Origin: Odoribacter laneus YIT 12061
GTDB lineage: Bacteria; Bacteroidota; Bacteroidia; Bacteroidales; Marinifilaceae
NCBI RefSeq assembly: GCF_000243215.1
Contig: NZ_JH594596.1
Coordinates: 702,871 to 766,870 of the forward strand
Reading direction: 5' to 3'
DNA length: 64,000 nt
Shown here: piece by piece, positions 1 to 64,000 of the stretch
How the letters are laid out: the number at the start of each line of letters is the position of its first letter
How positions within the stretch are numbered: position 1 is the stretch's first letter
Notes under the pieces: generated by a model
Databases searched by the model: none
Told to the model about the DNA's origin: nothing
Seen by the model: only the letters and a program-made list of their open reading frames with translations
Program-made: the position numbers and the translations under genes

Positions 1-827
1 ATCTGTCTGTTCTTTTGCATGCTGAAGTCGTATTTCAGACAGAGCAGACGGGCAAGCAGTTCAGGAGAGAATATGCCTCCAAGGTCTTTCAGCGGATGTC
101 CCATCGTGCTCGCGAAGGTACCGTCTGCAAGCTTTACCCTTGCCGCCTCGTACACATGCTCCACGTTATGGACCCGCACATGTTCTATGACCCTGTATTC
201 CCACACATCAGGCATACCGTTGCGCTTCATGAACCGTCCCCCTTCGGGAAGCGTGTAATACTCGTCCACTTCATGTACCACAACCTTGTCAACTTTCAGT
301 TTGGTCTTCGCGGCACGCGGTGCGGTTTCCTTTCTCCTTGAAAGTTTGCTGTTCTGTGCAGGCGTGCTGTCAGAAGTGCCATTGCTGCCGGTTTCGTTAC
401 CGTCAGCCTTACTGTCATCATCGTCCTTTTTGTCAGAACCGTCATATTCGGACTTATGCAGTGCAGACTTGTCAAGGTTACGGTTGTTCAGCAGCTGCCT
501 TTGCTCGGATGTACGGCCGAAACGGTGTTTCCTGCTGTCCTCAAGCTGAAGCCTGAGATTGGATATCTCGTTTGCCGGCATCCGGTTCACCTCGTCTTTC
601 GCTTCAAGCTGCTTTCTCATAAGCCCCATTTCTTTTCGATGGTTCTCGACTGTTACGGATAATTCATTGATTGTATCAACCAGAGCCTTGGAGTTCTCCT
701 TGTTGGATTCTTCAATAGCTTTAAGCCTCGCAATCAGTTCGTTTACCTGTTTGCGAAGCCCTGCCTTTTCCTCATTCGCCAGACCCGGCTGACAGCAAAT
801 TAACTCGTATGCTCTTTCATCAATCAT
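1..827 (-). CDS. tnpC: IS66 transposase (TnpC), C-terminal part outside window
   Basis: This is the DDE transposase of the IS66 element. About 275 N-terminal residues are present, starting MIDERAYELI at 827; the catalytic domain lies beyond the left edge. Visible parts are an N-terminal coiled coil rich in Glu and Lys, the family segment LRLQLEDSRKHRFGRTSEQR, a low-complexity Asp/Lys linker, and a zinc-binding-like region leading into IEHVRVHNVEHVYEAARVK. It lies 85 bases downstream of TnpB in the same direction. The family usually has about 500-540 residues, so roughly half is missing. The frame is open to the window edge and nothing suggests damage. Confidence 0.88.
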   Translation of the reverse strand, partial: MIDERAYELICCQPGLANEEKAGLRKQVNELIARLKAIEESNKENSKALVDTINELSVTVENHRKEMGLMRKQLEAKDEVNRMPANEISNLRLQLEDSRKHRFGRTSEQRQLLNNRNLDKSALHKSEYDGSDKKDDDDSKADGNETGSNGTSDSTPAQNSKLSRRKETAPRAAKTKLKVDKVVVHEVDEYYTLPEGGRFMKRNGMPDVWEYRVIEHVRVHNVEHVYEAARVKLADGTFASTMGHPLKDLGGIFSPELLARLLCLKYDFSMQKNRQ

Positions 828-912
828 GATGTAAAGATACGAGAAATCAGGCAGTTAAGCAAACTCTTTACTGGTTGTTTTTATATTATTCCATTGGGTA
901 TCAATACTTTTG

Positions 913-1260
913 TTATTTGTCTTTGGGGCTTGCATACATCCTGTCGACTACGATGCTTTCCGTCAGGTAAGCCATATCAGACCACTGGATCTGGTAGCAT
1001 CTGGAAACTTCATCAAACACTGGTTTCTTGAATTTCCCCATGACTGGACGTTTTTCGTAAAGCACATAAAAACCGCGTTCGTAATGAAGTATCTTCACAA
1101 CCTTGCGGTTCCGGGACATGAACATATAGACGTTGGAGGCATCGCTCGGGTCAAGTGACATCTCTTCCCTTATACTCTCACATAATCGGAAAATACCTTT
1201 CCGCAGATCCACATTACCGTTGAACAGGTAATAGTTCAGGTTAGCACTCAGTCCCAGCAT
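913..1260 (-). CDS. tnpB: IS66 accessory protein TnpB (IS66 Orf2)
   Basis: A 115-residue protein of the IS66 Orf2 family, needed together with TnpA and TnpC for IS66 transposition. The family signature is clear: LNYYLFNGNVDLRKGIFRLC near the N-terminus and an S-RNRKVVKILHYERGFYVLYEKR block in the middle. Length fits the family (about 110-120 residues). The start codon lies one base past the TnpA stop (1262), so the two are probably translationally coupled. Its molecular role is not established. Confidence 0.9.
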   Translation of the reverse strand: MLGLSANLNYYLFNGNVDLRKGIFRLCESIREEMSLDPSDASNVYMFMSRNRKVVKILHYERGFYVLYEKRPVMGKFKKPVFDEVSRCYQIQWSDMAYLTESIVVDRMYASPKDK

Positions 1261-1261
1261 G

Positions 1262-1630
1262 TCATCCTATCATTTTATTGAGCAGCAGGCTCAGGTCAAG
1301 TACTGTGGTGTTTCTCAGGAAAAGGGTTGCACCGGATACCAGTTGCAGCTTCACCCATCTTATCGGAGCTTCACCTTCCGGCTGTTTCACTTCCATCTTC
1401 ACGGTAGGACTGTTGCAGGGTTTGCCGGTTATCTGCACCTTGGCCACCTTGGGATGTTCCATCTGGACTGTCTTCCCCAACTTTTCGTTCCACAGCTGGT
1501 GGCGCTGCCAGTTCATGAACTTGTCGTAATTCACTTCATAATCCGTACAGAACTCCCGAAGGTCCTTGGTCTCGCAGCACAGCTGATAGAGGTCGTACAC
1601 CTCCTGATAGTTTACTTTCTCTTTTGCCAT
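1262..1630 (-). CDS. tnpA: IS66 accessory protein TnpA
   Basis: First gene of the IS66 operon, 122 residues. The N-terminal half (YQEVYDLYQLCCETKDLREF and the following YDKFMNWQRHQLWN) looks like the helical DNA-binding part of Bacteroidete IS66 TnpA proteins. The C-terminal half, with WVKLQLVSGATLFLRNTTVL, resembles the short hydrophobic TnpA tail that precedes TnpB in these elements. It is intact, and a well-formed promoter lies just upstream (1657-1687, minus strand). The family call rests on gene order and on these two segments. Confidence 0.82.
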   Translation of the reverse strand: MAKEKVNYQEVYDLYQLCCETKDLREFCTDYEVNYDKFMNWQRHQLWNEKLGKTVQMEHPKVAKVQITGKPCNSPTVKMEVKQPEGEAPIRWVKLQLVSGATLFLRNTTVLDLSLLLNKMIG

Positions 1631-1656
1631 AATCTTTGTCGTTTATAGTTACGGAG

Positions 1657-1687
1657 CAAAGATAGGTTAGGCTGCAATGTCTGTCAA
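1657..1687 (-). promoter_or_regulatory. Bacteroides-type promoter of the IS66 operon
   Basis: On the minus strand, TTG (1687-1685), 20 bases, then TATCTTTG (1664-1657) fits the Bacteroides -33/-7 consensus. It lies 27 bases before the TnpA start. Confidence 0.6.
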
Positions 1688-1824
1688 GGCGGAGAATAGA
1701 ATGGTTACTTAAAAAGAAGATAGGAAATCTTATTGATAGTATGTTTTGTGATGACTCACATACTCCGGCAATGGATAATACCGAAAAACAGACAGAGGCA
1801 TTTGATATAAATGAATTCGTTTAA
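1681..1824 (+). pseudogene. 3' remnant of a gene cut by the IS66 element
   Basis: A plus-strand frame reads RRIEWLLKKKIGNLIDSM and runs on for 26 residues to FDINEFV and a stop (1822-1824). It has no start before the IS end and is open from 1666. It looks like the C-terminal tail of a protein whose 5' part was displaced by the insertion. Its position before traE suggests a gene of the transfer region, but the tail is too short to name; it does not match my recollection of TraD or of the DUF3408 proteins. The next genes are on the other strand. Confidence 0.45.
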
Positions 1825-1901
1825 TTGTTTCTTTTTGTTGTCATATTTTTCAGAAGGCATATCGATGCGATATCGGTGTGCCTTTTTCAAAAATCAAATT
1901 G

Positions 1902-2879
1902 TCATAAATCAGGAAATGGTATTTTCAGTTGTGTGGTGTCAATTATGTTCTTCAATTCTATGATATCGTAATCATGAATGTTGTTATTTTCGCAAAAACG
2001 TTTAATTTTCGCAGAATTAAAATCTTTATAGTCACTAAATTCCCATTTTGCAGACTTGACTATTGATAATATATGTTTAAGATATGGTATATCAACTTCT
2101 GACAAAGCCAATCCATAAACATATATATTGGTTACTTCAGCAAGGAAGTTGAAGAATTGATTATGCTTTTTAATTATTTCTTCTACAGGTTTTCTTTGAG
2201 AAGCAACGCCACTGATTGCCGCTTGTCTTGCTAATTGCTCATGAAGTTCATATGAGTTTGCCTGCTCTTCATAAAATTGGCTCAGTTCGTATTCATCCAA
2301 GTCTTTAGAGGGAATAGGAAGTTCTTCTTCATTAAGAGCATCAAGTTCTTCATAACTTTTACCGTGACCTAAAACAAAATTTTCATATTCATCAATACAT
2401 CCATGAATATGAAGAATATTATGCTGATTGATTCCGTATAAATTTTCCAATGTTTTAGTATAATTGAAATTTATGAAGATAGAATCTTGGATTATCAATT
2501 TGACTTTCTTTGATTCTAAAGGAGGATTTAATTTCATTATCCATTCATGAAAACACTTTCTTAGCTCAGAATATAATTCTTCCAGTTGATTTTCAACTTC
2601 AACTTGAGCATCAGTCCACATTCCATCACAATGGTCAGAAGTTAAATCTGGTCGATTTTCATTTGCAATTTCGCTGCTGTATCTAATAGCATCCAAAGAG
2701 GCTAATTGATTTTCAAAGTCTGACCACCATTCTTCATTACAAATACCATATATCTCATCGACTTTTTCAATTACATCAGGATGATTCTCATACATCCATT
2801 CTTGAAAATTTTTGTATGAACTGTTAATTCCATGATGAAGATCGAAACCATTACCAATTATATATAAATGCTTTGTCAT
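1902..2879 (-). CDS. AbiH-family abortive infection protein (copy 1)
   Basis: A 325-residue protein of the AbiH family (named for a lactococcal phage-exclusion gene). The N-terminal hallmark is YIIGNGFDLHHGINSSYKNF, and the central conserved pieces FINFNYTKTLENLYGI, ILHIHG and VLGHG follow. These short glycine- and histidine-rich motifs are typical of AbiH proteins; the biochemical activity is not known. It lies 16 bases downstream of the HEPN gene in the same direction, so the two are probably one operon. A+T-rich codon use contrasts with the flanking IS66 and tra genes, which points to separate acquisition. A second AbiH of quite different sequence sits at 17929-18816. Confidence 0.88.
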   Translation of the reverse strand: MTKHLYIIGNGFDLHHGINSSYKNFQEWMYENHPDVIEKVDEIYGICNEEWWSDFENQLASLDAIRYSSEIANENRPDLTSDHCDGMWTDAQVEVENQLEELYSELRKCFHEWIMKLNPPLESKKVKLIIQDSIFINFNYTKTLENLYGINQHNILHIHGCIDEYENFVLGHGKSYEELDALNEEELPIPSKDLDEYELSQFYEEQANSYELHEQLARQAAISGVASQRKPVEEIIKKHNQFFNFLAEVTNIYVYGLALSEVDIPYLKHILSIVKSAKWEFSDYKDFNSAKIKRFCENNNIHDYDIIELKNIIDTTQLKIPFPDL

Positions 2880-2895
2880 AAAATTTACTACGGAT

Positions 2896-4326
2896 TTAAA
2901 TTAAAACTGGTTCTTCTGCAGAGATGGCTTTTTTAAGACCCATCAAAACAGCATTATTCACAATCAAACCATAAAATCCACTTTCTCGAAATAACAATAA
3001 TGTACATAATTTTTGTAATTCAAGACTTGCGTACATTATTTCCTCAAAAGATTCTTCGAAACAATGGCCAAGAATATGACCATGAAGAAATCTATTTCTA
3101 CTATCAATTACACCTTTTTCTTGTTTTGAAAGTGTATATTTTCTTTGAGAGAATGGCAAAGAGAGCTTATCTTTATTTGACGCTGTATTAAAAGAGTTTA
3201 GTTTGTTTCTCATATTTACCGCATGATCTTCTGTAATTATTTCTTCTTTGCGAAGGCTATTGATTAAATCTTCAAAAGGAGGTCTTACATTTGTTTTCCA
3301 ATTATCATTACTCAAATAGAATTTATCTTTAGAATCTTCAAGTGCTGAACAAATGGTTTCAAGCGCAACAGCACACATCGCTCCTTGATAATCTAATGAC
3401 ATAGTGGATGATTCTATCAAAATCAGAGTCGCTCTTGCCAAATCTTCATTTCCATACAGCATTAGAACTATTTTTTCAAATTCATCAATTTGTATCCAAT
3501 CCTGTAAATGGGCTTTAAATGTTTCGCCATCATATAATTGTTTCATTGCATAATCAACATGATTCCTTGTCAAACATTCTTTAACAGAATACATATTTGT
3601 CGTAAAGAATTGGTATTGTCCTTTAATAGTTGGTCTCATTTGTGTGAATCCGCATATTAAATCGTCTGTAAAATTCTCAGTTCTCGTTGCAATTATATAT
3701 GCATAATCAAAAGGAATAGTAGACGTAACTAACCCCAATGATAAAGAGATTGAATAAATGTACTTTTGCATCATTTCATAAGTACATTTCATTTCTGATT
3801 CAATAGTGAGATATTTTTGTTCTCCTATATGTACTGGATACATCTGAATTTCACCTTTGGGAAATTTAATTGGTATTAAACCTGAATACCTGTTTCTACC
3901 TGTTTGATAAGCAATGGTTCTTATATTGCTAACCCAAAATACTTTTTCGATAGGCAATATAAATCTATAGTAATATTCCTCTTTTTCATTCCATTTTTCA
4001 TTCATCAATCGAGAAATACTAATGTGATAATTCTGTAATTCCGTGTCTGAGTCACCTAAGTTTAGAGTTCCATTTAATACCCCATTTTGGTCTGGATCTA
4101 CATACTTTTCCCCATTGTTATTTATTACATAGAATTGACCTAAAAATCCCGAAGAATAGCCTTTAAAGGCTTCTTCTGTTGTTAGCTGAAAATCAAGACG
4201 CAATTCTCTATCATTGATAGATAATTGCGCATTTCTATCTGTAAATGGCAATCCGGATAATTTAATATTTTGTTGAAAATTGCTAACAAAGTCAAAAGTT
4301 GACGAAAGATCTTTTTCTATGCACAT
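2896..4326 (-). CDS. Apea-like HEPN domain protein, probable defence RNase
   Basis: A 476-residue protein. The C-terminal part carries RNRFLHGH at about residues 410-417, which gives the Rx4-6H motif of HEPN ribonucleases (R410, H415), inside a helical segment as in Apea-like proteins. The N-terminal 200 residues are beta-rich and contain ISRLMNEKWNEKEEYYYRF and GLIPIKFPKGE, resembling the N-terminal domain found in front of such HEPN modules. HEPN RNases of this kind often abort growth after phage infection. It is the first gene of a two-gene minus-strand operon with AbiH. The A+T-rich composition differs from the tra genes on its 5' side. The general family is likely; the exact target is unknown. 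Confidence 0.68.
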   Translation of the reverse strand: MCIEKDLSSTFDFVSNFQQNIKLSGLPFTDRNAQLSINDRELRLDFQLTTEEAFKGYSSGFLGQFYVINNNGEKYVDPDQNGVLNGTLNLGDSDTELQNYHISISRLMNEKWNEKEEYYYRFILPIEKVFWVSNIRTIAYQTGRNRYSGLIPIKFPKGEIQMYPVHIGEQKYLTIESEMKCTYEMMQKYIYSISLSLGLVTSTIPFDYAYIIATRTENFTDDLICGFTQMRPTIKGQYQFFTTNMYSVKECLTRNHVDYAMKQLYDGETFKAHLQDWIQIDEFEKIVLMLYGNEDLARATLILIESSTMSLDYQGAMCAVALETICSALEDSKDKFYLSNDNWKTNVRPPFEDLINSLRKEEIITEDHAVNMRNKLNSFNTASNKDKLSLPFSQRKYTLSKQEKGVIDSRNRFLHGHILGHCFEESFEEIMYASLELQKLCTLLLFRESGFYGLIVNNAVLMGLKKAISAEEPVLI

Positions 4327-4356
4327 AATATTTTGATTTTGCTAATTGAGAGAATA

Positions 4357-4364
4357 CAAAGTTA
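4357..4364 (-). promoter_or_regulatory. candidate -7 box for the HEPN-AbiH operon
   Basis: Minus-strand TAACTTTG fits TAnnTTTG and lies 31 bases before the HEPN start codon. No convincing -33 box is seen at the usual spacing. Confidence 0.35.
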
Positions 4365-4572
4365 GTCATATCCTATAATTAATTAGCTTATTTCAAATGG
4401 AATATTGATAAATTTTATGGCTGTTGTTTACAAGTCGATTAAATAATCCCTTGCCGATGTAACGTGATGTTATATGGTGTCACATATCGTACGATTTGTA
4501 AATCAATGGATTAAGCATTATATATTCGCAGTCGAAATCATTTTTTGTCTCACCAATTAAAAGTTTCGACAC
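4365..4572 (+). other. gap between the HEPN gene and traE; probable traE promoter region
   Basis: These 208 bases hold no gene. TATATTCG at about 4521-4528, 45 bases before the traE start, is a degenerate TAnnTTTG box. If it works, it would restore expression of the tra operon, whose usual upstream genes are absent here. Confidence 0.3.
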
Positions 4573-4869
4573 ATGAAAAAAAGATTCTTTTTGGCAGCTA
4601 TGACGCTGCTGATTTCAATGGGGGCATTTGCCCAGGGCAACGGTATCGGTGGAATTACGGAAGCTACCAACATGGTCACTTCGTATTTCGATCCCGGCAC
4701 CAAGCTGATTTACGCCATCGGTGCCGTTATCGGCCTTATCGGAGGCGTGAAGGTCTATTCCAAGTTCTCGTCAGGCGACCCTGACACCTCAAAGACTGCC
4801 GCCAGCTGGTTCGGTGCGTGTATCTTCCTGATTGTCGCAGCCACCATCTTACGCTCATTCTTCCTGTAA
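4573..4869 (+). CDS. traE: conjugal transfer protein TraE (DUF4134)
   Basis: A small membrane protein of the CTnDOT-type mating apparatus, 98 residues. A signal peptide ends at about MGAFAQ. Then come the family block GIGGITEATNMVTSYFDPGT and two hydrophobic segments, LIYAIGAVIGLIGGV and FGACIFLIVAATILRSFF, separated by a short charged loop. The layout resembles VirB2/VirB3-like inner-membrane subunits of type IV secretion. It opens the intact part of the tra operon and is followed one base later by traF. The genes that normally precede it (traA-D) are not here. Confidence 0.9.
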   Translation: MKKRFFLAAMTLLISMGAFAQGNGIGGITEATNMVTSYFDPGTKLIYAIGAVIGLIGGVKVYSKFSSGDPDTSKTAASWFGACIFLIVAATILRSFFL

Positions 4870-4870
4870 T

Positions 4871-5203
4871 ATGGCGGAATTCAATGTCAACAAGGGGATT
4901 GGGCGCAGCCCGGAGTTCAAAGGGCTCAAGAGCCAGTACCTGTTCATCTTTGCAGGAGGATTGCTTGCGTTGTTCGTAATCTTCGTCATCATGTATATGG
5001 CAGGTATCGACCAGTGGGTCTGCATCGGTTTCGGGGTCGTTTCCGCATCGGTGCTGGTCTGGGTCACTTTCAGGATGAACTCGAAATACGGTGAATGGGG
5101 CCTTATGAAACTCCATGCGTTGCGCAGCCATCCCCGCTACATCATCAGCCGGAGAAAGTTCCTCCGGTTGTTTTCTCCAACCATTAAAAACAGAAAAGCA
5201 TGA
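4871..5203 (+). CDS. traF: conjugal transfer protein TraF (DUF4133)
   Basis: A 110-residue VirB3-like membrane protein. The start at 4871 (MAEFNVNKGIGRSPEFKGLK) is chosen over an upstream in-frame ATG at 4832 because it abuts the traE stop and matches the family N-terminus. Two membrane segments (YLFIFAGGLLALFVIFVIMY and CIGFGVVSASVLVWVTF) are followed by a basic cytoplasmic tail. The end overlaps the traG start as ATGA, which implies coupled translation. Confidence 0.9.
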   Translation: MAEFNVNKGIGRSPEFKGLKSQYLFIFAGGLLALFVIFVIMYMAGIDQWVCIGFGVVSASVLVWVTFRMNSKYGEWGLMKLHALRSHPRYIISRRKFLRLFSPTIKNRKA

Positions 5204-7698
5204 AAAACGTAATGAAAACAGCCACGCTGGAAAGCAAGTTCCCGCTGTTGGCCGTGGAGAACGGCTGCATCATCAGCAAGGATGCGGACATCACCATGGC
5301 ATACCGGGTGGAACTGCCCGAACTGTTTACGCTGACACGTGCCGAGTACGAGTCCATGCACTCCACCTGGGCAAAAGCGGTAAAGGTTTTGCCGAACTAC
5401 AGCATCGTACACAAGCAGGACTTCTTCATTGAAGAGGGATACAAGCCGGATATCTGCAAGGAAGACCTGAGCTTTCTGAGCCGCAGTTTCGAGCGGCATT
5501 TCAACGAGCGGCCGTATTTGCAGCATACCTGTTACCTGTTCCTGACGAAGACCACGAAGGAACACAGCCGGACGACCAGCAGTTTCAATGCACTTACAAG
5601 GGGATTCATTATCCCCAAGGAAATGCAGGACAAGGAAACCGTCACTCGGTTCATGGAGTGCTGCGGACAATTCGAACGCATCGTGAACGACAGCGGCCTG
5701 CTACGTATCATCCGCCTGACGGATGAGGATATCATTGGGAGCAAAAATTCCGCCGGCATCATCGAGAAGTATTTTTCCATGTCGCAGGAAGATGCTACCA
5801 GCTTGCAGGATCTGTCACTCGGTGCCGGGGAAATGAAGGTGGGCGACAACTACCTGTGCCTTCATACGCTTTCCGATCCGGAAGACCTGCCGTCGAACGT
5901 GTCAACCGACTGCCGGTATGAAAGGCTCTCGACAGACCGGAGCGACTGCCGGCTGTCCTTTGCCGCACCGATAGGCATCCTGCTTACCTGCAACCATGTG
6001 GTGAACCAGTATCTCTTCATTGATGATTCGGCTGAAATTCTCAGGAAATTCGAGCAGACCGCACGGAACATGCACTCGCTTTCCCGTTACAGCCGTTCCA
6101 ACCAGATCAACCGCGAATGGATTGAAGAGTACCTGAACGAGGCACACAGCAAGGGGCTGACCTCCATCCGTGCACACTGCAACGTCATGGCCTGGAGCGA
6201 TGACCGGGAAAAGTTGAAGCGCATCAAGAACGACGTGGGCAGCCAACTGGCGTTGATGGAAGCGAAACCGCGTCACAACACGGTGGACGTGCCGACCCTC
6301 TTCTGGGCGGCGATACCCGGCAATGCAGGGGATTTCCCTTCAGAAGAAAGTTTCCACACCTTTATCGAGCAGGCCCTGTGCCTGTTCATCGGGGAAACCT
6401 CCTATAAGGATTCACTCTCCCCGTTCGGCATCCGCATGGTGGACCGCCTGACCGGAAAACCCGTCCATCTGGACATTTCCGACCTGCCCATGAAGAACGG
6501 CACCATCACCAACCGTAACAAATTCATCCTCGGACCTTCAGGTAGCGGTAAATCATTTTTTACCAATCACATGGTACGCCAGTATTACGAGCAGGGAACG
6601 CATGTGTTGTTGGTGGATACCGGAAATTCCTATCAGGGGCTGTGCAACCTTATCCATGCCAGGACACATGGTGAGGACGGAATTTATTTCACCTATGAGG
6701 AAAATAATCCGATAGCTTTCAACCCCTTCTATGTGGAAGACGGGATTTTCGACATCGAGAAGAAAGAATCCATCAAGACGCTTATCCTTACCTTGTGGAA
6801 GCGTGATGACGAACCGCCGACACGTGCAGAGGAGGTGGCATTGTCCAATGCGGTCAATCTCTTTTTGGAGAAGATTCGCAGGGACAGCGGCCTGAAACCG
6901 TCTTTCAATACTTTCTATGAGTTTATCCGTGACGAATATCAGAATATTCTGGAAAAGAAACGCACCCGTGAGAAGGATTTTGACGTATGGGGATTCCTCA
7001 ATGTACTGGAGCCCTACTACAAAGGTGGCGAGTATGACTATCTGCTCAACTCCGACAAGCAGCTTGATTTACAGAGTAAACGCTTCATCGTCTTTGAGTT
7101 GGACAATATCAAGGATAATAAAGTACTCTTCCCGATAGTCACCATTATCATTATGGAAACCTTCATCAACAAAATGAGAAAACTGAAGGGAATCCGCAAG
7201 ATGATATTGCTGGAAGAGGCTTGGAAAGCCATCAGCAAAGAGGGCATGGCAGAATATTTAAAGTACCTCTTCAAGACCGTCAGAAAGTTTTTCGGCGAAG
7301 CCGTGGTCGTGACCCAGGAAGTGGAGGATATCATTTCTTCTCCCATTGTCAAGGGAACCATCATCAACAACAGTGACTGCAAAATTCTGCTTGACCAGCG
7401 CAAGTATATGAACAAGTTTGACGAGATCCAGACCTTGCTCGGTTTGACCGACAAGGAGCGTGCGCAGATACTTTCCATCAATATGTCCAACAATCCGTCC
7501 CGAAAATACAAGGAAGTGTGGATTGGACTGGGCGGTACGCAGTCGGCGGTCTATGCTACGGAAGTTTCATTGGAAGAATATTATACATATACCACTGAGG
7601 AGACCGAAAAACTTGAGCTGATGCGGCTTACGGAGAAACTCGGCGGCAATATAGAGCTTGCCATCAAGCAGTTGGCCGAAAGTAAAAGAGAAAAATAA
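5200..7698 (+). CDS. traG: conjugation system ATPase TraG (VirB4-like)
   Basis: An 832-residue cytoplasmic ATPase that powers the type IV secretion machine. Walker A is GPSGSGKS at residues 445-452, followed by HVLLVDTGNSYQGL; Walker B is KMILLEEAWKAI near residue 668, and FGEAVVVTQEVEDI and NNSDCKILLDQRKY are the sensor-like motifs of VirB4/TraC ATPases. Length and motif order match TraG of CTnDOT-type elements. The start ATG overlaps the traF stop; a second ATG lies 4 codons on. The gene is intact. Confidence 0.95.
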   Translation: MKNVMKTATLESKFPLLAVENGCIISKDADITMAYRVELPELFTLTRAEYESMHSTWAKAVKVLPNYSIVHKQDFFIEEGYKPDICKEDLSFLSRSFERHFNERPYLQHTCYLFLTKTTKEHSRTTSSFNALTRGFIIPKEMQDKETVTRFMECCGQFERIVNDSGLLRIIRLTDEDIIGSKNSAGIIEKYFSMSQEDATSLQDLSLGAGEMKVGDNYLCLHTLSDPEDLPSNVSTDCRYERLSTDRSDCRLSFAAPIGILLTCNHVVNQYLFIDDSAEILRKFEQTARNMHSLSRYSRSNQINREWIEEYLNEAHSKGLTSIRAHCNVMAWSDDREKLKRIKNDVGSQLALMEAKPRHNTVDVPTLFWAAIPGNAGDFPSEESFHTFIEQALCLFIGETSYKDSLSPFGIRMVDRLTGKPVHLDISDLPMKNGTITNRNKFILGPSGSGKSFFTNHMVRQYYEQGTHVLLVDTGNSYQGLCNLIHARTHGEDGIYFTYEENNPIAFNPFYVEDGIFDIEKKESIKTLILTLWKRDDEPPTRAEEVALSNAVNLFLEKIRRDSGLKPSFNTFYEFIRDEYQNILEKKRTREKDFDVWGFLNVLEPYYKGGEYDYLLNSDKQLDLQSKRFIVFELDNIKDNKVLFPIVTIIIMETFINKMRKLKGIRKMILLEEAWKAISKEGMAEYLKYLFKTVRKFFGEAVVVTQEVEDIISSPIVKGTIINNSDCKILLDQRKYMNKFDEIQTLLGLTDKERAQILSINMSNNPSRKYKEVWIGLGGTQSAVYATEVSLEEYYTYTTEETEKLELMRLTEKLGGNIELAIKQLAESKREK

Positions 7699-7730
7699 GA
7701 TTGTTATAAACCTATTTAAAGGCAACATGT

Positions 7731-8351
7731 ATGCATGAAAGATTTGAACCAGATGAAAAGTGGCTCAGGGAAGTGACTGATTGCCTCTATTGGTCTCTGA
7801 TGTATGACTGGGATATTCCCAAGCACATCCGGGATCACTATGGATTGACGGAGGATTACCGGCTGTATCATCAGCTCAATGCTATGAAGAATGATGAATA
7901 CAGGCAGAAAAGGCTGCTTGGTGAGATTCCTGATGTGCTGGAAATAGATGCGAGGCTGACACACCGCGCTGAAGAACTATTTGAAAGGCTCTGTCCCCAT
8001 CCCCCTGTCGAATATCTCGACAAGCTGAATACCGAATTGGAGAGATTGGGGCAGATAGCCGCTATACCGGAATCCGTTCATGATATCCTTCATGTCCATC
8101 CGGGATTTCTTGCCAAATATGGCATAGACAAGAACGCTTCCGCCACGGAACGTTCATGTCAGGCTGAAAAAGCATACCGGGAACTGGATGCCCGGTTTGT
8201 CAGGATGACCGGACGCAGACCGTATGCTGACGAACTCTTTGCCACTATCAGAAGCAAGAGGGAGGATTCCCGAATAGAGAACCGTACGAGACAGGCGCAA
8301 CGGGCCATCCTACGGAATCTGCCGACCAAGGGGCGGAAATTCGGAATCTGA
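7731..8351 (+). CDS. tra-operon protein in the traH position, function unknown
   Basis: A 206-residue, soluble, charged, largely helical protein without signal peptide or membrane segment. It lies between traG and traI, where CTnDOT-type operons carry traH or unrelated accessory genes. I recognise no domain. Visible features are a Trp/Tyr-rich start (EKWLREVTDCLYWSLMYDWD), a middle rich in Leu and Glu, and a basic tail ending RNLPTKGRKFGI. Spacing of 32 bases to traG and 38 to traI places it in the operon, so a role linked to transfer is likely but not shown. Confidence 0.75.
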   Translation: MHERFEPDEKWLREVTDCLYWSLMYDWDIPKHIRDHYGLTEDYRLYHQLNAMKNDEYRQKRLLGEIPDVLEIDARLTHRAEELFERLCPHPPVEYLDKLNTELERLGQIAAIPESVHDILHVHPGFLAKYGIDKNASATERSCQAEKAYRELDARFVRMTGRRPYADELFATIRSKREDSRIENRTRQAQRAILRNLPTKGRKFGI

Positions 8352-8389
8352 TATTCAACAGGATTATTCACTATAAAAACAAGAACATC

Positions 8390-9019
8390 ATGAAAAAGAA
8401 AATTCTCATGCTGTGCATGGGCTGCTTCCTTGCCAGCTTCACAGCACAAGCCCAATGGGTCGTGAGCGATCCGGGCAATCTGGCACAGGGCATCATCAAT
8501 GCCGCCAAGAACATTGTTCATACGTCTTCCACGGCGAACAATATGCTCAACAATTTTCAGGAAACCGTGAAAATCTACAAGCAGGGCAAGGAGTATTATG
8601 ACGGATTGCGCAAGGTCAAGAACCTTGTCCGGGATGCCCGCAAGGTCCAGCAGACCATCCTGATGGTGGGAGATATCACGGACATCTATGTCACCAGCTT
8701 CGAGCGTATGCTCAGCGACCCGTATTTTACACCGGAAGAACTGAGTGCCATTGCCCTTGGATACACCAAACTGCTGGAAGAAAGTGCCCATCTGCTGAAC
8801 GATCTGAAGACGGTGGTCAACGAGAACGGGCTTTCCATGAACGACAAGGAAAGGATGGACATCATCGACCGTTGCTACAACGACATGCTGCAAAACCGCA
8901 GCCTGGTGCAGTATTATACCAACAAGAATATCGGGGTGTCCTACCTGCGTGCCAAGAAACGGAACGATCTGGACCGTGTAATGGCTCTCTACGGTTCACC
9001 GAACGAACGTTATTGGTAA
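8390..9019 (+). CDS. traI: conjugal transfer protein TraI (DUF4141)
   Basis: A 209-residue periplasmic protein of the mating apparatus. An N-terminal signal peptide ends near TAQAQW. The mature part is helical, with WVVSDPGNLAQGIINAAKNI and the coiled stretch that follows, and ends MALYGSPNERYW, typical of DUF4141. Proteins at this position are VirB5-like by gene order. The gene is complete and is followed 12 bases later by traJ. Confidence 0.9.
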   Translation: MKKKILMLCMGCFLASFTAQAQWVVSDPGNLAQGIINAAKNIVHTSSTANNMLNNFQETVKIYKQGKEYYDGLRKVKNLVRDARKVQQTILMVGDITDIYVTSFERMLSDPYFTPEELSAIALGYTKLLEESAHLLNDLKTVVNENGLSMNDKERMDIIDRCYNDMLQNRSLVQYYTNKNIGVSYLRAKKRNDLDRVMALYGSPNERYW

Positions 9020-9031
9020 TCCTCATTCCGA

Positions 9032-10042
9032 ATGCTTATGGTATTGTTGGCTGCAAATTTTGACAACCTGCATCAGATTTTACAGAATCTGTATGTGGAA
9101 ATGATGCCGCTCTGCTCACAGATGACCGGTGTCGCCCGAGGGCTTGCCGGGCTAGGTGCTCTTTTCTATGTGGCATATCGTGTATGGCAGGCTCTGGCCC
9201 GTGCCGAACCCGTGGATGTCTTTCCGCTTCTTCGTCCGTTCGCTCTGGGACTCTGTATCATGTTCTTTCCGACACTTGTACTGGGTACGCTGAACAGCAT
9301 CCTGTCACCGGTCGTGAAAGGCACGCATACGATTCTCGAAAGCCAGACCTTTGACATGAACGAGTACCGGGCACAGAAGGACAAGCTGGAGATGGAGGCT
9401 ATGAAACGGAATCCCGAGACTGCCTATCTGGTGGACAAGGAGGCTTTTGACAACAAACTGGACGAACTGGGCGCATTGGATGCGATAGAGGCCTGCGGAA
9501 TGTATGTGGACCGTGCCATGTATAACATGAAAAAGTCGGTACAGGATTTTTTCCGGGAACTGCTGGAACTCCTTTTCAATGCTGCGGCACTGGTCATTGA
9601 TACGCTGAGGACATTCTTCCTGATCGTCCTTTCGATACTCGGTCCCGTTTCCTTTGCCCTTTCCTGCTGGGACGGGTTTCAGGCATCTCTCAGCCAGTGG
9701 TTCGTCCGCTACATCAGCATCTACCTTTGGCTTCCTGTCAGCGACCTGTTCAGCAGTGTGCTGGCGAGAATCCAGGTGCTGATGCTACAAAGGGACATCG
9801 AGCAGCTTTCCGATCCGGATTTCATCCCTGACAGTTCAAACGCAGTTTACATCACGTTTCTGATAATCGGCATTATCGGGTATTTCACCATCCCGACCGT
9901 ATCCAACTGGATTGTGCAGGCCGGAGGCGGTACGGGCAATTATGGAAAGAACGTGAATCAGGCGGCATCCAAGACCGGCTCTGTGGTGGCAGGAAGTGCC
10001 GGAGCGGCGGTGGGAAACATTGCCGGAAGGCTGGTCAAGTGA
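9032..10042 (+). CDS. traJ: conjugal transfer protein TraJ (VirB6-like)
   Basis: A 336-residue polytopic inner-membrane protein. At least five hydrophobic segments are visible, including GLAGLGALFYVAYRVW, FALGLCIMFFPTLVLGTL, TFFLIVLSILGPVSFALS and YITFLIIGIIGYFTIPTVS; WDGFQASLSQWFVRYISIYL is a conserved TraJ block. The C-terminus is rich in Gly and Ala. The ATG at 9032 gives the longest frame; 9038 is equally possible. VirB6-like proteins form part of the translocation channel. Confidence 0.92.
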   Translation: MLMVLLAANFDNLHQILQNLYVEMMPLCSQMTGVARGLAGLGALFYVAYRVWQALARAEPVDVFPLLRPFALGLCIMFFPTLVLGTLNSILSPVVKGTHTILESQTFDMNEYRAQKDKLEMEAMKRNPETAYLVDKEAFDNKLDELGALDAIEACGMYVDRAMYNMKKSVQDFFRELLELLFNAAALVIDTLRTFFLIVLSILGPVSFALSCWDGFQASLSQWFVRYISIYLWLPVSDLFSSVLARIQVLMLQRDIEQLSDPDFIPDSSNAVYITFLIIGIIGYFTIPTVSNWIVQAGGGTGNYGKNVNQAASKTGSVVAGSAGAAVGNIAGRLVK

Positions 10043-10075
10043 GTTTAGGTAATAACAGTATAAAACATTTACAGA

Positions 10076-10699
10076 ATGGAATTCAAATCATTGAAGAATA
10101 TCGAGACAAGTTTCAAACACCTCCGCCTGTTCGGAATCATCTATCTGTGTGTCTGTACGCTTCTTGTGGGATTTTCAGTATGGAAGGCTTACAGCTTTGC
10201 GGAAGCGCAACGGGAGAAGATCTATGTCCTGGATGAGGGAAAGTCGTTGATGCTGGCCCTTTCACAAGACTTGGAACAGAACCGCCCGGTGGAGGCAAGG
10301 GAACATGTCAGGAGGTTTCATGAACTGTTCTTTACGCTGTCTCCCGACAAAAGCGCGATTGAGGGTAATATCCAACGGGCGATGTTCCTCTGCGACCGTT
10401 CTGCCTATGCCCATTATGTGGATCTGGCAGAACAGGGATATTACAACCGGATCATTTCGGGAAACATGAGCCAGCGGATTGGGATTGACAGTGTCAGGTG
10501 CGATTTCAATACCTATCCGTATGAGGTCGTGACCTATGCGAAACTCTCCATTATCAGGGAGAAGAGTGTGACCGAACGCAGCCTTGTCACACGTGGCAGG
10601 CTGCTGAACTCCATCCGCAGCGACAATAATCCGCACGGTTTCATCCTTGAAGCCTTCCGTGTGGTGGAGAACAGGGATATCAGAGTGTATGACCGTTAA
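10076..10699 (+). CDS. traK: conjugal transfer protein TraK (VirB8-like)
   Basis: A 207-residue bitopic inner-membrane protein: a short cytoplasmic N-terminus, one membrane span (residues about 20-40, LFGIIYLCVCTLLVGFSVW), and a periplasmic domain with GYYNRIISGNMSQRIGIDSV, a conserved TraK block. It assembles with TraM and TraN in the core of the channel by analogy with VirB8. It follows traJ by 33 bases and precedes traL by 12. Confidence 0.92.
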   Translation: MEFKSLKNIETSFKHLRLFGIIYLCVCTLLVGFSVWKAYSFAEAQREKIYVLDEGKSLMLALSQDLEQNRPVEAREHVRRFHELFFTLSPDKSAIEGNIQRAMFLCDRSAYAHYVDLAEQGYYNRIISGNMSQRIGIDSVRCDFNTYPYEVVTYAKLSIIREKSVTERSLVTRGRLLNSIRSDNNPHGFILEAFRVVENRDIRVYDR

Positions 10700-10711
10700 A
10701 ATTTCGAATGT

Positions 10712-11017
10712 ATGAAACAGATGTTTGTAAGAATCAAGGAAACCGTTGCAGAAAAGCTTCGGGATTTGTGTGCCGGGCTTTCTCCGGAAAAGAGAATGTT
10801 GGCAGTCATCGTGCCGGCTGTCCTGTTTGCTCTCGGAAATTTCTATCTGATTTTCCGTGCCATCTATGACATCGGACGGGAGGATGTACAGCGGGACATC
10901 ATTGAGATAGCTCCGTTGGACATTCCGGATATCGTTCCTGCCGATACAATTCCGGATGAAAAAATGCAGGAAATGGAAGATTTCTTTAACCAATTCAATC
11001 AGGAAGAAAATGAGTAA
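10712..11017 (+). CDS. traL: conjugal transfer protein TraL (DUF3989)
   Basis: A 101-residue protein with one central membrane span (LAVIVPAVLFALGNFYLIFR) and an acidic C-terminus (EKMQEMEDFFNQFNQEENE). Size, topology and position match TraL of CTnDOT-type operons. Its stop overlaps the traM start by 8 bases (ATGAGTAA), which indicates coupled translation. Biochemical role is not known. Confidence 0.88.
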   Translation: MKQMFVRIKETVAEKLRDLCAGLSPEKRMLAVIVPAVLFALGNFYLIFRAIYDIGREDVQRDIIEIAPLDIPDIVPADTIPDEKMQEMEDFFNQFNQEENE

Positions 11018-12278
11018 TAATGCAGACAAATTGAGACAGAGGCTGGAAATCAGGAAATATCTAGTTTTTGCCGGAATGTTCCTTCTCTTCCTTGGTGCGA
11101 TGTGGTTCATCTTCGCACCGTCTGAAGAGGACAGACGAAAGGAGGAAAAAAATGCGGGCTTCAATACCGAACTGCCTGACCCGAGGGAAGCCGGCATAGA
11201 GGGAGACAAGATCGCTGCCTACGAACAGGCGGACATGAAGCGCAAACAGGCAGAAAAAATGCGCACGCTGGGAGACTTCTCCGGCATTTCGGACGAGAAC
11301 TCCGGAACTCGCGTACAGCTGTCACCGGATGCGGATGACAAGGAAAGCAGCTTGCATGAAACCGGCCGAAGGGAGGAAGCCCGTTTTTCATCCGTTTCAG
11401 CCTACAATGACATCAACAGGACCCTCGGCAATTTTTACGAGTCACCGCAGGAAGACCCGGAAAAGGAGGCCTTGAAAGCCGAGGTGGAACAGCTGAAGCA
11501 GGCGGCTGCCGCACAGAATGCACAGCCGGGCTATGAGGAACAGGTGGCACTTTTGGAAAAGTCCTACGAGCTCGCGGCCAAGTACATGCCGGGCAATGGC
11601 GGCAAAAACAAGGGAAAGCATCCGGATGATGGAGAAAGAGGACGGGATGGAAACATGAAAGCCGTTCCCGTCGGGCTGGTCTCCACACCCGTAGTATCAT
11701 CGTTGCCGCAACCGGTCCGGGATTCCGTGTCATTAACGGGAAGGACATTGGCGGAAAGATTCCATACCCCGATTGGCCACAGGGATAAAAAAGACGTGAG
11801 GAATACCATACGGGCCTGCATCCACGGGAACCAGACTGTAATCAGCGGTCAGGGTGTGAGGATGAGACTGCAAGAACCGATGCGTGTAGGAAAGCATGTC
11901 CTTCCCAAAAACTCCTTGCTCATCGGAGAAGGGCGCATACAGGGAGAAAGGCTTCACGTCAATATCCTTCAGGTGGAATATGGCGGTACCATCATCCCCG
12001 TGAAACTTGCCGTGTATGACAATGACGGACAGGAAGGTATCTTCATTCCGGGGTCCATGGAAGCAAACGCTGTCAAGGAGGTTGCCGCCAATCTGGGGCA
12101 GAATCTCGGCACGAGCATCTCCATCACCAACCAGTCGGCAGGCGACCAGCTGCTTTCCGAACTCGGGAAGGGTGCCATACAGGGTGTCTCGCAGTACATC
12201 TCCCGGAAGATGCGTGAAGAGAAGGTGCATCTCAAATCCGGCTATACCCTGATGCTTTATCAGAATGACAATCAATGA
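11010..12278 (+). CDS. traM: conjugal transfer protein TraM (VirB10-like)
   Basis: A 422-residue inner-membrane protein that spans the periplasm. The start at 11010 is taken because it overlaps the traL stop; a longer frame would begin inside traL. One membrane span lies at residues about 13-33 (LVFAGMFLLFLGAMWFIF). A charged and Pro-rich middle has a heptad-like stretch near KEALKAEVEQLKQAA. The C-terminal domain contains IRACIHGNQTVISGQGVRMR and NSLLIGEGRIQGERLHVNI, as in TraM/VirB10 beta domains. Confidence 0.92.
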   Translation: MSNNADKLRQRLEIRKYLVFAGMFLLFLGAMWFIFAPSEEDRRKEEKNAGFNTELPDPREAGIEGDKIAAYEQADMKRKQAEKMRTLGDFSGISDENSGTRVQLSPDADDKESSLHETGRREEARFSSVSAYNDINRTLGNFYESPQEDPEKEALKAEVEQLKQAAAAQNAQPGYEEQVALLEKSYELAAKYMPGNGGKNKGKHPDDGERGRDGNMKAVPVGLVSTPVVSSLPQPVRDSVSLTGRTLAERFHTPIGHRDKKDVRNTIRACIHGNQTVISGQGVRMRLQEPMRVGKHVLPKNSLLIGEGRIQGERLHVNILQVEYGGTIIPVKLAVYDNDGQEGIFIPGSMEANAVKEVAANLGQNLGTSISITNQSAGDQLLSELGKGAIQGVSQYISRKMREEKVHLKSGYTLMLYQNDNQ

Positions 12279-12301
12279 CAACCCATTAAAATTCAATCAA
12301 C

Positions 12302-13285
12302 ATGAAAAAGTTATTTGTAATGCTTGCCCTTGCAGGGGGCACCATGGGCGCATTTGCCCAGACTGAAACCGATAGTGCAGCGGTGGTAAACAAAGGAATA
12401 ACACCGGTCAAGGAAGTGTATCCCCAAAAAGAGGAAGACGGGGACCTCTATCACGGGCTGACCCGAAAACTGACTTTCGACCGGATGATACCGCCGTACG
12501 GTCTGGAAGTGACTTACGACAAGACTACGCACATCATCTTCCCGTCTTCGGTGCGTTATGTGGACCTCGGATCGCCGAACCTCATTGCAGGCAAGGCGGA
12601 CGGCGCGGAAAATGTCATCCGTGTAAAGGCTACCGTAAAGAATTTCCGTGAGGAGACCAACATGTCCGTGATAACCGAAAGCGGAAGTTTCTATACATTC
12701 AATGTAAAGTATGCGGAAGAACCGTTGTTGCTGAACATCGAGATGAAGGATTTCATCCATGACGGCAGCGAAGTGAACCGTCCCAACAACGCCCTTGACA
12801 TTTACCTGAAGGAACTCGGCAGCGAGTCTCCGAAACTGGTATATCTCATTTCGAAGTCCGTCCATAAGGACAACAAAAGGCACATCAAGCATATCGGGAG
12901 CAAGGCGTTCGGCATCCAGTATCTGCTGCGCGGTCTTTACACCCATAACGGGCTGCTGTACTTTCATACACAAATCAGGAACCGGTCCAACGTACCTTAT
13001 GAAGTGGATTTCGTGACATTCAAGATTGTGGACAAGAAGGTGATGAAACGTACCGCCATCCAGGAGCAGGTGATATTTCCTTTGCGTGCTTACGACTATG
13101 TAACAACTGTCGCAGGGAAAAAGGAAGGGCGCACCGTTTTCGTCCTGGACAAATTCACCATTCCCTCGGACAAGGTGCTGGTGGTGGAAATGCACGAGAA
13201 AAGCGGTGGAAGGAACCAGACCTTCACCGTGGAAAGTGAAGATATCGTGAGAGCCAGAGTTATCAACGAACTTAAAGTGAAGTAG
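12302..13285 (+). CDS. traN: conjugal transfer protein TraN (DUF4138, VirB9-like)
   Basis: A 327-residue periplasmic protein with a clear signal peptide ending GAFAQ. The family blocks KTTHIIFPSSVRYVDLGSPN and VIRVKATVKNF open the mature protein; SKAFGIQYLLRGLYTHNGLL and the later VPYEVDFVTFKIVDKKVMKR are conserved TraN segments. By position it acts as the VirB9-like partner of TraM. The start follows traM by 23 bases and the end precedes traO by 2. Confidence 0.93.
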   Translation: MKKLFVMLALAGGTMGAFAQTETDSAAVVNKGITPVKEVYPQKEEDGDLYHGLTRKLTFDRMIPPYGLEVTYDKTTHIIFPSSVRYVDLGSPNLIAGKADGAENVIRVKATVKNFREETNMSVITESGSFYTFNVKYAEEPLLLNIEMKDFIHDGSEVNRPNNALDIYLKELGSESPKLVYLISKSVHKDNKRHIKHIGSKAFGIQYLLRGLYTHNGLLYFHTQIRNRSNVPYEVDFVTFKIVDKKVMKRTAIQEQVIFPLRAYDYVTTVAGKKEGRTVFVLDKFTIPSDKVLVVEMHEKSGGRNQTFTVESEDIVRARVINELKVK

Positions 13286-13287
13286 TC

Positions 13288-13860
13288 ATGAAGAAGTATC
13301 TGTTCCTATTCGTTACAGCCGTGTCGCTTGCCCTGTTCCCGGGGCGGGCACATGCCCAGCGGTACCTGCCCGGGATGAAGGGCGTGGAACTGCGCGGAGG
13401 ATTTGCGAACGGCTCGAAATTCCCCTTGAATCATTATGCCGGATTTGCCGTTTCAGGATATACCAAAAGAGCCGACCGTTGGGTCATAGGTGCCGAGTAT
13501 CTGATGAAGAATTACGGGTACCGGAACGTGAATGTGCCCTGCGCACAGTTCACGGCAGAAGGCGGCTATTACCTGAAATTCCTGTCGGACCCGACCAGGA
13601 CGGTCTTTCTCTCCATTGGCGGTTCCGCACTGGCCGGCTATGAAACCGTAAATTGGGGAGACAGGATGCTGTTTGACGGTTCAACGCTGCTCGCCAAGGA
13701 TGCGTTTGTCTATGGCGGTGCGATAACCCTGGAGCTTGAGACTTACCTGACAGACCGCATTGTCCTGCTTGCCAATATCCGGGAACGTGCCTTGTGGGGA
13801 AGTTCCCTGGAACTGTTTACAACCCAATTCGGATTGGGAATCAAATTCATTATCCATTAA
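13288..13860 (+). CDS. traO: conjugal transfer protein TraO, outer-membrane barrel
   Basis: A 190-residue protein with a signal peptide ending RAHAQ and a small beta-barrel pattern of alternating aromatic strands (WVIGAEYLMKNYGYRNV, FTAEGGYYLKFL, and a final strand FGLGIKFIIH). This fits TraO of CTnDOT-type elements, placed in the outer membrane. The gene is complete and begins 2 bases after traN. Confidence 0.88.
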   Translation: MKKYLFLFVTAVSLALFPGRAHAQRYLPGMKGVELRGGFANGSKFPLNHYAGFAVSGYTKRADRWVIGAEYLMKNYGYRNVNVPCAQFTAEGGYYLKFLSDPTRTVFLSIGGSALAGYETVNWGDRMLFDGSTLLAKDAFVYGGAITLELETYLTDRIVLLANIRERALWGSSLELFTTQFGLGIKFIIH

Positions 13861-13873
13861 AACTGTACCATCT

Positions 13874-14740
13874 ATGACTATAGAAGAGATAAAAGCTATC
13901 CCTATCGCCGCTTTTCTGGCAAGGATGGGATATGAACCGGCAAGAAGACGGGGTGACGAATACTGGTATCTGGCCCCGTACCGGGAGGAACGCACCGCCT
14001 CGTTCCAGGTGAATGTACGAAAGGAAATCTGGCATGATTTCGGCACCGGGCAGGGAGGTGACATATTCAACCTTGCCGGGGAGTTTATCGGCAGCGGGGA
14101 TTTCAAGGCGCAGGCCAGGTTCATCACAGAGACATGGGGCGGTCTCGCTCCCGAGCACAAGACCGTTTCCTGCACTGATGGGAGTGACAGGGAGAATCTC
14201 CTCAAGAAGGAGAGTTTCACGAATGTACGCTTCGGGCCTCTATACAACAGAGTCCTGCTCCGATATCTGGCAGAACGCGGCATTAGCAGCGATGTGGCTG
14301 TACCGAACTGTCGGGAAGTCAGATATACCTTGCACGGGAAACGGTATTTCGCCATCGGATTCAGGAATGTCAGCGACGGATACGAGTTGCGCAACCGTTT
14401 TTTCAAGGCCAGCCTGTCACCTAAGGACATTTCACTGATGGATAACGGTTCGGACACATGCAACCTCTTCGAGGGGTTTATCGACTGCCTTTCGTGGCTG
14501 GAACTCGGTCTGGGATATGGAGACGACTATCTTGTGTTGAACTCAGTGTCATTGCTGGAACGCTCGTTCCCTATTCTTGACAGGTACGAGAGGATCAACT
14601 GTTATCTGGACCGGGATGAAGCCGGACGGCGCACGCTGGAGGCACTCCGTAAACGCTATGCGGACAAACTGGTGGATTGTTCCTCTTTGTACAAAGGCTA
14701 CAAGGACCTGAACGAATACCTGCAACATAAGTTCCTGTAA
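13874..14740 (+). CDS. traP: TraP, DNA primase-like protein
   Basis: A 288-residue protein with two primase modules. The N-terminal CHC2-like zinc region shows YLAPYREERTASFQVN and WHDFGTGQGGDIFNL, though the Cys/His ligands of a true CHC2 finger are not evident. The C-terminal Toprim domain has LFEGFIDCLSWLE and INCYLDRDEAGRRTLEAL, giving the Glu and DxDxxG residues. The start at 13874 (MTIEEIKAIPI) is the family start; an in-frame ATG at 13760 lies inside traO. It may prime complementary-strand synthesis on transferred DNA; this role is inferred. Confidence 0.9.
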   Translation: MTIEEIKAIPIAAFLARMGYEPARRRGDEYWYLAPYREERTASFQVNVRKEIWHDFGTGQGGDIFNLAGEFIGSGDFKAQARFITETWGGLAPEHKTVSCTDGSDRENLLKKESFTNVRFGPLYNRVLLRYLAERGISSDVAVPNCREVRYTLHGKRYFAIGFRNVSDGYELRNRFFKASLSPKDISLMDNGSDTCNLFEGFIDCLSWLELGLGYGDDYLVLNSVSLLERSFPILDRYERINCYLDRDEAGRRTLEALRKRYADKLVDCSSLYKGYKDLNEYLQHKFL

Positions 14741-14779
14741 GTATCGAATAAAGTATAACGTATTAAAATCTGATAGAAT

Positions 14780-15331
14780 ATGAATGCAATGAATAAAAAA
14801 AGAGGATTGGCCGGAATGGTGGCAGTCCTGTTCCTGGGTCTGGCGGTTTTGCTGTTGCCCGCCTGTTCTGATGAAATGGAAGTACAGCAGTCTTATCCGT
14901 TCAAGGTGGAGACCCTGCCGGTTCCCACAAGTATTGTGAAAGGCGAGACGGTGGAAATACGCTGTGAACTCAAACGTGAAGGACATTTTTCCGATGCACG
15001 CTACACCATCCGCTATTTCCAGCCGGACGGCAAGGGCACGCTCCGCATGGATGACGGGATGGTGCTGTTGCCCAATGACCGCTATCCCCTTGACAGGGAA
15101 GTGTTCAGGTTATACTACACTTCTGAATGCGAGGATCAGCAGACAATCGACATCTATTTCGAGGACAACAGCGAGCCGGCACAGTTTTGCAGGCTGACCT
15201 TTGACTTCAACAACGAGACAGAGAAAAAGGATACCATCATACCTATAGGTCCTATAATACCTATAGAGCCAATAGGTCCTATAATACCTATTGGAGGTAA
15301 GCAACTGCCTGTCACAATAATCAGACACTAA
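14780..15331 (+). CDS. traQ: conjugal transfer protein TraQ (DUF3872) with an Ile-Pro repeat tail
   Basis: A 183-residue lipoprotein: the signal peptide ends LLLPACSD, placing the lipidated Cys at about residue 30. The DUF3872 domain shows VPTSIVKGETVEIRCELKR, DARYTIRYFQPDGKG and FRLYYTSECEDQQTIDIYF. After the domain the C-terminus has an unusual tail that repeats the nine residues PIGPIIPIE/G twice, encoded by a 27-base tandem repeat. The tail is not expected in the family and may vary in length. Confidence 0.88.
   Translation: MNAMNKKRGLAGMVAVLFLGLAVLLLPACSDEMEVQQSYPFKVETLPVPTSIVKGETVEIRCELKREGHFSDARYTIRYFQPDGKGTLRMDDGMVLLPNDRYPLDREVFRLYYTSECEDQQTIDIYFEDNSEPAQFCRLTFDFNNETEKKDTIIPIGPIIPIEPIGPIIPIGGKQLPVTIIRH
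15245..15291 (+). repeat. 27-base tandem repeat in the 3' end of traQ
   Basis: The 20-base core ATAGGTCCTATAATACCTAT occurs at 15245-15264 and again, identical, at 15272-15291. The period is 27 bases (nine codons), so loss or gain of a unit keeps the frame. Confidence 0.85.
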
Positions 15332-15344
15332 GCCGATTCTGCCT

Positions 15345-15857
15345 ATGAGGTTAAAATCAATATGGTTTACAGTGCTTTGCGCCACTTTCTTTTTTCCGGG
15401 TATGCCGTCAAGGGCAGGGAATCCGGTAAAGGAAAGTCCGGACAGGTTCACTCTTGCGGTCGAGTGTGTCAAGCGATTCGAGGGCTGGCATGGAGAAAAA
15501 AAGCATTGGCCTTATGTCGGGTGGGGGCACAAGGTTCTTCCCGGAGAGAGGTTTACCAACAGCATTTCCAAAGCGCAGGGAGACTCCATTCTGAGGGAAG
15601 ACCTCCGTAAGCTGTGCCGCATGTTCAGTTATCTGGGGCGTGATTCTTTATTGGCAGCAGTCCTTTCATATAATGTCGGACCCTACAGATTAAAAGGCTA
15701 TGGGAAAAGACCGAAAAGCCGTCTGTTAAAGAAGCTGGAGTCGGGAGACCGTAATATTTACAAGGAATATGTCTCTTTCAGGTGCTATAAAGGGAAAGTG
15801 GTTCCGAGCATCGAACGGAGAAGGAAGGTGGAATTCATGCTGCTTTTTGAAGAGTAA
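15345..15857 (+). CDS. phage-type lysozyme (glycoside hydrolase 24-like) of the tra operon
   Basis: A 170-residue exported murein hydrolase with an N-terminal signal sequence (LCATFFFPGMPSRAG). The lysozyme core shows VKRFEGWH, with the catalytic Glu at about residue 46, then PYVGWGHKV and AVLSYNVGPYRLKGYGK. The Asp that usually follows about nine residues after the Glu is not obvious here. Such enzymes open peptidoglycan locally so that the mating channel can be built. It follows traQ by 13 bases and ends at a strong terminator. Confidence 0.85.
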   Translation: MRLKSIWFTVLCATFFFPGMPSRAGNPVKESPDRFTLAVECVKRFEGWHGEKKHWPYVGWGHKVLPGERFTNSISKAQGDSILREDLRKLCRMFSYLGRDSLLAAVLSYNVGPYRLKGYGKRPKSRLLKKLESGDRNIYKEYVSFRCYKGKVVPSIERRRKVEFMLLFEE

Positions 15858-15861
15858 GTGA

Positions 15862-15913
15862 AAAAGGGAGAATCTTTCAGTTGTTATCACTGTCAGGTTC
15901 TCCCTTATTTTTT
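15862..15913 (+). terminator. terminator shared by the tra operon and the DUF3871 gene
   Basis: AAGGGAGAA (15864-15872) pairs with TTCTCCCTT (15898-15906). A T-run follows on the right, and an A-run precedes it on the left, so it can work in both directions. It separates two converging genes. Confidence 0.75.
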
Positions 15914-15945
15914 GGTTTTGTACGATTATTTAATAAGTTAGCATG

Positions 15946-16872
15946 TCAGTTTATCGGAATGGCATCCTGCACTTCCACCTCTTCAGAGAGACGGGAAAGC
16001 AGCAGTTCCGCCATGGCTCCATTCTGCGGAATGAGAGCCGGAAAGTCTGTTTTCCCGGGCTTATATATTTCAGTGGCCACGTTGTACAAATCCCATGCAG
16101 TAATTTGTCCCTTGCTCATGGCCAGTTTCAGCACCTCTTCCGTGAAGATGGAAATCTGGCTCTGGTTCAGCGGGTAGGTTTCCACAGTGGATGACAGGTT
16201 TCTGTCCGAACTGTCATGGGAAACGCGCAAGGCTGTCAGCAGGCCGATGTACAGGTAGATTTCTTCCATCGGGACGATCCGGCGTTTCAACCGCTGAATC
16301 CTTGCAATGTCCTCGTTCATGTTCACTTCGAAATTGGCCAGCCAGCCGTCCACGGTTTCGAAGAATTCATCGGTTGTCACCTTCTTTTTCCCGTAATTGC
16401 AGATGCTCCGCTGCGGCGAGAGGATGCACTGGTTATGGCATATCTTCACGCAGGGACCTATGGCTGCCTGTATGCCGTCCTGGTGGTAGGCGACGGCCAG
16501 TGTGCTTGTCAGCTCGTCCGTCTCCCAATCCTTGATCCGGATAGTAGCAAAAATACGGCGCAGGATATGGGCTTCCACGGCTTTTTCACCATGTGTCTGT
16601 TCTACCTGCGGGAGGATGCTCACTCCCGGCTGTGTCTTGTTTCTGTTCTGGGCAGCAAAGATTTCTTCCACCTCATAATCGAGATTGTATTTCTCACAGA
16701 TGTCCATCATGCGGCGTATGACCTGGTAATGGTAGATGCCCTGCACCGGATTGTTGTAGATGTCATTTTCTTTATAGGTGCGTTGGAGTGTCTCGAAGTT
16801 CATTACTTCAATTCCGTTTTTCTGGAAGTCAAACTGCTGTTGTCTTTCCATTACTGCCAATGTCGTTTCCAT
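15946..16872 (-). CDS. DUF3871 family protein
   Basis: A 308-residue protein of a family found almost only in Bacteroidete conjugative elements; no function is known. Visible segments are MNFETLQRTYKENDIYNNPV, the central AAIGPCVKICHNQCILS, LKRRIVPMEEIYLYIGLLTA and QGQITAWDLYNVATEIYKPG-like text (here SKGQITAWDLYNVATEIY). The Cys/His cluster in the middle could bind metal. The layout resembles DUF932-type proteins of mobile elements (inference). It is the second gene of the minus-strand operon led by hairpin element 1 and lies 44 bases after the DUF4120 gene. Confidence 0.82.
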   Translation of the reverse strand: METTLAVMERQQQFDFQKNGIEVMNFETLQRTYKENDIYNNPVQGIYHYQVIRRMMDICEKYNLDYEVEEIFAAQNRNKTQPGVSILPQVEQTHGEKAVEAHILRRIFATIRIKDWETDELTSTLAVAYHQDGIQAAIGPCVKICHNQCILSPQRSICNYGKKKVTTDEFFETVDGWLANFEVNMNEDIARIQRLKRRIVPMEEIYLYIGLLTALRVSHDSSDRNLSSTVETYPLNQSQISIFTEEVLKLAMSKGQITAWDLYNVATEIYKPGKTDFPALIPQNGAMAELLLSRLSEEVEVQDAIPIN

Positions 16873-16916
16873 ATTGAATTGAATTTTATAAAGTTAATAT
16901 TGTCGTTTGCCTCTCA

Positions 16917-17207
16917 TCAGGTGTGTATCTGCCATCCATGGAACGGCTGTAGTGTCACGGCGAAAGAACGGTCCGGTATTCCGTGATAGAGCAGGCCGCC
17001 CACGATGCCTGTCCTTCCGTCGGGATAGCGTTGGGTGAAGCCGAACGAGTACGGGGCATGGTCATAGTAGAGTGAGATTTCGCTGGGATAGTCAGGATTT
17101 TCCTCCCAGCTCTTCAACCGTTCCAGGCATTTCTGGAGTGAGGTGTCACCGATGGATTCGGCATAACGCGTTACATTCTCGAAATGTTCTTGATTCAGGA
17201 TTTTCAT
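16917..17207 (-). CDS. DUF4120 family protein
   Basis: A 96-residue soluble protein of a small family tied to Bacteroidete mobile elements. The family pattern MKILNQEHFENVTRYAESIG, then SLYYDHAPYSFGFTQRYPDG and GGLLYHGIPDRSFAVTL, is clear. No catalytic motif is evident. It is the first gene after hairpin element 1; its start codon lies 50 bases from the hairpin base. Confidence 0.78.
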   Translation of the reverse strand: MKILNQEHFENVTRYAESIGDTSLQKCLERLKSWEENPDYPSEISLYYDHAPYSFGFTQRYPDGRTGIVGGLLYHGIPDRSFAVTLQPFHGWQIHT

Positions 17208-17257
17208 GATTCATTGTATTTATCTGTTAAACACGTCCGGCTCCGGGAGCCGGTATT

Positions 17258-17425
17258 TTTATTTCTCACCTGCCTGACTGTCCCGTGGCAGTACCCACAA
17301 GGTTTGGCGAAAGAAAATACCGCAGCCGTCAGGCGAGGATGATTTTCTTTCAGTCAACCCCGCAGGGGCCTGACCTTGGTCGGGTACACCGGACACGGGA
17401 CTACCTTTGCAGGGTGGGAAATAAA
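17258..17425. promoter_or_regulatory. hairpin element 1 (candidate single-stranded-DNA promoter)
   Basis: A long imperfect hairpin. Base stem TTTATTTC (17258-17265) with GAAATAAA (17418-17425), continuing through CACC and TGC; then an unpaired bubble with CTGACT on the left and TACCTTTG (17402-17409) on the right; then GTCCCGTG (17280-17287) with CACGGGAC (17394-17401), GTACCC (17291-17296) with GGGTAC (17382-17387), CAAGG with CCTTG (to 17378), and an apical stem GAAAGAAAAT (17309-17318) with ATTTTCTTTC (17342-17351) enclosing accgca-GCC-gtca-GGC-gaggatg. TTG to TACCTTTG spacing is 23. It shares structure with elements 2 and 3. Confidence 0.8.
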
Positions 17426-17500
17426 ATGCACGGTAGTGTGCTTTGCATGGGCTGTGGCGAATCTCTTCCTGATTTGTTCGCCATTGCCGGACAAAAGATG

Positions 17501-17508
17501 TATTTTTG
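17501..17508 (+). promoter_or_regulatory. -7 box of the gene at 17529
   Basis: TATTTTTG fits TAnnTTTG and lies 20 bases before the start codon, so this gene has its own ordinary promoter independent of hairpin element 1. Confidence 0.5.
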
Positions 17509-17528
17509 CAATTTCTAATTTCAGAATC

Positions 17529-17873
17529 ATGGAAAACTATATAAAGAAAGCGGCGGATGCTTTTCTTGTGGAGCGTCCGTACGGTATGCGTGTGGATTAC
17601 AGGAAGAAAGGTTTCGTCCTGTTTAACCGCAACCTCAATGTGTTGGGAAATGCGGAACAGGCCCGTCTGGAGGAACTGCCTCTGGAGCTGTTCAATGTGG
17701 AGGAGATACCATTAGCGGGTGAAATTGTGGAGGAACACGCCGGATTTACCGATGTGTTCTTCTATACCGATTTGACCAATCCTTATGCCGGAAATGTGCT
17801 GAACCTGCAAAAACTGAAAGCCTATAACCAGTTTATGTTCCCACTGGCAATGGTGCTGAATCGTGAGTTGTAA
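17529..17873 (+). CDS. small protein of unknown function, plus strand
   Basis: A 114-residue acidic protein starting MENYIKKAADAFLVERPYGM; it contains KKGFVLFNRNLNVLGN and FTDVFFYTDLTNPYAGNVLN. No domain is recognised and there is no signal or membrane segment. The start at 17529 is preferred over the longer frame from 17376, which would begin in hairpin element 1. It is the only ICE-type plus-strand gene in an otherwise minus-strand block, and is followed by the A+T-rich AbiH gene. Confidence 0.65.
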   Translation: MENYIKKAADAFLVERPYGMRVDYRKKGFVLFNRNLNVLGNAEQARLEELPLELFNVEEIPLAGEIVEEHAGFTDVFFYTDLTNPYAGNVLNLQKLKAYNQFMFPLAMVLNREL

Positions 17874-17928
17874 TGTATTATTTATTGAGATAGCAGATAC
17901 AAAATCAATATAAACTTCTCTTTTATAT

Positions 17929-18816
17929 ATGCATAGTTTATTCCCCGAATTTGAACGAATTGATCAGAATACACTTTTTGTTATAGGTAATGGGTTTGAT
18001 CTCGCCAGTGGTATCAAATCAAGTTATTATGATTTCAAGCAATGGCTGATATTGAATAAAAGAGATCAGCTAATCAACCTTATGGACATTTTTTTCAGTA
18101 ATCAACGGGAGATATGGGGGGATATTGAAAAAGCGCTTGGTGAATATGATGAGGATAGTATTCTTGAGTTCTGCAAGCCGGATGAAGAATTTGATTATGA
18201 TCATCCTACACGTTCGGTTGCTGCAATAGAAGATTCTCCTGATTGGATATTTAGGCCTGTATTGGATGAATTTATTGAGGCTTTTACCGAATGGGTGAAT
18301 AGTATTGATATAACTGTAGCAGATAAAGTCCTCGATTTACCATCATGTAGTAAATACCTGACATTCAACTATACAGAAACTTTAGAAAAAATATATGGGA
18401 TTCCACAATTAAATATTTTACACATCCATGGTTCTCGTCTTTCTGAAAATAATTATATCATTGGGCATGATAATCCAAGAGATACGGATGAGGTATATAA
18501 TGATGAAGGGGAGTATATTTTTGTTCAAGATACGTGGAGTAAAATAATAGCATGGATGAATGAGCTTGTGAAGAATTGTAAATATATCATAAATGCAAAT
18601 CAGGATTTTTTCAAGGGGTTGTCTAATATAGAACGAGTTGTTGTTTATGGTCATTCATTTTATGAAATTGATTGGCCTTATATGAGCGAGATTGTTAAAC
18701 AAATTGGGAAAGACAAGCCCTGGATAATATCATATCATGAAAATAAAGATTTGATTCAAATAGACTCTTTTATAAAGGCACATGAATTGAAAAAGGTTAC
18801 AAAATTCTTGTGGTAA
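17929..18816 (+). CDS. AbiH-family abortive infection protein (copy 2)
   Basis: A 295-residue AbiH protein. LFVIGNGFDLASGIKSSYYD is the N-terminal hallmark; LTFNYTETLEKIYGI, ILHIHGSR and IIGHDNPRD are the central motifs, and VVYGHSFYEIDWPYM lies near the C-terminus. It differs strongly from the AbiH at 1902-2879, so the two were acquired separately. The low G+C content contrasts with both neighbours. It is closed by a strong terminator just downstream. Confidence 0.9.
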   Translation: MHSLFPEFERIDQNTLFVIGNGFDLASGIKSSYYDFKQWLILNKRDQLINLMDIFFSNQREIWGDIEKALGEYDEDSILEFCKPDEEFDYDHPTRSVAAIEDSPDWIFRPVLDEFIEAFTEWVNSIDITVADKVLDLPSCSKYLTFNYTETLEKIYGIPQLNILHIHGSRLSENNYIIGHDNPRDTDEVYNDEGEYIFVQDTWSKIIAWMNELVKNCKYIINANQDFFKGLSNIERVVVYGHSFYEIDWPYMSEIVKQIGKDKPWIISYHENKDLIQIDSFIKAHELKKVTKFLW

Positions 18817-18819
18817 ATC

Positions 18820-18870
18820 AAGAGGCTGCGTCGGTTAAAAAATCTAAATGACACAGCCTCTTATTTTATA
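18820..18870. terminator. terminator between AbiH copy 2 and the minus-strand operon
   Basis: AAGAGGCTGCGTC (18820-18832) pairs with GACACAGCCTCTT (18850-18862) with one G-T pair, followed by TATTTTAT. It lies 3 bases after the AbiH stop and overlaps the end of the convergent gene. Confidence 0.75.
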
Positions 18871-19183
18871 ATACAATTTCATCTATAATCTCATTCCCTG
18901 TTATTTCGCCTTTTAAAAAGGAGAACAGCCGCTGGAAAAAGAACGGAGCATGGTCTGTTTCCAGCTGTGAGCTTTCTCCGTTCCGTGTAGCGCATATGGC
19001 AAACCGTCCCAGTCCGAAACTTTCCGGTGGCGGTACGATGTGGAATGACAGGTTTTCCGTACCGTTGATGTGAATACCTCCACGATAGGTATAGAAAGTT
19101 TTTGCGGTTCTCCTGTCCGTGTCAATGTTCACACGGCTGTAGCCGTAGCGTTTCAGTTCTTGTATGATTTCCTTCTTTTTCAT
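18866..19183 (-). CDS. small protein of unknown function, last gene of operon 2
   Basis: A 105-residue protein. Its N-terminus (KKKEIIQELKRYGYSRVNID) looks like a short helical DNA- or protein-contact segment; the middle (TFYTYRGGIHINGTENLSFH) is beta-rich. No family is recognised. The start overlaps the end of the J-domain gene by 4 bases (ATGA-type overlap), so it is translated from the same message. Confidence 0.65.
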   Translation of the reverse strand: MKKKEIIQELKRYGYSRVNIDTDRRTAKTFYTYRGGIHINGTENLSFHIVPPPESFGLGRFAICATRNGESSQLETDHAPFFFQRLFSFLKGEITGNEIIDEIVL

Positions 19184-20253
19184 GGTTGTTGCAGTTGGAT
19201 TTGATTTGAATGGTTCATGTATTTTATCGCCTTCATCTTTTGGGATATACTTTGCTCTGATACCCAGACCCGGTATGCCCGGCTGTATTCCTCTCGTTCC
19301 TGTTCTAAAAGGTTTTCCGTTTCAGGCGTATAGCCAAGGAACTCGATATAGCCTCCATTATACCCCGTCAGTCGGCACCGTATGCCGGCTTCCGAGAGTT
19401 TGTCCATCCGTTTCTGTGCGTTTCTGGCACTGGAATACTGCTTCGGCCAAAAATAGTGTTCTCCCGTAGAGCCGTAGGCATCCTCTCCGAGAATCAGTTT
19501 TCCGGGAAACCTGAGGCTGGCAATGAAGTCAAAGCGTGCTTTGCCCAATGCCTGCCGCAGAGCCTTGTGTGCCGGACCTTCCGGATGCTTGAACGCTTGC
19601 GCTTTGTTTTGGCTCTTGAGTCCGGGCAGTTCCACTTTGTACGGCTGTCTGTAACTGCCTATCCCTAACGTGAGGTAGAAGTTGGTGTGGAAATAATCGG
19701 TCATCGGGTCGCTGTCATCGAAGTTGTACGACATGACGAAATCGCAGATATTCTGCATGACCTCTTTGGCCCGGTCTGTCAGGGTCTTGTCAGACGAGAT
19801 GTTGTAGTGGTTGACATCACCATGGACCTTTCCGGATTCTTTGGTGAACGCCTCGAAATCCGCTTTCATCAGCCGGATGTGGATGGAGTGGTAATTCTCG
19901 CGCCTGACCGAGAACCTGTATCCCGGATAGGTATCCTTGAGCCATGCACGTAGCGGTTCCACAATCTCCGGTGCGTGCTGTCCCTTGTAATTGCGGCCTT
20001 TCCAGCGGTATTCATTATATACATATTCGGTGTATTCTTTTGCTGTGGCTCCCGAATGGTCATATTCATATCCGGTTGAAGTCGCAGATATATCCGGTTT
20101 GTCTTTCCAAATGTCGAAAAGTCTTTCAAACTCGGTATTCACCCGTTGCATGATTGCTGTGTCACCACCCTTGTCCGGGTGGTGCTGCAATGCCAGCCGG
20201 CGGTATTCTTTCTTCAAGTCCGCCAGCGAATGTATGTTCTGAAAATAGGTCAT
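19180..20253 (-). CDS. J-domain protein of the conjugative element
   Basis: A 357-residue protein with an N-terminal J domain: LADLKKEYRRLALQHHPDKG, with the HPD motif at about residues 25-27 that stimulates Hsp70 ATPase. The remainder is not a DnaJ (no Gly/Phe region or zinc finger). It has YNEYRWKGRNYKGQHAPEIV, a block of Tyr and His, and FWPKQYSSARNAQKRMDKL near the C-terminus, with the look of the polyvalent-protein-associated domains of mobile elements. It may direct the host DnaK to a protein of incoming DNA; this is inference. Confidence 0.75.
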   Translation of the reverse strand: MTYFQNIHSLADLKKEYRRLALQHHPDKGGDTAIMQRVNTEFERLFDIWKDKPDISATSTGYEYDHSGATAKEYTEYVYNEYRWKGRNYKGQHAPEIVEPLRAWLKDTYPGYRFSVRRENYHSIHIRLMKADFEAFTKESGKVHGDVNHYNISSDKTLTDRAKEVMQNICDFVMSYNFDDSDPMTDYFHTNFYLTLGIGSYRQPYKVELPGLKSQNKAQAFKHPEGPAHKALRQALGKARFDFIASLRFPGKLILGEDAYGSTGEHYFWPKQYSSARNAQKRMDKLSEAGIRCRLTGYNGGYIEFLGYTPETENLLEQEREEYSRAYRVWVSEQSISQKMKAIKYMNHSNQIQLQQP

Positions 20254-20265
20254 GGCTGTTGTCTG

Positions 20266-20574
20266 TTATGCCCCCTGCGAGGCGGTTGATGACATATTCC
20301 TTGTGGTCGAGGTCGAATTCCTGTTCCTGTTTCTGAAGCGTCGTCCGTCGTATATCAAGACGGCCCGCTCCACCAGAAGCCTGCGGCTGTCTTCCGAGAG
20401 TTCCAGATAGAACCGTTCCGCTGCACCGAATGTGCCCTTGTCCGTCGCCACGCACCATTTTTCCCAAAAATGCGGATACATGTTGCCATAGACGGCTTTG
20501 CATTCTTCCTCACTCCAGGCGTTCCACATATAGAAGAAGAAACTGGAGACTGCGTTTTCTGCCTGTAAATACAT
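20266..20574 (-). CDS. small protein of unknown function
   Basis: A 102-residue protein rich in aromatic residues at its N-terminus (SFFFYMWNAWSEEECKAVYG) and with an Arg/Asn/Ser-rich tail (RRFRNRNRNSTSTTRNMSST). I recognise no family. It lies between the J-domain gene (12 bases) and the next upstream gene (11 bases) in operon 2. Confidence 0.6.
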   Translation of the reverse strand: MYLQAENAVSSFFFYMWNAWSEEECKAVYGNMYPHFWEKWCVATDKGTFGAAERFYLELSEDSRRLLVERAVLIYDGRRFRNRNRNSTSTTRNMSSTASQGA

Positions 20575-20585
20575 ATCCTGCTCTT

Positions 20586-21170
20586 TTAAGATTTGACATG
20601 ACGGGGTGTTTCCAATTCCAATTTCGCGGCTTCGTATATTTCACGGAGCCAGTCGATGTTGCTTGCACCGAGTTCAAACGGTCCGTAGCATTCCACTTCG
20701 TCACCGCTTTCTTTCTCTTCGGCAATGACGGTCAGGCTGCTTGCCGTTATCCGGACACCCGTGACCCGGCATTCATACGGGTCTCCGTTTTTCCCGAACC
20801 AGACTATCCATACTGGATCATCTTCCCTGTCCGTAAAGGCCAGTTCCGTCAGTGAGTACGCCTGAAGCAACTGCCGTATCGCTTCGATGATGTCATTGCG
20901 CAGTTCCTCAATCCGGTCGCTGAAATCCATTGCGGTGTATTTCACCCGGGCTTTCCTGCCTGTTTCCTTGATCGAGAGTATCAGCGATTCGGGATGGATG
21001 CCGAAGTTCCAGTCCGTCACCTCTTCCTCATTACATGTCGTGTGGATATTGCCGCCCAATACCAGACCGCAGTCTTCCTCTACCACTCTTTTTGCTTCTT
21101 CGCAGCTTCCTGCCGCTACCGTGTAAGTACCCTCGAAGGCGTATCTTACTCTTACTTTGTATCTTGCCAT
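20586..21170 (-). CDS. protein of unknown function, operon 2
   Basis: A 194-residue protein. The start at 21170 (MARYKVRVRYAFEGTYTVAA) is preferred over an in-frame ATG at 21239 that would lie inside the upstream gene. The first 60 residues look like a small beta domain; a helix with DRIEELRNDIIEAIRQLLQA follows, then VWIVWFGKNGDPYECRVTGV. No catalytic motif is recognised. It is acidic, as are several anti-restriction proteins, but that alone does not assign a role. Confidence 0.65.
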   Translation of the reverse strand: MARYKVRVRYAFEGTYTVAAGSCEEAKRVVEEDCGLVLGGNIHTTCNEEEVTDWNFGIHPESLILSIKETGRKARVKYTAMDFSDRIEELRNDIIEAIRQLLQAYSLTELAFTDREDDPVWIVWFGKNGDPYECRVTGVRITASSLTVIAEEKESGDEVECYGPFELGASNIDWLREIYEAAKLELETPRHVKS

Positions 21171-21195
21171 AATTCCTATAATTGGGTTGTTGATA

Positions 21196-22158
21196 TTATA
21201 TGTTTGATTGCTGTTCCTTCTTCCCGTACGAAGAGACAAGGCTTATCCTCTCACCGAAGAAAGAATCGTCCACTCCATACACATGTCCGATGGAATAGTC
21301 ATACTTGTTCCGTTCCTCGTCCAGACGGAGACGGAAACCATGGTAGCCGTTGATTTCCAATTTCAACCTGACATCCTGTTTCAACTCCATTTCAAGCAGG
21401 CTGCCACCGCCGTAAGCGGAACTGAAAAGCCCGCAGCAGTTGCCTTTAGGAATAACAACTTCACCCGGTGAGAATCCGGATTCGTACAGTTCTTTCAGAT
21501 TTACCCTGCCGGTATAGGTCAACAGGTTGGCACCGCAACAGGAGTTGATGAGTTCTTGGTAGAATTGTTCATAGGATACCTGTTCCTTGCCGTTCCTTCC
21601 TTTGCGGTTCGGGAAGCGTCCGTAAACCTTGCAACCATGCTCCGTCAGGAGCTTCTTCACGCTTGCCGGATTGAGGTTCAGCGCGTCTACCATATCCCCG
21701 AAGTAGCTTTCTTCATACCGGTAGCCGCCCTGTGACTCAAACCAGTCGGAGTTGATGCAGTCATAATTGGAAAGCATCTCCACACGGACAGGGATGTCAT
21801 CCGTATTCTTTATCAGTTCCGAAAGGACATCCGAATCGTTGCGACCGTATATCTCATCGCGTATTTCATCTTCGTGTTCTTCAAAGAAGGCTTCCACCGT
21901 CTTTTCATCAACATGGAAGCATGCGGTACATTCCGCCTTCAGTCTTGTGACGATTTTACGAACTGCTTCCCATTCGCTATCTCTGTACCATTCATCTGCC
22001 TTTTCCCACAATTTTTCTTGGCTTTTACTTGCAAGGCATTCATGGATCAGGTCGAGACGATTGTCAAGGTTGTCGTTATAATCCGTCCACACCAGCGTGT
22101 AGGATTCGTCCATGAGGGACTTGACGAGTTCCATTGTCAGTTTTTTCTGTTCTTTCAT
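21196..22158 (-). CDS. protein of unknown function, operon 2
   Basis: A 320-residue acidic protein. Visible segments: YTLVWTDYNDNLDNRLDLIH at the start, a Trp/Glu-rich helical part, RVEMLSNYDCINSDWFESQG, KKLLTEHGCKVYGRFPNRKG and a C-terminal beta part with LKLEINGYHGFRLRLDEERN. Several Cys residues (NSCCGANLL, KGNCCGLF) may be structural. No domain is recognised. It is conserved-looking and intact, and codon use matches the rest of the ICE. Confidence 0.65.
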   Translation of the reverse strand: MKEQKKLTMELVKSLMDESYTLVWTDYNDNLDNRLDLIHECLASKSQEKLWEKADEWYRDSEWEAVRKIVTRLKAECTACFHVDEKTVEAFFEEHEDEIRDEIYGRNDSDVLSELIKNTDDIPVRVEMLSNYDCINSDWFESQGGYRYEESYFGDMVDALNLNPASVKKLLTEHGCKVYGRFPNRKGRNGKEQVSYEQFYQELINSCCGANLLTYTGRVNLKELYESGFSPGEVVIPKGNCCGLFSSAYGGGSLLEMELKQDVRLKLEINGYHGFRLRLDEERNKYDYSIGHVYGVDDSFFGERISLVSSYGKKEQQSNI

Positions 22159-22163
22159 TTTCG

Positions 22164-22286
22164 TTACCTGTGTACGGCAGGATTCTGTTTCCCGTACATG
22201 TGGTTATAAATGCAGAGAGCGACCTTGCGGCCGCTCCCTTGCTATCCGTTTTCTTTCATGAATTTTTCGTATTTCTCTTTTTCCAT
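22164..22286 (-). pseudogene. very small gene split by a TAG, with a strong ribosome-binding site
   Basis: On the minus strand, AAAGGAGG precedes ATG (22286) by a few bases, a good Shine-Dalgarno that is unusual in this phylum. The frame reads MEKEKYEKFMKENG, then TAG (22244-22242), then QGSGRKVALCIYNHMYGKQN and five more residues to a TAA at 22164. It may be a 40-codon gene with a nonsense codon, a 14-residue leader peptide, or chance. It lies between two operon-2 genes. Confidence 0.35.
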
Positions 22287-22298
22287 GTTGTCCTCCTT

Positions 22299-22613
22299 TC
22301 AGTTTAAGAATTCCGTTTCTTTCCCGTTGTCTTTTGCGGCCAGGACACCGAAGGGCAAGTCCAGTATCCTGTGGCTGAAACACATCGTGGAGTTGTAGTC
22401 CGTACGTTGCCAGAGTATAAAGCGGTCTTCGGCGAACGACCACCTGAAATAGCCTGACAGGGAGCCGAACCGGGGGTTGACATTCCTTCTGATGAGGAAA
22501 CGGTTTACATCCACGATATGTCCTGCCGTCAGTATGATGTTCAGAATCTCGACGAATGCCAGCTGTGAATACGGGTCAATGGGCATGACAGGTCCTTTGA
22601 AGTTGATTTCCAT
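22299..22613 (-). CDS. small protein of unknown function, operon 2
   Basis: A 104-residue protein beginning MEINFKGPVMPIDPYSQLAF, with GHIVDVNRFLIRRNVNPRFG and YFRWSFAEDRFILWQRTDYN. No family recognised. It starts 11 bases after the ArdA-like gene and is therefore the second gene after hairpin element 2. Confidence 0.62.
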   Translation of the reverse strand: MEINFKGPVMPIDPYSQLAFVEILNIILTAGHIVDVNRFLIRRNVNPRFGSLSGYFRWSFAEDRFILWQRTDYNSTMCFSHRILDLPFGVLAAKDNGKETEFLN

Positions 22614-22624
22614 ATTTTTCCCAT

Positions 22625-23119
22625 TTAATTGTAATTATCATCAAATATCTCGTAATGGAAGGGAAGCATGTCGCAATAGCTGCTTGATATGCCTGTATAT
22701 ATCAGCGTATCTTCTGCCAAGTCAGCAGTGTCCTCTTCCTTCTCGGCAACGGCATCTCCGTACAGGTCATGATAGTGCGAGACAATCATGTGCGGATCAT
22801 CCGTACTGATGTCATAGCCGTAATTCCTGCTCCAGGCCATGAAGAATTCGGTTTCTTCCTCTTCGAGCCTTTCAAGGGCATCCCTGATTTCGAAGAAGTT
22901 TGGGCAGAGCCATTCACGGCTGACCAGTATGTCAGGGATGTTCTCCCATTTGGAATACCGGTATTGCGGTTCTTCCTCGCCGGGGAACAGGTCGGAGCAG
23001 GCACACAGGAATTCGCCCATGTCACTGTAGTCAGACATGTGCAGCCAGTAGTCCCTGTAATTCTTTATATCAATGAGATGCTGTGTTGTCACGGCAATCT
23101 CTGCATTGTTTAGATTCAT
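22625..23119 (-). CDS. ardA: ArdA-like antirestriction protein
   Basis: A 164-residue, very acidic protein that resembles ArdA, the DNA mimic that blocks type I restriction enzymes. WLHMSDYSDMGEFLCACSDL, then GEEEPQYRYSKWENIPD and EWLCPNFFEIRDALERLEEE match the ArdA pattern; IVSHYHDLYGDAV is the late Phe/Tyr-x-x-x-Tyr-G element. It is the first gene after hairpin element 2 (start codon 17 bases from the hairpin base). Early expression of ArdA in a new host is a known trait of plasmid leading regions. ArdA proteins are usually near 165-170 residues, which fits. Confidence 0.75.
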   Translation of the reverse strand: MNLNNAEIAVTTQHLIDIKNYRDYWLHMSDYSDMGEFLCACSDLFPGEEEPQYRYSKWENIPDILVSREWLCPNFFEIRDALERLEEEETEFFMAWSRNYGYDISTDDPHMIVSHYHDLYGDAVAEKEEDTADLAEDTLIYTGISSSYCDMLPFHYEIFDDNYN

Positions 23120-23136
23120 ATCCTTTTCATTATTAT

Positions 23137-23334
23137 GTATGCGAATGCCGGGGATTCCATTCCACCGACTTCAAGAAGGTGCCGTGTCCCGGCTGTGCAG
23201 GGTTTTTCGGGAAAATACCACAGCCGTGGCGAGGATGATTTTCCCGAAAACCGCTTGCGGCATGACCTTGCACGGCCAAGGAAGACACGGACTACCTTTG
23301 TCGGTGGGAATGGAACTCCCGGTTCTTTTCATAC
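23137..23334. promoter_or_regulatory. hairpin element 2 (candidate single-stranded-DNA promoter)
   Basis: Base stem GTATG (23137-23141) with CATAC (23330-23334), then CCGGG with CCCGG and TTCCATTCCACCGAC-type pairing with GTCGGTGGGAATGGAA; bubble with TTCAAGAAGGTG on the left and TACCTTTG (23293-23300) on the right; CCGTGTC with GACACGG; GCAGG with CCTTGC; and a perfect 13-bp apical stem TTTTCGGGAAAAT (23204-23216) with ATTTTCCCGAAAA (23238-23250) enclosing accaca-GCC-gt-GGC-gaggatg. TTG (23268-23270) to TACCTTTG is 22 bases. Confidence 0.82.
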
Positions 23335-23343
23335 GGTTCATAT

Positions 23344-26300
23344 TCAGTTTGCTATTCGCTGGCTTCCCCAGCTGATGTGTATTTTGCCTTCATGGTCCTG
23401 CGTGCGGACAAGCAGGCTGTCGATGACGGACATCGTAATGTCGAACTCCTCGAATATCTCGGACTGTTCCTTGACTTCTCCTGTCTTGATAAACTCGTTC
23501 AGCCGTTCCTTGGTCAGTACCAGTGCCATCAGGTTCTGTTCGACCGAGTCCTCATAGGTGACATAATGAACGTCCTTCATTTCTTTGGAATCGAGGCGGA
23601 TGAACCGGAAGTAGAACTGTTCCATGCGGGGAATGTTCCATTGCAGGGATTCCAGTATCACCTGATTGCAGGCAGGTATGTTCACCGAGCTGCTCAGGCT
23701 TTGCTGTGTGCATATCAATATGCCGTTGATGGTAGAGTCGAATTCCGTCACGATGTTTTGCCTCCTTTTGAATGCCACGTCTCCCTTGACCACAAATACC
23801 GGGCGGTCGGGAAAGCATTTGCGGAGATGGTTCTCGTAAAGGTCGAATGCGGCTATCGACGTGCAGCCGACAGCCACTTTTCCGGGTATCTTCCGCACCA
23901 GTTTCTCTATGTACTTTGTCTTGTTCGGAATCCCGTCTCCGGAGTAACCCTCTATCAGGTGTGGGACGGAACAGGCCTTGATAAGCAGTTTGATCTGCCG
24001 CATGAGCCGGAGTCCGGCATCCTTCTTCGCATCACCCGTACTGTTGTAATACAGCTCACAGATACGGCAGAATTCCTCGATGATGACACGGTAAACCTCA
24101 CGCTCTCCGTCCGACGGACTGACGGTATGGGTCTGTATCTTGTATTTTTCTCCTGCGAAATCCCTGAACTTGCGTGTGATGACCGTCTTGCCGATAAGTT
24201 CTGACAATTCCTCCTTGTTATAGACATCCTGGTTCTGCTTCTCGATGCCGAATACGGTGGCTTTTCCGGGACAGTGGCAGGCACGGAAGAGGACGTGCCC
24301 CCTGAAGGCCGGGAATGGACTGCCGTAATCCGTATTGTTCTCTTCCTCTATCTCACGTTCCTTGTTTTCGTGATAGACCTGCGGGCTCCAGCACACCATG
24401 TTCACCGAATTGTTGTAAAGCAGCTCGAACTGGCTGTACAGTTCCGCTATGTTGTTGCGCGTGGTCGTTCCGGTGTCAAGAATCTTATACTTGAGCCTTC
24501 TGAATATGCACAGGATGTTTCTTGTGCGCTGTGAAGTCGGATTCGTGATTTCGTCCGACTCGTCGAAAACAAGACACAGTTTCCGGGAAGTTTGTTTCAC
24601 GTAGCGCACCAGCCCTCTTCGCAGTTTGCCGAGCATGGAGGTTGAAACGACGAGGAACATGCCTTCGGGTACGTTTGTAAGGTCGCTCTCTGCCCGGATG
24701 ACACGGAACCGTTCCCTGTTTACCGACAGGAACGGAATCCAGGTCATGTTGGTGGCAATGGCCGGTGCAAGAATGATGGCATTCCTTACTTTTCGGAATT
24801 TGAGCAGGAATCTGGCCCGGTAATAGACAGCCGCGGTTTTGCCCGATCCCTGCTGCCAGTTCAGCAGGGCATAGCGTTTTTGAAGTACAAGGTTCAGGTC
24901 ATGCTTTTGCAGGGTTGTGAATTCACATGCCTCGCCGTCCTTGTTGATGAATGTGCTCCGGTCCAGATATTCCTTCAGATTGACGTCTTCTTCCATATCC
25001 GCAAACCGGAGGTTCTGCATTTCATACTGTTTCTGCTTCCGGCGTATCAGTTTCTCCGCCGCACGGATCTGAAGCCTGTTCCTTTCCGTTACGGTTTCCG
25101 GTACCGGAAGTTCAGCCCTCCCGAGAATGAGATTGTTGATGCTTGCAGCCTTGTGTGTGACTTTGTCAAGCAGACGGGGTGCGTATGGTTTGAGTTTGAA
25201 ACCGTAGGAGGTCTTCACCAGTGCCACTTCCTTGCGTGGTACTGAATGCTGGGAAGTGATGTACTTGCGGATGATTCCGAGTACCTTGCCTGTGGTCAGT
25301 TTTTTACGTTCCCAGTCTTTGACCTGCTGGTTCGTGGCATTTTCCGGTGGTTTTTGGTTGCGGAACTTGGATACAAGTGCCTCTGCCTTCTCAATGTGCC
25401 TGTTCAGTACGGCATGGGCTTTCAGCTCATACATATACTTGGAGAGCCTGTATTCGAACGCTTCCAGTTCCTCGCGGTCTATCCGGTTGGTTTCCCGCAT
25501 GAGGTCAATCCGGATTCTCTGCTTCATCACCCTTGTCTTCCTGACGCGGTCTTTCAACTCTTCCATCGGAATGAACTCGTCCGCATTGTAGGGTTGCATT
25601 TCGATGTGGCGTGACCTGCGCAGGAATACCATGACTTTCGTGCTGAAGTTATGTACTCCCATGGAATCGAAAGCATCCGGATTCAGTTTGGTCTGGCCGA
25701 CAAAGGAAAAACTGCTGTTGATATTGGCAACACGTGTCTTCTCCCAAAATTCACTCTGCATGAATGACACGGGTACGATGACCATCAGGAATCCTGCCGG
25801 ATTGAGCACGTCGTATGCTTTATCCATATAATATTCCTGTGAAAGTTTACAGTCAAATTTCAGGTTGAATGGCGGGTTGCCGATGATTACGTCAAAACGT
25901 TGTTCCGGGCGGTACTGCTGTATGTCGCATTTTTCGATATGGGCTTCCGGATAGAGGTGTCTTGCAACGGTTACAGCTCTGCCGTCTATGTCAAAGCCGT
26001 AGCTGTTATGCAGGTTCGGCAGGTGGTTGAAGAAGTTGCCCATTCCACAACACATATCAAGCACCATTTCCGAAGAGGTCGGGGAAAGGACCTCCACCAT
26101 GCTCCGGCATAGCTCATGAGGGGTGAAAAACTGGCCCATCTCGAATTCTTTCTTGGCTTCCGCATATCTGTGATAGCTGGAAAAATCTGCCTGCTTGAGA
26201 TTGTGCAGTCCTCCGATACCTGTGTAGCAGTTGTAGATGCTCTCCTTCGGAATGAGGTCCTTGCCGGAATCGATGGCAAAAAGGATTTTCTCGTTCACCT

Positions 26301-26346
26301 CGGCACGCTTGTCCCGGGGAATCTGTTGGGGTATGATGGCATACAT
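23344..26346 (-). CDS. N6-adenine methyltransferase-helicase fusion
   Basis: A 1000-residue protein. The N-terminal part is a gamma-class methyltransferase: DMCCGMGNFFNHL (motif I, about residues 97-109) and IIGNPPFN (motif IV, residues 155-161). The C-terminal half is an SF2/SNF2 helicase: Walker A WQQGSGKT (497-504), Walker B LVFDESDEI (592-600), and the late motif NQVILESLQWNIPRMEQFYF. Similar fusions occur in many Bacteroidete conjugative elements and recall phage P1 DarB, which protects entering DNA from type I restriction. Protection of the ICE is a fair inference. It is the last gene of operon 3, behind an intergenic hairpin. Confidence 0.85.
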   Translation of the reverse strand: MYAIIPQQIPRDKRAEVNEKILFAIDSGKDLIPKESIYNCYTGIGGLHNLKQADFSSYHRYAEAKKEFEMGQFFTPHELCRSMVEVLSPTSSEMVLDMCCGMGNFFNHLPNLHNSYGFDIDGRAVTVARHLYPEAHIEKCDIQQYRPEQRFDVIIGNPPFNLKFDCKLSQEYYMDKAYDVLNPAGFLMVIVPVSFMQSEFWEKTRVANINSSFSFVGQTKLNPDAFDSMGVHNFSTKVMVFLRRSRHIEMQPYNADEFIPMEELKDRVRKTRVMKQRIRIDLMRETNRIDREELEAFEYRLSKYMYELKAHAVLNRHIEKAEALVSKFRNQKPPENATNQQVKDWERKKLTTGKVLGIIRKYITSQHSVPRKEVALVKTSYGFKLKPYAPRLLDKVTHKAASINNLILGRAELPVPETVTERNRLQIRAAEKLIRRKQKQYEMQNLRFADMEEDVNLKEYLDRSTFINKDGEACEFTTLQKHDLNLVLQKRYALLNWQQGSGKTAAVYYRARFLLKFRKVRNAIILAPAIATNMTWIPFLSVNRERFRVIRAESDLTNVPEGMFLVVSTSMLGKLRRGLVRYVKQTSRKLCLVFDESDEITNPTSQRTRNILCIFRRLKYKILDTGTTTRNNIAELYSQFELLYNNSVNMVCWSPQVYHENKEREIEEENNTDYGSPFPAFRGHVLFRACHCPGKATVFGIEKQNQDVYNKEELSELIGKTVITRKFRDFAGEKYKIQTHTVSPSDGEREVYRVIIEEFCRICELYYNSTGDAKKDAGLRLMRQIKLLIKACSVPHLIEGYSGDGIPNKTKYIEKLVRKIPGKVAVGCTSIAAFDLYENHLRKCFPDRPVFVVKGDVAFKRRQNIVTEFDSTINGILICTQQSLSSSVNIPACNQVILESLQWNIPRMEQFYFRFIRLDSKEMKDVHYVTYEDSVEQNLMALVLTKERLNEFIKTGEVKEQSEIFEEFDITMSVIDSLLVRTQDHEGKIHISWGSQRIAN

Positions 26347-26377
26347 GCTTTTACTTTTTGATGGTTAAAAACAGAAA

Positions 26378-26404
26378 CACCCCGCAAGGAAGCCTTACGG
26401 GGTG
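26378..26404 (-). terminator. intergenic hairpin before the methyltransferase-helicase gene
   Basis: CACCCCGCAAGG (26378-26389) pairs with CCTTACGGGGTG (26393-26404), with one C-A mismatch. On the minus strand it is followed by GTTTTTAACC. It looks like a terminator or attenuator inside operon 3 that would lower expression of the methyltransferase-helicase. Confidence 0.65.
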
Positions 26405-26425
26405 CAGGATTAAACTTTTCATGAA

Positions 26426-27364
26426 TCAATCTTCATTGAGCGTGATTTCGTCCAGATGGAGCCGTCTGTAACAGTTTTCGGCAGCCGGACTGTCTTTGAA
26501 CCGTATGTCGATGCGTCCGTTCTTGTAGAATTTGATCTGCCGAGCATTGTCCGTGGTAAGACTGTACCACTGTGTGATGTCCACGTTTCGCTCGTCAAGT
26601 CCGATAACCATTCCGGTTGAGCCGTTTATCAGGTCATCCGAACCGTAGGCTATACCTTCACAGAAGATGTTCACCTTGTTTCTACAGTCGTATGAGAATT
26701 CGTATTCACCGTGATATTCCAGATGGATGCTGTCCCAATATACGATATCAGGAAATGTTATCTTGTCCTTTTTCAGCTCGGGTTTGACCTTGCTCCAACG
26801 TGAGGGTCGTACCGTTTTCAGGAAACGGGCCAGCAGTTCCTCCTCGGCAGTTTCCCGGAAACTCTTTCCGCCCAGATGTTCGATGACAGAATCCACATAG
26901 GTCTGGTAGACCGGTCTGAATCCCATAGGCAATGTCTGTCCGTCAATTTTCGGGACAGGGACATCCACATTGTAGGTCTTGTTGAAATAGGAAATGATGC
27001 GGTTGGCAAAGTTCGCATTGGCATTGTGGCTCTTGTCCACAAGGTCGTTAATGAGGTTGAACGGTTTGAACTCATTGTGCGAATAATCATCCTGCCCGTT
27101 GTGGAAATAAAAGTCGCGGATGGAGACCTTGCCGTTGTCCTCGTACTTGAACTGTCTTTCTTTCCGGTACTGTTCCGCATCCTCCTTGAAGATGGCATAC
27201 CACTTTTCTATCTGGTTGAGTGTCTTGTACAGAAGATCCTGCTGTGACTGGCAATAGAGCCTGTCCTGTTCGGTAATCTTTTCCTCGTTTCTTACTTGTA
27301 CGCTCAGAATGCCGGAAAGCAGGTCGGGAGCGTTACCGGCCTTGATTGATGTTGTTGTCTGCAT
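26426..27364 (-). CDS. protein of unknown function, operon 3
   Basis: A 312-residue soluble protein. A helical N-terminus (EQDRLYCQSQQDLLYKTLNQ) leads to YHNGQDDYSH-like text (here FYFHNGQDDYSHNEFKPFNL), NANFANRIISYFNKTYNVDV and IVYWDSIHLEYHGEYEFSYD. The C-terminal part (QIKFYKNGRIDIRFKDSPAA) is beta-rich. It resembles proteins that accompany the methyltransferase-helicase in related elements, but I cannot name a domain. It precedes the attenuator-like hairpin. Confidence 0.68.
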   Translation of the reverse strand: MQTTTSIKAGNAPDLLSGILSVQVRNEEKITEQDRLYCQSQQDLLYKTLNQIEKWYAIFKEDAEQYRKERQFKYEDNGKVSIRDFYFHNGQDDYSHNEFKPFNLINDLVDKSHNANANFANRIISYFNKTYNVDVPVPKIDGQTLPMGFRPVYQTYVDSVIEHLGGKSFRETAEEELLARFLKTVRPSRWSKVKPELKKDKITFPDIVYWDSIHLEYHGEYEFSYDCRNKVNIFCEGIAYGSDDLINGSTGMVIGLDERNVDITQWYSLTTDNARQIKFYKNGRIDIRFKDSPAAENCYRRLHLDEITLNED

Positions 27365-27384
27365 ATCGGTTGTAATTTAAGATG

Positions 27385-28200
27385 TTAGAAATTTTGTGGC
27401 TTGATCCGGTAGAAGTACGTGATGTGCTGTTCCATGTCCTTGACTATCTTGACTTGTTCAGGATAAAAATTGAATCTCCGTTCAACAGCCGGTTCATCAA
27501 TTTTATTCCATTCGTCTTGCGTGATAAAACGGTTTTCATGACGGAAGCACCATACCACGATTTGATTTGCCCAGTTACCCTTGAACACCGTTCCTTCATA
27601 GTCTTCCAGGAACTGTCTGAAATCGGTTTCATTCCGGAAAGCGATATCGAAACTTTGATAAAGATTGCCTTTTTCCGTATCCATTCTTTTATTCAGGTAA
27701 AACTTCCGGTAGGTCTCGGTAGTGTAATTGCCATACTTTGGATTGGGTTCGGCATAGAACCATAGCGGCACTCTGGCCAGAAAGGTGACCGAGCCGTTGG
27801 CACATGCTCCACAGCTTCCCCAATCCTTGAAAGCACCTTCCGTCCATTTCAGGAATTTCATGTCCTTCGGGTTTACACGGTGGAATGCTCCACCGCTGAC
27901 ACTCAGACGGATGCTTCCGTCCTCCTTCCATACAAAAGGCACATAGGGCCGTTCGCATACGGACAGGCGTTCTTCATCCCTGTGCATGTGATCGATTAGG
28001 GCATGTCCGTAATAATCTCCATGCTCGGTGACATATACCACTCTGTCACCGACTTGCGGTGTGATTTCCGAGCGTGTCCGTTCGATGAGTTGCACGTAAT
28101 TGTTGGCCATATCCACATCATCCTGCGTAAGCCAATGTTCACGGTCGTATGAAACATTCAGTTCTCTGAGTGTTTCGATACTGTACTTGTCTTTTGCCAT
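27385..28200 (-). CDS. DUF4121-like protein
   Basis: A 271-residue protein, first gene after hairpin element 3. The start at 28200 (MAKDKYSIETLRELNVSYDR) is chosen over 28221, which would touch the hairpin base. Segments such as VGDRVVYVTEHGDYYGHALI, GGAFHRVNPKDMKFLKWTEG and FKDWGSCGACANGSVTFLAR fit my recollection of DUF4121 proteins, known from Bacteroidete mobile elements. No catalytic motif is seen; the CGAC pair may be structural. Confidence 0.62.
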   Translation of the reverse strand: MAKDKYSIETLRELNVSYDREHWLTQDDVDMANNYVQLIERTRSEITPQVGDRVVYVTEHGDYYGHALIDHMHRDEERLSVCERPYVPFVWKEDGSIRLSVSGGAFHRVNPKDMKFLKWTEGAFKDWGSCGACANGSVTFLARVPLWFYAEPNPKYGNYTTETYRKFYLNKRMDTEKGNLYQSFDIAFRNETDFRQFLEDYEGTVFKGNWANQIVVWCFRHENRFITQDEWNKIDEPAVERRFNFYPEQVKIVKDMEQHITYFYRIKPQNF

Positions 28201-28219
28201 CTGTTGTAACATAACAATC

Positions 28220-28434
28220 AATATTTGTTAGTCCGGCATTTCGGGGCCGGAGTTCCCATAACTACAGGCTTTAAAAGGTCGTGTTCCGTACATGCAAGGC
28301 TTCGGGAAAAAATACCGCAAGCCCTTCGGGCGAGGATGATTTTTTCCACGAACCCGAAGGGCTTGGCCTTGCTTGGACGAGTAGAACACGAGTTACCTTT
28401 GCCTGTGGTTATGGGGACTCGGCTACTGAATATT
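28220..28434. promoter_or_regulatory. hairpin element 3 (candidate single-stranded-DNA promoter)
   Basis: Base stem AATATT (28220-28225) with AATATT (28429-28434), a side hairpin CCGGcatttcggggCCGG in the left arm, then CCATAACTACAGGC with GCCTGTGGTTATGG; bubble with TTTAAAAGGT on the left and TACCTTTG (28394-28401) on the right; CGTGTTC with GAACACG; GCAAGG with CCTTGC; and apical stem GGAAAAAAT (28305-28313) with ATTTTTTCC (28339-28347) enclosing accgca-AGCCC-ttc-GGGC-gaggatg. TTG (28369-28371) to TACCTTTG is 22 bases. Confidence 0.82.
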
Positions 28435-28444
28435 TATTTTTTTC

Positions 28445-28467
28445 TCAATCTTATCCGATAAGATTGA
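28445..28467. repeat. perfect inverted repeat, 11-bp arms
   Basis: TCAATCTTATC (28445-28455) and GATAAGATTGA (28457-28467) flank a single C. It lies 34 bases before a -7 box and could be an operator for the broken winged-helix gene that follows. Confidence 0.6.
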
Positions 28468-28500
28468 AGTCATTTATTATGTCCTTTAAAATAGAAATGT

Positions 28501-28508
28501 TATCTTTG
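28501..28508 (+). promoter_or_regulatory. -7 box before the broken winged-helix gene
   Basis: TATCTTTG fits TAnnTTTG, 29 bases before the ATG at 28537. Confidence 0.45.
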
Positions 28509-28536
28509 TAATCGAATTAAAGAGTTATTTGAAAGC

Positions 28537-28750
28537 ATGAGAAATATGGCAGTTCTACACAGTCCAGCTTTTTCTTATCCGTTGCCCGTTCTCGTGCGAG
28601 TTTTATCCAATCTGTTGATATTCAAAGGGAAAATACTTTATTACAACAAAGATTCGTAAACTGATCGACAAAGACTTCGTTAGTAAGACCGTTCAACGGT
28701 ATGAAATTACTACCCGATATTTGGAGGAATTCATTAAGAAAGAATCTTAG
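28537..28750 (+). pseudogene. frameshifted winged-helix regulator remnant
   Basis: The first frame runs from ATG 28537 (MRNMAVLHSPAFSYPLPVLV) and stops after 41 residues. The second frame then reads KIRKLIDKDFVSKTVQRYEI and ends in ITTRYLEEFIKKES and a TAG at 28748. The second part has the look of the recognition helix and wing of a small MarR- or HTH-type regulator. A promoter box and an operator-like palindrome precede it. At least one frameshift near 28645 breaks it. Confidence 0.5.
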
Positions 28751-28791
28751 CTATCGGATATTGCCTTAAATAACTTGGAAGCCAACTTCAT

Positions 28792-29052
28792 TTGAAAGAA
28801 ATTGCCGATGTGTGTGAAATACATAAAAACCTCTCCACACACACCGCTAGGCACTCGTATGCCACCTCTATATGCCTTGTGAATAGCGTAAGCATGGAGA
28901 ATGTAGCAAAGATGTTAATACATGATGCGGAAGTGGCGGAAGCTTTGGGCATTGCTTGCATATTATATGCAGGCGGACATAATAGTCTGTATCTGCTTTC
29001 TGGAAAGGCTGTGGTGGTTACAAAACTAAATGATATGCTTTCATTTATTTAA
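28792..29052 (+). pseudogene. tyrosine-recombinase tail fused to a HAD-phosphatase tail
   Basis: One open frame of two unrelated parts. The first (EIADVCEIHKNLSTHTARHS, then SVSMENVAKML) carries the HxxR box of Bacteroidete tyrosine integrases but ends before the catalytic Tyr. The second (HDAEVAEALGIACILYAGGH, then VVVTKLNDMLSFI) matches the C-terminal end of a HAD-family phosphatase, with the DAE acid of motif IV. The join is near MLIHDAE (about 28918). Neither half can work; it marks an old deletion or excision. Confidence 0.6.
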
Positions 29053-29178
29053 TCGGAAATTCCTCTGCTTATAATTCTCCGGGATATATATGTTGAGTAC
29101 GGTTAGCCTGATACTTTGCTCTCTTTTCTGATAGTGAAGAAAATTCAAATGGCCTATACGCCCACAAATAAACTTAAC

Positions 29179-29207
29179 AAAAAAGGAAGGGAATATCTCC
29201 TTTTTTT
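29179..29207. terminator. terminator-like hairpin
   Basis: AAAAAAGGA (29179-29187) pairs with TCCTTTTTT (29198-29206) and continues into T residues. It separates the scar region from the AraC gene. Confidence 0.5.
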
Positions 29208-29377
29208 ATTTCTCAAACGGCAACTTAAGTCGGTTATTTATGAGAAGTAAATTAGTGAAAAGATATGCTGAAAACAAGGGTAACTCTTTTTTTCTTTCGT
29301 TATATATGGATAGAAACGAAAAAAATGCATAATCAAAAGATAGCCATTTATGGTAACCTTTTACGTAATCTATTGAA

Positions 29378-29385
29378 TATCTTTG
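29378..29385 (+). promoter_or_regulatory. -7 box of the AraC-type regulator gene
   Basis: TATCTTTG lies 21 bases before the ATG at 29407; an in-frame TTG inside this box is therefore unlikely to be the start. Confidence 0.6.
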
Positions 29386-29406
29386 CACTCAAATAATAGA
29401 AAGTTT

Positions 29407-30534
29407 ATGAAAATCAATAGCGAAACAAAATATTGCCAAACCTGTGGTATACCTTTAGATATAGATTATACTAATCTAAAAGAAGGCCAAAATGAAGAAT
29501 ATTGCGACTATTGTCTGAAAAATGGCGTTAAGTTATATGATTTTTCAATGGACTATCTTCTCTATCTTTGGGGACTTTTCCCTGAAGAATATAATAAAGA
29601 GGTAGGCACAAACTATACTTCAACAGAATTGAGAGAGGTTTTAACTAAGCGACTTCCAGAGATTAAAAGATGGAAACAAAAAATCAACACTGCCCACCTG
29701 CAATACGAATTAATTATAAAAGTGCAGGAATACATTAACCGGCACTTGTTTGATGACCTTGATTCTGAGAAGTTGGCCCAAGTGGCAGGTATTTCTAAAT
29801 TTCATTTTCGTAGACTTTTTAAAGCTGTTAGCGGAGAAAGTCTTGGAAAATACATTCTGCGACTAAGATTGGAGTACATTGCATTTAAGTTAATATCGAC
29901 AGATACAAGTGTTCCTGAACTTCTCGGCCAAATCAATTATCAAAATAAACATACGCTTTCCAGAGCATTCAAAAGCTATTTCAATTGTTCTATATCTGAA
30001 TTTCGTAAAAAACATTCGCATGCTTGCCCTGAAGGAAAGAATCCTGTACGGATTGAGTGGAGTATCGAAAAAGTACCCCATATGCGCATTGCATATTTAA
30101 AATTAGAAAGAACAAGTAATATCAACCATAGTTTTTCTGTCTTATGGAAACAGATCTTACAATTCTCTGAAAGATATAGATTGTCATCAAAAGGATGCAA
30201 ATATGTAAGTTTAACCCTTGATTATCCTTTGATTACGCTTGAAGAACACAGTCGTTTTATGGTTGGAGTAACATTACCGCCATCCTTTAAAACTCCTAAA
30301 GGCTTTGGTATTTATGAAATTCCTTCGGGAGAATATGCTATTTTTCGTTTTAAAGGATTATACCATGAGCTAAATAGGGTATATCGCCATATTTACCTTG
30401 ACTGGTTACCGACAAGTGATTATACATTGCGGGAGCCTTTTACCTTTGAAACGTATGTCAATACTCCTGAAAAAACTCCTGCTTCGGAATTACTAACAGA
30501 TATTTATATTCCTATTATAAAGAAAGAAAAATGA
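29407..30534 (+). CDS. AraC-family regulator with zinc ribbon and GyrI-like domain
   Basis: A 375-residue regulator with three modules: an N-terminal zinc ribbon (YCQTCGIPL and EYCDYCLKNG, residues about 8-42), an AraC DNA-binding domain near residues 105-200 (LAQVAGISKFHFRRLFKAVS and the second helix-turn-helix ending FKSYFNCSISEFRKKH), and a C-terminal GyrI-like ligand-binding domain (HMRIAYLKLE, FGIYEIPSGEYAIFRFKG). Such proteins respond to small molecules. The next gene overlaps its stop (ATGA), so the two form an operon. Confidence 0.88.
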   Translation: MKINSETKYCQTCGIPLDIDYTNLKEGQNEEYCDYCLKNGVKLYDFSMDYLLYLWGLFPEEYNKEVGTNYTSTELREVLTKRLPEIKRWKQKINTAHLQYELIIKVQEYINRHLFDDLDSEKLAQVAGISKFHFRRLFKAVSGESLGKYILRLRLEYIAFKLISTDTSVPELLGQINYQNKHTLSRAFKSYFNCSISEFRKKHSHACPEGKNPVRIEWSIEKVPHMRIAYLKLERTSNINHSFSVLWKQILQFSERYRLSSKGCKYVSLTLDYPLITLEEHSRFMVGVTLPPSFKTPKGFGIYEIPSGEYAIFRFKGLYHELNRVYRHIYLDWLPTSDYTLREPFTFETYVNTPEKTPASELLTDIYIPIIKKEK

Positions 30535-30941
30535 AATACTTGAATCAAAAAATGGAAAACGAATCAAAAAAAGAGAATAAAATGAATTATAAAGACAAGG
30601 CGATACGTTGTGTCAAAGATACGATATTGCCCATGCAAAGAAAGCAATTTGAAGAATGTGGCTACTGTTTAGATAAACAGTACAAACGATATGGGAATAC
30701 AGAATGGCTTTTCGCAAAGATAATCGAAAAAGGACGTATTTATGAAATTGGTTACCCTAAGTGTGTCTGTCCGGACGTGATAAGTGGGAAAGTAACAGAC
30801 GTCTCACATTGCGAATGTTCACGGCAGAGCATATTGTATATTATCGGAAATTTGTTGCCCGATAAAAATATCAGTGTGGAAATAATTGAGACTGTTTTAG
30901 GGGGCGCTGAAAAATGTCGTTTCAAAGTAACTGTGGAGTGA
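30531..30941 (+). CDS. Cys-rich protein of unknown function next to the AraC gene
   Basis: A 136-residue protein coupled to the AraC gene by an ATGA overlap. It has CGYCLDKQYKRYGN, a CVCPD/CECSR cluster (GYPKCVCPDVISGKVTDVSH) and the end pattern VLGGAEKCRFKVTVE. The tail resembles small Cys-containing domains related to V4R or ATC-hydrolase-like proteins, but I cannot fix the family. Five conserved-looking Cys suggest metal or heme binding. Probably works with or is regulated by the AraC protein. Confidence 0.68.
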   Translation: MKYLNQKMENESKKENKMNYKDKAIRCVKDTILPMQRKQFEECGYCLDKQYKRYGNTEWLFAKIIEKGRIYEIGYPKCVCPDVISGKVTDVSHCECSRQSILYIIGNLLPDKNISVEIIETVLGGAEKCRFKVTVE

Positions 30942-30980
30942 GACAAAAATAATACTTGTCTGACAAAAAATAAGTAAGCA

Positions 30981-31466
30981 ATGAAAACAGCGATCATATA
31001 TTATTCAAAACATGGAACTACCGAGCAGGTAGCACACCTTCTCGGAGAAAAGTTGGACAATGGAGTCGACTATATTTCATTAAGGGAAAGCCCGAAACCG
31101 GATATCTGAACTTACGACCGAATAATTATCGGAACTTCCATTTATGCAGGCACTCCCAGTAGAAAGGTCAGTCTATTCTGTAAGAAGAACCGGTCTCTAC
31201 TAGAGGAAAAGGTAAGAGGACTCTTTATCTGTTGTATGAATGAAAAACAAGAATTGGAAGAGATGAACAATGCTTTCCCGGAATACTTACAGAAATTAGC
31301 AATTCCCACTGCCATTTTAGGTGGGGAGTTTCATTTTGACAAAATGAATTTCATCGAAAGGTTTTTGGTGAAAAAGATAGCGAAGGTAAACTCTTCTGTT
31401 TCGAGGTTGAGATACGATGCCATAAGAGAATTTGCCGATAGAATCAATAATTCAAGGCAGAACTGA
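30981..31466 (+). pseudogene. flavodoxin-domain protein gene with an in-frame TGA
   Basis: From ATG 30981 the frame encodes TAIIYYSKHGTTEQVAHLLG, the FMN-phosphate loop of a flavodoxin. Codon 43 (31107-31109) is TGA. The same frame goes on without shift as TYDRIIIGTSIYAGTPSRKV to the stop at 31466, and ends VSSVSRLRYDAIREFADRI-like text of HemG-type flavodoxins. At the TGA relatives usually have Ser, so one C-to-G change (TCA to TGA) explains it. The gene is otherwise undamaged, so the loss is recent, or the base is an error. Confidence 0.8.
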
Positions 31467-31658
31467 GGAGGGTGATGTCTGTCTCCGGGTTACAGGGGAG
31501 TTCTTCTCCGGATTTCACTCGTGTATAAAAGAACTTATTTGACTTTCAGAAAAGTATCCTCCGTGTACATTCCCCAAAGGGAATATAGAGAGAAAACACC
31601 TTTGTCCCCTCGTTAAAAATTCAGTAGAATTTAAATATTAATAAATTAAAAACTAACA

Positions 31659-32603
31659 ATGAAACCAATTTCATTTATTTTGATATTCGTATTTGTTTGT
31701 AACATTGTATTTGCTCAAACCGATGGAAACAAGAAATCATCCTTTCAGCTAAGTTTTATTTCGCCCATAGGCACTAACGGAAGATATTCGAGAGAATATA
31801 CGAATGATTATTCACTCAATTTGTTAGTGGGTGTATCCAAAAACGAAAGGCGATTTACGCTTGGAGGTCTTTCGAACATTATTCTTAGTGATGCAAAAGG
31901 TGTTCAGGTTGCAGGGTTATCCAACTATGTCGGTAACAGCGGAGAGGGTATGCAATGGGCAGGTTTAGCAAACGTAAATAAGGGACGGTTCAATGGTCTT
32001 CAGATAGCCGGATTGTTTAATACGGCCACATGTGTACGCGGTGTTCAAATTGCGGGATTAGTCAACGTGGCCAATGATGTAAAAGGAGTTCAATGGGCCG
32101 GACTGCTCAATATTGCCAGAAACAGTGATGTCCCCATCGGGCTAATCAACATCATCAAAAACGGAGAGATGGGAATGGCCGTTACTTACGACGGGATAGG
32201 AAACGCTGTGGCATCGTTCCGTTCCGGAGGAAAATATACCTACGGTATCTTGGGTATAGGATATAACCACAAGATGAAGAAAAACGGATTGGTTGCCGAA
32301 GCCGGATTGGGAGCACATATACCTGTTCTGAAGTGGCTTAGAATCAATAATGAACTTAAAGTATCCAGTATCGGGTGTGACTTAAGCAATCCTGTTTATA
32401 ATGCCGGATATTTGCTTCTGTCTGCCTTTAGAATCGGACGACATTTTGAATTGTTTGGTGGAGGAAGTATCAACTATATGGAGACAAAAAACAGGGATGC
32501 CGAAAACGTATTCCCGAATCATTCGCTGTGGAAAGGAAACAACTCTGAGAAGTTACAACAAGCATATGTTGGGTATCAGGTGGGTGCACAATTCATATTC
32601 TAA
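31659..32603 (+). CDS. LA_2272-type repeat outer-membrane protein
   Basis: A 314-residue protein with signal peptide (ending VFAQT). The middle holds at least five copies of a repeat of the type GVQ-x-AGL-x-N (GVQVAGLSNYV, GMQWAGLANVN, GLQIAGLFNTA, GVQIAGLVNVA, GVQWAGLLNIA), as in LA_2272-like surface repeat proteins. The C-terminal third has barrel-like strands and ends with Phe (VGYQVGAQFIF), typical for outer-membrane proteins. Function unknown. Confidence 0.8.
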   Translation: MKPISFILIFVFVCNIVFAQTDGNKKSSFQLSFISPIGTNGRYSREYTNDYSLNLLVGVSKNERRFTLGGLSNIILSDAKGVQVAGLSNYVGNSGEGMQWAGLANVNKGRFNGLQIAGLFNTATCVRGVQIAGLVNVANDVKGVQWAGLLNIARNSDVPIGLINIIKNGEMGMAVTYDGIGNAVASFRSGGKYTYGILGIGYNHKMKKNGLVAEAGLGAHIPVLKWLRINNELKVSSIGCDLSNPVYNAGYLLLSAFRIGRHFELFGGGSINYMETKNRDAENVFPNHSLWKGNNSEKLQQAYVGYQVGAQFIF

Positions 32604-32625
32604 TCCCCCTGCAGTAGATTGTGTG

Positions 32626-32883
32626 TTACTGTAAGGAGGGAGTGTCACGAATATGTGGCACATCCTCTTCATGGTTTACATGTTTCAGGATACTACCATC
32701 TTTTTGTACCTCATACGTAGCAGGAGAAGCCTGTTTGGTAGTTTCCGATACATATATAATAGAAAGAAGGTACTCTTTATCGTTCCGGTAGATGATAAGC
32801 GTAGGATTCAGATTAATACTTTCCCATGTGCCGACAACGGAAAACAGGTTGAAAGACGGATAATCTTCTTTAGTTCTTTTCAT
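32626..32883 (-). CDS. DUF3876 family protein
   Basis: An 85-residue protein, MKRTKEDYPSFNLFSVVGTW and on to NPTLIIYRNDKEYLLSIIYV, a pattern of DUF3876, a small family linked to Bacteroidete mobile elements. No signal or membrane segment. It stands alone and converges with the outer-membrane protein gene. Function unknown. Confidence 0.65.
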   Translation of the reverse strand: MKRTKEDYPSFNLFSVVGTWESINLNPTLIIYRNDKEYLLSIIYVSETTKQASPATYEVQKDGSILKHVNHEEDVPHIRDTPSLQ

Positions 32884-33171
32884 AAGGCGTGATTAGTTGG
32901 GGTGATTGATTCTGTGTTTCACTGTCTGAAATAATTCTTTCAAACTTTCATTTTTTAATGGTTTATAAAACGTGTTGATTCTCTTTTCGTCGGCAAATGA
33001 AAGAAGAATGAAGAGTCGTTTTCAAAACTGTCCGAAAGTGGGATATCCCGTCTACTTTGGGTGCAATACATTGAGTATATTCCGATGAATTATTGAAAGT
33101 CCACGAGCATTCATTATAGAAAGTCAAATAGAAAAATAATGAAGAAGAGATTTATCCATTATCTTTGCAGT

Positions 33172-33936
33172 ATGACTACCAAAAAGATAACTCCCAAAGA
33201 ATTATGGGCGAGGCAACAGATTAGCTTGCTCGATGTAGACTATGATTTGTGGAATGAACGCAGGGCTTCTATACAGGTATTCTCACAAATGAGCCAAAGT
33301 TGTATTTTTACGGTAGATGTATTTAAAGAACGATATGATTTTGCATCCGATAACTTTGCGCATATCTTCGGATATAACCCTACCTGGATCAAGACTATTC
33401 GAAAGCAAGGCGATTTATTGGAAGAACGGATTCATCCGGACGACCGGGCGCAACTCATTGAACACCAAATTGAACACGGGCAGTTTATCTATTCACTTCC
33501 GCAGGAACAGAGAAATGATTATCAGCAGATATTCCAAATTCGTATGCTGAATGCCCGGCAGGAATATGTGAATGTAATCAGTCGCCACCAAGTCATTCAG
33601 AAAGACAGGAACGGAAAGGCATGGATGATTATGGGAGTGATGGATCTCTCACCTGACCAAACGCCTACGGAGAGAATCAGGCGAACGGTTATCAATCGGA
33701 AAACAGGCGAAATACTTGCATCGGCAGTCGTTCCAGCAGACCAGCGCTTAACCAAGCGGGAAAAGGAAATACTCTTATTAATCCGGCAAGGCTTTTTGAG
33801 TAAGGAGATTGCCTATAAACTGAACCTTAGTATTTACACAGTCAACAACCACCGCAAGAATATATTGGTAAAACTGAATGTCGATAATGTAATCGAAGCC
33901 ATCAACCGGGCAGAAAGTTTGGGTATTCTCTATTGA
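33172..33936 (+). CDS. PAS-LuxR transcription regulator
   Basis: A 254-residue regulator. An N-terminal PAS-like sensor (FASDNFAHIFGYNPTWIKTI; RIHPDDRAQLIEHQIEHGQF) is followed by a LuxR helix-turn-helix (RLTKREKEILLLIRQGFLSK, then IAYKLNLSIYTVNNHRKNIL). The start ATG at 33172 lies only about four bases after a TATCTTTG box, so the message may be almost leaderless; an in-frame ATG at 33139 lies upstream of that box. It ends one base before the convergent nucleotidyltransferase gene. The signal it senses is unknown. Confidence 0.85.
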   Translation: MTTKKITPKELWARQQISLLDVDYDLWNERRASIQVFSQMSQSCIFTVDVFKERYDFASDNFAHIFGYNPTWIKTIRKQGDLLEERIHPDDRAQLIEHQIEHGQFIYSLPQEQRNDYQQIFQIRMLNARQEYVNVISRHQVIQKDRNGKAWMIMGVMDLSPDQTPTERIRRTVINRKTGEILASAVVPADQRLTKREKEILLLIRQGFLSKEIAYKLNLSIYTVNNHRKNILVKLNVDNVIEAINRAESLGILY

Positions 33937-34539
33937 TTATGGCAGCCGATCCAAACTGTTTGTCAGAGGATTGTTTTTTCGCCATTGTTCAAGTTGTTCG
34001 TAATGGCGAACACCACCTACGAAGACAGCCTGATAGATTTCTATGCCCGGTATCATTACGCTATCAGGCATATCAAATTTAATTTGAAGAATGGTTTGCT
34101 TGATTTCAGGGATAAGGCGGTTCACAATGGCAGCAGTTACTTTTTCCACTACACCATCATATTTTGAACCTTTACGGATGTGGATCATATCAAACTTCCA
34201 TGCGTTCCTGTCCTCGTCTTCGTATAGGGCGTGCCATTCGATGCACTCTTCCTCTGTCTGAATCAGATTTTTATAATGAACTTCCTTCAAAGATAACCGT
34301 TCGGCAAGGTTTTGCATTACGGAAAAACTTTCTGCAATATCCAGTCTATCCGTATAAATATGCAAATCTATGTCCCTACTTTTAGCTAGCAGACCAGATT
34401 TTAGCGAACCTAACAGATGAACAGTTGCCCCAATGCGCCCCCCTGCCGGAATAATGCCGGTATGTTCTAGTATTTTCCAAGCAGTTTGTTGATTATGTCG
34501 GGCAAGTTCAAGAATATCCATATCGTTCATTTTGAGCAT
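33937..34539 (-). CDS. nucleotidyltransferase-fold protein
   Basis: A 200-residue protein of the nucleotidyltransferase fold. LLGSLKSGLLAKSRDIDLHI carries the GS motif and the DxD pair (about residues 56-58), and KFDMIHIRKG supplies the third acid. A helical C-terminus ends RKNNPLTNSLDRLP. The substrate cannot be deduced. The stop codon directly follows that of the PAS-LuxR gene on the other strand. Confidence 0.8.
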   Translation of the reverse strand: MLKMNDMDILELARHNQQTAWKILEHTGIIPAGGRIGATVHLLGSLKSGLLAKSRDIDLHIYTDRLDIAESFSVMQNLAERLSLKEVHYKNLIQTEEECIEWHALYEDEDRNAWKFDMIHIRKGSKYDGVVEKVTAAIVNRLIPEIKQTILQIKFDMPDSVMIPGIEIYQAVFVGGVRHYEQLEQWRKNNPLTNSLDRLP

Positions 34540-34604
34540 GCAGAGATATAAAACTTATGGATATATAGCTATAAATAGCCATTTTCTATTCTATGGGATT
34601 ACCG

Positions 34605-34612
34605 TAATTTTG
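34605..34612 (+). promoter_or_regulatory. -7 box of the HelD-like helicase gene
   Basis: TAATTTTG fits TAnnTTTG, 43 bases before the start codon. Confidence 0.5.
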
Positions 34613-34655
34613 CGCACGTTTTGGCTCTATTTTCATCTTTTAGCAACAAATTACT

Positions 34656-36707
34656 ATGGTGTTCAATCAAACAGAGAAGCAAGAAAGAAGCTATCTACAG
34701 CAAATAATCAGTCGGCTGAAGAAGATAATCAGCCATACTGATGCATCCGTGAAAGACCATGTTGATACATTGGCCGCGTATAAAGACTACCTTTGGAACA
34801 ATAAAGATATTGATCCGCACGAAATACGTTCCATGCGTGAAAGCATCCTGAATCATTTTGCCATAGGTGAAAGCGTAATCGACAAGCGTAAACGACTTGC
34901 CAAAATAGTGGATATTCCCTATTTCGGTCGGATCGATTTTCAGGAGAAAAACGAGAACTGTTCCGTAATCCCCGTCTACATTGGCATCCACACCTTTCAC
35001 GATTCTGAAAGCCGGACGACCTTAATTTACGATTGGCGAGCACCTATTTCGAGTATGTTCTATGATTACGAGTTGGGAGAAGCCTTTTATCAATCTCCAT
35101 GGGGAGAGGTAAAAGGGGATATTTCGTTGAAACGCCAGTATAGAATTCGGGATGGCAAAATGGAGTTTATGATCGAAAGTGCCCTGACCGTTCACGATGA
35201 TATTTTGCAAAAAGAATTAAGTTCCAATGCAGATGATAAAATGAAGAATATTGTCGCCACCATCCAACGAGAACAAAACCTAATAATCCGCAATGAAGAA
35301 TCCCGTACGCTAATCATTCAAGGTGTGGCAGGTTCGGGCAAAACTTCTATTGCCCTGCACCGCATCGCATATTTGCTGTATACTTTTAAGGACAGTATCT
35401 TTTCAAAAGACATTTTGATTATTTCCCCGAACAAGGTTTTTGCCGATTATATATCCAACGTCCTGCCCGAATTGGGAGAGGAAACCGTACCCGAAACCAG
35501 TATGGAACAGGTACTTTCCGAAGTGCTGGATCACAAATACAAATACCTGAGTTTCTTTGAGCAGGTGAACGAATTGCTGACAAAACCAGTCCCGGACTTT
35601 ATTGAACGAATACAATATAAATCCTCTTTTGATTTTATTTCAAGTTTGGATCGCTTCATTCTGCATATCGAAAATCACTACTTTAAGGCGGAAGATGTGA
35701 AACTGACCCAATATATCACCGTTCCGGCTGAATTTATCGAAGAGCAATTTCATCGTTTCAATCGCTATCCCATGCGCCAACGGTTTGAGGCTATGACAGA
35801 ATATATGCTTGATATGATGAAAGTACAATATGCTTTTACTGTGACGACTGCCGAAAGAAACTTCCTAAAAAAAGAGATAAAACGAATGTTTGCCGGAAAT
35901 AATGACCTGCAAGTCTATAAAGATTTCTTTGAATGGATGGGTAAGCCTGAGATGTTTAAGATGCGGAAGAACCGCACGCTTGAATATGCTGATTTAGCAC
36001 CAATAGCCTATCTGCATATTGCTTTGGAAGGAGGTACGAAAAACAGTGTCAAACATTTGTTGATAGATGAAATGCAGGATTATTCACCTATACAGTATAA
36101 GGTGATACAAAAATTATTCCCCTGCCGGAAAACCATACTGGGCGATGCAAGTCAGTCCGTCAATCCTTATGGTTCGTCTACTGCGGATATGATTCGGAAA
36201 GCTCTTGTTACGGGCGAGGTGATGAAGTTGTGTAAGAGTTACCGTTCCACCTGCGAGATCACTGATTTTGCACAGAAGATACGGATAAATACCGAACTTG
36301 AACCCGTTGCACGACATGGGGAGAAGCCGCATGTGCTACAATTTAATAATGAGAAAGAAGAGTTATCGGCTATTAAAGATTTAATTCTCACTTATCAGGC
36401 ATCCTTCTATAAATCATTGGGGATCATCTGCAAAACCGAATCGCAAGCCCGCGGAATGGTAGACAAATTACAAATTACTGATATTCATTTCCTGTCAAGC
36501 CAAAGTTCAGCTTTCGTGCAGGGTATTGTTATCACCTCTGCACACATGGCAAAGGGTTTGGAATTTGATGAGGTAATTATCCCACAAATAGATGATAAGA
36601 ATTATCATTCGGAGATCGACCGGAGTATGCTGTATGTGGCAACAACGAGGGCAATGCACCGTTTAACGCTGACATATAGCGGATTAAAGCGCACGCCATT
36701 CATCTAA
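34656..36707 (+). CDS. helD: HelD-like RNA polymerase recycling ATPase (UvrD/Rep fold)
   Basis: A 683-residue SF1 protein of the HelD type. A coiled-coil N-terminal arm precedes the HelD marks DIPYFGRIDF and YDWRAPISSMFYDYELGEA. Walker A is GVAGSGKTS (223-231); LLIDEMQDYSPIQYKVIQKL is the Walker B region; TYRSTCEI-type motif IV is seen as CKSYRSTCEITDFAQKI; VITSAHMAKGLEFDEVIIPQ and MLYVATTRAMHRLTLTYS are motifs V and VI. Known HelD frees stalled RNA polymerase, in some species with antibiotic resistance. Confidence 0.9.
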   Translation: MVFNQTEKQERSYLQQIISRLKKIISHTDASVKDHVDTLAAYKDYLWNNKDIDPHEIRSMRESILNHFAIGESVIDKRKRLAKIVDIPYFGRIDFQEKNENCSVIPVYIGIHTFHDSESRTTLIYDWRAPISSMFYDYELGEAFYQSPWGEVKGDISLKRQYRIRDGKMEFMIESALTVHDDILQKELSSNADDKMKNIVATIQREQNLIIRNEESRTLIIQGVAGSGKTSIALHRIAYLLYTFKDSIFSKDILIISPNKVFADYISNVLPELGEETVPETSMEQVLSEVLDHKYKYLSFFEQVNELLTKPVPDFIERIQYKSSFDFISSLDRFILHIENHYFKAEDVKLTQYITVPAEFIEEQFHRFNRYPMRQRFEAMTEYMLDMMKVQYAFTVTTAERNFLKKEIKRMFAGNNDLQVYKDFFEWMGKPEMFKMRKNRTLEYADLAPIAYLHIALEGGTKNSVKHLLIDEMQDYSPIQYKVIQKLFPCRKTILGDASQSVNPYGSSTADMIRKALVTGEVMKLCKSYRSTCEITDFAQKIRINTELEPVARHGEKPHVLQFNNEKEELSAIKDLILTYQASFYKSLGIICKTESQARGMVDKLQITDIHFLSSQSSAFVQGIVITSAHMAKGLEFDEVIIPQIDDKNYHSEIDRSMLYVATTRAMHRLTLTYSGLKRTPFI

Positions 36708-37354
36708 TTTTTTTGCTTACTTTATTGCTAGAGATTCACTCCTATATTTACCGCCATGCGAACGGATGATTAACGAATTCAAGATGAAAGAGAGTAAAAT
36801 TCTATATCTGTCACCTTTACTTTCCCCATACATTAAAATGTATAAGACTTCATTATCACTTCCCTATATAGCTACATTTGGCTATATCAGGATTCACACA
36901 TTTATCTGTCAATATCTCGTTTCGGTAATTTATATTTATTAGATCTTTAGCTTGATGAGAAAAATAAAAATATATAATTTAGCAAAAAAAATGATAGACG
37001 ATTAATGAAGACGTTTTTTGTATAGATTATAAAGATATCAAGAAGTATCACAATTTGAAAAAGTGTGAAAATGTGCTTGTGATTAGGAGGCTAAAATTTA
37101 TTCATTTTTAATGGAATACTCTTTAAGAGTAGCTGAAGGACAGCCGAAAGAAGAGCATAAAAGCCAAGTTATGAACAATTAAAATACTTTGAAGTATTTA
37201 AAAATCATTTGAATAACAGTAGGTAATAAACTCTGTCGTTCAGTTATTTGTGATTACTTCGAATGAGGAAGAGAGGGATTCATGCATAAAAATGGCATAA
37301 ATCCAGGCTGACATTCCGGGGGTTTATAATGTAAATTATTTCAGGCTGTATTTT
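36708..37354. other. 647-base gap without a gene
   Basis: A+T-rich. No coding frame, tRNA or IS end was found. Small inverted repeats are present (TACTCTTTAAGAGTA near 37117 and ATACTTTGAAGTAT near 37182). The purpose of the stretch is not clear. Confidence 0.4.
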
Positions 37355-38050
37355 ATGAGAAAGAAAAACAACAATAACTGGAGAGGATTAGGTTTGGTCC
37401 CTTATATAAGGGAATTATCTATTGTAATTATTGGGGTATTGATAACGCTTTTGATTACCAATATTCTATCTGATAGAGCCAAGCAGGCAGAGGTAAAAAG
37501 GGCGTTGACGCTTGTTAAAATAGAATTGGAAGAAAATCTGCATCAGATCGAGTGGGCACAGCAGAAATGGGAAACCGAACAGAGGATATATGGTCTTATA
37601 CGACAAAATATGGATCATATAGAGAATATTGCGGTTGATACCCTCTGGAAATATAGAAAAGTCATTGGGGATAAACACTCTTTGGCTATAGTTACCGATT
37701 CGTATGAAGTGCTTAAATCGTCCCTTTTGATGCAGTATATAAAAGATAAAGATTTTTTGAGTGAATTATCGAAGACGTACGGAATCATCGGATTGATCAG
37801 TCGTAAACTGAATAATTATTCCAATATTAAAGGAAATGGAATAGATCATATGATAAACAGTATAGATAAAAATAACCTTGAAAAATGGACAAACGGTACT
37901 GTTTATGATTTTTACAATATACCTCTCCGTGATAATGCTTTCAGGTTGTTCGTTTATACCGGAAATTCGTTGATTTCTATAGAGGAGTTTGAAGAATGTA
38001 AAAGCAAAACGGCATCTCTGATTAACGAGATAAAAAAGCAGGGGTATTGA
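37355..38050 (+). CDS. one-TM protein, paralogue A
   Basis: A 231-residue protein with one membrane span (LSIVIIGVLITLLITNIL, residues about 22-40) and a large domain that begins KQAEVKRALTLVKIELEENL. It looks like DUF6090-type proteins. The same layout and motifs (span, then VxxxLxLVKxELxxN, then TDSYEVLKSSLLMQYIKDKD) recur at 39248-39949 and 40175-40885. Function unknown. A strong terminator follows. Confidence 0.72.
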   Translation: MRKKNNNNWRGLGLVPYIRELSIVIIGVLITLLITNILSDRAKQAEVKRALTLVKIELEENLHQIEWAQQKWETEQRIYGLIRQNMDHIENIAVDTLWKYRKVIGDKHSLAIVTDSYEVLKSSLLMQYIKDKDFLSELSKTYGIIGLISRKLNNYSNIKGNGIDHMINSIDKNNLEKWTNGTVYDFYNIPLRDNAFRLFVYTGNSLISIEEFEECKSKTASLINEIKKQGY

Positions 38051-38078
38051 ATTATTACCTCGTCCCCAAGGTCTATTT

Positions 38079-38114
38079 TTACACATTAGGGACGTGCCCT
38101 AATGTGTAATTTTT
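38079..38114 (+). terminator. terminator after paralogue A
   Basis: Perfect 13-bp stem TTACACATTAGGG (38079-38091) with CCCTAATGTGTAA (38097-38109), loop ACGTG, then a T-run. Confidence 0.85.
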
Positions 38115-38359
38115 CATATTTTAGATGTGCCTTCCGTTTGCCTTCTTATTTGAGATAAGTTTTACTTTAAAAGACTTCTTTCGTTTTATTGACTTTACAA
38201 ATATTTTATATTTTCCTGGATAAAAATACTGCTCCTTATATTATTCATAAGATTGATATTTTTACATATTCTTACCTAAAGAAATCGAGGTATCGTCAAG
38301 GGGAACTTTCTGCCAATACGAAATTTCGGGTGATCAAAGAAAAATCCTCGGGACGTATT
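38115..38359. other. 245-base gap without a gene
   Basis: A+T-rich spacer between the terminator and the end of the arginase-family gene; nothing recognisable. Confidence 0.4.
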
Positions 38360-39238
38360 CTATTTTAGCAAAGGCAATTGATGTAACATGTTTTTAATCC
38401 GGATTGCTGTACGAGGCATTGGCTCTGCGACAGTTAAACCGACCAATTCTTTTTCCGCTGCAATATCGTTTATTACTCGGATGACTTCTTCCATTTTCAT
38501 TCCATCAGGATCCGTACCCACAGCAGCGATAATTTCAGTAGGATCGAGTACGTCCATATCGAAATGAATAACCACTTTCGATGCTCCGCATGCTTTTAAC
38601 CAAACCTTGATGGCGTCACTGTTTTGGGAGACATCTTTAGGCGAAAGATACTTTATTCCATATTGCTCCTGCCGGATTTTGATTTCTTCCCGTTCCCAAT
38701 TCCGTAATCCTACAAGCAATATCTTTGACGCGTCGATTTTTGCCGGTAATTCGGCCATAATCTTTTTATCACCCAGACCCATACAGGCTGTTATAGCCAT
38801 TGCATGATAGCCGGAATAAACATCACCGGGCAAGGTGATATCGGGATGGGCATCGAGCCAAATCACGGCTACATCATGAGGGTACTTTGCAGCAAGATAA
38901 GTAAACGGTACTACACTGACTGAACATTCTCCACCAAATGTTACTATTTTATCGGGTTTGCTAATCTGCAACATACCCAGTGCAACCTTTGTTTGCTTGA
39001 CAATCACCTCCCGGTCCAGTATACCGTCTGTTTCTTTGCGTTCAACCGTATCAGTAGAGATAGGAACTGTCAGCGTTTCCTGTCCATTGGCCGGAGCCAG
39101 GAAATTTAATAATTGAGCTCCCAGGGTATACCCTCTCGATGCATTTTCCGGATTTTTTACTTCTGTAATCCAATGGGCAATGTCACCGCCTTGCCATTGC
39201 GGGTAAATCAAACGAATTGTTGTTACTTCTTTTTTCAT
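38360..39238 (-). CDS. arginase/agmatinase-family hydrolase
   Basis: A 292-residue ureohydrolase. Metal-binding motifs are FGGECSVS (102-107), IWLDAHPDI (127-134) and VIHFDMDVLDP near residue 225. The His of the usual GGDHS motif is replaced by Cys, and the Asp before it by Glu; the other four metal ligands are kept. Cys at that place is seen in some distant members, so activity on an unknown guanidino compound is possible. It lies 9 bases after paralogue B in the same direction. Confidence 0.85.
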   Translation of the reverse strand: MKKEVTTIRLIYPQWQGGDIAHWITEVKNPENASRGYTLGAQLLNFLAPANGQETLTVPISTDTVERKETDGILDREVIVKQTKVALGMLQISKPDKIVTFGGECSVSVVPFTYLAAKYPHDVAVIWLDAHPDITLPGDVYSGYHAMAITACMGLGDKKIMAELPAKIDASKILLVGLRNWEREEIKIRQEQYGIKYLSPKDVSQNSDAIKVWLKACGASKVVIHFDMDVLDPTEIIAAVGTDPDGMKMEEVIRVINDIAAEKELVGLTVAEPMPRTAIRIKNMLHQLPLLK

Positions 39239-39247
39239 ATGGGGGGA

Positions 39248-39949
39248 TTACTTATATTCCTCTATTGATTGTATGGTGGCATCTATCTCATCTAATAAAG
39301 AATCAAAGGCTTCGGGTGTTACAATGTTGGGAATCTGGACCAATAAATTATACCCTTCGTTTGTTGTCAACAAATAGTTCCACAACAAGTCGTAAGAAAG
39401 CTTTTGAGTAAAGAGCTGTGCGATTTTGGGATTTTTATCCAATTGTTCGTTTTTTTCTTTTTTTAAATTTTGATAATTGGTGTACAATATATCGGCTACC
39501 TTTATAGAAGCATAAGCCTGAATAATACTTAATCCTAATTTCTTGTCTTTTATTTGTGGAAAGAGTAGTGAATTCTTCATCAGTTCCAACGCATTTGTAG
39601 TAAAAGTGATAAAAGAGGTTTGGAAAGGCAGATTGGAATAATAATTCAATGAATCTTTCGATACAGAAGAGAGATGATCCTTATTTTTCAATAGAAACTG
39701 CGAAGCATGTATTTCCGCTTCTATTCTTTGTTTCCCGTATAAAATTGTGTTTCTGTTCGTCTGTAACTCTGATTTTACTAACTGAAGGGTGTTTTGTACA
39801 TCGCGTTGTGTATTCCGTTCTTTAATCCAGGCGTTTCCCATAAAAGTGAGCATAATACCTAGTATTACGGCCGTAAAATTGCATGCGAAATCCCCCCATC
39901 TTCGATTGGTAAAGAGAAATTTTATTTTTTTCTGCCACATTGTTTTCAT
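39248..39949 (-). CDS. one-TM protein, paralogue B
   Basis: A 233-residue protein, likely one span (FACNFTAVILGIMLTFMGNA) and then the paralogue pattern QRDVQNTLQLVKSELQTNRN and TNALELMKNSLLFPQIKDKK. It probably shares a message with the arginase-family gene. Function unknown. Confidence 0.72.
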   Translation of the reverse strand: MKTMWQKKIKFLFTNRRWGDFACNFTAVILGIMLTFMGNAWIKERNTQRDVQNTLQLVKSELQTNRNTILYGKQRIEAEIHASQFLLKNKDHLSSVSKDSLNYYSNLPFQTSFITFTTNALELMKNSLLFPQIKDKKLGLSIIQAYASIKVADILYTNYQNLKKEKNEQLDKNPKIAQLFTQKLSYDLLWNYLLTTNEGYNLLVQIPNIVTPEAFDSLLDEIDATIQSIEEYK

Positions 39950-40174
39950 GGTATTATTTGTTTAGGTATAATCAGTCACTCGAAAATTACGGCCCCATCC
40001 TATGATTCTTATGTAAAAAGCCAGCTGATTATTTCAACCTGAATTTATACGTTTTTTTCCACCTGTTTTTAACGATAAATCCTCACTAAGCCTTTCTGTC
40101 TAATTACAGAGTTTCGATAAAAAACTTTCTATTACTACGCTATAAGCAGTGACCTTTAAAACTTCTGTTTAAAA

Positions 40175-40885
40175 TTAATATTTTTCTTCTAGAATACAAA
40201 TCTGTTGATTTAAGTTTTGATCCAGTTTTTCCAATTCCTGCCAATTTAAAAAACTGGGAACGATTACCACGTAATTGAGGAAAGAAGGTTGATTCATCAG
40301 GTAGGATACATTGTCAAAAAAATTATCTTTTTTATTTAAAGTTTGAATAAGATCTTCTTTTTTTCTGGAAAAGAAGAGATCCTGAAGGGTTTTTTCTTTT
40401 AACGAATAATAATTATTAATATTTTTTTGCATGTTTTCTAGTCGGCAATATACTTGTAATATATTCTGCAACAACTGTTTATCGGAAATGTATTGCATTA
40501 GCGAAGAACCTTTCAATACTTCTAATGCATCGTTTCTATAATGGAAATTAGTTAAATTAGAGAAGAATTTTTTATAGGTATATAAAGTATCTGCCGGAAT
40601 ACCTGAAAGAACCAGGTTATTCTCTATCAGCAATAAACTCATATGTATATCTTGATTTGTCAGCATTTTTATCCCTTGCAGGGCTTCACGGTTATACTGC
40701 AATTCTTTTGTTACCAATTGCATGGTTGAGCGCACTTCTTGTTGACGGGCGTGTTGTGTAATTAAAGCACTTCCCCAGAAGGTAACGATCACCCCTCCGG
40801 CCACAATACTGAACTGGCGAAGATAATCTCTTACTCTGTATTTTTTAATGAAGGGTCTGACTGTGTTCCAATTTAACTTTTTCAT
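40175..40885 (-). CDS. one-TM protein, paralogue C
   Basis: A 236-residue protein from ATG 40885 (MKKLNWNTVRPFIKKYRVRD); an in-frame ATG at 40915 would add ten residues. It has one span (FSIVAGGVIVTFWGSALI), then VRSTMQLVTKELQYNREALQ and NDALEVLKGSSLMQYISDKQ. It is closest in pattern to paralogue A (LKxSxLMQYIxDK). Function unknown. Confidence 0.72.
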   Translation of the reverse strand: MKKLNWNTVRPFIKKYRVRDYLRQFSIVAGGVIVTFWGSALITQHARQQEVRSTMQLVTKELQYNREALQGIKMLTNQDIHMSLLLIENNLVLSGIPADTLYTYKKFFSNLTNFHYRNDALEVLKGSSLMQYISDKQLLQNILQVYCRLENMQKNINNYYSLKEKTLQDLFFSRKKEDLIQTLNKKDNFFDNVSYLMNQPSFLNYVVIVPSFLNWQELEKLDQNLNQQICILEEKY

Positions 40886-40915
40886 GCTTAATTTAATAAA
40901 CGAAAGAAATGACAT

Positions 40916-41331
40916 TCTGCTTTTTCTAGGTTGTAAAATTACTCTTTTCCTGAAATATAGAACATTTACCGGACCAAAATAGAAGGGGAGTTTTGATAAT
41001 GAATAAATTTGAGGCTTTAAATTCCTACAAACATTTGGGTAAATGGCGAGATTTAGTGCTTGATGGATGTTTATCCGAAGCTTCAGAAGGAAACGGGAAT
41101 TCCATAATGAAAGAGAGGACTGATTTAGGTAGAAAATAAATTTCTATCCTTTAAATCCGGTTTTACACTTGCTGTACTTTTTATGTGGGTTTCCGGCCAA
41201 TATGTTTCTCCGGCATGCCCTCGGACTGTAAAACCAATAAAGGCATAACAAATACCTGAGGATTATTTATAGGGTGACAGCAGAGTCCTCGTAATAATTG
41301 GAGAATCGGAATAATACGATAAATATTTTAT
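40916..41331. other. 416-base gap without a supported gene
   Basis: A 46-codon frame at 40999-41139 has no support beyond being open. No promoter box or hairpin stands out. Confidence 0.4.
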
Positions 41332-41940
41332 CTAATGCTCTTTGGTGAATTTCACTAAACCGTTCTTACTGAAGTCGTACGAGGCTTCTATTCGTTCCGG
41401 AGTATCCGCTTGTAATAATAACAATAATTCGCGGGTAAATTCCAAATAGCCCGTTCCGTTGGCTGTCACGATATTTTTATCGCTGACGGCTTGTTCTTCC
41501 CGGTATCCGGCTTCATTCGTGTAGCGTTCCCCTCCCCACAATTTCAATTGCGGAAGCGTATTTCCCGTATGGTTTACCTGATTCAGGAAACCGTGGGCTG
41601 CCAGAAAGGAAGCGGCATTACAAATAGCTCCTACAATCTTCCCGCGCTGGAGAGCGTCTTGTACGAGAGGTACTACCTGTTCCGCTTCAGGGGATTGCCA
41701 TTGCATTCCGCCAATCAATATCAATGCGGCATAATCCTTGGGCATGGTTTGAAAACTGTAATCAGGCAATGTCTGAAATCCGCCCAACGAACGTACCTTA
41801 TTTAAAGTGGGAGCAAGAGTATAAGCGGTAAATTTAACCTCACTACCCGGCATCACTCCGGCATTTAGCGAAGAGGCCAGAAAGGCTCCTTCCCAGTCCG
41901 CATAATCATTTAACAAAAGAAATAATACTTTTTGTTTCAT
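41332..41940 (-). CDS. DJ-1/PfpI family protein
   Basis: A 202-residue protein of the DJ-1/PfpI class. The start at 41940 (MKQKVLFLLLNDYADWEGAF) is preferred over the longer frame at 41961. Core motifs: LILIGGMQW, the nucleophile elbow VGAICNAASFLAAHG with the reactive Cys, and TANGTGYLEFTRELLLLL near the end. Members act as glyoxalases, amidases or chaperones. A close relative with a frameshift lies at 61456-62048. Confidence 0.85.
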   Translation of the reverse strand: MKQKVLFLLLNDYADWEGAFLASSLNAGVMPGSEVKFTAYTLAPTLNKVRSLGGFQTLPDYSFQTMPKDYAALILIGGMQWQSPEAEQVVPLVQDALQRGKIVGAICNAASFLAAHGFLNQVNHTGNTLPQLKLWGGERYTNEAGYREEQAVSDKNIVTANGTGYLEFTRELLLLLQADTPERIEASYDFSKNGLVKFTKEH

Positions 41941-42134
41941 CGTTTTTTTTTGATAGCACAAATTTATAATATTCCGGCTGAAATCAATGATATTGACAAT
42001 TTATTCTGATCAGGATTTTATTATTTACATGAGTCATATGTCGATGTATTTTGATAAACCTCCCTATCTATAGCTCTTTTATTAGAACATCCTCCTTTGT
42101 TCCTGGGCATTACTTGTAAATTTAAAAAAATAAA

Positions 42135-42166
42135 TTTGGATGTTTCCACTAGGTAACATATATTTG
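42135..42166 (+). promoter_or_regulatory. promoter and operator of the TetR gene
   Basis: TTTG (42135-42138), 20 bases, TATATTTG (42159-42166) is a near-perfect Bacteroides promoter. The spacer is filled by the partial palindrome ATGTTTCCACTAGGTAACAT (42140-42159), which recurs at 43006-43025. A repressor bound there would block the promoter. Confidence 0.78.
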
Positions 42167-42181
42167 TGTCCGAATAGAGAC

Positions 42182-42811
42182 ATGAAAATGAAAGGAAAAA
42201 ATATAATCACGGAAAGAGACCGGCAGGCAACCGAAAGGCGGTTATTAAAGACAGTAGGAGAGATGATAGCCGAAAACGGCTTTGAAAAAATTGGTATCAA
42301 TGCGGTAGCCAATTGTTCCGGAGTTTCCAAAGTCTTAATATATCGCTATTTCGGTTCAGTAGAAGGACTTATGGCAGCTTATATACGACAGCATGATTTT
42401 TGGATTAATTTTTCTTTGGAACTTCCTGATCGTTCCCAATTGCCTTTATTTTTGAAAACAATGTTCCGCAGGCAGATTGAACAATTGCGAAGTAATCCTG
42501 TTTTAAAAAGACTTTATCGCTGGGAACTGTCTTCTGAGAATGAAATGATTGTAAAAATAAGGGAGCAACGGGAAAGAACCGGTTTAAAGCTGATTGAAAA
42601 AGTCAGTCGCCTGACAGGTTTTCCAGAAAAAGAGATAGCTGTAATGGCGTCTATCCTGACGGCTTCTATTACTTATTTGGTTATGTTAGAGGAATTTTGT
42701 CCAGTCTATAACGGGATTGCCCTCGACGGCGACTCTGGTTGGGAACAGATTAACGAGGGAATAGAAACGTTAATTGATAAAATTTTTGCAGATGATCGGA
42801 AAAAGCATTGA
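42182..42811 (+). CDS. TetR-family transcription regulator
   Basis: A 209-residue repressor. The N-terminal helix-turn-helix is AENGFEKIGINAVANCSGVS followed by KVLIYRYFGSVEGLMAAY. The C-terminal helical ligand domain is of no known type. The start at 42182 lies 16 bases after the -7 box; the earlier in-frame ATG at 42140 is inside the operator. It probably represses itself and the lipoprotein-porin operon through the shared 20-bp site. Confidence 0.88.
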   Translation: MKMKGKNIITERDRQATERRLLKTVGEMIAENGFEKIGINAVANCSGVSKVLIYRYFGSVEGLMAAYIRQHDFWINFSLELPDRSQLPLFLKTMFRRQIEQLRSNPVLKRLYRWELSSENEMIVKIREQRERTGLKLIEKVSRLTGFPEKEIAVMASILTASITYLVMLEEFCPVYNGIALDGDSGWEQINEGIETLIDKIFADDRKKH

Positions 42812-43005
42812 TTTTCGGAGGTTGTTCTGTATTTCCCCGGTATTTTTGTCGGATTTGATATAAACATGCTGTATTTTCGATAAGAATAGTATAATTTTCC
42901 AAAATTTGAAAGTAAGCTTACTCACAAAGACAGAAGAAAATAAATTTTATCCTACTGATACCTACTTGAGGTAAAGAATTATGATTATAAATTTTTTTAA
43001 TCCAA

Positions 43006-43025
43006 ATGTTCCTATCTGGTAACAT
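43006..43025 (+). promoter_or_regulatory. second copy of the TetR operator
   Basis: ATGTTCCTATCTGGTAACAT matches the site at 42140-42159 in both arms (ATGTT-CC and GGTAACAT). It lies 23 bases before the lipoprotein start. Confidence 0.72.
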
Positions 43026-43047
43026 ATAATAAATTAACAAAGTAAAC

Positions 43048-43767
43048 ATGAAAAAAATGGGATTATTGACCTTGATTTATTTATTACTCCTTTATGCTTG
43101 TCAGACAGAATTGCTTGAATACGAAGGAGGGGATGTACAAATACGTATAGAGAAGGGGGAAGAATGGTTACATGATTTTCCGGTGGTTTTAGGGATTAAA
43201 AAGAAAAATCCGCCTCAGCTTGCCATTTGGTTAGAGGACACCGCGGGAAACTATTTTTCGACAGTTTATGTTACTCATAAAATAGCCACGCAGTCCTGGA
43301 GGATTGCGGGAGGAAACCGTCGGAAAGAAGCTTTGCCGCACTGGTGCTATACCCGTGGAGTAAAATACGACGATGGACTGTATTTGCCAACCAAGAGGTG
43401 TCCTTTGGCGGATGGTATTTCCGGAGCTACGCCTCAGGGAGACTTTGAGGTAAAACTTCGTCCGAAAGATCTATCAAAGCGGTTTGTTGTAAAAATAGAG
43501 CTCAATCATTCTACAGATTTCAATGATTTTTATCCCAAATCTGCTAGGGAGGGGGAAACAAACTATTCCGGGGGGAAGGAGGGGAGCGGACAACCGGCAA
43601 TCGTGTATGCAGCTTTTGTGGATTTATTGTCTGGTGAAAAAGTATTTGAAGCATTTCTTGTCGGTCACAGTAGTCCGGACGGCAGTTCTGGTAAAATCGA
43701 TAAAGACCTGTCCGGCTTGACCACTGCTCTTCATATTATAAAACGCATAACAGTAAACATCCGATGA
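43048..43767 (+). CDS. DUF2271-like lipoprotein
   Basis: A 239-residue lipoprotein with signal peptide and lipobox LLLLYAC (Cys about residue 18). The mature part has QLAIWLEDTAGNYFSTVYVT, then LPHWCYTRGVKYDDGLYLPT and DGISGATPQGDFEVKLR, as in DUF2271 proteins. It overlaps the following porin-like gene by 4 bases and is preceded by the TetR operator. Confidence 0.72.
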   Translation: MKKMGLLTLIYLLLLYACQTELLEYEGGDVQIRIEKGEEWLHDFPVVLGIKKKNPPQLAIWLEDTAGNYFSTVYVTHKIATQSWRIAGGNRRKEALPHWCYTRGVKYDDGLYLPTKRCPLADGISGATPQGDFEVKLRPKDLSKRFVVKIELNHSTDFNDFYPKSAREGETNYSGGKEGSGQPAIVYAAFVDLLSGEKVFEAFLVGHSSPDGSSGKIDKDLSGLTTALHIIKRITVNIR

Positions 43768-44288
43768 AAAAATACATCTTTTTATCCCTGATTATTTTTA
43801 TTGTTTTGGGGACAAAAGCACAACGGGGAGGGCATTTCATTTTTGGTACTACTATCGGAACAGGAATTGCCCTGAGTACACCGGAATCTACACCTTTTAC
43901 TTGGTCGCTATTAGGATATTATTCTATCGGCAGACGATTTTCTGCAGGCATAGGAACGGGTTTATCTTTTTACGAAAAAACATTAATACCTTTATTTATT
44001 ACCGCAAAATTCACCCTATTACCTCCCCGGAAATTTACGCCCTATCTGGAATGTGGTGCAGGCTACAGTTTTGCTCCTGACCCCAATGCCAACGGGGGAT
44101 TTTATCTGAATCCTTCTGTCGGTTTACAATATACCCTTCGGGAAAATAAAAAAATATTTTTGGCATTGGGGTACGAGCTGCAAAAACTGGAACGCCTGAA
44201 AAACTACGAAAATTCCCTTTTTAGGGCTGAATTCGCAGAAAAACTACGTCATCATTCTATTTCGATAAAAGTCGGATTTTTGTTCTAG
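43764..44288 (+). CDS. small outer-membrane beta-barrel protein
   Basis: A 174-residue protein with signal peptide ending GTKAQ. The mature protein is a chain of amphipathic strands (FSAGIGTGLSFYEKTLIPLF, FTPYLECGAGYSFAPDPNAN) and ends in Phe (SIKVGFLF), as small Bacteroidete porin-like barrels do. Coupled to the lipoprotein gene by ATGA. Confidence 0.75.
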   Translation: MKKYIFLSLIIFIVLGTKAQRGGHFIFGTTIGTGIALSTPESTPFTWSLLGYYSIGRRFSAGIGTGLSFYEKTLIPLFITAKFTLLPPRKFTPYLECGAGYSFAPDPNANGGFYLNPSVGLQYTLRENKKIFLALGYELQKLERLKNYENSLFRAEFAEKLRHHSISIKVGFLF

Positions 44289-44329
44289 GAGGTTGAGGAA
44301 ATTATTTTTTGGAAATATATAGCTAGAAT

Positions 44330-45640
44330 ACAATAGATAAGCAAAAGTTAAGATGGAGTCAGTTTAAACAGCTGGGTTCGGAGGCTATGTTGGAACGAGT
44401 GACAGAGTTTGTTTTTCCGTTTATCAAAAATCTCCAAGGAGAAGAACAACCCTATTCCCGGTCTATGCAGAATGCCGTATTTTTGATTACAAGTCCGTTG
44501 TTGTTGGATGAGGCCGTGAAGGCCATCGACTAAATCTATGAGGAAATCAAAAAACAACAGGATAAAGGGCAGGAATTTCAGGATACCTAGGGGGATGTTT
44601 ACGAATATCTTTTAGATGAATTGGCGCAAGCAGGAAAAAATGGTCAATTCAGAACACCGCGCCATATTATTCAGTTGATCGCTGAAATTGTTGATCCGGA
44701 TATTACGGATCAGATTTGTGATCCGGCTTATGGTATGGGAGGATTTTTATTAGGAGCCTATCAATATATTCTGACAAAATATACTTCTTCGGAACATTTG
44801 CATGAGGATGAGAATGGTTTTAAACGAAGGACGTTAGGAGACTGAATTACTAAAGATCAGGTATGGAAGAAGTTGAAAGAGAAAACGTTTTATGGTTTTG
44901 ATATTGACCAAACGATGGTGAGAATTGGATTGATGAATTTGATCCTGCATGATATTTCTGTTCCTAAGATAGAGCATATGGATACTCTTTCTAAAAAATA
45001 TGATAGTTATGAAGGGGATGAGCAATATTCGGTGGTGATGGCTAATCCTCTTTTTACGGGAAGGATTGCGACTACGGATATGAGTGATAAATTCCGGATC
45101 GGCCGTCCCCAGACTGAATTACTTTTTATCGACCGGATGATCCATATGTTGAAGCCGGGAGGGAAAGCAGGGGTGATTGTGTCCGAAGGGGTTTTGTTCG
45201 GAAGCAGTAAAGCGAATATAGATATCCGGAAAGCCCTTTTAATGGATTGCCAGTTAGAGGCTGTCATTTCGCTTCCTGCAGGAGGAGTATTTAAACCTTA
45301 TACAGGGGTAAAAACTGCTATTTTAGTATTTACCAAGGTAGAACTGAAGGCGAAGAAATTTCATACTGAAAAAGTATGGTTTTATGAGCTTTTAAGTGAT
45401 GGATATTCTTTGGATGATAACCGGAAAAAATTGATGGATAACCCTTTGCCTTATGCTGTAGACAGCTATAAAGAAAAACTTGGAGATGACGTAGTGGACC
45501 GGGCGAGTCAACATTTTTATGTGCCGGTGTCTGAGATAAAGGAAAATGATTTATACCAATCGAAAGTTGTTCGGTTTATAGAAATAAGTCCGATGATATA
45601 CAGAGAATTGGTCGAGTTGCAAAAGAATACCATTAGCTAG
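44330..45640 (+). pseudogene. hsdM: degenerate type I restriction methyltransferase (HsdM)
   Basis: One frame carries a whole HsdM-like protein: RWSQFKQLGSEAMLERVTEF, GQFRTPRHIIQLIAEIVDPD, ICDPAYGMGGFLLGAYQYI (motif I), YGFDIDQTMVRIGLMNLIL, VMANPLFTG (motif IV, NPPF changed to NPLF) and ELLFIDRMIHMLKPGGKAGV. Three in-frame stops break it: TAA 44531, TAG 44588, TGA 44843. The 5' end has no start codon. HsdS and HsdR are not nearby. The motif IV change suggests long-standing loss. Confidence 0.9.
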
Positions 45641-45931
45641 TGGATGAAATAGCGGTGTGATTTTCAGATGAAGGTGTGAAGGTATTGAAAGATTATCTTC
45701 GGTATTGGATGTTTGGAAAGTGATAGCAATCTTGTTAAAAATTTATTTATAAATGTTATTTAGATATGAAGAATTGCAATTATATGTGTATTATTAAAAC
45801 TTAAGTTGATAAGCTAAATATAATTTAGTAAATTTGAAGCCATCTCTGATAAATAGGGTATTAGTGAATCAAAGATGATTTTAAGTTAAAAAGAATGCTT
45901 ATTGAATATATTCACATTATTAGGGCGATTT

Positions 45932-46831
45932 ATGGCAGATTATAATTATATATTAGGAGATTCTTTAGAATATTTAAGGACAATTGAGAAGGGTAAATTT
46001 AAACTTATTATTACTTCTCCACCTTATAATGTTGGTAAAGAATATGAAATAAAGAAGTCGATAGAATTGTATTTAAAGGAACAAAGTCAAATTATAGCAG
46101 AGTTGATTCGTGTTTTACATCCAGAGGGCAGTATTTGTTGGCAAGTTGGTAATTTTATTAAAAAGGGGGAAGTATTTCCTTTAGATATATTTTATTATAA
46201 TATTTTTAAGGAACATGGTCTTTTTTTGCGGAATAGGATTATCTGGCAATTTGGGCACGGTTTACATTCTTCTAACCGTTTTTCAGGTCGCTATGAAACA
46301 ATTTTGTGGTTTACAAAGTCGGAAAAATATACTTTCAATTTGGATGATGTTAGGATCCCTTCAAAATATCCAGGAAAAAAATATTTTAAAGGACCTAAAA
46401 AAGGACAATATTCAAGTAATCCTAAAGGAAAAAACCCTTCAGATATATGGGAAATATTGCAAAAAGATTGGGATAATGAAGTGTGGGATATTCCTAATGT
46501 AAAAGCGAATCATGTTGAGAAAACGGAACATCCTTGCCAATTTCCGGTTGAATTGGTTGAACGATGTGTTTTGGCATTGACAAATGAGAATGATTGGGTG
46601 TTAGATCCTTATGCAGGGGTAGGATCAACTATAATAGCGAGTTTAAAAAACGAACGGAACGTAGTTGGTATTGAAAAAGTGAATAAATATATAGAAATAG
46701 GTAAAGAGAGAATTAATGAATTATTAACAGGTAATTTGAAGGTGAGAGAAATAGGTACCCCTATTTATGATAACAAGCAGTCTAAACTTTCACAAATACC
46801 AGAAGAATTTTTGAATAATGAAAATTTGTAA
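45932..46831 (+). CDS. beta-class DNA methyltransferase, probably m4C
   Basis: A 299-residue enzyme. Motif IV is TSPPYNVG (SPPY at residues 29-32) at the N-terminus and motif I is LDPYAGVGSTIIAS near residue 220, the beta order. SPPY is usual in N4-cytosine enzymes. The start at 45932 (MADYNYILGDSLEY) is preferred over 45902. The end overlaps the BglII-like gene by 14 bases. It heads a five-gene block and is its only methyltransferase, so it should protect host DNA. Confidence 0.85.
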   Translation: MADYNYILGDSLEYLRTIEKGKFKLIITSPPYNVGKEYEIKKSIELYLKEQSQIIAELIRVLHPEGSICWQVGNFIKKGEVFPLDIFYYNIFKEHGLFLRNRIIWQFGHGLHSSNRFSGRYETILWFTKSEKYTFNLDDVRIPSKYPGKKYFKGPKKGQYSSNPKGKNPSDIWEILQKDWDNEVWDIPNVKANHVEKTEHPCQFPVELVERCVLALTNENDWVLDPYAGVGSTIIASLKNERNVVGIEKVNKYIEIGKERINELLTGNLKVREIGTPIYDNKQSKLSQIPEEFLNNENL

Positions 46832-47279
46832 TCGATTTAATTATAAAGGGGCTCTTGAAATTCTCGAAAAACAAGAATCTATATTTCAAGAATTAGAGCA
46901 AATTGTCAATAATGATTTGCAGTTTGGTCGAGATAAACCAGCAAAAATAAAAAAATATGTCGCGGAGAAGTTTAATAAGATGGGATGGGGAGATAAAATT
47001 AAAGTTGCAAATTCTAAACTCACTATTAATTTCAAGAAATCGGGTGTAGGAGTGTGTTTTCAGCTTGGTAATGTTGCAAGAACTTATGCAGATTTATTAA
47101 AATTGATGGAGTTATATAGTCGGAATTCCATTGAAGTTGGAGTAATTTATGTTGCTCATTCAATTGAAGCAAAAAAGATGGGAACAAATTATGCTCAATA
47201 TCAGAGGTTAGTCGGTGAATTAGAGTTATTCAGAGATATTATAACTATTCCAATTTATGTTATTGGACTTTCAAATTAA
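46818..47279 (+). CDS. BglII/BstYI-fold protein with altered active site
   Basis: A 153-residue protein. NFKKSGVGVCFQLGNVARTY (71-90) and ADLLKLMELYSRNSIEVGVI match the core of BglII-like restriction enzymes, where the residues Asp84, Glu93 and Gln95 of BglII cut DNA. At the same spacing (9 and 2) this protein has Asn71, Cys80 and Gln82, so two of three are lost. It is also shorter than BglII. It may bind DNA without cutting, for example as a specificity or capping subunit. It is part of an overlapping operon. Confidence 0.7.
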   Translation: MKICNRFNYKGALEILEKQESIFQELEQIVNNDLQFGRDKPAKIKKYVAEKFNKMGWGDKIKVANSKLTINFKKSGVGVCFQLGNVARTYADLLKLMELYSRNSIEVGVIYVAHSIEAKKMGTNYAQYQRLVGELELFRDIITIPIYVIGLSN

Positions 47280-47284
47280 AGCTT

Positions 47285-48535
47285 ATGAAGACTAGAGAAG
47301 AACGTATAGAATATATTCGGAAATCTAAACAGGTTGCGGAGGAGGATAGTTCTAATAAGAATTACTATACTATAAAACAATGGCGGGGAAAGCCACTCCA
47401 TAGGAAAATATTATCTATAGATTCTGAGTTTCTTATGTTCCGGATTGAAAACTCTAGGACAGAAATTCAACAGTTAGCTTATATACGAAAGAAGGCATTA
47501 TCTAAAGATTTTTTTAATGATCCCGAATCTTATTATGTCCAGGAAGCTCAGGAGGAGATATTGCTGGAAATGGTAAGAACTAAAGGGAAAGATTTGTTGG
47601 AAGATTTAAAAACAAGAAAACAGGATGATCCCTGCATTATTACTTATGATGGTTTCTTAGTAAATGGAAATAGAAGAACTGCTGCTTTAAAATATTTGGA
47701 CGAACGTTATATAGATTGTGTCGTCCTTCCTGAAGATACGACTCCCCGAGATATTTATGCCCTAGAACAACAATTGCAGATATCACAGGATTTTAGGGAA
47801 GAATATCATTGGATCAATGAATTAAGAAATATTAGAAGAGGAACTGAGGAATTAGGTTTTACAGAGAAAGAATTAGCAAGTAATTTGCGATTGGAGATTA
47901 GAGAGTTACGGATAAAATTAAGAATTTTAGATTTAATAGATGCCTTTTTGTTATGGAAAAATTTGTCTGGTGCATATGATTATTCAAAATTGGATGATGC
48001 AAAAGAAGTCTTTCAACAACTGGAAAAAGCTATAAAAAAATATAATGACTCCGTTACTCAGAGTAATTTAAGAAATGCTGTTTTTACTTTAATAGAGAAA
48101 AGGCCTAGTGCTGGGAGAGTTTATAATTATGTTATGGCCCTAATAAAGCATTTTGATGATGTTTGTTTGAAAATAAAGGAAAAACAAAAGGTTGATAATA
48201 CTGTTAATAGTAAAGCTAATTCATCAGGAGAAAGTAGTCTTATAGATGGTTTAATCGGAGAAGATTTTCAAGGAGAAGAAATGTTTGATAATTCAGAACA
48301 TGTAGATGAAACGGCGAATTTATTAACGGATACCATTGCAGATGTGCAGGCTGAGAATAAGGAAAAAAGAGATGCGGAGGCTGTATATAACGGGGTTAGC
48401 AATGCTTTGAGAGAATTGCATGGATTAATAATAGATCAGGATACGGCAAAATTAGATAGTGTGAAGATGAAATTAAGGGAAATTATAAGTGTGGCTACTA
48501 GTCTATTGTCGGAAATTGATTTGTCTAAAGATTAA
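47285..48535 (+). CDS. ParB/Srx-like protein with long acidic tail
   Basis: A 416-residue protein. The ParB-like nucleotide-binding domain shows IITYDGFLVNGNRRTAALKY (NGNRR at 127-131) and VVLPEDTTPRDIYALEQQLQ. A helix-turn-helix-like segment follows (LGFTEKELASNLRLEIRELR). The rest is charged, with a likely coiled coil and an acidic linker. ParB-type domains use CTP or ATP and are frequent in defence operons, but this layout is not one I can name. It starts 5 bases after the BglII-like gene. Confidence 0.78.
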   Translation: MKTREERIEYIRKSKQVAEEDSSNKNYYTIKQWRGKPLHRKILSIDSEFLMFRIENSRTEIQQLAYIRKKALSKDFFNDPESYYVQEAQEEILLEMVRTKGKDLLEDLKTRKQDDPCIITYDGFLVNGNRRTAALKYLDERYIDCVVLPEDTTPRDIYALEQQLQISQDFREEYHWINELRNIRRGTEELGFTEKELASNLRLEIRELRIKLRILDLIDAFLLWKNLSGAYDYSKLDDAKEVFQQLEKAIKKYNDSVTQSNLRNAVFTLIEKRPSAGRVYNYVMALIKHFDDVCLKIKEKQKVDNTVNSKANSSGESSLIDGLIGEDFQGEEMFDNSEHVDETANLLTDTIADVQAENKEKRDAEAVYNGVSNALRELHGLIIDQDTAKLDSVKMKLREIISVATSLLSEIDLSKD

Positions 48536-48538
48536 ATA

Positions 48539-50410
48539 ATGGATGCAAACATTGTTGTTAATCCGGAGACTCTAATAGCTACTATTGTCTTAAATGGAAA
48601 CGATGAGAAGCTTTTAAATAGCTTAAAATTAATTTGTTCTGGTCTTTCGGATGATTTTAAATATCAGAACAAAAAATTTTATTTGCCTTGGTTTGAACTT
48701 AGAAGGGGGATAAATAGTGTTGCTTATGTTCTGAAGAAAGCAGGAGTAACTATGGTTTTTGATGATTTTACAGCTAAATTATTGCAAGAAGTTGTTATCG
48801 ATCGAAAAAATATAAAAGAACGAGCTGTTAATTTGGATATTGATGAAGAATGTTTCAAGGAATATTTGATTAACGCAGGTTTTAAACGAACACTAAAGGC
48901 TGAACAGATACGTGATGCTATTAGTTTATTGAATTTAAGACATGGTGCTAATTTCTCAGTACCAGGAGCTGGAAAAACGACTACTGTTTTAGCCCTACAT
49001 ACTGTATTGAAGCAATTAGGTGTTGTTAATAAGCTTTTGGTTATTTCTCCTATAAATGCATTTATTTCGTGGGAAGATGAAATTGAGGACATATTTGGAA
49101 AAGAGACCTTAAATGTTGAAAGATTTCACAGAGAATATTTTGATCATTTTTCTTTGCTTGAAGCGAAGAACCCTGATGTTGTTTTAATAAATTATGAAAA
49201 ACTAAGGCGAGATATAAAGTCTTTGATTCCTTTTTTTATTAAGAACAAAATCCATTTAATTTTGGATGAATCCCACAGGGTGAAAAGTGGGGTTAATAAT
49301 ATGAGCTATAACCAAATAATTAAAATAGCAGATTTAGCGAAACGACGAGAGATACTTTCAGGTACTCCAATGCCACAAAGTTTTGAAGACTTGCAACCTC
49401 AATTCGATTATTTGTGGCCGGGAGAAAATATTATTTCTCCAAAATTAATAAAGGGAGAAGAGAGTCAAATTATTATTAATGTAAATCAAGCTATAAAGGG
49501 ACTTTTTGTAAGGACTACAAAAAATGAATTAGGTCTGAAGGAACCAATTGTACGATACACTTCCATACCAATGGGGCCAATTCAAGCTGAGTTGTATAAA
49601 CTTTTTAAGTCTGAAGCCGCTAGAATTATGGCAGGTATGGATAGACCTACTCTGTATAATTTTAGAAAAGTGGGAAGAAGTGTGGTTAAGTTATTACAGG
49701 CTGCTACAAATCCAATGTTGTTGGCCATACGGGATGAGTATGGCGAGAGCATTTTACCTAAACCTAAAATTGTCGATTATTGGGAGTTGTTAGAGGATTA
49801 TAAAAAGTACGAAAAACCCACAAAAATTGAATATCTCATTCACAGAATAAAAGAAATATTCATCGATGCTCCGGGTAGTAAAATATTGATATGGACTTAT
49901 TTTGTGCGAAATATTCTGATTTTAGAAAAAATATTTAAAGAATATAATCCGGTAACTATTTTTGGGGGAATTCCTTCTGGCTCTGATGAAGATGAGGCTA
50001 ATCGAGAAGGAAGAATACGTAAATTTTTAAATGATCCTTCTTGTCGGATAATGATTGCTAATCCTCAAGCTTGCGGCGAAGGAATCAGTCTACATAAGGT
50101 CTGTCATAATGCAATTTATTTGGATAGAAATTTTAATGCTGCTTATTATTTACAATCTATCGATAGAATTCACCGTCTTGGATTAGACCCTACTATAAAT
50201 ACTACAGTTGAAATTTTAGTCGCTGAAAATTCTATTGACGAATTATTGATACAACGGTTAAATGATAAAATAAAGGCAATGGGCAGTGTTTTGGAAGATT
50301 CTTATTTGCACTCTTTAGCTTATGATCCTGCGGATATTTCTAAGGATGACGATTTTGGGATTGACAGTAAAGATTTTGTGGCAATAAAAGAGCATGTTAC
50401 TAAGTCATGA
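48539..50410 (+). CDS. SNF2-family helicase
   Basis: A 623-residue SF2 ATPase. Motif I is VPGAGKTT (141-148), motif Ia LLVISPINAFISWEDEI, motif II LDESHRVKSG (242-251), motif III LSGTPMPQSFEDLQPQFDYL, motif V ACGEGISLHKVCHNAIYLDR and motif VI LQSIDRIHRLG. The N-terminal 110 residues are a separate beta-rich domain. The gene lies 3 bases after the ParB-like gene and overlaps the DUF3883 gene by 4 (ATGA). Confidence 0.92.
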   Translation: MDANIVVNPETLIATIVLNGNDEKLLNSLKLICSGLSDDFKYQNKKFYLPWFELRRGINSVAYVLKKAGVTMVFDDFTAKLLQEVVIDRKNIKERAVNLDIDEECFKEYLINAGFKRTLKAEQIRDAISLLNLRHGANFSVPGAGKTTTVLALHTVLKQLGVVNKLLVISPINAFISWEDEIEDIFGKETLNVERFHREYFDHFSLLEAKNPDVVLINYEKLRRDIKSLIPFFIKNKIHLILDESHRVKSGVNNMSYNQIIKIADLAKRREILSGTPMPQSFEDLQPQFDYLWPGENIISPKLIKGEESQIIINVNQAIKGLFVRTTKNELGLKEPIVRYTSIPMGPIQAELYKLFKSEAARIMAGMDRPTLYNFRKVGRSVVKLLQAATNPMLLAIRDEYGESILPKPKIVDYWELLEDYKKYEKPTKIEYLIHRIKEIFIDAPGSKILIWTYFVRNILILEKIFKEYNPVTIFGGIPSGSDEDEANREGRIRKFLNDPSCRIMIANPQACGEGISLHKVCHNAIYLDRNFNAAYYLQSIDRIHRLGLDPTINTTVEILVAENSIDELLIQRLNDKIKAMGSVLEDSYLHSLAYDPADISKDDDFGIDSKDFVAIKEHVTKS

Positions 50411-51378
50411 GAGGCAAATTTAAATATTATCCTATTACGTATGGTCATATTCTAGCCTCATGGTATATTCTTTATCTAGTTGCTCAATATAAATTGATAT
50501 TGCCGGAAACGCTGAATAAAATAATTAAGAACTCAGGGAAATTAGGAGGTACAATACCAGTAAAGCAGGGAATAAAAATATGTCATGATTATGAATTGAT
50601 AACGATCAAGAAGGAAGGAATATTACTTACTGAAATATCTCAGAATAGAATAGTACCATTATGTTCTAATGATGACCCTAACATTAAGTCTTTAAGAGCT
50701 ATATTATTTCATATTGTGTCTTATCATAATTTCTCCTGGTTGATTTTTTATGATTCCGATCCAGATATCTTTAGAAACTATTTAATTGAAGATGATCCTG
50801 AATGGACTAATCTTCTTGATAATGCTAAATTGTTTGATTTTTCTGATGAAGAAGTGAATCAATGGTGGAGTAATGTTTTAGAAAAGTATGAGGATTATAA
50901 AGAAAAATTGAAAAAAGCTATAGGTGATGTTGGGGAAAAATTGACATATATCTATGAATTACAAAGAGTAAAGAATGATGGTTATCGACCAGAGAAGTCT
51001 TTTGTAAAATGGGCTGCCAGAATAGATGATCATTTTGGTTTTGATATTCAATCTATTCGTGGGAAATATTTTTGTCATACATTTTTGGAAAAAGATAAAA
51101 TTCAGATTGAAGTGAAATCTTCCGAGTCAATAAAAATAGATAGTTTTAGATTTTATATTTCTAAGCCGGAGTGGTTAATGGCACAGAAGAATTTTCATTC
51201 CTATTTTTTTTATTGTTGGGTAGGCGTTGATATTGATAAAGAATCGGCCATGGAGGGACCTTATGTTATCCCAGCGATAGCTTTAAAAGATAAAATTCCA
51301 ACAGATAATAGTAATGAATGCGAATGGTCTGAATGTAGATGTGTGATTGACTTATCTAAATTTAAGTTATTGCATTAA
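50407..51378 (+). CDS. DUF3883 PD-(D/E)xK nuclease-like protein
   Basis: A 323-residue protein. The C-terminal DUF3883 domain starts with GDVGEKLTYIYELQRVKNDG (173-192). It holds a complete nuclease signature: D213 (GFDI), E235 and K237 (QIEVKSS). The N-terminal 150 residues are helical and may be a winged-helix DNA-binding part. As the only intact nuclease of the block it is the likely effector. It is the last gene of the operon. Confidence 0.82.
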   Translation: MRGKFKYYPITYGHILASWYILYLVAQYKLILPETLNKIIKNSGKLGGTIPVKQGIKICHDYELITIKKEGILLTEISQNRIVPLCSNDDPNIKSLRAILFHIVSYHNFSWLIFYDSDPDIFRNYLIEDDPEWTNLLDNAKLFDFSDEEVNQWWSNVLEKYEDYKEKLKKAIGDVGEKLTYIYELQRVKNDGYRPEKSFVKWAARIDDHFGFDIQSIRGKYFCHTFLEKDKIQIEVKSSESIKIDSFRFYISKPEWLMAQKNFHSYFFYCWVGVDIDKESAMEGPYVIPAIALKDKIPTDNSNECEWSECRCVIDLSKFKLLH

Positions 51379-51498
51379 TGTAGTTAATTTTTTTCTGATA
51401 CAGTGATAGGAAAATTCAACTGATCCTACTTGGAATATGAAGTTGTACAAAAGTTACATATATAAATTATTTTTACTCAATTAACAAAATTGATTAAT

Positions 51499-53349
51499 AT
51501 GCCTATCCCAGATAATATTACCCGTGAATATATTTTAAAAGCTATTCAGCAGATTAATGAAAGAGGAATTCCTAATCATTATCAGTCCTCAACTTATGAT
51601 CTGATTTTTAATGGATTGCGATATCCACCGAAACTGGTGTTTTCCTATGCTAATTATTTTGGGAATGGAGTGAAATTAAGTCACAAGGAGTTTCATGGTG
51701 GTGCTGATACCGAATGTTTCAGTATTTTAAAAAGTAATGGGTTTGAAATTGTTTCCAAAGAAATGAATTTGGCTATTGATTTAGATCATTTTCTAAAGCA
51801 AGCCCAAACAAATGATTTGAAAACTCAGTTTTATGCTCGGAAATATCAGGGATTGGCTGTTGAGATCAGTTTCGGACAAGGGGCTATTGCTCAGATTCCT
51901 TGGATATCTTTTTTGTATCCTGGGCAAGTGACAAGTAATGGTATTTACCCTGTATATCTTTTATTTAAGGAGTATAATAAGCTGATATTGGCTTATTGTG
52001 TAAGCGAAACTAAAAAGCCCAAATTGAATTGGAATTTAGGGAAAGAGGTTGAAACGGTTAAGTCTTATTTTTCCAAAACAGGTGTCGTTCCACAGCGTTA
52101 TGGTCAATCCTATGTTTTTAAGGTTTATGATACTTCCACAACCTTGGATTATGTGAGTATGGAAGATGATTTGCGGCAAATTATTCAGGAGTATAAACAG
52201 TTAATGGGAGCAACCCCAATGGAAAAAACAGAAAGTATAAATTTTAGTATTGATGTATTAAGCCGTGATTTGCAACAGACGGGTTTGCTCTTTGAGGATC
52301 GTTTGTTGAATCGGTTTGTGACGGCTTTGTTGGCGAAGCCGTTTGTGATATTGACAGGATTGGCGGGGGCCGGAAAAACAAAATTAGCTCAGGTGTTTGC
52401 TCAATGGATTTGTGAGAAGGCGGAACAGATGTGTATTGTCCCGGTGGGAGCGGATTGGACAAACCGGGAGGCTTTGCTGGGGTATCCGAATGCTTTGAAT
52501 GAAGGGGAATATGTACTTCCGGATAATGGAGTGTTGAATTTGTTAATAGAGGCAAATAAACCGGAGAATGCCGGGAAACCTTATATCCTGATTCTGGACG
52601 AAATGAATCTGAGCCATGTGGAACGCTATTTTGCTGATTTCCTGAGTGTGATGGAATCACAGGATCGTATTTCCTTGCATCCGGAAACAGAGATTTGGAA
52701 AGGGTGTAAAGTACCTGGCCAAGTAGGCTTACCCGCTAATTTGTTTATTGTGGGAACGGTGAACATCGACGAGACGACTTATATGTTCAGTCCGAAAGTT
52801 TTAGACCGGGCAAATGTGATTGAGTTCCGGGTTACTTCGGAGGAAATGAAGCGCTTCTTAGAGCATAAAACTCCGATAGACTTAAATAATATCCGGGGGA
52901 AAGGAGCGGGTATGGGGAAGGCTTTTGTGGAAATGGCTAAGAATAAAAAATGGCAACTGAAGGAGAATAAGAATTTGACGGATACGCTACTTGATTTTTT
53001 CAATAAGTTGAAGAAGGTGGGAGCGGAGTTTGGATACCGGAGTGCGAGTGAGATTTATGCTTTTGTGGCTATTGCGAATCAGCTTATTCCGGATTGGCCG
53101 GAGAATGAGGTGATTGATGCGGTGATTATGCAAAAATTATTACCCAAATTACATGGTTCACAGCGGAAGTTGGAAGGCGCTTTGAGGACTTTAGGTGAAT
53201 TGTGTTTAAATGAAGGGCAAGATATTGAGGATTATTTTGTAAAAGATAAAGTCATAGAGAAGGTAAAGTATCCATTATCTCTGGATAAGTTGGTGAGGAT
53301 GTATAAAGGGGTGGGGAATAATGGATTTGTTAGCTATGCTGAGGCTTAG
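51499..53349 (+). CDS. mcrB: McrB-like GTPase subunit of a type IV restriction system
   Basis: A 616-residue protein. The start is the ATG at 51499 (MPIPDNITREYILKAIQQIN). The N-terminal domain and a DUF3578-like module (VKSYFSKTGVVPQRYG) recognise DNA; then comes an AAA+ motor: Walker A GLAGAGKTK (287-295), the McrB signature LDEMNLSHVERYFADFLSV, and sensor VGTVNIDETTYMFSPKVLDR. McrB proteins drive cleavage of modified DNA with McrC. The McrC-like gene starts 3 bases later. Confidence 0.9.
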   Translation: MPIPDNITREYILKAIQQINERGIPNHYQSSTYDLIFNGLRYPPKLVFSYANYFGNGVKLSHKEFHGGADTECFSILKSNGFEIVSKEMNLAIDLDHFLKQAQTNDLKTQFYARKYQGLAVEISFGQGAIAQIPWISFLYPGQVTSNGIYPVYLLFKEYNKLILAYCVSETKKPKLNWNLGKEVETVKSYFSKTGVVPQRYGQSYVFKVYDTSTTLDYVSMEDDLRQIIQEYKQLMGATPMEKTESINFSIDVLSRDLQQTGLLFEDRLLNRFVTALLAKPFVILTGLAGAGKTKLAQVFAQWICEKAEQMCIVPVGADWTNREALLGYPNALNEGEYVLPDNGVLNLLIEANKPENAGKPYILILDEMNLSHVERYFADFLSVMESQDRISLHPETEIWKGCKVPGQVGLPANLFIVGTVNIDETTYMFSPKVLDRANVIEFRVTSEEMKRFLEHKTPIDLNNIRGKGAGMGKAFVEMAKNKKWQLKENKNLTDTLLDFFNKLKKVGAEFGYRSASEIYAFVAIANQLIPDWPENEVIDAVIMQKLLPKLHGSQRKLEGALRTLGELCLNEGQDIEDYFVKDKVIEKVKYPLSLDKLVRMYKGVGNNGFVSYAEA

Positions 53350-53352
53350 GGC

Positions 53353-55599
53353 ATGAACAGATTGAGTATACTCATAACACTGTGTAATGGCCAGACGGTT
53401 CCTTTAGAGCTGTTTGGGCAAGAGGGGACGTTGTTTGAAATATCGCAGGAGGAAGCCCGGGAGTTCGGTGAGGCTTGTTATCAGTTGGTGGAAGGAAAGC
53501 GGTATGAGTATAGGATAGGGGCGGATTATCGTTTGAAAGGAGAGGTTGTTTATCCTTCTCAATTGAATAAATCTACAGGTATTTTACAGCCCGGGAATCA
53601 GGTAGGGAGGTTATCTCTGGCGGTTTATCAGGGAGATCAGTGGTGTGGCGAAGTTCAGTTGGAAGTTCGCTCTGTCAAAGAAACTTACCGGGAAGATTAT
53701 CGGCGAATGCTGGAGGAGATTACTGAATGTTCAACAGAATTATTGATGCATTATAATTCTCCGGTTAATCAGTATTTTAAACCCACTGCGTCGGGAGATG
53801 CACGGATTTTATATCAGCGTTTTGCTTTTGTAAAGTCGTTGATCGATTCCGGGGAATTTGCTAATGCTGTTCATCAGATATTATCCTCGCCTGCCACTTG
53901 CTGGGAGGAAAATAAAGAACTGAAAAGTGTTTGTGGGGTTAAACGAATAGATCGGCAAGCAATGAGGCAAATAGCTTGTTCTGCACGTCGCATAAATACC
54001 CCTGTACAACATCCTCTGTATGACAGATTAAAAACATTGCCTGAAAAAATTGAGGCACGAAGTTTACGGGAAACAGTGGATACTCCTGAAAACCGGTTTG
54101 TGAAGTATGCTCTTTCTGCGTTTTATACTTTTTGTAGTGCTTTGATTTCGAATAAAGCGAGTAGGGATCGTTTGAAAAAAGAGGGTAAAAGAGTGGTGGA
54201 CTGTTTGGGACGTTATCTGAATCATGCGATGTTGAAACAGGTCGGTGTACCTGATTTATTACCTTTGAATAGTCCTGTTTTGCAGCGCAAAGAAGGGTAT
54301 CGGGAGATTTTACGGGTGTGGCTGATGTTCGATCTGGCGGCTAAATTGGTATGGCAGGGAGGAGAAGATGTCTATCAGGCCGGGAAACGGGACGTGGCCC
54401 GGTTGTATGAATATTGGTTATTTTTCCGGCTTTTGCATTTGGTGGAGGAGGTGTTTCAGCTGAAGGTCCAAAATTTGGACCGCTTGATTGTTCGTTCGGA
54501 CGATGGGCTGGCTTTACAGCTAAAACAGGGACGGCAGGTTGCTTTAGCTGGTGTATATGAATGTGAATCCCGTCGGTTGAATATTGAGTTTAGCTATAAC
54601 CGGCGATTTACAGGCGGGAAGCCCTATCCGGAGGGTGGGAGCTGGACGTTGGAGATGCGGCCGGATTATACACTGACGATTTGGCCCTTAGGTATTACCC
54701 AGGAACAGGCAGAACGGGAAGAATTGATCGTGCATTTGCATTTTGATGCAAAATACCGTTTGGATAAAGCAAGTCAGTTGTTTGACGTCGGTAATGAAAC
54801 CTGTGAGGATGCGACAGAATGCCGGAAAGAAGATATCTGGAAGATGCATGCCTATCGGGATGCTATCCGTCGGAGTGCAGGGGCGTATATTTTATATCCT
54901 GGGACCGGTTCTTTTGAAAAGAGAGGATTTCATGAAATATTACCTGGTATAGGGGCGTTTGCTATTAATCCGACCAAATATAGTCAGGGTGTGGAGGATC
55001 TGAAGAAGTTTTTGAAGGAGGTGGTGGAGCATTTTCTGAATCGGACTTCTCAGCGGGAGAAAATGGCTTATCGTACTTATGAGATTTTTAAAGAAAAACA
55101 ACCGACTGTAGTCAAAGAGCATTTGCCGGAATATATCGGTGAAAACAGAGGCTTGTTTCCGGATGAAACAGCCGTCTTGGTTGCGTTTTATAAGAATGAG
55201 GAGCATTGGGATTGGATTGTAAAGCATAAATTGTACAATGTCCGCTTAGGAACCCGGAGAGGAGCGATTAAACTGGAGGCCGGGCTGATTCATGCAAAAT
55301 ATGTATTGCTGCATACGACTGGGGAATTGCGGACAGATTGTTTGTATAGGATTGTACCGGGTGGGCCTCAGATATACAGCCGCAATGATTTGATCCGGAA
55401 GCATTATCCGGTGTCGGAAAAGGAGAATGGAAAGGAAGGTTTCTATCTGGTTTATTCGCTGGAAGAAATCAAAGAGCCGGGACTAAAGGACAGGATATGG
55501 GATGTTTCACGTTTGGCTGCTTATGGTGGTAGAAGAAAGTCAGCGAAACCCTTTATTGTGTTTTTGACGGAGTTGATAAAAGTGGGGAGCTCAAGGTAA
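53353..55599 (+). CDS. McrC-like nuclease (DUF2357 and PD-(D/E)xK)
   Basis: A 748-residue partner of the McrB-like protein. A DUF2357 region (LHYNSPVNQYF-type text, here LMHYNSPVNQYFKPT; ETVDTPENRFVKYALSAFYT) leads to the nuclease: MRPDYTLTIWP and LIVHLHFDAKYRLD give the PD...DxK residues. A C-terminal extension of about 200 residues (KLYNVRLGTRRGAIKLEAGL; AKYVLLHTTGELRTDCLYRI) may read DNA or the modified base. This larger LlaJI-like form replaces a classic McrC. Confidence 0.82.
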   Translation: MNRLSILITLCNGQTVPLELFGQEGTLFEISQEEAREFGEACYQLVEGKRYEYRIGADYRLKGEVVYPSQLNKSTGILQPGNQVGRLSLAVYQGDQWCGEVQLEVRSVKETYREDYRRMLEEITECSTELLMHYNSPVNQYFKPTASGDARILYQRFAFVKSLIDSGEFANAVHQILSSPATCWEENKELKSVCGVKRIDRQAMRQIACSARRINTPVQHPLYDRLKTLPEKIEARSLRETVDTPENRFVKYALSAFYTFCSALISNKASRDRLKKEGKRVVDCLGRYLNHAMLKQVGVPDLLPLNSPVLQRKEGYREILRVWLMFDLAAKLVWQGGEDVYQAGKRDVARLYEYWLFFRLLHLVEEVFQLKVQNLDRLIVRSDDGLALQLKQGRQVALAGVYECESRRLNIEFSYNRRFTGGKPYPEGGSWTLEMRPDYTLTIWPLGITQEQAEREELIVHLHFDAKYRLDKASQLFDVGNETCEDATECRKEDIWKMHAYRDAIRRSAGAYILYPGTGSFEKRGFHEILPGIGAFAINPTKYSQGVEDLKKFLKEVVEHFLNRTSQREKMAYRTYEIFKEKQPTVVKEHLPEYIGENRGLFPDETAVLVAFYKNEEHWDWIVKHKLYNVRLGTRRGAIKLEAGLIHAKYVLLHTTGELRTDCLYRIVPGGPQIYSRNDLIRKHYPVSEKENGKEGFYLVYSLEEIKEPGLKDRIWDVSRLAAYGGRRKSAKPFIVFLTELIKVGSSR

Positions 55600-55778
55600 G
55601 ATGGTATTTATGTGTTAGGATATTAATGATTGGCCCGTATAAGGGTTTGCGTTTTTTTCTTTATTGTAAAATATCTTCAGGTTTGACTGATGTGGGATTC
55701 GGGAAGTGGTAAAAATTTTTTAAATTTGAAACATCTATAAGCAACATCCGGTTATTCAGACAGATCATATGAACCAGA

Positions 55779-57146
55779 ATGAAAGCTTATAAGTCTGTTT
55801 TTAAGTATAGTAAACTAATCGCAGAAAAAACAGGAAGAGAGGATAATGTGGATATCAACCTGATTGTAAATAATTGGTTTGATATCAGTTGTGGATGTTT
55901 AATTTCGGATCATTCGAAAAATCTTCAGAATTCATGGTCAAGTGATTATTTTTGGAGTATTGGACATTCATACCATATGATGTGGGGTTGGACAGTTAGT
56001 ATCATTGCAAGTGTATGCGATCCGGGGTTTTCCTTCCTGTCAGATGTCCGCAAATGGGATGAGAATTTCAACAGGTTGGAGACGGAACGAAAGGAAGGTT
56101 TCTTTGAACGTTCTTTGATACCAATGCCTCCGTTAGGAGCAAGGGCTATATTTGAAGGACAAGCCCGGTTTTGCCAGTTACAATATTTGTATTCTGTTTC
56201 TGGTCAGAAATTATCTTTTCCACAATTTGCTAAGGTGGGAATGATGGAAGATTTGTATATTGAAGCTTTTGAAGTATTTTTACAAGTTTTGGGAGAAAAA
56301 TGGCCTGAAAATTCGTATGATCCTTTGGTTGCTTTGTTTTTGTTGATCTGTGATCTGGCTATTAATCCGACAGATGGTTTTCCCTTAGATGTTGTCTATT
56401 ATGAAACTTTTATTATTTCAAATGATCCGAGGACCCGTTTTTTCATGTTATATCAGGTAGTAGCCCATGGTTACCCTGCATTGAAAAAATGGATTATCCT
56501 TTATTCGAAAAAGGAATATCTGGAGGTTAGTAAAGTGCTGTCGCGTAAAATTGTATGTTTTTCTCTTCATAAAAGCATGTGTAAAATAAATGAGTGGATT
56601 GAGAGAGAACCTTTTATACAGCATTTGCTGGAAGAGAAACGTTTGTTTCAATATGATTCTGGAAATATGGCTGCGCGTTTATTTTTTTCTAAATATTTGA
56701 GTTTTCAGCAGGATAAATACAGATACCTTCATTTCTTTTGCTGGCCTGGAGTAGGTATGACCGATCAGAATATGACCGATATACCTATGGAAAAAAAGTT
56801 GGCACTGGATGAATGTCACCGACTCTCTGTACAGGATACAGTGGATGCACCGCTATTACCGGAAGTATGGGCGGAAATTGTCCAAAAAATTGAAGGACAG
56901 ACTCTTGTTGCCCACAATAAAGGATTTGACGAAACGCACCTTATCGGGTGTCACGAACATTACGGTATATCTTATCTGAACTATACTTTTGGATATACCC
57001 TCTGGGTTTTGCGTAGAAGATTATCTGAATTGTATGAACATCAGTTCTATACAGTTTCTGCCTACGTTGGTTTTGACTTAGATATTCACCACAACCCCTT
57101 TGTAGATGCAGAAGCATGTGCCAGGAGAGCAATTGAATTTCTTTAA
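55779..57146 (+). CDS. unknown domain fused to a partial DnaQ-type exonuclease
   Basis: A 455-residue protein. The last 100 residues match the second half of a DEDDh exonuclease: PEVWAEIVQKIEGQTLVAHN, then FDETHL (motif II Asp) and the end HNPFVDAEACARRAIEFL with the late His-Asp pair. The first motif (DxE) is not found, so the nuclease is unlikely to be active. The first 330 residues (SSDYFWSIGHSYHMMWGWTV; MEDLYIEAFEVFLQVLGEKW) fit no family I know. It may be a deletion fusion. It sits between McrC and a DUF262 gene. Confidence 0.65.
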   Translation: MKAYKSVFKYSKLIAEKTGREDNVDINLIVNNWFDISCGCLISDHSKNLQNSWSSDYFWSIGHSYHMMWGWTVSIIASVCDPGFSFLSDVRKWDENFNRLETERKEGFFERSLIPMPPLGARAIFEGQARFCQLQYLYSVSGQKLSFPQFAKVGMMEDLYIEAFEVFLQVLGEKWPENSYDPLVALFLLICDLAINPTDGFPLDVVYYETFIISNDPRTRFFMLYQVVAHGYPALKKWIILYSKKEYLEVSKVLSRKIVCFSLHKSMCKINEWIEREPFIQHLLEEKRLFQYDSGNMAARLFFSKYLSFQQDKYRYLHFFCWPGVGMTDQNMTDIPMEKKLALDECHRLSVQDTVDAPLLPEVWAEIVQKIEGQTLVAHNKGFDETHLIGCHEHYGISYLNYTFGYTLWVLRRRLSELYEHQFYTVSAYVGFDLDIHHNPFVDAEACARRAIEFL

Positions 57147-57158
57147 AATAACAATCTG

Positions 57159-58766
57159 ATGAACGAAAAACCTCTTATTACTCTTAATCAATACATTGCT
57201 AAACGCAAAATTTTTGAAATTCCCAGCTACCAAAGAGGATATGTTTGGGGGAAATCGCGCCGTACAAATAGCAACGATACAGATTCTGTTTCGTTTTTTA
57301 TTAATAATCTTATTCAAGGATTTGAAACGAAGTCTTCAATGTTTTTGCAAGGGGTTACCGTTTCGGAACTGTCAGATAAGATAGTGATTATTGATGGTCA
57401 ACAACGAACTACGCTTCTGTACTTGATAATGTTATATCTTGGGAAAGTAGGTAACTTCACAATCAGATACACAGTTCGTAAAGAATCCGATAGCTTCCTT
57501 CAAGGACTCAAAGGTAAATCGTTGGAAGAGATAGTTAGAATGTGTTCTCTAAATGAAAATGAAGCATACCAAGATATTTACTTCTTCAAGAAATCCCTTT
57601 GCTTGATACATCGTAAGCTTCATAATATTGACAAAGAGAAATTATTTGAATACTTATCCCATCAGATTAAGTTCTTGTACATAAATATCCCAGAAGCAAA
57701 CGCTGCCTCTATTTTTACGATGATGAATGGAAATAAAGCAGATATGCTTGCTCAAGAGGTCATAAAAGCTGATTTATTAAGATTAGTGTCTCAACCACGG
57801 AATGAAGTTGTAATTGATGAGTCAACTCGTTGGGATACTAATATGATAAGAAGTAGATATGCCAGAGAATGGGATAAATGGCTTCATTGGTGGAATCGTA
57901 CAGACGTGCAGGATTTCTATAATACTAAAAATATTATGGGACTGTTAATCGAAACATTATACAATAGCAAAGAAAAAGACAAATTATCATATGAGGGTTT
58001 TAAGAGAGTTTTTTTGGATAAGGATGATAAAATAAAAGCAGCGAAGGACACATTCTCAATGTTGCGAAAACTTCAAAAACGATTTGAAGATGTATTTTAT
58101 AACTATGAGTTACATAACAATATAGGTTCCGTAATGCATATTCAGAGAAACGCTCAACCTTTTATTCAATCATATTTTGTTCGTACGGACGAGATAACGG
58201 ATATAAATCTTTATTCGGATCTGGTCTATCTTGGAGTTAATCACAGTGATATCATTAAATTTGACAAAAAGGCTATTCAAATGGCGTATGATTATTCGTT
58301 TGACGTTTTGCAAAATGACAATCTTTATAATGAAGAGGATAAGGAACCTGCATTTAGGCAGTTATTGCGACGCAATGTGCAGGCATACACAGATATTAAG
58401 CAGGCTTTTGATTTTGGGATATGGAAAGAACGGTCTCTTGAGCATATATTTCCAAAATCTAAGGAGAATGAATTGGGCTCATTCGAGGGGAATAGTGGTG
58501 TGCATAGTATTGGAAATTTAGTTTTGCTATACAAGAATGACAACTCTTCGTTCAATGCCTCTTCATTTAACGACAAAAAAGCGATATATTTTAGCTTAGA
58601 CAAACGTAAAGGATTCAAAAGTCGTAACCTATTGCATACTATCTCTGTGTTTGCATCTGAGAAATGGGGTATTGAAGAAATAAAAAAACAGAAAGAGACT
58701 TTTTTAGATGAATTTAAAAATCAATATGCGAAATATAATGCTAAATACTCCGATGAAAACGCTTAA
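57159..58766 (+). CDS. DUF262-DUF1524 nuclease (GmrSD-like), first of a pair
   Basis: A 535-residue protein. DUF262 is at the N-terminus: FEIPSYQRGYVWG and IVIIDGQQRTTLLYL (IDGQQR 78-83), the ParB-like NTP site. DUF1524 is at the C-terminus: ERSLEHIFPKSKENE and GNLVLLYKNDNSSFNASSFN, a His-Asn-His type nuclease. Members (GmrSD, BrxU, SspE) restrict modified phage DNA. The following DUF262 gene begins inside its last codons. Confidence 0.9.
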   Translation: MNEKPLITLNQYIAKRKIFEIPSYQRGYVWGKSRRTNSNDTDSVSFFINNLIQGFETKSSMFLQGVTVSELSDKIVIIDGQQRTTLLYLIMLYLGKVGNFTIRYTVRKESDSFLQGLKGKSLEEIVRMCSLNENEAYQDIYFFKKSLCLIHRKLHNIDKEKLFEYLSHQIKFLYINIPEANAASIFTMMNGNKADMLAQEVIKADLLRLVSQPRNEVVIDESTRWDTNMIRSRYAREWDKWLHWWNRTDVQDFYNTKNIMGLLIETLYNSKEKDKLSYEGFKRVFLDKDDKIKAAKDTFSMLRKLQKRFEDVFYNYELHNNIGSVMHIQRNAQPFIQSYFVRTDEITDINLYSDLVYLGVNHSDIIKFDKKAIQMAYDYSFDVLQNDNLYNEEDKEPAFRQLLRRNVQAYTDIKQAFDFGIWKERSLEHIFPKSKENELGSFEGNSGVHSIGNLVLLYKNDNSSFNASSFNDKKAIYFSLDKRKGFKSRNLLHTISVFASEKWGIEEIKKQKETFLDEFKNQYAKYNAKYSDENA

Positions 58767-60948
58767 TATAGGACAGTTATACAATTTGACGGAAATTTTT
58801 ACTGGCAAATACACAAAAATCATTATTCCTGATTTGCAACGTGACTATTGCTGGGGTGGAAAAGGACGACTGGTACAAGACTTTTTGGAAAATATTATCG
58901 AAAAAGGTTATCGTTCTCGTGTTGATTTGTCAATGGGTCTACTGTATGGTTACGAAGAGCCTTATGGGCACATACAACTGTGTGATGGGCAACAACGCAT
59001 AACAACACTATTCTTGCTCATTGGTATGTTAAACAAAGAGTGCAGCAACCAATTCCGAAATTTGCTTATCTCCGATTTTGAATATTACAATGATGACAAA
59101 GAGCCATATATGCAATACGCAATACGAGAAAGTTCTCTTTATTTTCTCAGTGATTTGGTGTGTGAGTTTTTTCTAGAATCAGAAGGTGAACCAAATGATA
59201 TTAGAAAGCAGTGTTGGTATTTTGGCGACTATGACAATGATCCAAGTATTCGGAGTATGCTCAACGCATTACAGGATATTCACAAATTATTGGCTTCTCC
59301 GGTTAATCGTGACATAGACAAAAGCGACCTTGCTCGGTATGTTACTCAGAATTTGTGGTTTATGTATTACGATATGGGCACACGAAGTTTAGGAGAAGAG
59401 ACCTTTGTTATCATAAATACGACTGGTGAACCATTATCTCCGACCGAAAATCTGAAACCTCGTTATGTTACAAAATACCCTGACTCATCAGATATGTGGG
59501 AAAAGTGGGAACAATGGTTCTGGATGAATAGAAACCGGGATAAAAATGACACTGCCGACAATGGTCTACTGGAGTTTTTGAGATGGGTGATTGTGTTGGA
59601 AACCAAAGATGTTAAAGAGTTTGAGAAAACACAAGAATCCTTGGTCAAACAATCAGAAGTCGATCGTTTTGATTTTGAGCCTGTGCTGAGAATAGAGCCC
59701 CAAACTATTGATCAGTATTTCAATGTCGTAAAAAAACTGTTTAACGAAGCTCTTCCAAATAATAAACTGTGGCTGTCTCCGGAGCGGATAAATTCTCAGA
59801 TTGATTGGTTGAGAATTTTGCCTTTGATTGCTTACTCTATTAAATTTCCTAATGCTCAAGAACGTGACATTGTCAGAGTCAAACATTTTTTCAAGAACAT
59901 TGCCCAACTTAACCATATTCGTAAAGACATAGGCCGAGTGTTGTCATACGCTGTGGAAGTTATCAGGTTGATGGTTCATCCTGATATTGCACATATAATC
60001 TATATAGAGAATATTTCTGATCAGCTATTAACAGAAGAAGAACGTTTGAAGTTTACCATTTTCTTAGAATCAGAAAACAGAATCGAAATTGAAGATGCCT
60101 TTTGGAAGATTCAATACAAAACAGACCAAGATATGGATGGAAAGATATGGAATGGAGAAATCTTGCCTATCCTAAAATGGAGCTTTGTGAATGATCGATT
60201 CAATTTTGAGGAGTTTAAGAAATATATGAATGTATTCTATGAGGTGTTTAAAGGTGAGTGTGATGGTACTATTGACCTTACTCGCAGAGCATTAATCACA
60301 TGCGAATTGAAAGACTATCCAAAATACTTTAAAGGACAGACTAATAAGTCTTTTGGTTGGGATTATAATGATTTTAAAGTTCTTATTAATGAAAATGTAG
60401 ACAAGTTCTTTGAGTTCTTTAAGAAGATAGTCTATTCAGAGAAGAGTGTATTGGAAGTGCTTGCTCAAATGTGTGATAGTTTTCCGATAGAAAAACCTTG
60501 GGCTGAGTTTGTGCATATACCCGATTTATTAGCATATTGTAATGAAAAAAATATTCAATGGTGGGGTGATGAGCAAGGCTGGATATTGGTCAAGGATAAG
60601 TATACGAGTGGCAGACACGCTAATGTAAATGCATATAAGTTTTATTTGGAACTAAGCCAATTGTCTGAAAAATTTTGGGAAAAAAGAGAATGGAAACTTT
60701 GGTTTTATGAATATGGAAATACCTGTACTGTTTTTGATAACGACATTAGTAAGATGGCTATAGACATAAAATGTTTAGGAAATACTTCCTTTATTATTGA
60801 AGTGTTTATGCGATCAAAAGAATCTGATATAGAAAATGACTTGAGTGAATTTGCTACCAGGCATGGATTGATTTATAATGGGTCACGTTATGTTTGCCAT
60901 ATATTAATGAAAAATGACGTTGTTGAAAAATTAAAATCTATGCTCTGA
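58753..60948 (+). CDS. DUF262 protein, second of a pair
   Basis: A 731-residue protein. The start at 58753 (MKTLNIGQLYNLTEIFTGKY) overlaps the upstream stop by 14 bases; upstream in-frame ATGs at 58738 and 58708 are possible. DUF262 marks: IIIPDLQRDYCWGGKG and IQLCDGQQRITTLFLLIGML (DGQQR 78-82), plus MGTRSLGEETFVIINTTGEP. No His-Asn-His is evident, and the long C-terminus ends in an unknown domain. Such pairs likely act together, one sensing and one cutting. Confidence 0.85.
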   Translation: MKTLNIGQLYNLTEIFTGKYTKIIIPDLQRDYCWGGKGRLVQDFLENIIEKGYRSRVDLSMGLLYGYEEPYGHIQLCDGQQRITTLFLLIGMLNKECSNQFRNLLISDFEYYNDDKEPYMQYAIRESSLYFLSDLVCEFFLESEGEPNDIRKQCWYFGDYDNDPSIRSMLNALQDIHKLLASPVNRDIDKSDLARYVTQNLWFMYYDMGTRSLGEETFVIINTTGEPLSPTENLKPRYVTKYPDSSDMWEKWEQWFWMNRNRDKNDTADNGLLEFLRWVIVLETKDVKEFEKTQESLVKQSEVDRFDFEPVLRIEPQTIDQYFNVVKKLFNEALPNNKLWLSPERINSQIDWLRILPLIAYSIKFPNAQERDIVRVKHFFKNIAQLNHIRKDIGRVLSYAVEVIRLMVHPDIAHIIYIENISDQLLTEEERLKFTIFLESENRIEIEDAFWKIQYKTDQDMDGKIWNGEILPILKWSFVNDRFNFEEFKKYMNVFYEVFKGECDGTIDLTRRALITCELKDYPKYFKGQTNKSFGWDYNDFKVLINENVDKFFEFFKKIVYSEKSVLEVLAQMCDSFPIEKPWAEFVHIPDLLAYCNEKNIQWWGDEQGWILVKDKYTSGRHANVNAYKFYLELSQLSEKFWEKREWKLWFYEYGNTCTVFDNDISKMAIDIKCLGNTSFIIEVFMRSKESDIENDLSEFATRHGLIYNGSRYVCHILMKNDVVEKLKSML

Positions 60949-61026
60949 TTTGACATATCAGCCATATAATTTTGCGGCAGGAGTAGGCTGAATGATGCTC
61001 CTGCTAATCTTTTATCCATAAATACT

Positions 61027-61149
61027 ATGGCAAATTTTTATTGTGAATACTGTAGGCAAAAGCTCTCGTCAGTATCCTATCTTACATCAGCAAGTTGCTT
61101 ATATCATCTTAACGGAGCGGAGAAAGGTAAGCACCTCCCAGCACTTTAA
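61027..61149 (+). CDS. 40-residue zinc-finger-like protein
   Basis: MANFYCEYCRQKLSSVSYLT and 20 more residues, with CxxC at residues 6-9 and a later Cys24 and His27, then NGAEKGKHLPAL. This matches short CxxC...CxxH modules that occur, often in tandem, in Bacteroidete genomes. It may be intact or the last unit of a longer gene. Function unknown. Confidence 0.55.
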   Translation: MANFYCEYCRQKLSSVSYLTSASCLYHLNGAEKGKHLPAL

Positions 61150-61155
61150 CCTGCT

Positions 61156-61290
61156 ATGCACTTGTCCATTAAAAAGCTGTTGCAAAAACTTTGTAAACTT
61201 CTCAAAGAGAATCCTAATCTTGCAATCAGTAAAGCCATAGATTCATACACTATTAATAATAAAGATGATTATGAGATAACAAAAGAATGA
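61156..61290 (+). CDS. 44-residue open frame after the zinc-finger gene
   Basis: MHLSIKKLLQKLCKLLKENP, then NLAISKAIDSYTINNKDDYE and ITKE. It is amphipathic and lies 6 bases after the previous gene. It could be a small partner or a remnant. No family is known. Confidence 0.3.
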   Translation: MHLSIKKLLQKLCKLLKENPNLAISKAIDSYTINNKDDYEITKE

Positions 61291-61455
61291 AACACATACG
61301 GGAAGGGGACAATTGTGTGAATAAAAAGGACAACAGCTGGTGTCTATCAGCGATAAATTTGTATGTTTGTAGGTGTAAACAGATACAAAGAAACGTGAGG
61401 AACAGACCAGAGCAGGTTTGTGATTTTTTGAATGAACATGGGAAAAGAGACGTGT

Positions 61456-62048
61456 ATGAAAGAGATTATTTTGGTATTATTAAATGAATTTGCTGATTGG
61501 GAAGGCGCCTTTATCGTTTCGTGTTTGGACCAGGGTGTGAAACCAGGGAATTCTGTCGGGCATGCAGTAAAAATCTTATCGCAGGCTAAAGACACTGTGA
61601 TTTCAATAGGTGGACTCCGAGTATTGCCCGATTACGATTTGAAGGAGCTGCCGGAAGATTTGCGGGTTTGGTATTAATCGGTGGGATGTCTTGGTTTTCG
61701 TTAGAAGTTGAATTATTGGTCCCGCTGGTGGAAGAAACAGTCGGAGAAAAAAAATTAGTTGCCGGAATCTGTAACGCTTCCGTTTTTCTCGGAGTGCATG
61801 GTTTCCTCAATGGAGTAAAGCATACCAGTAATACACTCGCTTACCTGAAGCAATATGCCGGAGATAAATATACGGGCGAAGCGGATTATGTTGATAAACA
61901 GGCCGTCAGGGACGGGAAGATCGTAACTGCCAATGGAACCGGGCAATTGGAGTTTTGCAGGGAAATATTATATGCTTTGGAAGCTGATACGGCGGAAGCG
62001 ATAGAGGAAAGTTATTTGTTTTATAAAAATGGATTCTGCCCGGAATAA
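61456..62048 (+). pseudogene. frameshifted DJ-1/PfpI gene, relative of 41332-41940
   Basis: MKEIILVLLNEFADWEGAFI opens one frame, which ends LPEDLRVWY; the next frame continues VLIGGMSWFSLEVELLVPLV, the elbow GICNASVFLGVHG and TANGTGQLEFCREILYALEA. The break is at about 61657 in GAAGATTTGCGGG, where one missing T would restore PEDFAGLVLIGG. All core motifs are kept on both sides, so the lesion is recent or a base-call error. Confidence 0.82.
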
Positions 62049-62104
62049 AGGAAGGTTGGCAGCCCTTTAAACAGAAGTGAAATATAGTAAAATCTGGAAA
62101 AATA

Positions 62105-62563
62105 ATGGTGCATTTGGTATATTGTGATGATAAAGCCAAAGTGTTGGATAAAATACTTGACGGCAGTAAAACGATGGTAGTTCGTGGGGCTGCCGGGCGT
62201 AAAATCCCGCACAGTCGGGTAAATGAAGGGGAAATCCTTTATTTTATGCAGAAAGGATCGAAGAAGATTTCTGCCAAAGCCACGGTGACTCATGTCGAAA
62301 ATTATCTCAAACTAACGGAAGAGGAGATTACCGATACGCTCGAACGGAGTCAACCTAAACTTAATCTGACAGATAAACAAAAAGAACGCTGGCATAAAAA
62401 GTGCCTGGTCCTGGTAGAATTTGCCGGAGTAGAAAAGATAGAACCCGCGCTTGATTTCGAACATCAGGGAAATATGGACGATTGGTTGATTATCGGCAAG
62501 ATCGAAGATGTGGTTGTGGGGACAAGTGTTCCTTATAACTATGAAAACAGCAGGTTCAAGTAA
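62105..62563 (+). CDS. ASCH/PUA-like domain protein
   Basis: A 152-residue protein. KAKVLDKILDGSKTMVVRGA is the ASCH-type nucleic-acid-binding start; EGEILYFMQKGSKKISAKAT gives the conserved beta core, and CLVLVEFAGVEKIEPAL a later strand. ASCH proteins bind RNA or modified nucleosides. The gene is intact and stands alone. Confidence 0.7.
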   Translation: MVHLVYCDDKAKVLDKILDGSKTMVVRGAAGRKIPHSRVNEGEILYFMQKGSKKISAKATVTHVENYLKLTEEEITDTLERSQPKLNLTDKQKERWHKKCLVLVEFAGVEKIEPALDFEHQGNMDDWLIIGKIEDVVVGTSVPYNYENSRFK

Positions 62564-62858
62564 ATTTACCTGTATTGTTGTACGGGACGGTGGGCGGACG
62601 GTTAGTTGCGGGAGATTGCCTGAAAATGAGAACAGGACGTTTGGGAAGGCATAAAGTAAGTGGAAGGCTATCCATCGGGGTGGCTTTCGTTGTGTTATTT
62701 CAAATAGTCTTGGAGGAATGACATGGAATTATGGGAACGGATTCAAAAAAAATTTAAGCTGCAAGCGCCGATTGCCTGTGGCTAAAGAAAAAGAAACGGA
62801 CTGGTGAATGTTCATTTGTTTCTTTTTGTATTTTGGGGAAATGAAAATAAGATAGGGT
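62564..62858. other. 295-base gap with decayed text and a weak hairpin
   Basis: A short frame after ATG 62723 (MELWERIQKKFKLQAPIACG) stops after 20 residues. AAAAAGAAAC (62788-62797) pairs with GTTTCTTTTT (62818-62827), a weak terminator-like hairpin. Confidence 0.4.
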
Positions 62859-63644
62859 ATGAAACTAAAAATAGGTATTATCATCGGGTTGCAAATTATG
62901 TTTTGTTTGGGCCGTTGTAATGCCCGTCAGCCCCGATATTTGGAGGAAAGCCTGTATAGCCTGGCAAACATGGATTTCGGGACACATATAGCTATATCCT
63001 GTATCCAGACGCTGGGTATCACTGCAATTGCACAAGTAACCGGTGAACCGGAGTCCGAGGACTTTCCCGGTAGGTATCCTTGGCCAGGTTTCGGCGGAGT
63101 GTCGAAGATACCCCCAACGGAAGACCTTATCAATAAAAAAATCACCGGCATTGCCCGGGAAATTTCCGGGGAAAACCCCGCCGTCATGGGAGCGATCCAA
63201 GACTGTGTCAGCGACATAAAGGCTTATTGCAGGGAACATTCGGAACAATATAAAGACCGCAACGCCGATCTGGCATCGGGCGAACTGATGATACTGAAAT
63301 GGTTGGGTATGACGGACATCCTTATCAGGCATGGATATGCCTGGGAACTCGACTGGAGATGTGAGTTAGAGGATTTTGAATTCGCCCTGTAGGAAATCCT
63401 GAAAAAGAACGAGGACGCAGGATGCCTGTTAAAAGCACTGGGGGACGAAACACTCAGCGAGGATGACAATATTACCGTTTGGTGTACCCGCTTCAGTAAA
63501 GCCTGTCCTTTGTCTGCGGTAGGGTGCATCGATATTGACAGCGACAGCTATGTGATCTTCCCGACACAAAAAACAGTCTTGGACCGTTTTTGGCAAGCAG
63601 CGGCACAAATCGGACAAAAGGTTGCTCTAGTTGAAAACAGCTGA
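62859..63644 (+). pseudogene. DUF6630-like protein gene split by TAG
   Basis: From ATG 62859 a secreted-type start (GIIIGLQIMFCLGRCNARQP) leads to MDFGTHIAISCIQTLGITAI and LKWLGMTDILIRHGYAWELD. After a TAG at 63390-63392 the same frame goes on (EILKKNEDAGCLLKALGDET, then CIDIDSDSYVIFPTQKTVLD) to a TGA at 63644. The second half has the DSDSY motif of DUF6630-type proteins, so a single nonsense base breaks one gene. Confidence 0.65.
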
Positions 63645-63690
63645 AATAGTTTTAATCAATGTCAGGTCGATCACGAGGAAGGGAAACCAA

Positions 63691-63819
63691 ATGATGCAAG
63701 GGCGTACCGGTTCGATTATTGCTCGTCGTCTTTCTATTATCCGTAATGCCGGTCTGATCCTCTTGATGCTGTGCAGCCAAATTGCCGAGAGGGGCACAAC
63801 CGAAGAGCTGCAGTGGTAA
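63691..63819 (+). pseudogene. C-terminal remnant of an ABC transporter ATPase
   Basis: QGRTGSIIARRLSIIRNAGL and then QIAERGTTEELQW resemble the end of an ABC exporter ATPase (usual form RTxxIIAHRLSTIRNADLIL ... IxERGTHEEL). The His of the switch region is replaced by Arg and all upstream motifs are missing. Confidence 0.6.
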
Positions 63820-63895
63820 ATCGTGCTTTTTCAGCTCCGAGTGTTATATGTTCCGGTCAATACAAAAAGAGGTGGAAAATGTCGTCGTAATTTGT

Positions 63896-64000
63896 GGTGT
63901 ATCTTATCAAGTATTTACATCAAATCACAGCAATTCCTCGCAGCAGGCAAAAACGTCGAAAGGTATATCTTATCAAGTATTTACATCAAATCACAGCGTT
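63896..64000. CRISPR. start of a CRISPR array (two repeats visible)
   Basis: Two 36-base repeats at 63896-63931 and 63962-63997 (ggtrtatcttatcaagtatt then tacatcaaatcacagc), identical except for one base (G/A at position 4), separated by a unique 30-base spacer (63932-63961). After the second repeat GTT starts a new spacer. Read on the minus strand the repeat begins GCTGTGATTTG, the form known from type II-C arrays of Bacteroidetes. The odd first repeat suggests this is the trailer end. cas genes, if present, lie to the right. Confidence 0.82.

Follow-up and report, generated by a model that had tools for sequence, protein, structure and literature searches.

What is the function of three long imperfect hairpins that lie just ahead of minus-strand operons in a conjugative element of Odoribacter laneus YIT 12061? 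The window analysed comprised 64,000 nucleotides, and its initial annotation had read the hairpins as promoters formed by single-stranded DNA. This reading gained support from stem covariation, the side on which genes lie, the missing duplex TAnnTTTG and the strand occupied in CTnDOT-like elements. Judged from sequence, it is quite likely that each hairpin is a single-strand-specific promoter, active while the conjugative element is single-stranded.

Hairpins in the window

The hairpins were located on the plus strand at 17257..17426 (HP1), 23148..23322 (HP2) and 28246..28423 (HP3). In HP1, both promoter boxes are on the 3' arm, with CCTTG at 17374-17378 and TACCTTTG at 17402-17409, and leftward transcription is predicted from the folded plus strand. 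The corresponding boxes are at 23266-23270 and 23293-23300 in HP2, and at 28367-28371 and 28394-28401 in HP3. The spacing of 22-23 nt in the initial annotation was recovered (23 in HP1, 22 in HP2 and HP3). The pattern GAGGATGATTTT-N-CCTTG-N-TACCTTTG gave exactly three matches in the window and none in 100 shuffles, as did the apex pattern. Predicted single-stranded DNA folds had energies of -42.7 kcal/mol (z -5.55) for HP1, -56.2 kcal/mol (z -8.50) for HP2 and -64.2 kcal/mol (z -12.24) for HP3, and in each case none of 200 shuffles was equally stable. The pattern matches and these folds, far more stable than shuffles, bear out the three hairpins where they had been placed.

The proposed plan of apex loop, A/T stem, CCTTG stem, GTGTC-like stem, -7 bubble and base stem was also confirmed. 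A small side hairpin on the 3' arm, absent from that plan, was observed. The -7 box had been placed in a bubble; the bubble is present in the plan, but family-wide the box is only half open, with a mean pairing of 0.55 over its 8 nt versus 0.86 in the 15 nt that follow (63 hairpins). These hairpins also have a second open stretch, 11-14 nt ahead of the box.

Frpo is a long imperfect hairpin with promoter boxes in its stem, and it is in these features that the present hairpins resemble Frpo (ssi) of the F and ColIb-P9 plasmids. Predicted folds together with covariation point to a stable imperfect hairpin of one strand that would carry both promoter boxes.

A large family with covarying stems

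The hairpins are members of a large family absent from Rfam. With Rfam 15, no match was obtained up to E 1 in 16500-29500, and none at gathering score across the window. The covariance-model (CM) search suggested in the initial annotation found the family to be widespread in Bacteroidales, 5' of ardA-like, DUF4120 and DUF4121 genes. Window matches were at 17265-17409 (HP1, 112.3 bits), 23164-23300 (HP2, 128.5 bits) and 28261-28401 (HP3, 137.8 bits). Three extra copies were found left of the window (G000:C1 684735, 685348 and 693015), and the six hairpins around the oriT of this element are all on the plus strand.

Loss of pairing in homologues would have spoken against the proposal; instead, pairing is conserved, with compensatory changes on both sides in 26 of 32 pairs across 71 distinct copies, which are related and so not independent. 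The covariation score was 0.524 versus 0.152 in shuffles, none of 500 shuffles reached the former value, and sliding the partners reduced it to 0.06-0.13. The -7 box is composed of T61 A68 n n T70 T70 T67 G68 (n = 71), its third base being free (C51 T11 A7 G2). CCTTG is present in 60 of 66 parsed copies, and the spacer to TAnnTTTG is 22 nt in 38 and 23 nt in 20 of the 66, with an overall range of 19-23. The G-U versus A-C count, a weak test for the folding strand, gave 136 versus 39 overall and 37 versus 30 in the outer helices.

Gene side and duplex promoters

In the pattern set, an ATG-started ORF was found within 100 nt on the left, the side that a folded hairpin would transcribe, at all 81 distinct hairpins. 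On the right it was found at 34 of 81, which equals chance (random 0.41, measured on 80 of 119 loci). In the CM set, an ORF was present on the left in 46 of 65 cases versus 20 of 65 on the right (random 0.29). The left ORF was missing in 24 of 71 copies, some of them at a locus end and many of them weak matches or in IMEs.

These counts bear on the reading of the hairpins as ordinary duplex promoters, running rightward on the plus strand within incidental inverted repeats. CCTTG-N22-TAnnTTTG would indeed be a fair promoter in that direction, but right-side ORFs at chance level in both sets argue against it, and it leaves both the stem covariation and the fixed strand relative to mob unexplained. 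We regard it as very improbable.

Toward the operons, a TAnnTTTG in the duplex was found within 250 nt in none of the 81 pattern-set operons, and within the hairpin or up to 60 nt beyond it in 1 of 47 cases in the CM set. Ordinary genes had it in 41 of 111 cases and shuffled sequences in 11 of 111, and the difference between the CM set and ordinary genes was significant (Fisher p 9e-7). In the window, where the first ATGs downstream of HP1, HP2 and HP3 are at 17207, 23119 and 28212, the absence of an operonward box noted in the initial annotation held for all three hairpins between the ATG and 60 nt beyond the hairpin. Operon promoters elsewhere on the duplex were to count against its reading; as far as the presence of a TAnnTTTG can tell, they are missing.

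The same data weigh on the hairpins as RNA elements, that is, a structured 5' leader of the leftward mRNA (riboswitch-like or attenuator) or a small RNA. Covariation of this kind is found in structured RNAs, but the promoter that the conserved boxes TAnnTTTG and CCTTG resemble would be on the opposite strand, complementary to an mRNA of this kind, a leftward TAnnTTTG that could start it lies in or near the hairpin in only the one CM-set case, and Rfam gave no match up to E 1. This explanation, too, is very improbable.

Operons and gene products

The first gene after HP1 (16917..17207, minus strand) encodes a DUF4120 protein of 96 aa (PF13496, E 4.6e-60), its ATG lying 57 nt from the model start. 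Order and strand suggest a second gene of the operon at 15946..16872 (minus strand; 308 aa, no family). This ORF is mostly intact in relatives, with 88-93% identity, whereas nearly all of these relatives have a disrupted version of the overlapping plus-strand ORF (16216-16986).

HP2 is followed by a minus-strand gene at 22625..23119 for an acidic protein of 164 aa. Pfam alone gave no match for this protein; its profile, built from 36 sequences, aligns with Pfam-confirmed ArdA (probability 99.9, E 2.3e-35), and it is ArdA-like by this profile comparison. The remainder of the operon (18866..22613, minus strand), assigned likewise by order and strand, would comprise ORFs at 22299-22613, 21196-22158, 20586-21239, 20266-20574 and 18866-19183, with an LPD29/DnaJ-like ORF at 19180-20253, all on the minus strand.

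The HP3 operon, also on the minus strand, starts with a DUF4121 gene at 27385..28212 (275 aa from ATG 28212; PF13497, E 5.3e-63), its ATG lying 48 nt from the model start. The second gene (26426..27364) encodes 312 aa, and proteins resembling it are encoded by the first gene after the hairpin in related elements (loci L010 and L030), as judged by eye from the N-termini. The third (23344..26346) encodes an N6-methylase plus helicase of 1000 aa (PF02384, E 3e-11; PF00271, E 1.5e-9).

The ArdA in locus L050 (PF07275, E 7.1e-33) and the ArdA-like protein of HP2 suggest that the hairpins head anti-restriction or establishment genes; most other first genes are without known role. The hairpins tag such obscure genes (DUF4120, DUF4121, YpsA-like, DUF4326, DUF6926, DUF6943 and small membrane proteins), which become candidates for anti-defence or establishment functions in gut bacteria.

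That differing first genes follow similar hairpins could also be expected of sites that fold as single strands to serve recombination or protein loading and that have gained their genes through cassette capture. The attC sites are long folded single-strand sites with bulges, which the present hairpins recall. Since the promoter boxes and the operon side are left unexplained, such attC-like sites are extremely improbable.

Strand and transfer polarity

In CTnDOT-like elements, the strand of the hairpins relative to the mob operon is fixed; elsewhere this is less clear. The hairpin is opposite the mob strand in 54 of 58 cases in these elements; up to 33.7 kb from the coupling-protein gene there is no exception (45 of 45), on either side of oriT. 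Beyond 33.7 kb, 4 of 13 are on the mob strand, and each of these four exceptions is a lone hairpin at a distance of 33.7-49 kb from the coupling gene. Adjacent hairpins less than 60 kb apart on named contigs share a strand in 36 of 36 cases. For hairpins without a close coupling gene, comparison with relaxases within 60 kb gave 7 opposite and 10 same (17 pairs), and the IME-like contig L082 carries hairpins on both strands. The strand opposite mob, the gene side and the lack of a duplex TAnnTTTG are three tests that fit a promoter on folded single-stranded DNA.

A fixed strand and several copies along the element would also suit single-strand origins, where RNA polymerase or primase primes the second strand of incoming DNA and proximity to an operon is of lesser importance; in some IME copies, no clear gene is seen on the operon side. 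Against this, a pure primer site needs no one-sided ORF within 100 nt, as found throughout the pattern set, and TAnnTTTG is unneeded unless RNA polymerase is the primase, in which case the single-strand origin would be a promoter as well. This alternative is considered unlikely.

The oriT is predicted to lie outside the window, about 3.6 kb to the left of its base 1 (G000:C1 ~699245), partly from oriT and mob in locus L006. Between it and HP1 lies the plus-strand tra operon (5200..15857), with TraG, TraJ, TraM and TraN recognized by TIGR03783, TIGR03782, TIGR03779 and TIGR03780. The nearest downstream hairpin is about 21 kb from the predicted nic, and three copies are 6-15 kb away on the other side. 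Rather than entering immediately, HP1 would be some 21 kb behind nic.

The arrangement inverted repeat, 7-9 nt, CTTG^C was found on the plus strand in 12 of 21 oriT regions. The same 12 have a repeat plus CTTGC on the opposite strand too (5-7 nt in 10 of 12); the site is nearly twofold symmetric. In RP4, 8 bp separate the TraJ repeat from nic and the relaxase operon trails (PMC7314908, in the part consulted). The oriT anatomy and the RP4 analogy thus favour, without proving, transfer of the plus strand with mob last. The opposite polarity, named in the initial annotation as fatal to its reading, did not emerge; given the near symmetry of the site, polarity is not proven.

Comparison with known systems

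The known single-strand promoters in the part of PMC11541004 consulted are Frpo/ssi sequences from enterobacterial-type plasmids and homologues of these, besides a small number of candidates proposed from structure. Leading-region islands there are reported to hold 13,089 Frpo-homologous promoters in 6,006 elements, plus structure-based candidates; the search for homologues relied on similarity to five known Frpo/ssi sequences, and 'bacteroid' does not occur in the main text as accessed. As in those islands, the anti-defence genes here would have the orientation needed to be transcribed from the entering strand, but in the window's element the islands follow the tra genes, at 21-32 kb beyond oriT.

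The hairpins share with Frpo/ssi the vicinity of anti-defence and establishment genes. They differ in their boxes, CCTTG/TAnnTTTG instead of the sigma70-type -35/-10 TTGACA/TATAAT, and in having a conserved apex loop and a side hairpin. Several copies occur per element, on both sides of oriT and in ICEs instead of plasmids, and whereas Frpo/ssi is in the leading region by oriT, the nearest downstream copy here is the one ~21 kb from the predicted nic. HP3, one of the three window hairpins, gave no blastn match at E 1e-5 in 72,556 plasmid records. Judged by this comparison of HP3 with plasmid records, the hairpins would be a Bacteroidota variant that works like Frpo, with no homology found.

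The primary sigma factor of Bacteroides has TAnnTTTG as its published consensus (PMC7366714, in the part consulted). By sequence, the hairpins appear to carry the TAnnTTTG at -7 and the -33 element of sigma-ABfr promoters (-33 TTTG, -7 TAnnTTTG), the -7 box being the same and the -33 element and distance similar. Unlike in those promoters, the boxes are within a covarying hairpin and point away from the operon in the duplex. The window's element resembles CTnDOT/CTn341-type Bacteroides conjugative transposons in its tra operon, mob operon (relaxase and coupling protein) and the oriT between them; no description of single-strand promoters in such transposons was found in the literature searched.

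Proposed mechanism

Folding of the plus strand would place a Bacteroides -33/-7 promoter (CCTTG, 22-23 nt, TAnnTTTG) just ahead of the minus-strand operon. The plus strand, presumably the transferred one, would enter starting at oriT and continuing with the tra genes, and by the time the hairpin arrives the operon template would already be inside. Bound to the stem, host RNA polymerase with its primary sigma factor would melt it at the half-open -7 box, leave at the hairpin base and copy the 5' flanking plus strand, and the mRNA would begin with a leader of some 40-60 nt. As for the conserved apex loop, it may serve to bind a protein or to stabilise the fold. Once made in the new cell, the products, including the ArdA-like protein, would protect the element or help it to become established. 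Second-strand synthesis would remove the hairpin, and since the same boxes in the duplex point the other way, the operon would switch off.

On balance, we lean towards a wider view, in which the conjugative elements of Bacteroidota have a class of single-strand promoters that is specific to the phylum. An element would have up to eight hairpins sharing one design, and together these would act as a 'single-strand regulon': from the entering strand, they would turn on ardA as well as establishment operons of about a dozen further kinds, the direction of transcription reversing once the second strand is made. If true, a Bacteroidota family with another sigma factor's boxes and several copies per element would show that conjugation makes general use of early gene expression from the entering strand. 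A direct bench test is possible, since copies are present in Phocaeicola vulgatus ATCC 8482 (NC_009614, near 990.2, 1994.5 and 2009.4 kb).

Fold, conservation and spread of the hairpins

The three hairpins of the window, HP1 (17257-17426), HP2 (23148-23322) and HP3 (28246-28423), lie on the + strand, each immediately to the right of a minus-strand operon. When folded as single strands of DNA, the three are far more stable than shuffled sequences, with z of -5.55, -8.50 and -12.24, respectively. They share one plan, which the initial annotation had described except for the side hairpin. The apex end has a small stem of variable length, followed by the internal loop with conserved sequence (ACCRCA / GAGGATG) and then an A/T stem. 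Below these, the 3' arm carries a side hairpin, and the CAAGG/CCTTG stem is followed towards the base by one or two stems whose sequence varies, the -7 box and the base stem.

The covariance-model search suggested in that annotation was run with a model built from 18 sequences, and the family proved widespread. At E up to 0.01, it matched 71/393 genomes of the order (51/206 genera) and, at E up to 1e-4, 22/395 genomes of the phylum, 18 of them from other orders of the class. Members beyond the window's own order include genomes G464, G500 and G617, and one genus had 12 genomes matched. No Rfam family was matched by the window hairpins. Pairing is kept while stem sequences change in these homologues: among 71 distinct aligned copies, 89.9% of the pairing cells are paired, versus 68.5% in shuffles, and both sides have changed at 26 of the 32 pairs. 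The covariation score is 0.524, versus 0.152 when shuffled and 0.06-0.13 with slid partners, in an alignment of related sequences fitted to the structure, which favours the true register somewhat.

Promoter boxes and direction of reading

The -7 box TAnnTTTG closes the 3' arm (counts in 71 copies: T61, A68, a free base with C51, T11, A7 and G2, C64, T70, T70, T67, G68). CCTTG is present in 60 of the 66 copies that could be parsed (5/71 could not), and the proposed distance between both boxes holds in most copies, with 22 nt in 38/66, 23 nt in 20/66 and 19-21 nt in the rest. A TAnnTTTG near -7 and a TTTG near -33 with variable spacer are described in PMC7366714 as the preference of the primary Bacteroides sigma factor. 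Mean pairing over 63 hairpins was 0.91 for CCTTG, 0.55 for the -7 box and 0.86 for the next 15 nt, and pairing is also open over another stretch, 11-14 nt upstream of the -7 box. Thus, the bubble earlier assigned to the -7 box is half open rather than a full one.

In the folded + strand, the 3' arm would be the non-template and the 5' arm the template for RNA polymerase, so that the + strand would be copied leftwards, into the operon; the same boxes in duplex DNA would give rightward reading. Of the 71 hairpins of the covariance-model set, 65 were usable; within 100 nt on their left side, 46 of these have the start of an ORF with ATG and 50 aa or more, versus 20 on the right side (random rate 0.29). 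A strict-pattern search gave, among the matches listed, 81 distinct usable hairpins of 127, with such an ORF on the left in 81/81 and on the right in 34/81 (random rate 0.41); for ORFs of at least 80 aa, the values were 66/81 and 20/81 (0.30), both random rates coming from 80 of the 119 loci listed. The left ORF begins at 19-90 nt, mostly 38-61, from the model's 5' end in the first set, and mostly at 30-69 nt from an origin set 140 nt ahead of where the -7 box ends among the listed pattern matches.

A duplex promoter of the TAnnTTTG type, the type searched for, is almost always missing in the operonward direction, which the initial annotation had stated for the 5' arm. It occurs in 1/47 operons of the covariance-model set between the ATG and 60 nt past the hairpin (Fisher p = 9e-7), and in 0/81 of the listed pattern set up to 250 nt upstream of the ATG. 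By contrast, 41/111 ordinary genes have it within 250 nt (11/111 after shuffling), these being genes with an upstream gap of at least 150 nt from 80 of the 119 named loci listed.

Element context and transfer polarity

The element hosting HP1-HP3 is a CTnDOT-like conjugative element. Left of the window (G000:C1:702871-766870) lies the minus-strand mob operon (MobC_2, relaxase and YWFCY coupling protein), with the predicted oriT to its right at about C1 699245. The plus-strand tra operon extends into the window up to about 15857, where it is convergent with the HP1 operon. Six hairpins surround the predicted oriT, all on the + strand, three 6-15 kb to the left and three 21-32 kb to the right; two weaker matches farther left are on the same strand. 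Two AbiH-family abortive-infection genes (PF14253) are found in the vicinity of the tra region (1902-2879, minus; 17929-18816, plus), and an Abi_2 gene is present at L006:7557-8423.

Strand was compared for hairpins on the same contig as a YWFCY gene, 58 of them within 80 kb of it. The hairpin is on the opposite strand in 54/58 cases and in 24/28 elements. Closer than 33.7 kb, this applies to 45/45, on both sides of oriT, and beyond it to 9/13, the four same-strand cases being lone hairpins 33.7-49 kb away. Adjacent hairpins less than 60 kb apart share their strand in 36/36 pairs, among the matches listed (24 named contigs with at least two hairpins). Hairpins without a nearby coupling-protein gene, some of them apparently in IMEs or with unrelated neighbours, gave 7 opposite and 10 same-strand cases in 17 pairs with relaxases within 60 kb, and one IME-like contig (L082) has hairpins on both strands.

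On the + strand, 12 of the 21 oriT regions show CTTG^C, a known nic class (PMC7755788), 7-9 nt after an inverted repeat. On the other strand of the same 12, this distance is 5-7 nt in 10, and in the other 2 the motif is at different sites, 11-12 nt from a repeat. Nothing above threshold was found in the remaining nine, three of which show the motif by eye. In RP4, according to PMC7314908, the TraJ repeat is 8 bp from nic and the relaxase operon enters last. By this analogy, we infer that the + strand would be transferred, with tra entering first and mob last. The polarity assumed by the initial annotation is favoured by oriT anatomy and the RP4 analogy, and it stays inferred since the oriT is near-symmetric, with the motif on both strands. 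CTnDOT-like oriTs (L006:16170-16260 and relatives) have near-twofold symmetry, with either a single large inverted repeat or a pair of them back to back, flanked on both sides by outward CTTGC. The CTn341 nick site is mentioned, without sequence, in a portion of PMC5729914.

First genes, proposed mechanism and relation to Frpo

The first genes after the hairpins encode DUF4120, DUF4121, ArdA-like, YpsA-like, DUF4326, DUF6926 and DUF6943 proteins, as well as small membrane-like proteins and unknowns; five of ten scanned gave a Pfam family above cut-off. The ArdA-like protein matches ArdA by profile comparison (probability 99.9), and true ArdA comes first in locus L050. This mix would fit early establishment, with ArdA the only one of known role.

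Host RNA polymerase would fire on the folded entering strand until second-strand synthesis removed the fold. Given + strand transfer, the template would enter the cell before the promoter because each operon template is 5' of its hairpin. The same transcripts could possibly also prime the second strand. The family would work like Frpo, but with other promoter boxes and in another place. For these reasons, and since no sequence similar to HP3 was found in a plasmid collection, it appears, as far as tested by sequence, not to be a Frpo member by descent. Literature searches covering openly available journal papers listed no single-strand promoters in Bacteroides, and the main text of a leading-region island survey (PMC11541004) does not name Bacteroidetes.

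A GC-rich palindrome at the left edge of HP1 (17237-17253) and HP3 (28233-28250), with similar ones in relatives by eye, would give a stem-loop in the predicted mRNA 5' leader. Within the HP2 operon, the product of 19180-20253 carries LPD29 as well as a DnaJ domain slightly under its cut-off. By eye, the first gene product at L051:874-1434, L083:1786-2343 and L177 resembles a small sigma-like protein; that of L051, the one scanned, had no Pfam match.

Copy number and divergent members

The four most fully read elements carry six (G000, G344) or seven (G006, G010) copies, G010 with a weak eighth. The strict pattern matched at least 119 stretches in named species genomes, including Phocaeicola vulgatus ATCC 8482; all those listed but four are titled Bacteroidota, and these four MAGs (Acetatifactor, Clostridiales, Clostridium and Melainabacteria) may be mis-binned. 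In IME-like elements (L082, L084, L086), hairpins of a divergent sub-family have mob genes on one side and an integrase-like gene on the other, and some are without a clear operon-side gene. L082 has two such hairpins on opposite strands, with 2.6 kb between them. In these elements, the hairpins might be single-strand origins. HP1 is matched at 96.5%, across the entire 201-base query, by a human faecal record titled 'Bacteriophage sp.' (MT836551.1:20741-20942), which may be an ICE fragment deposited as phage.
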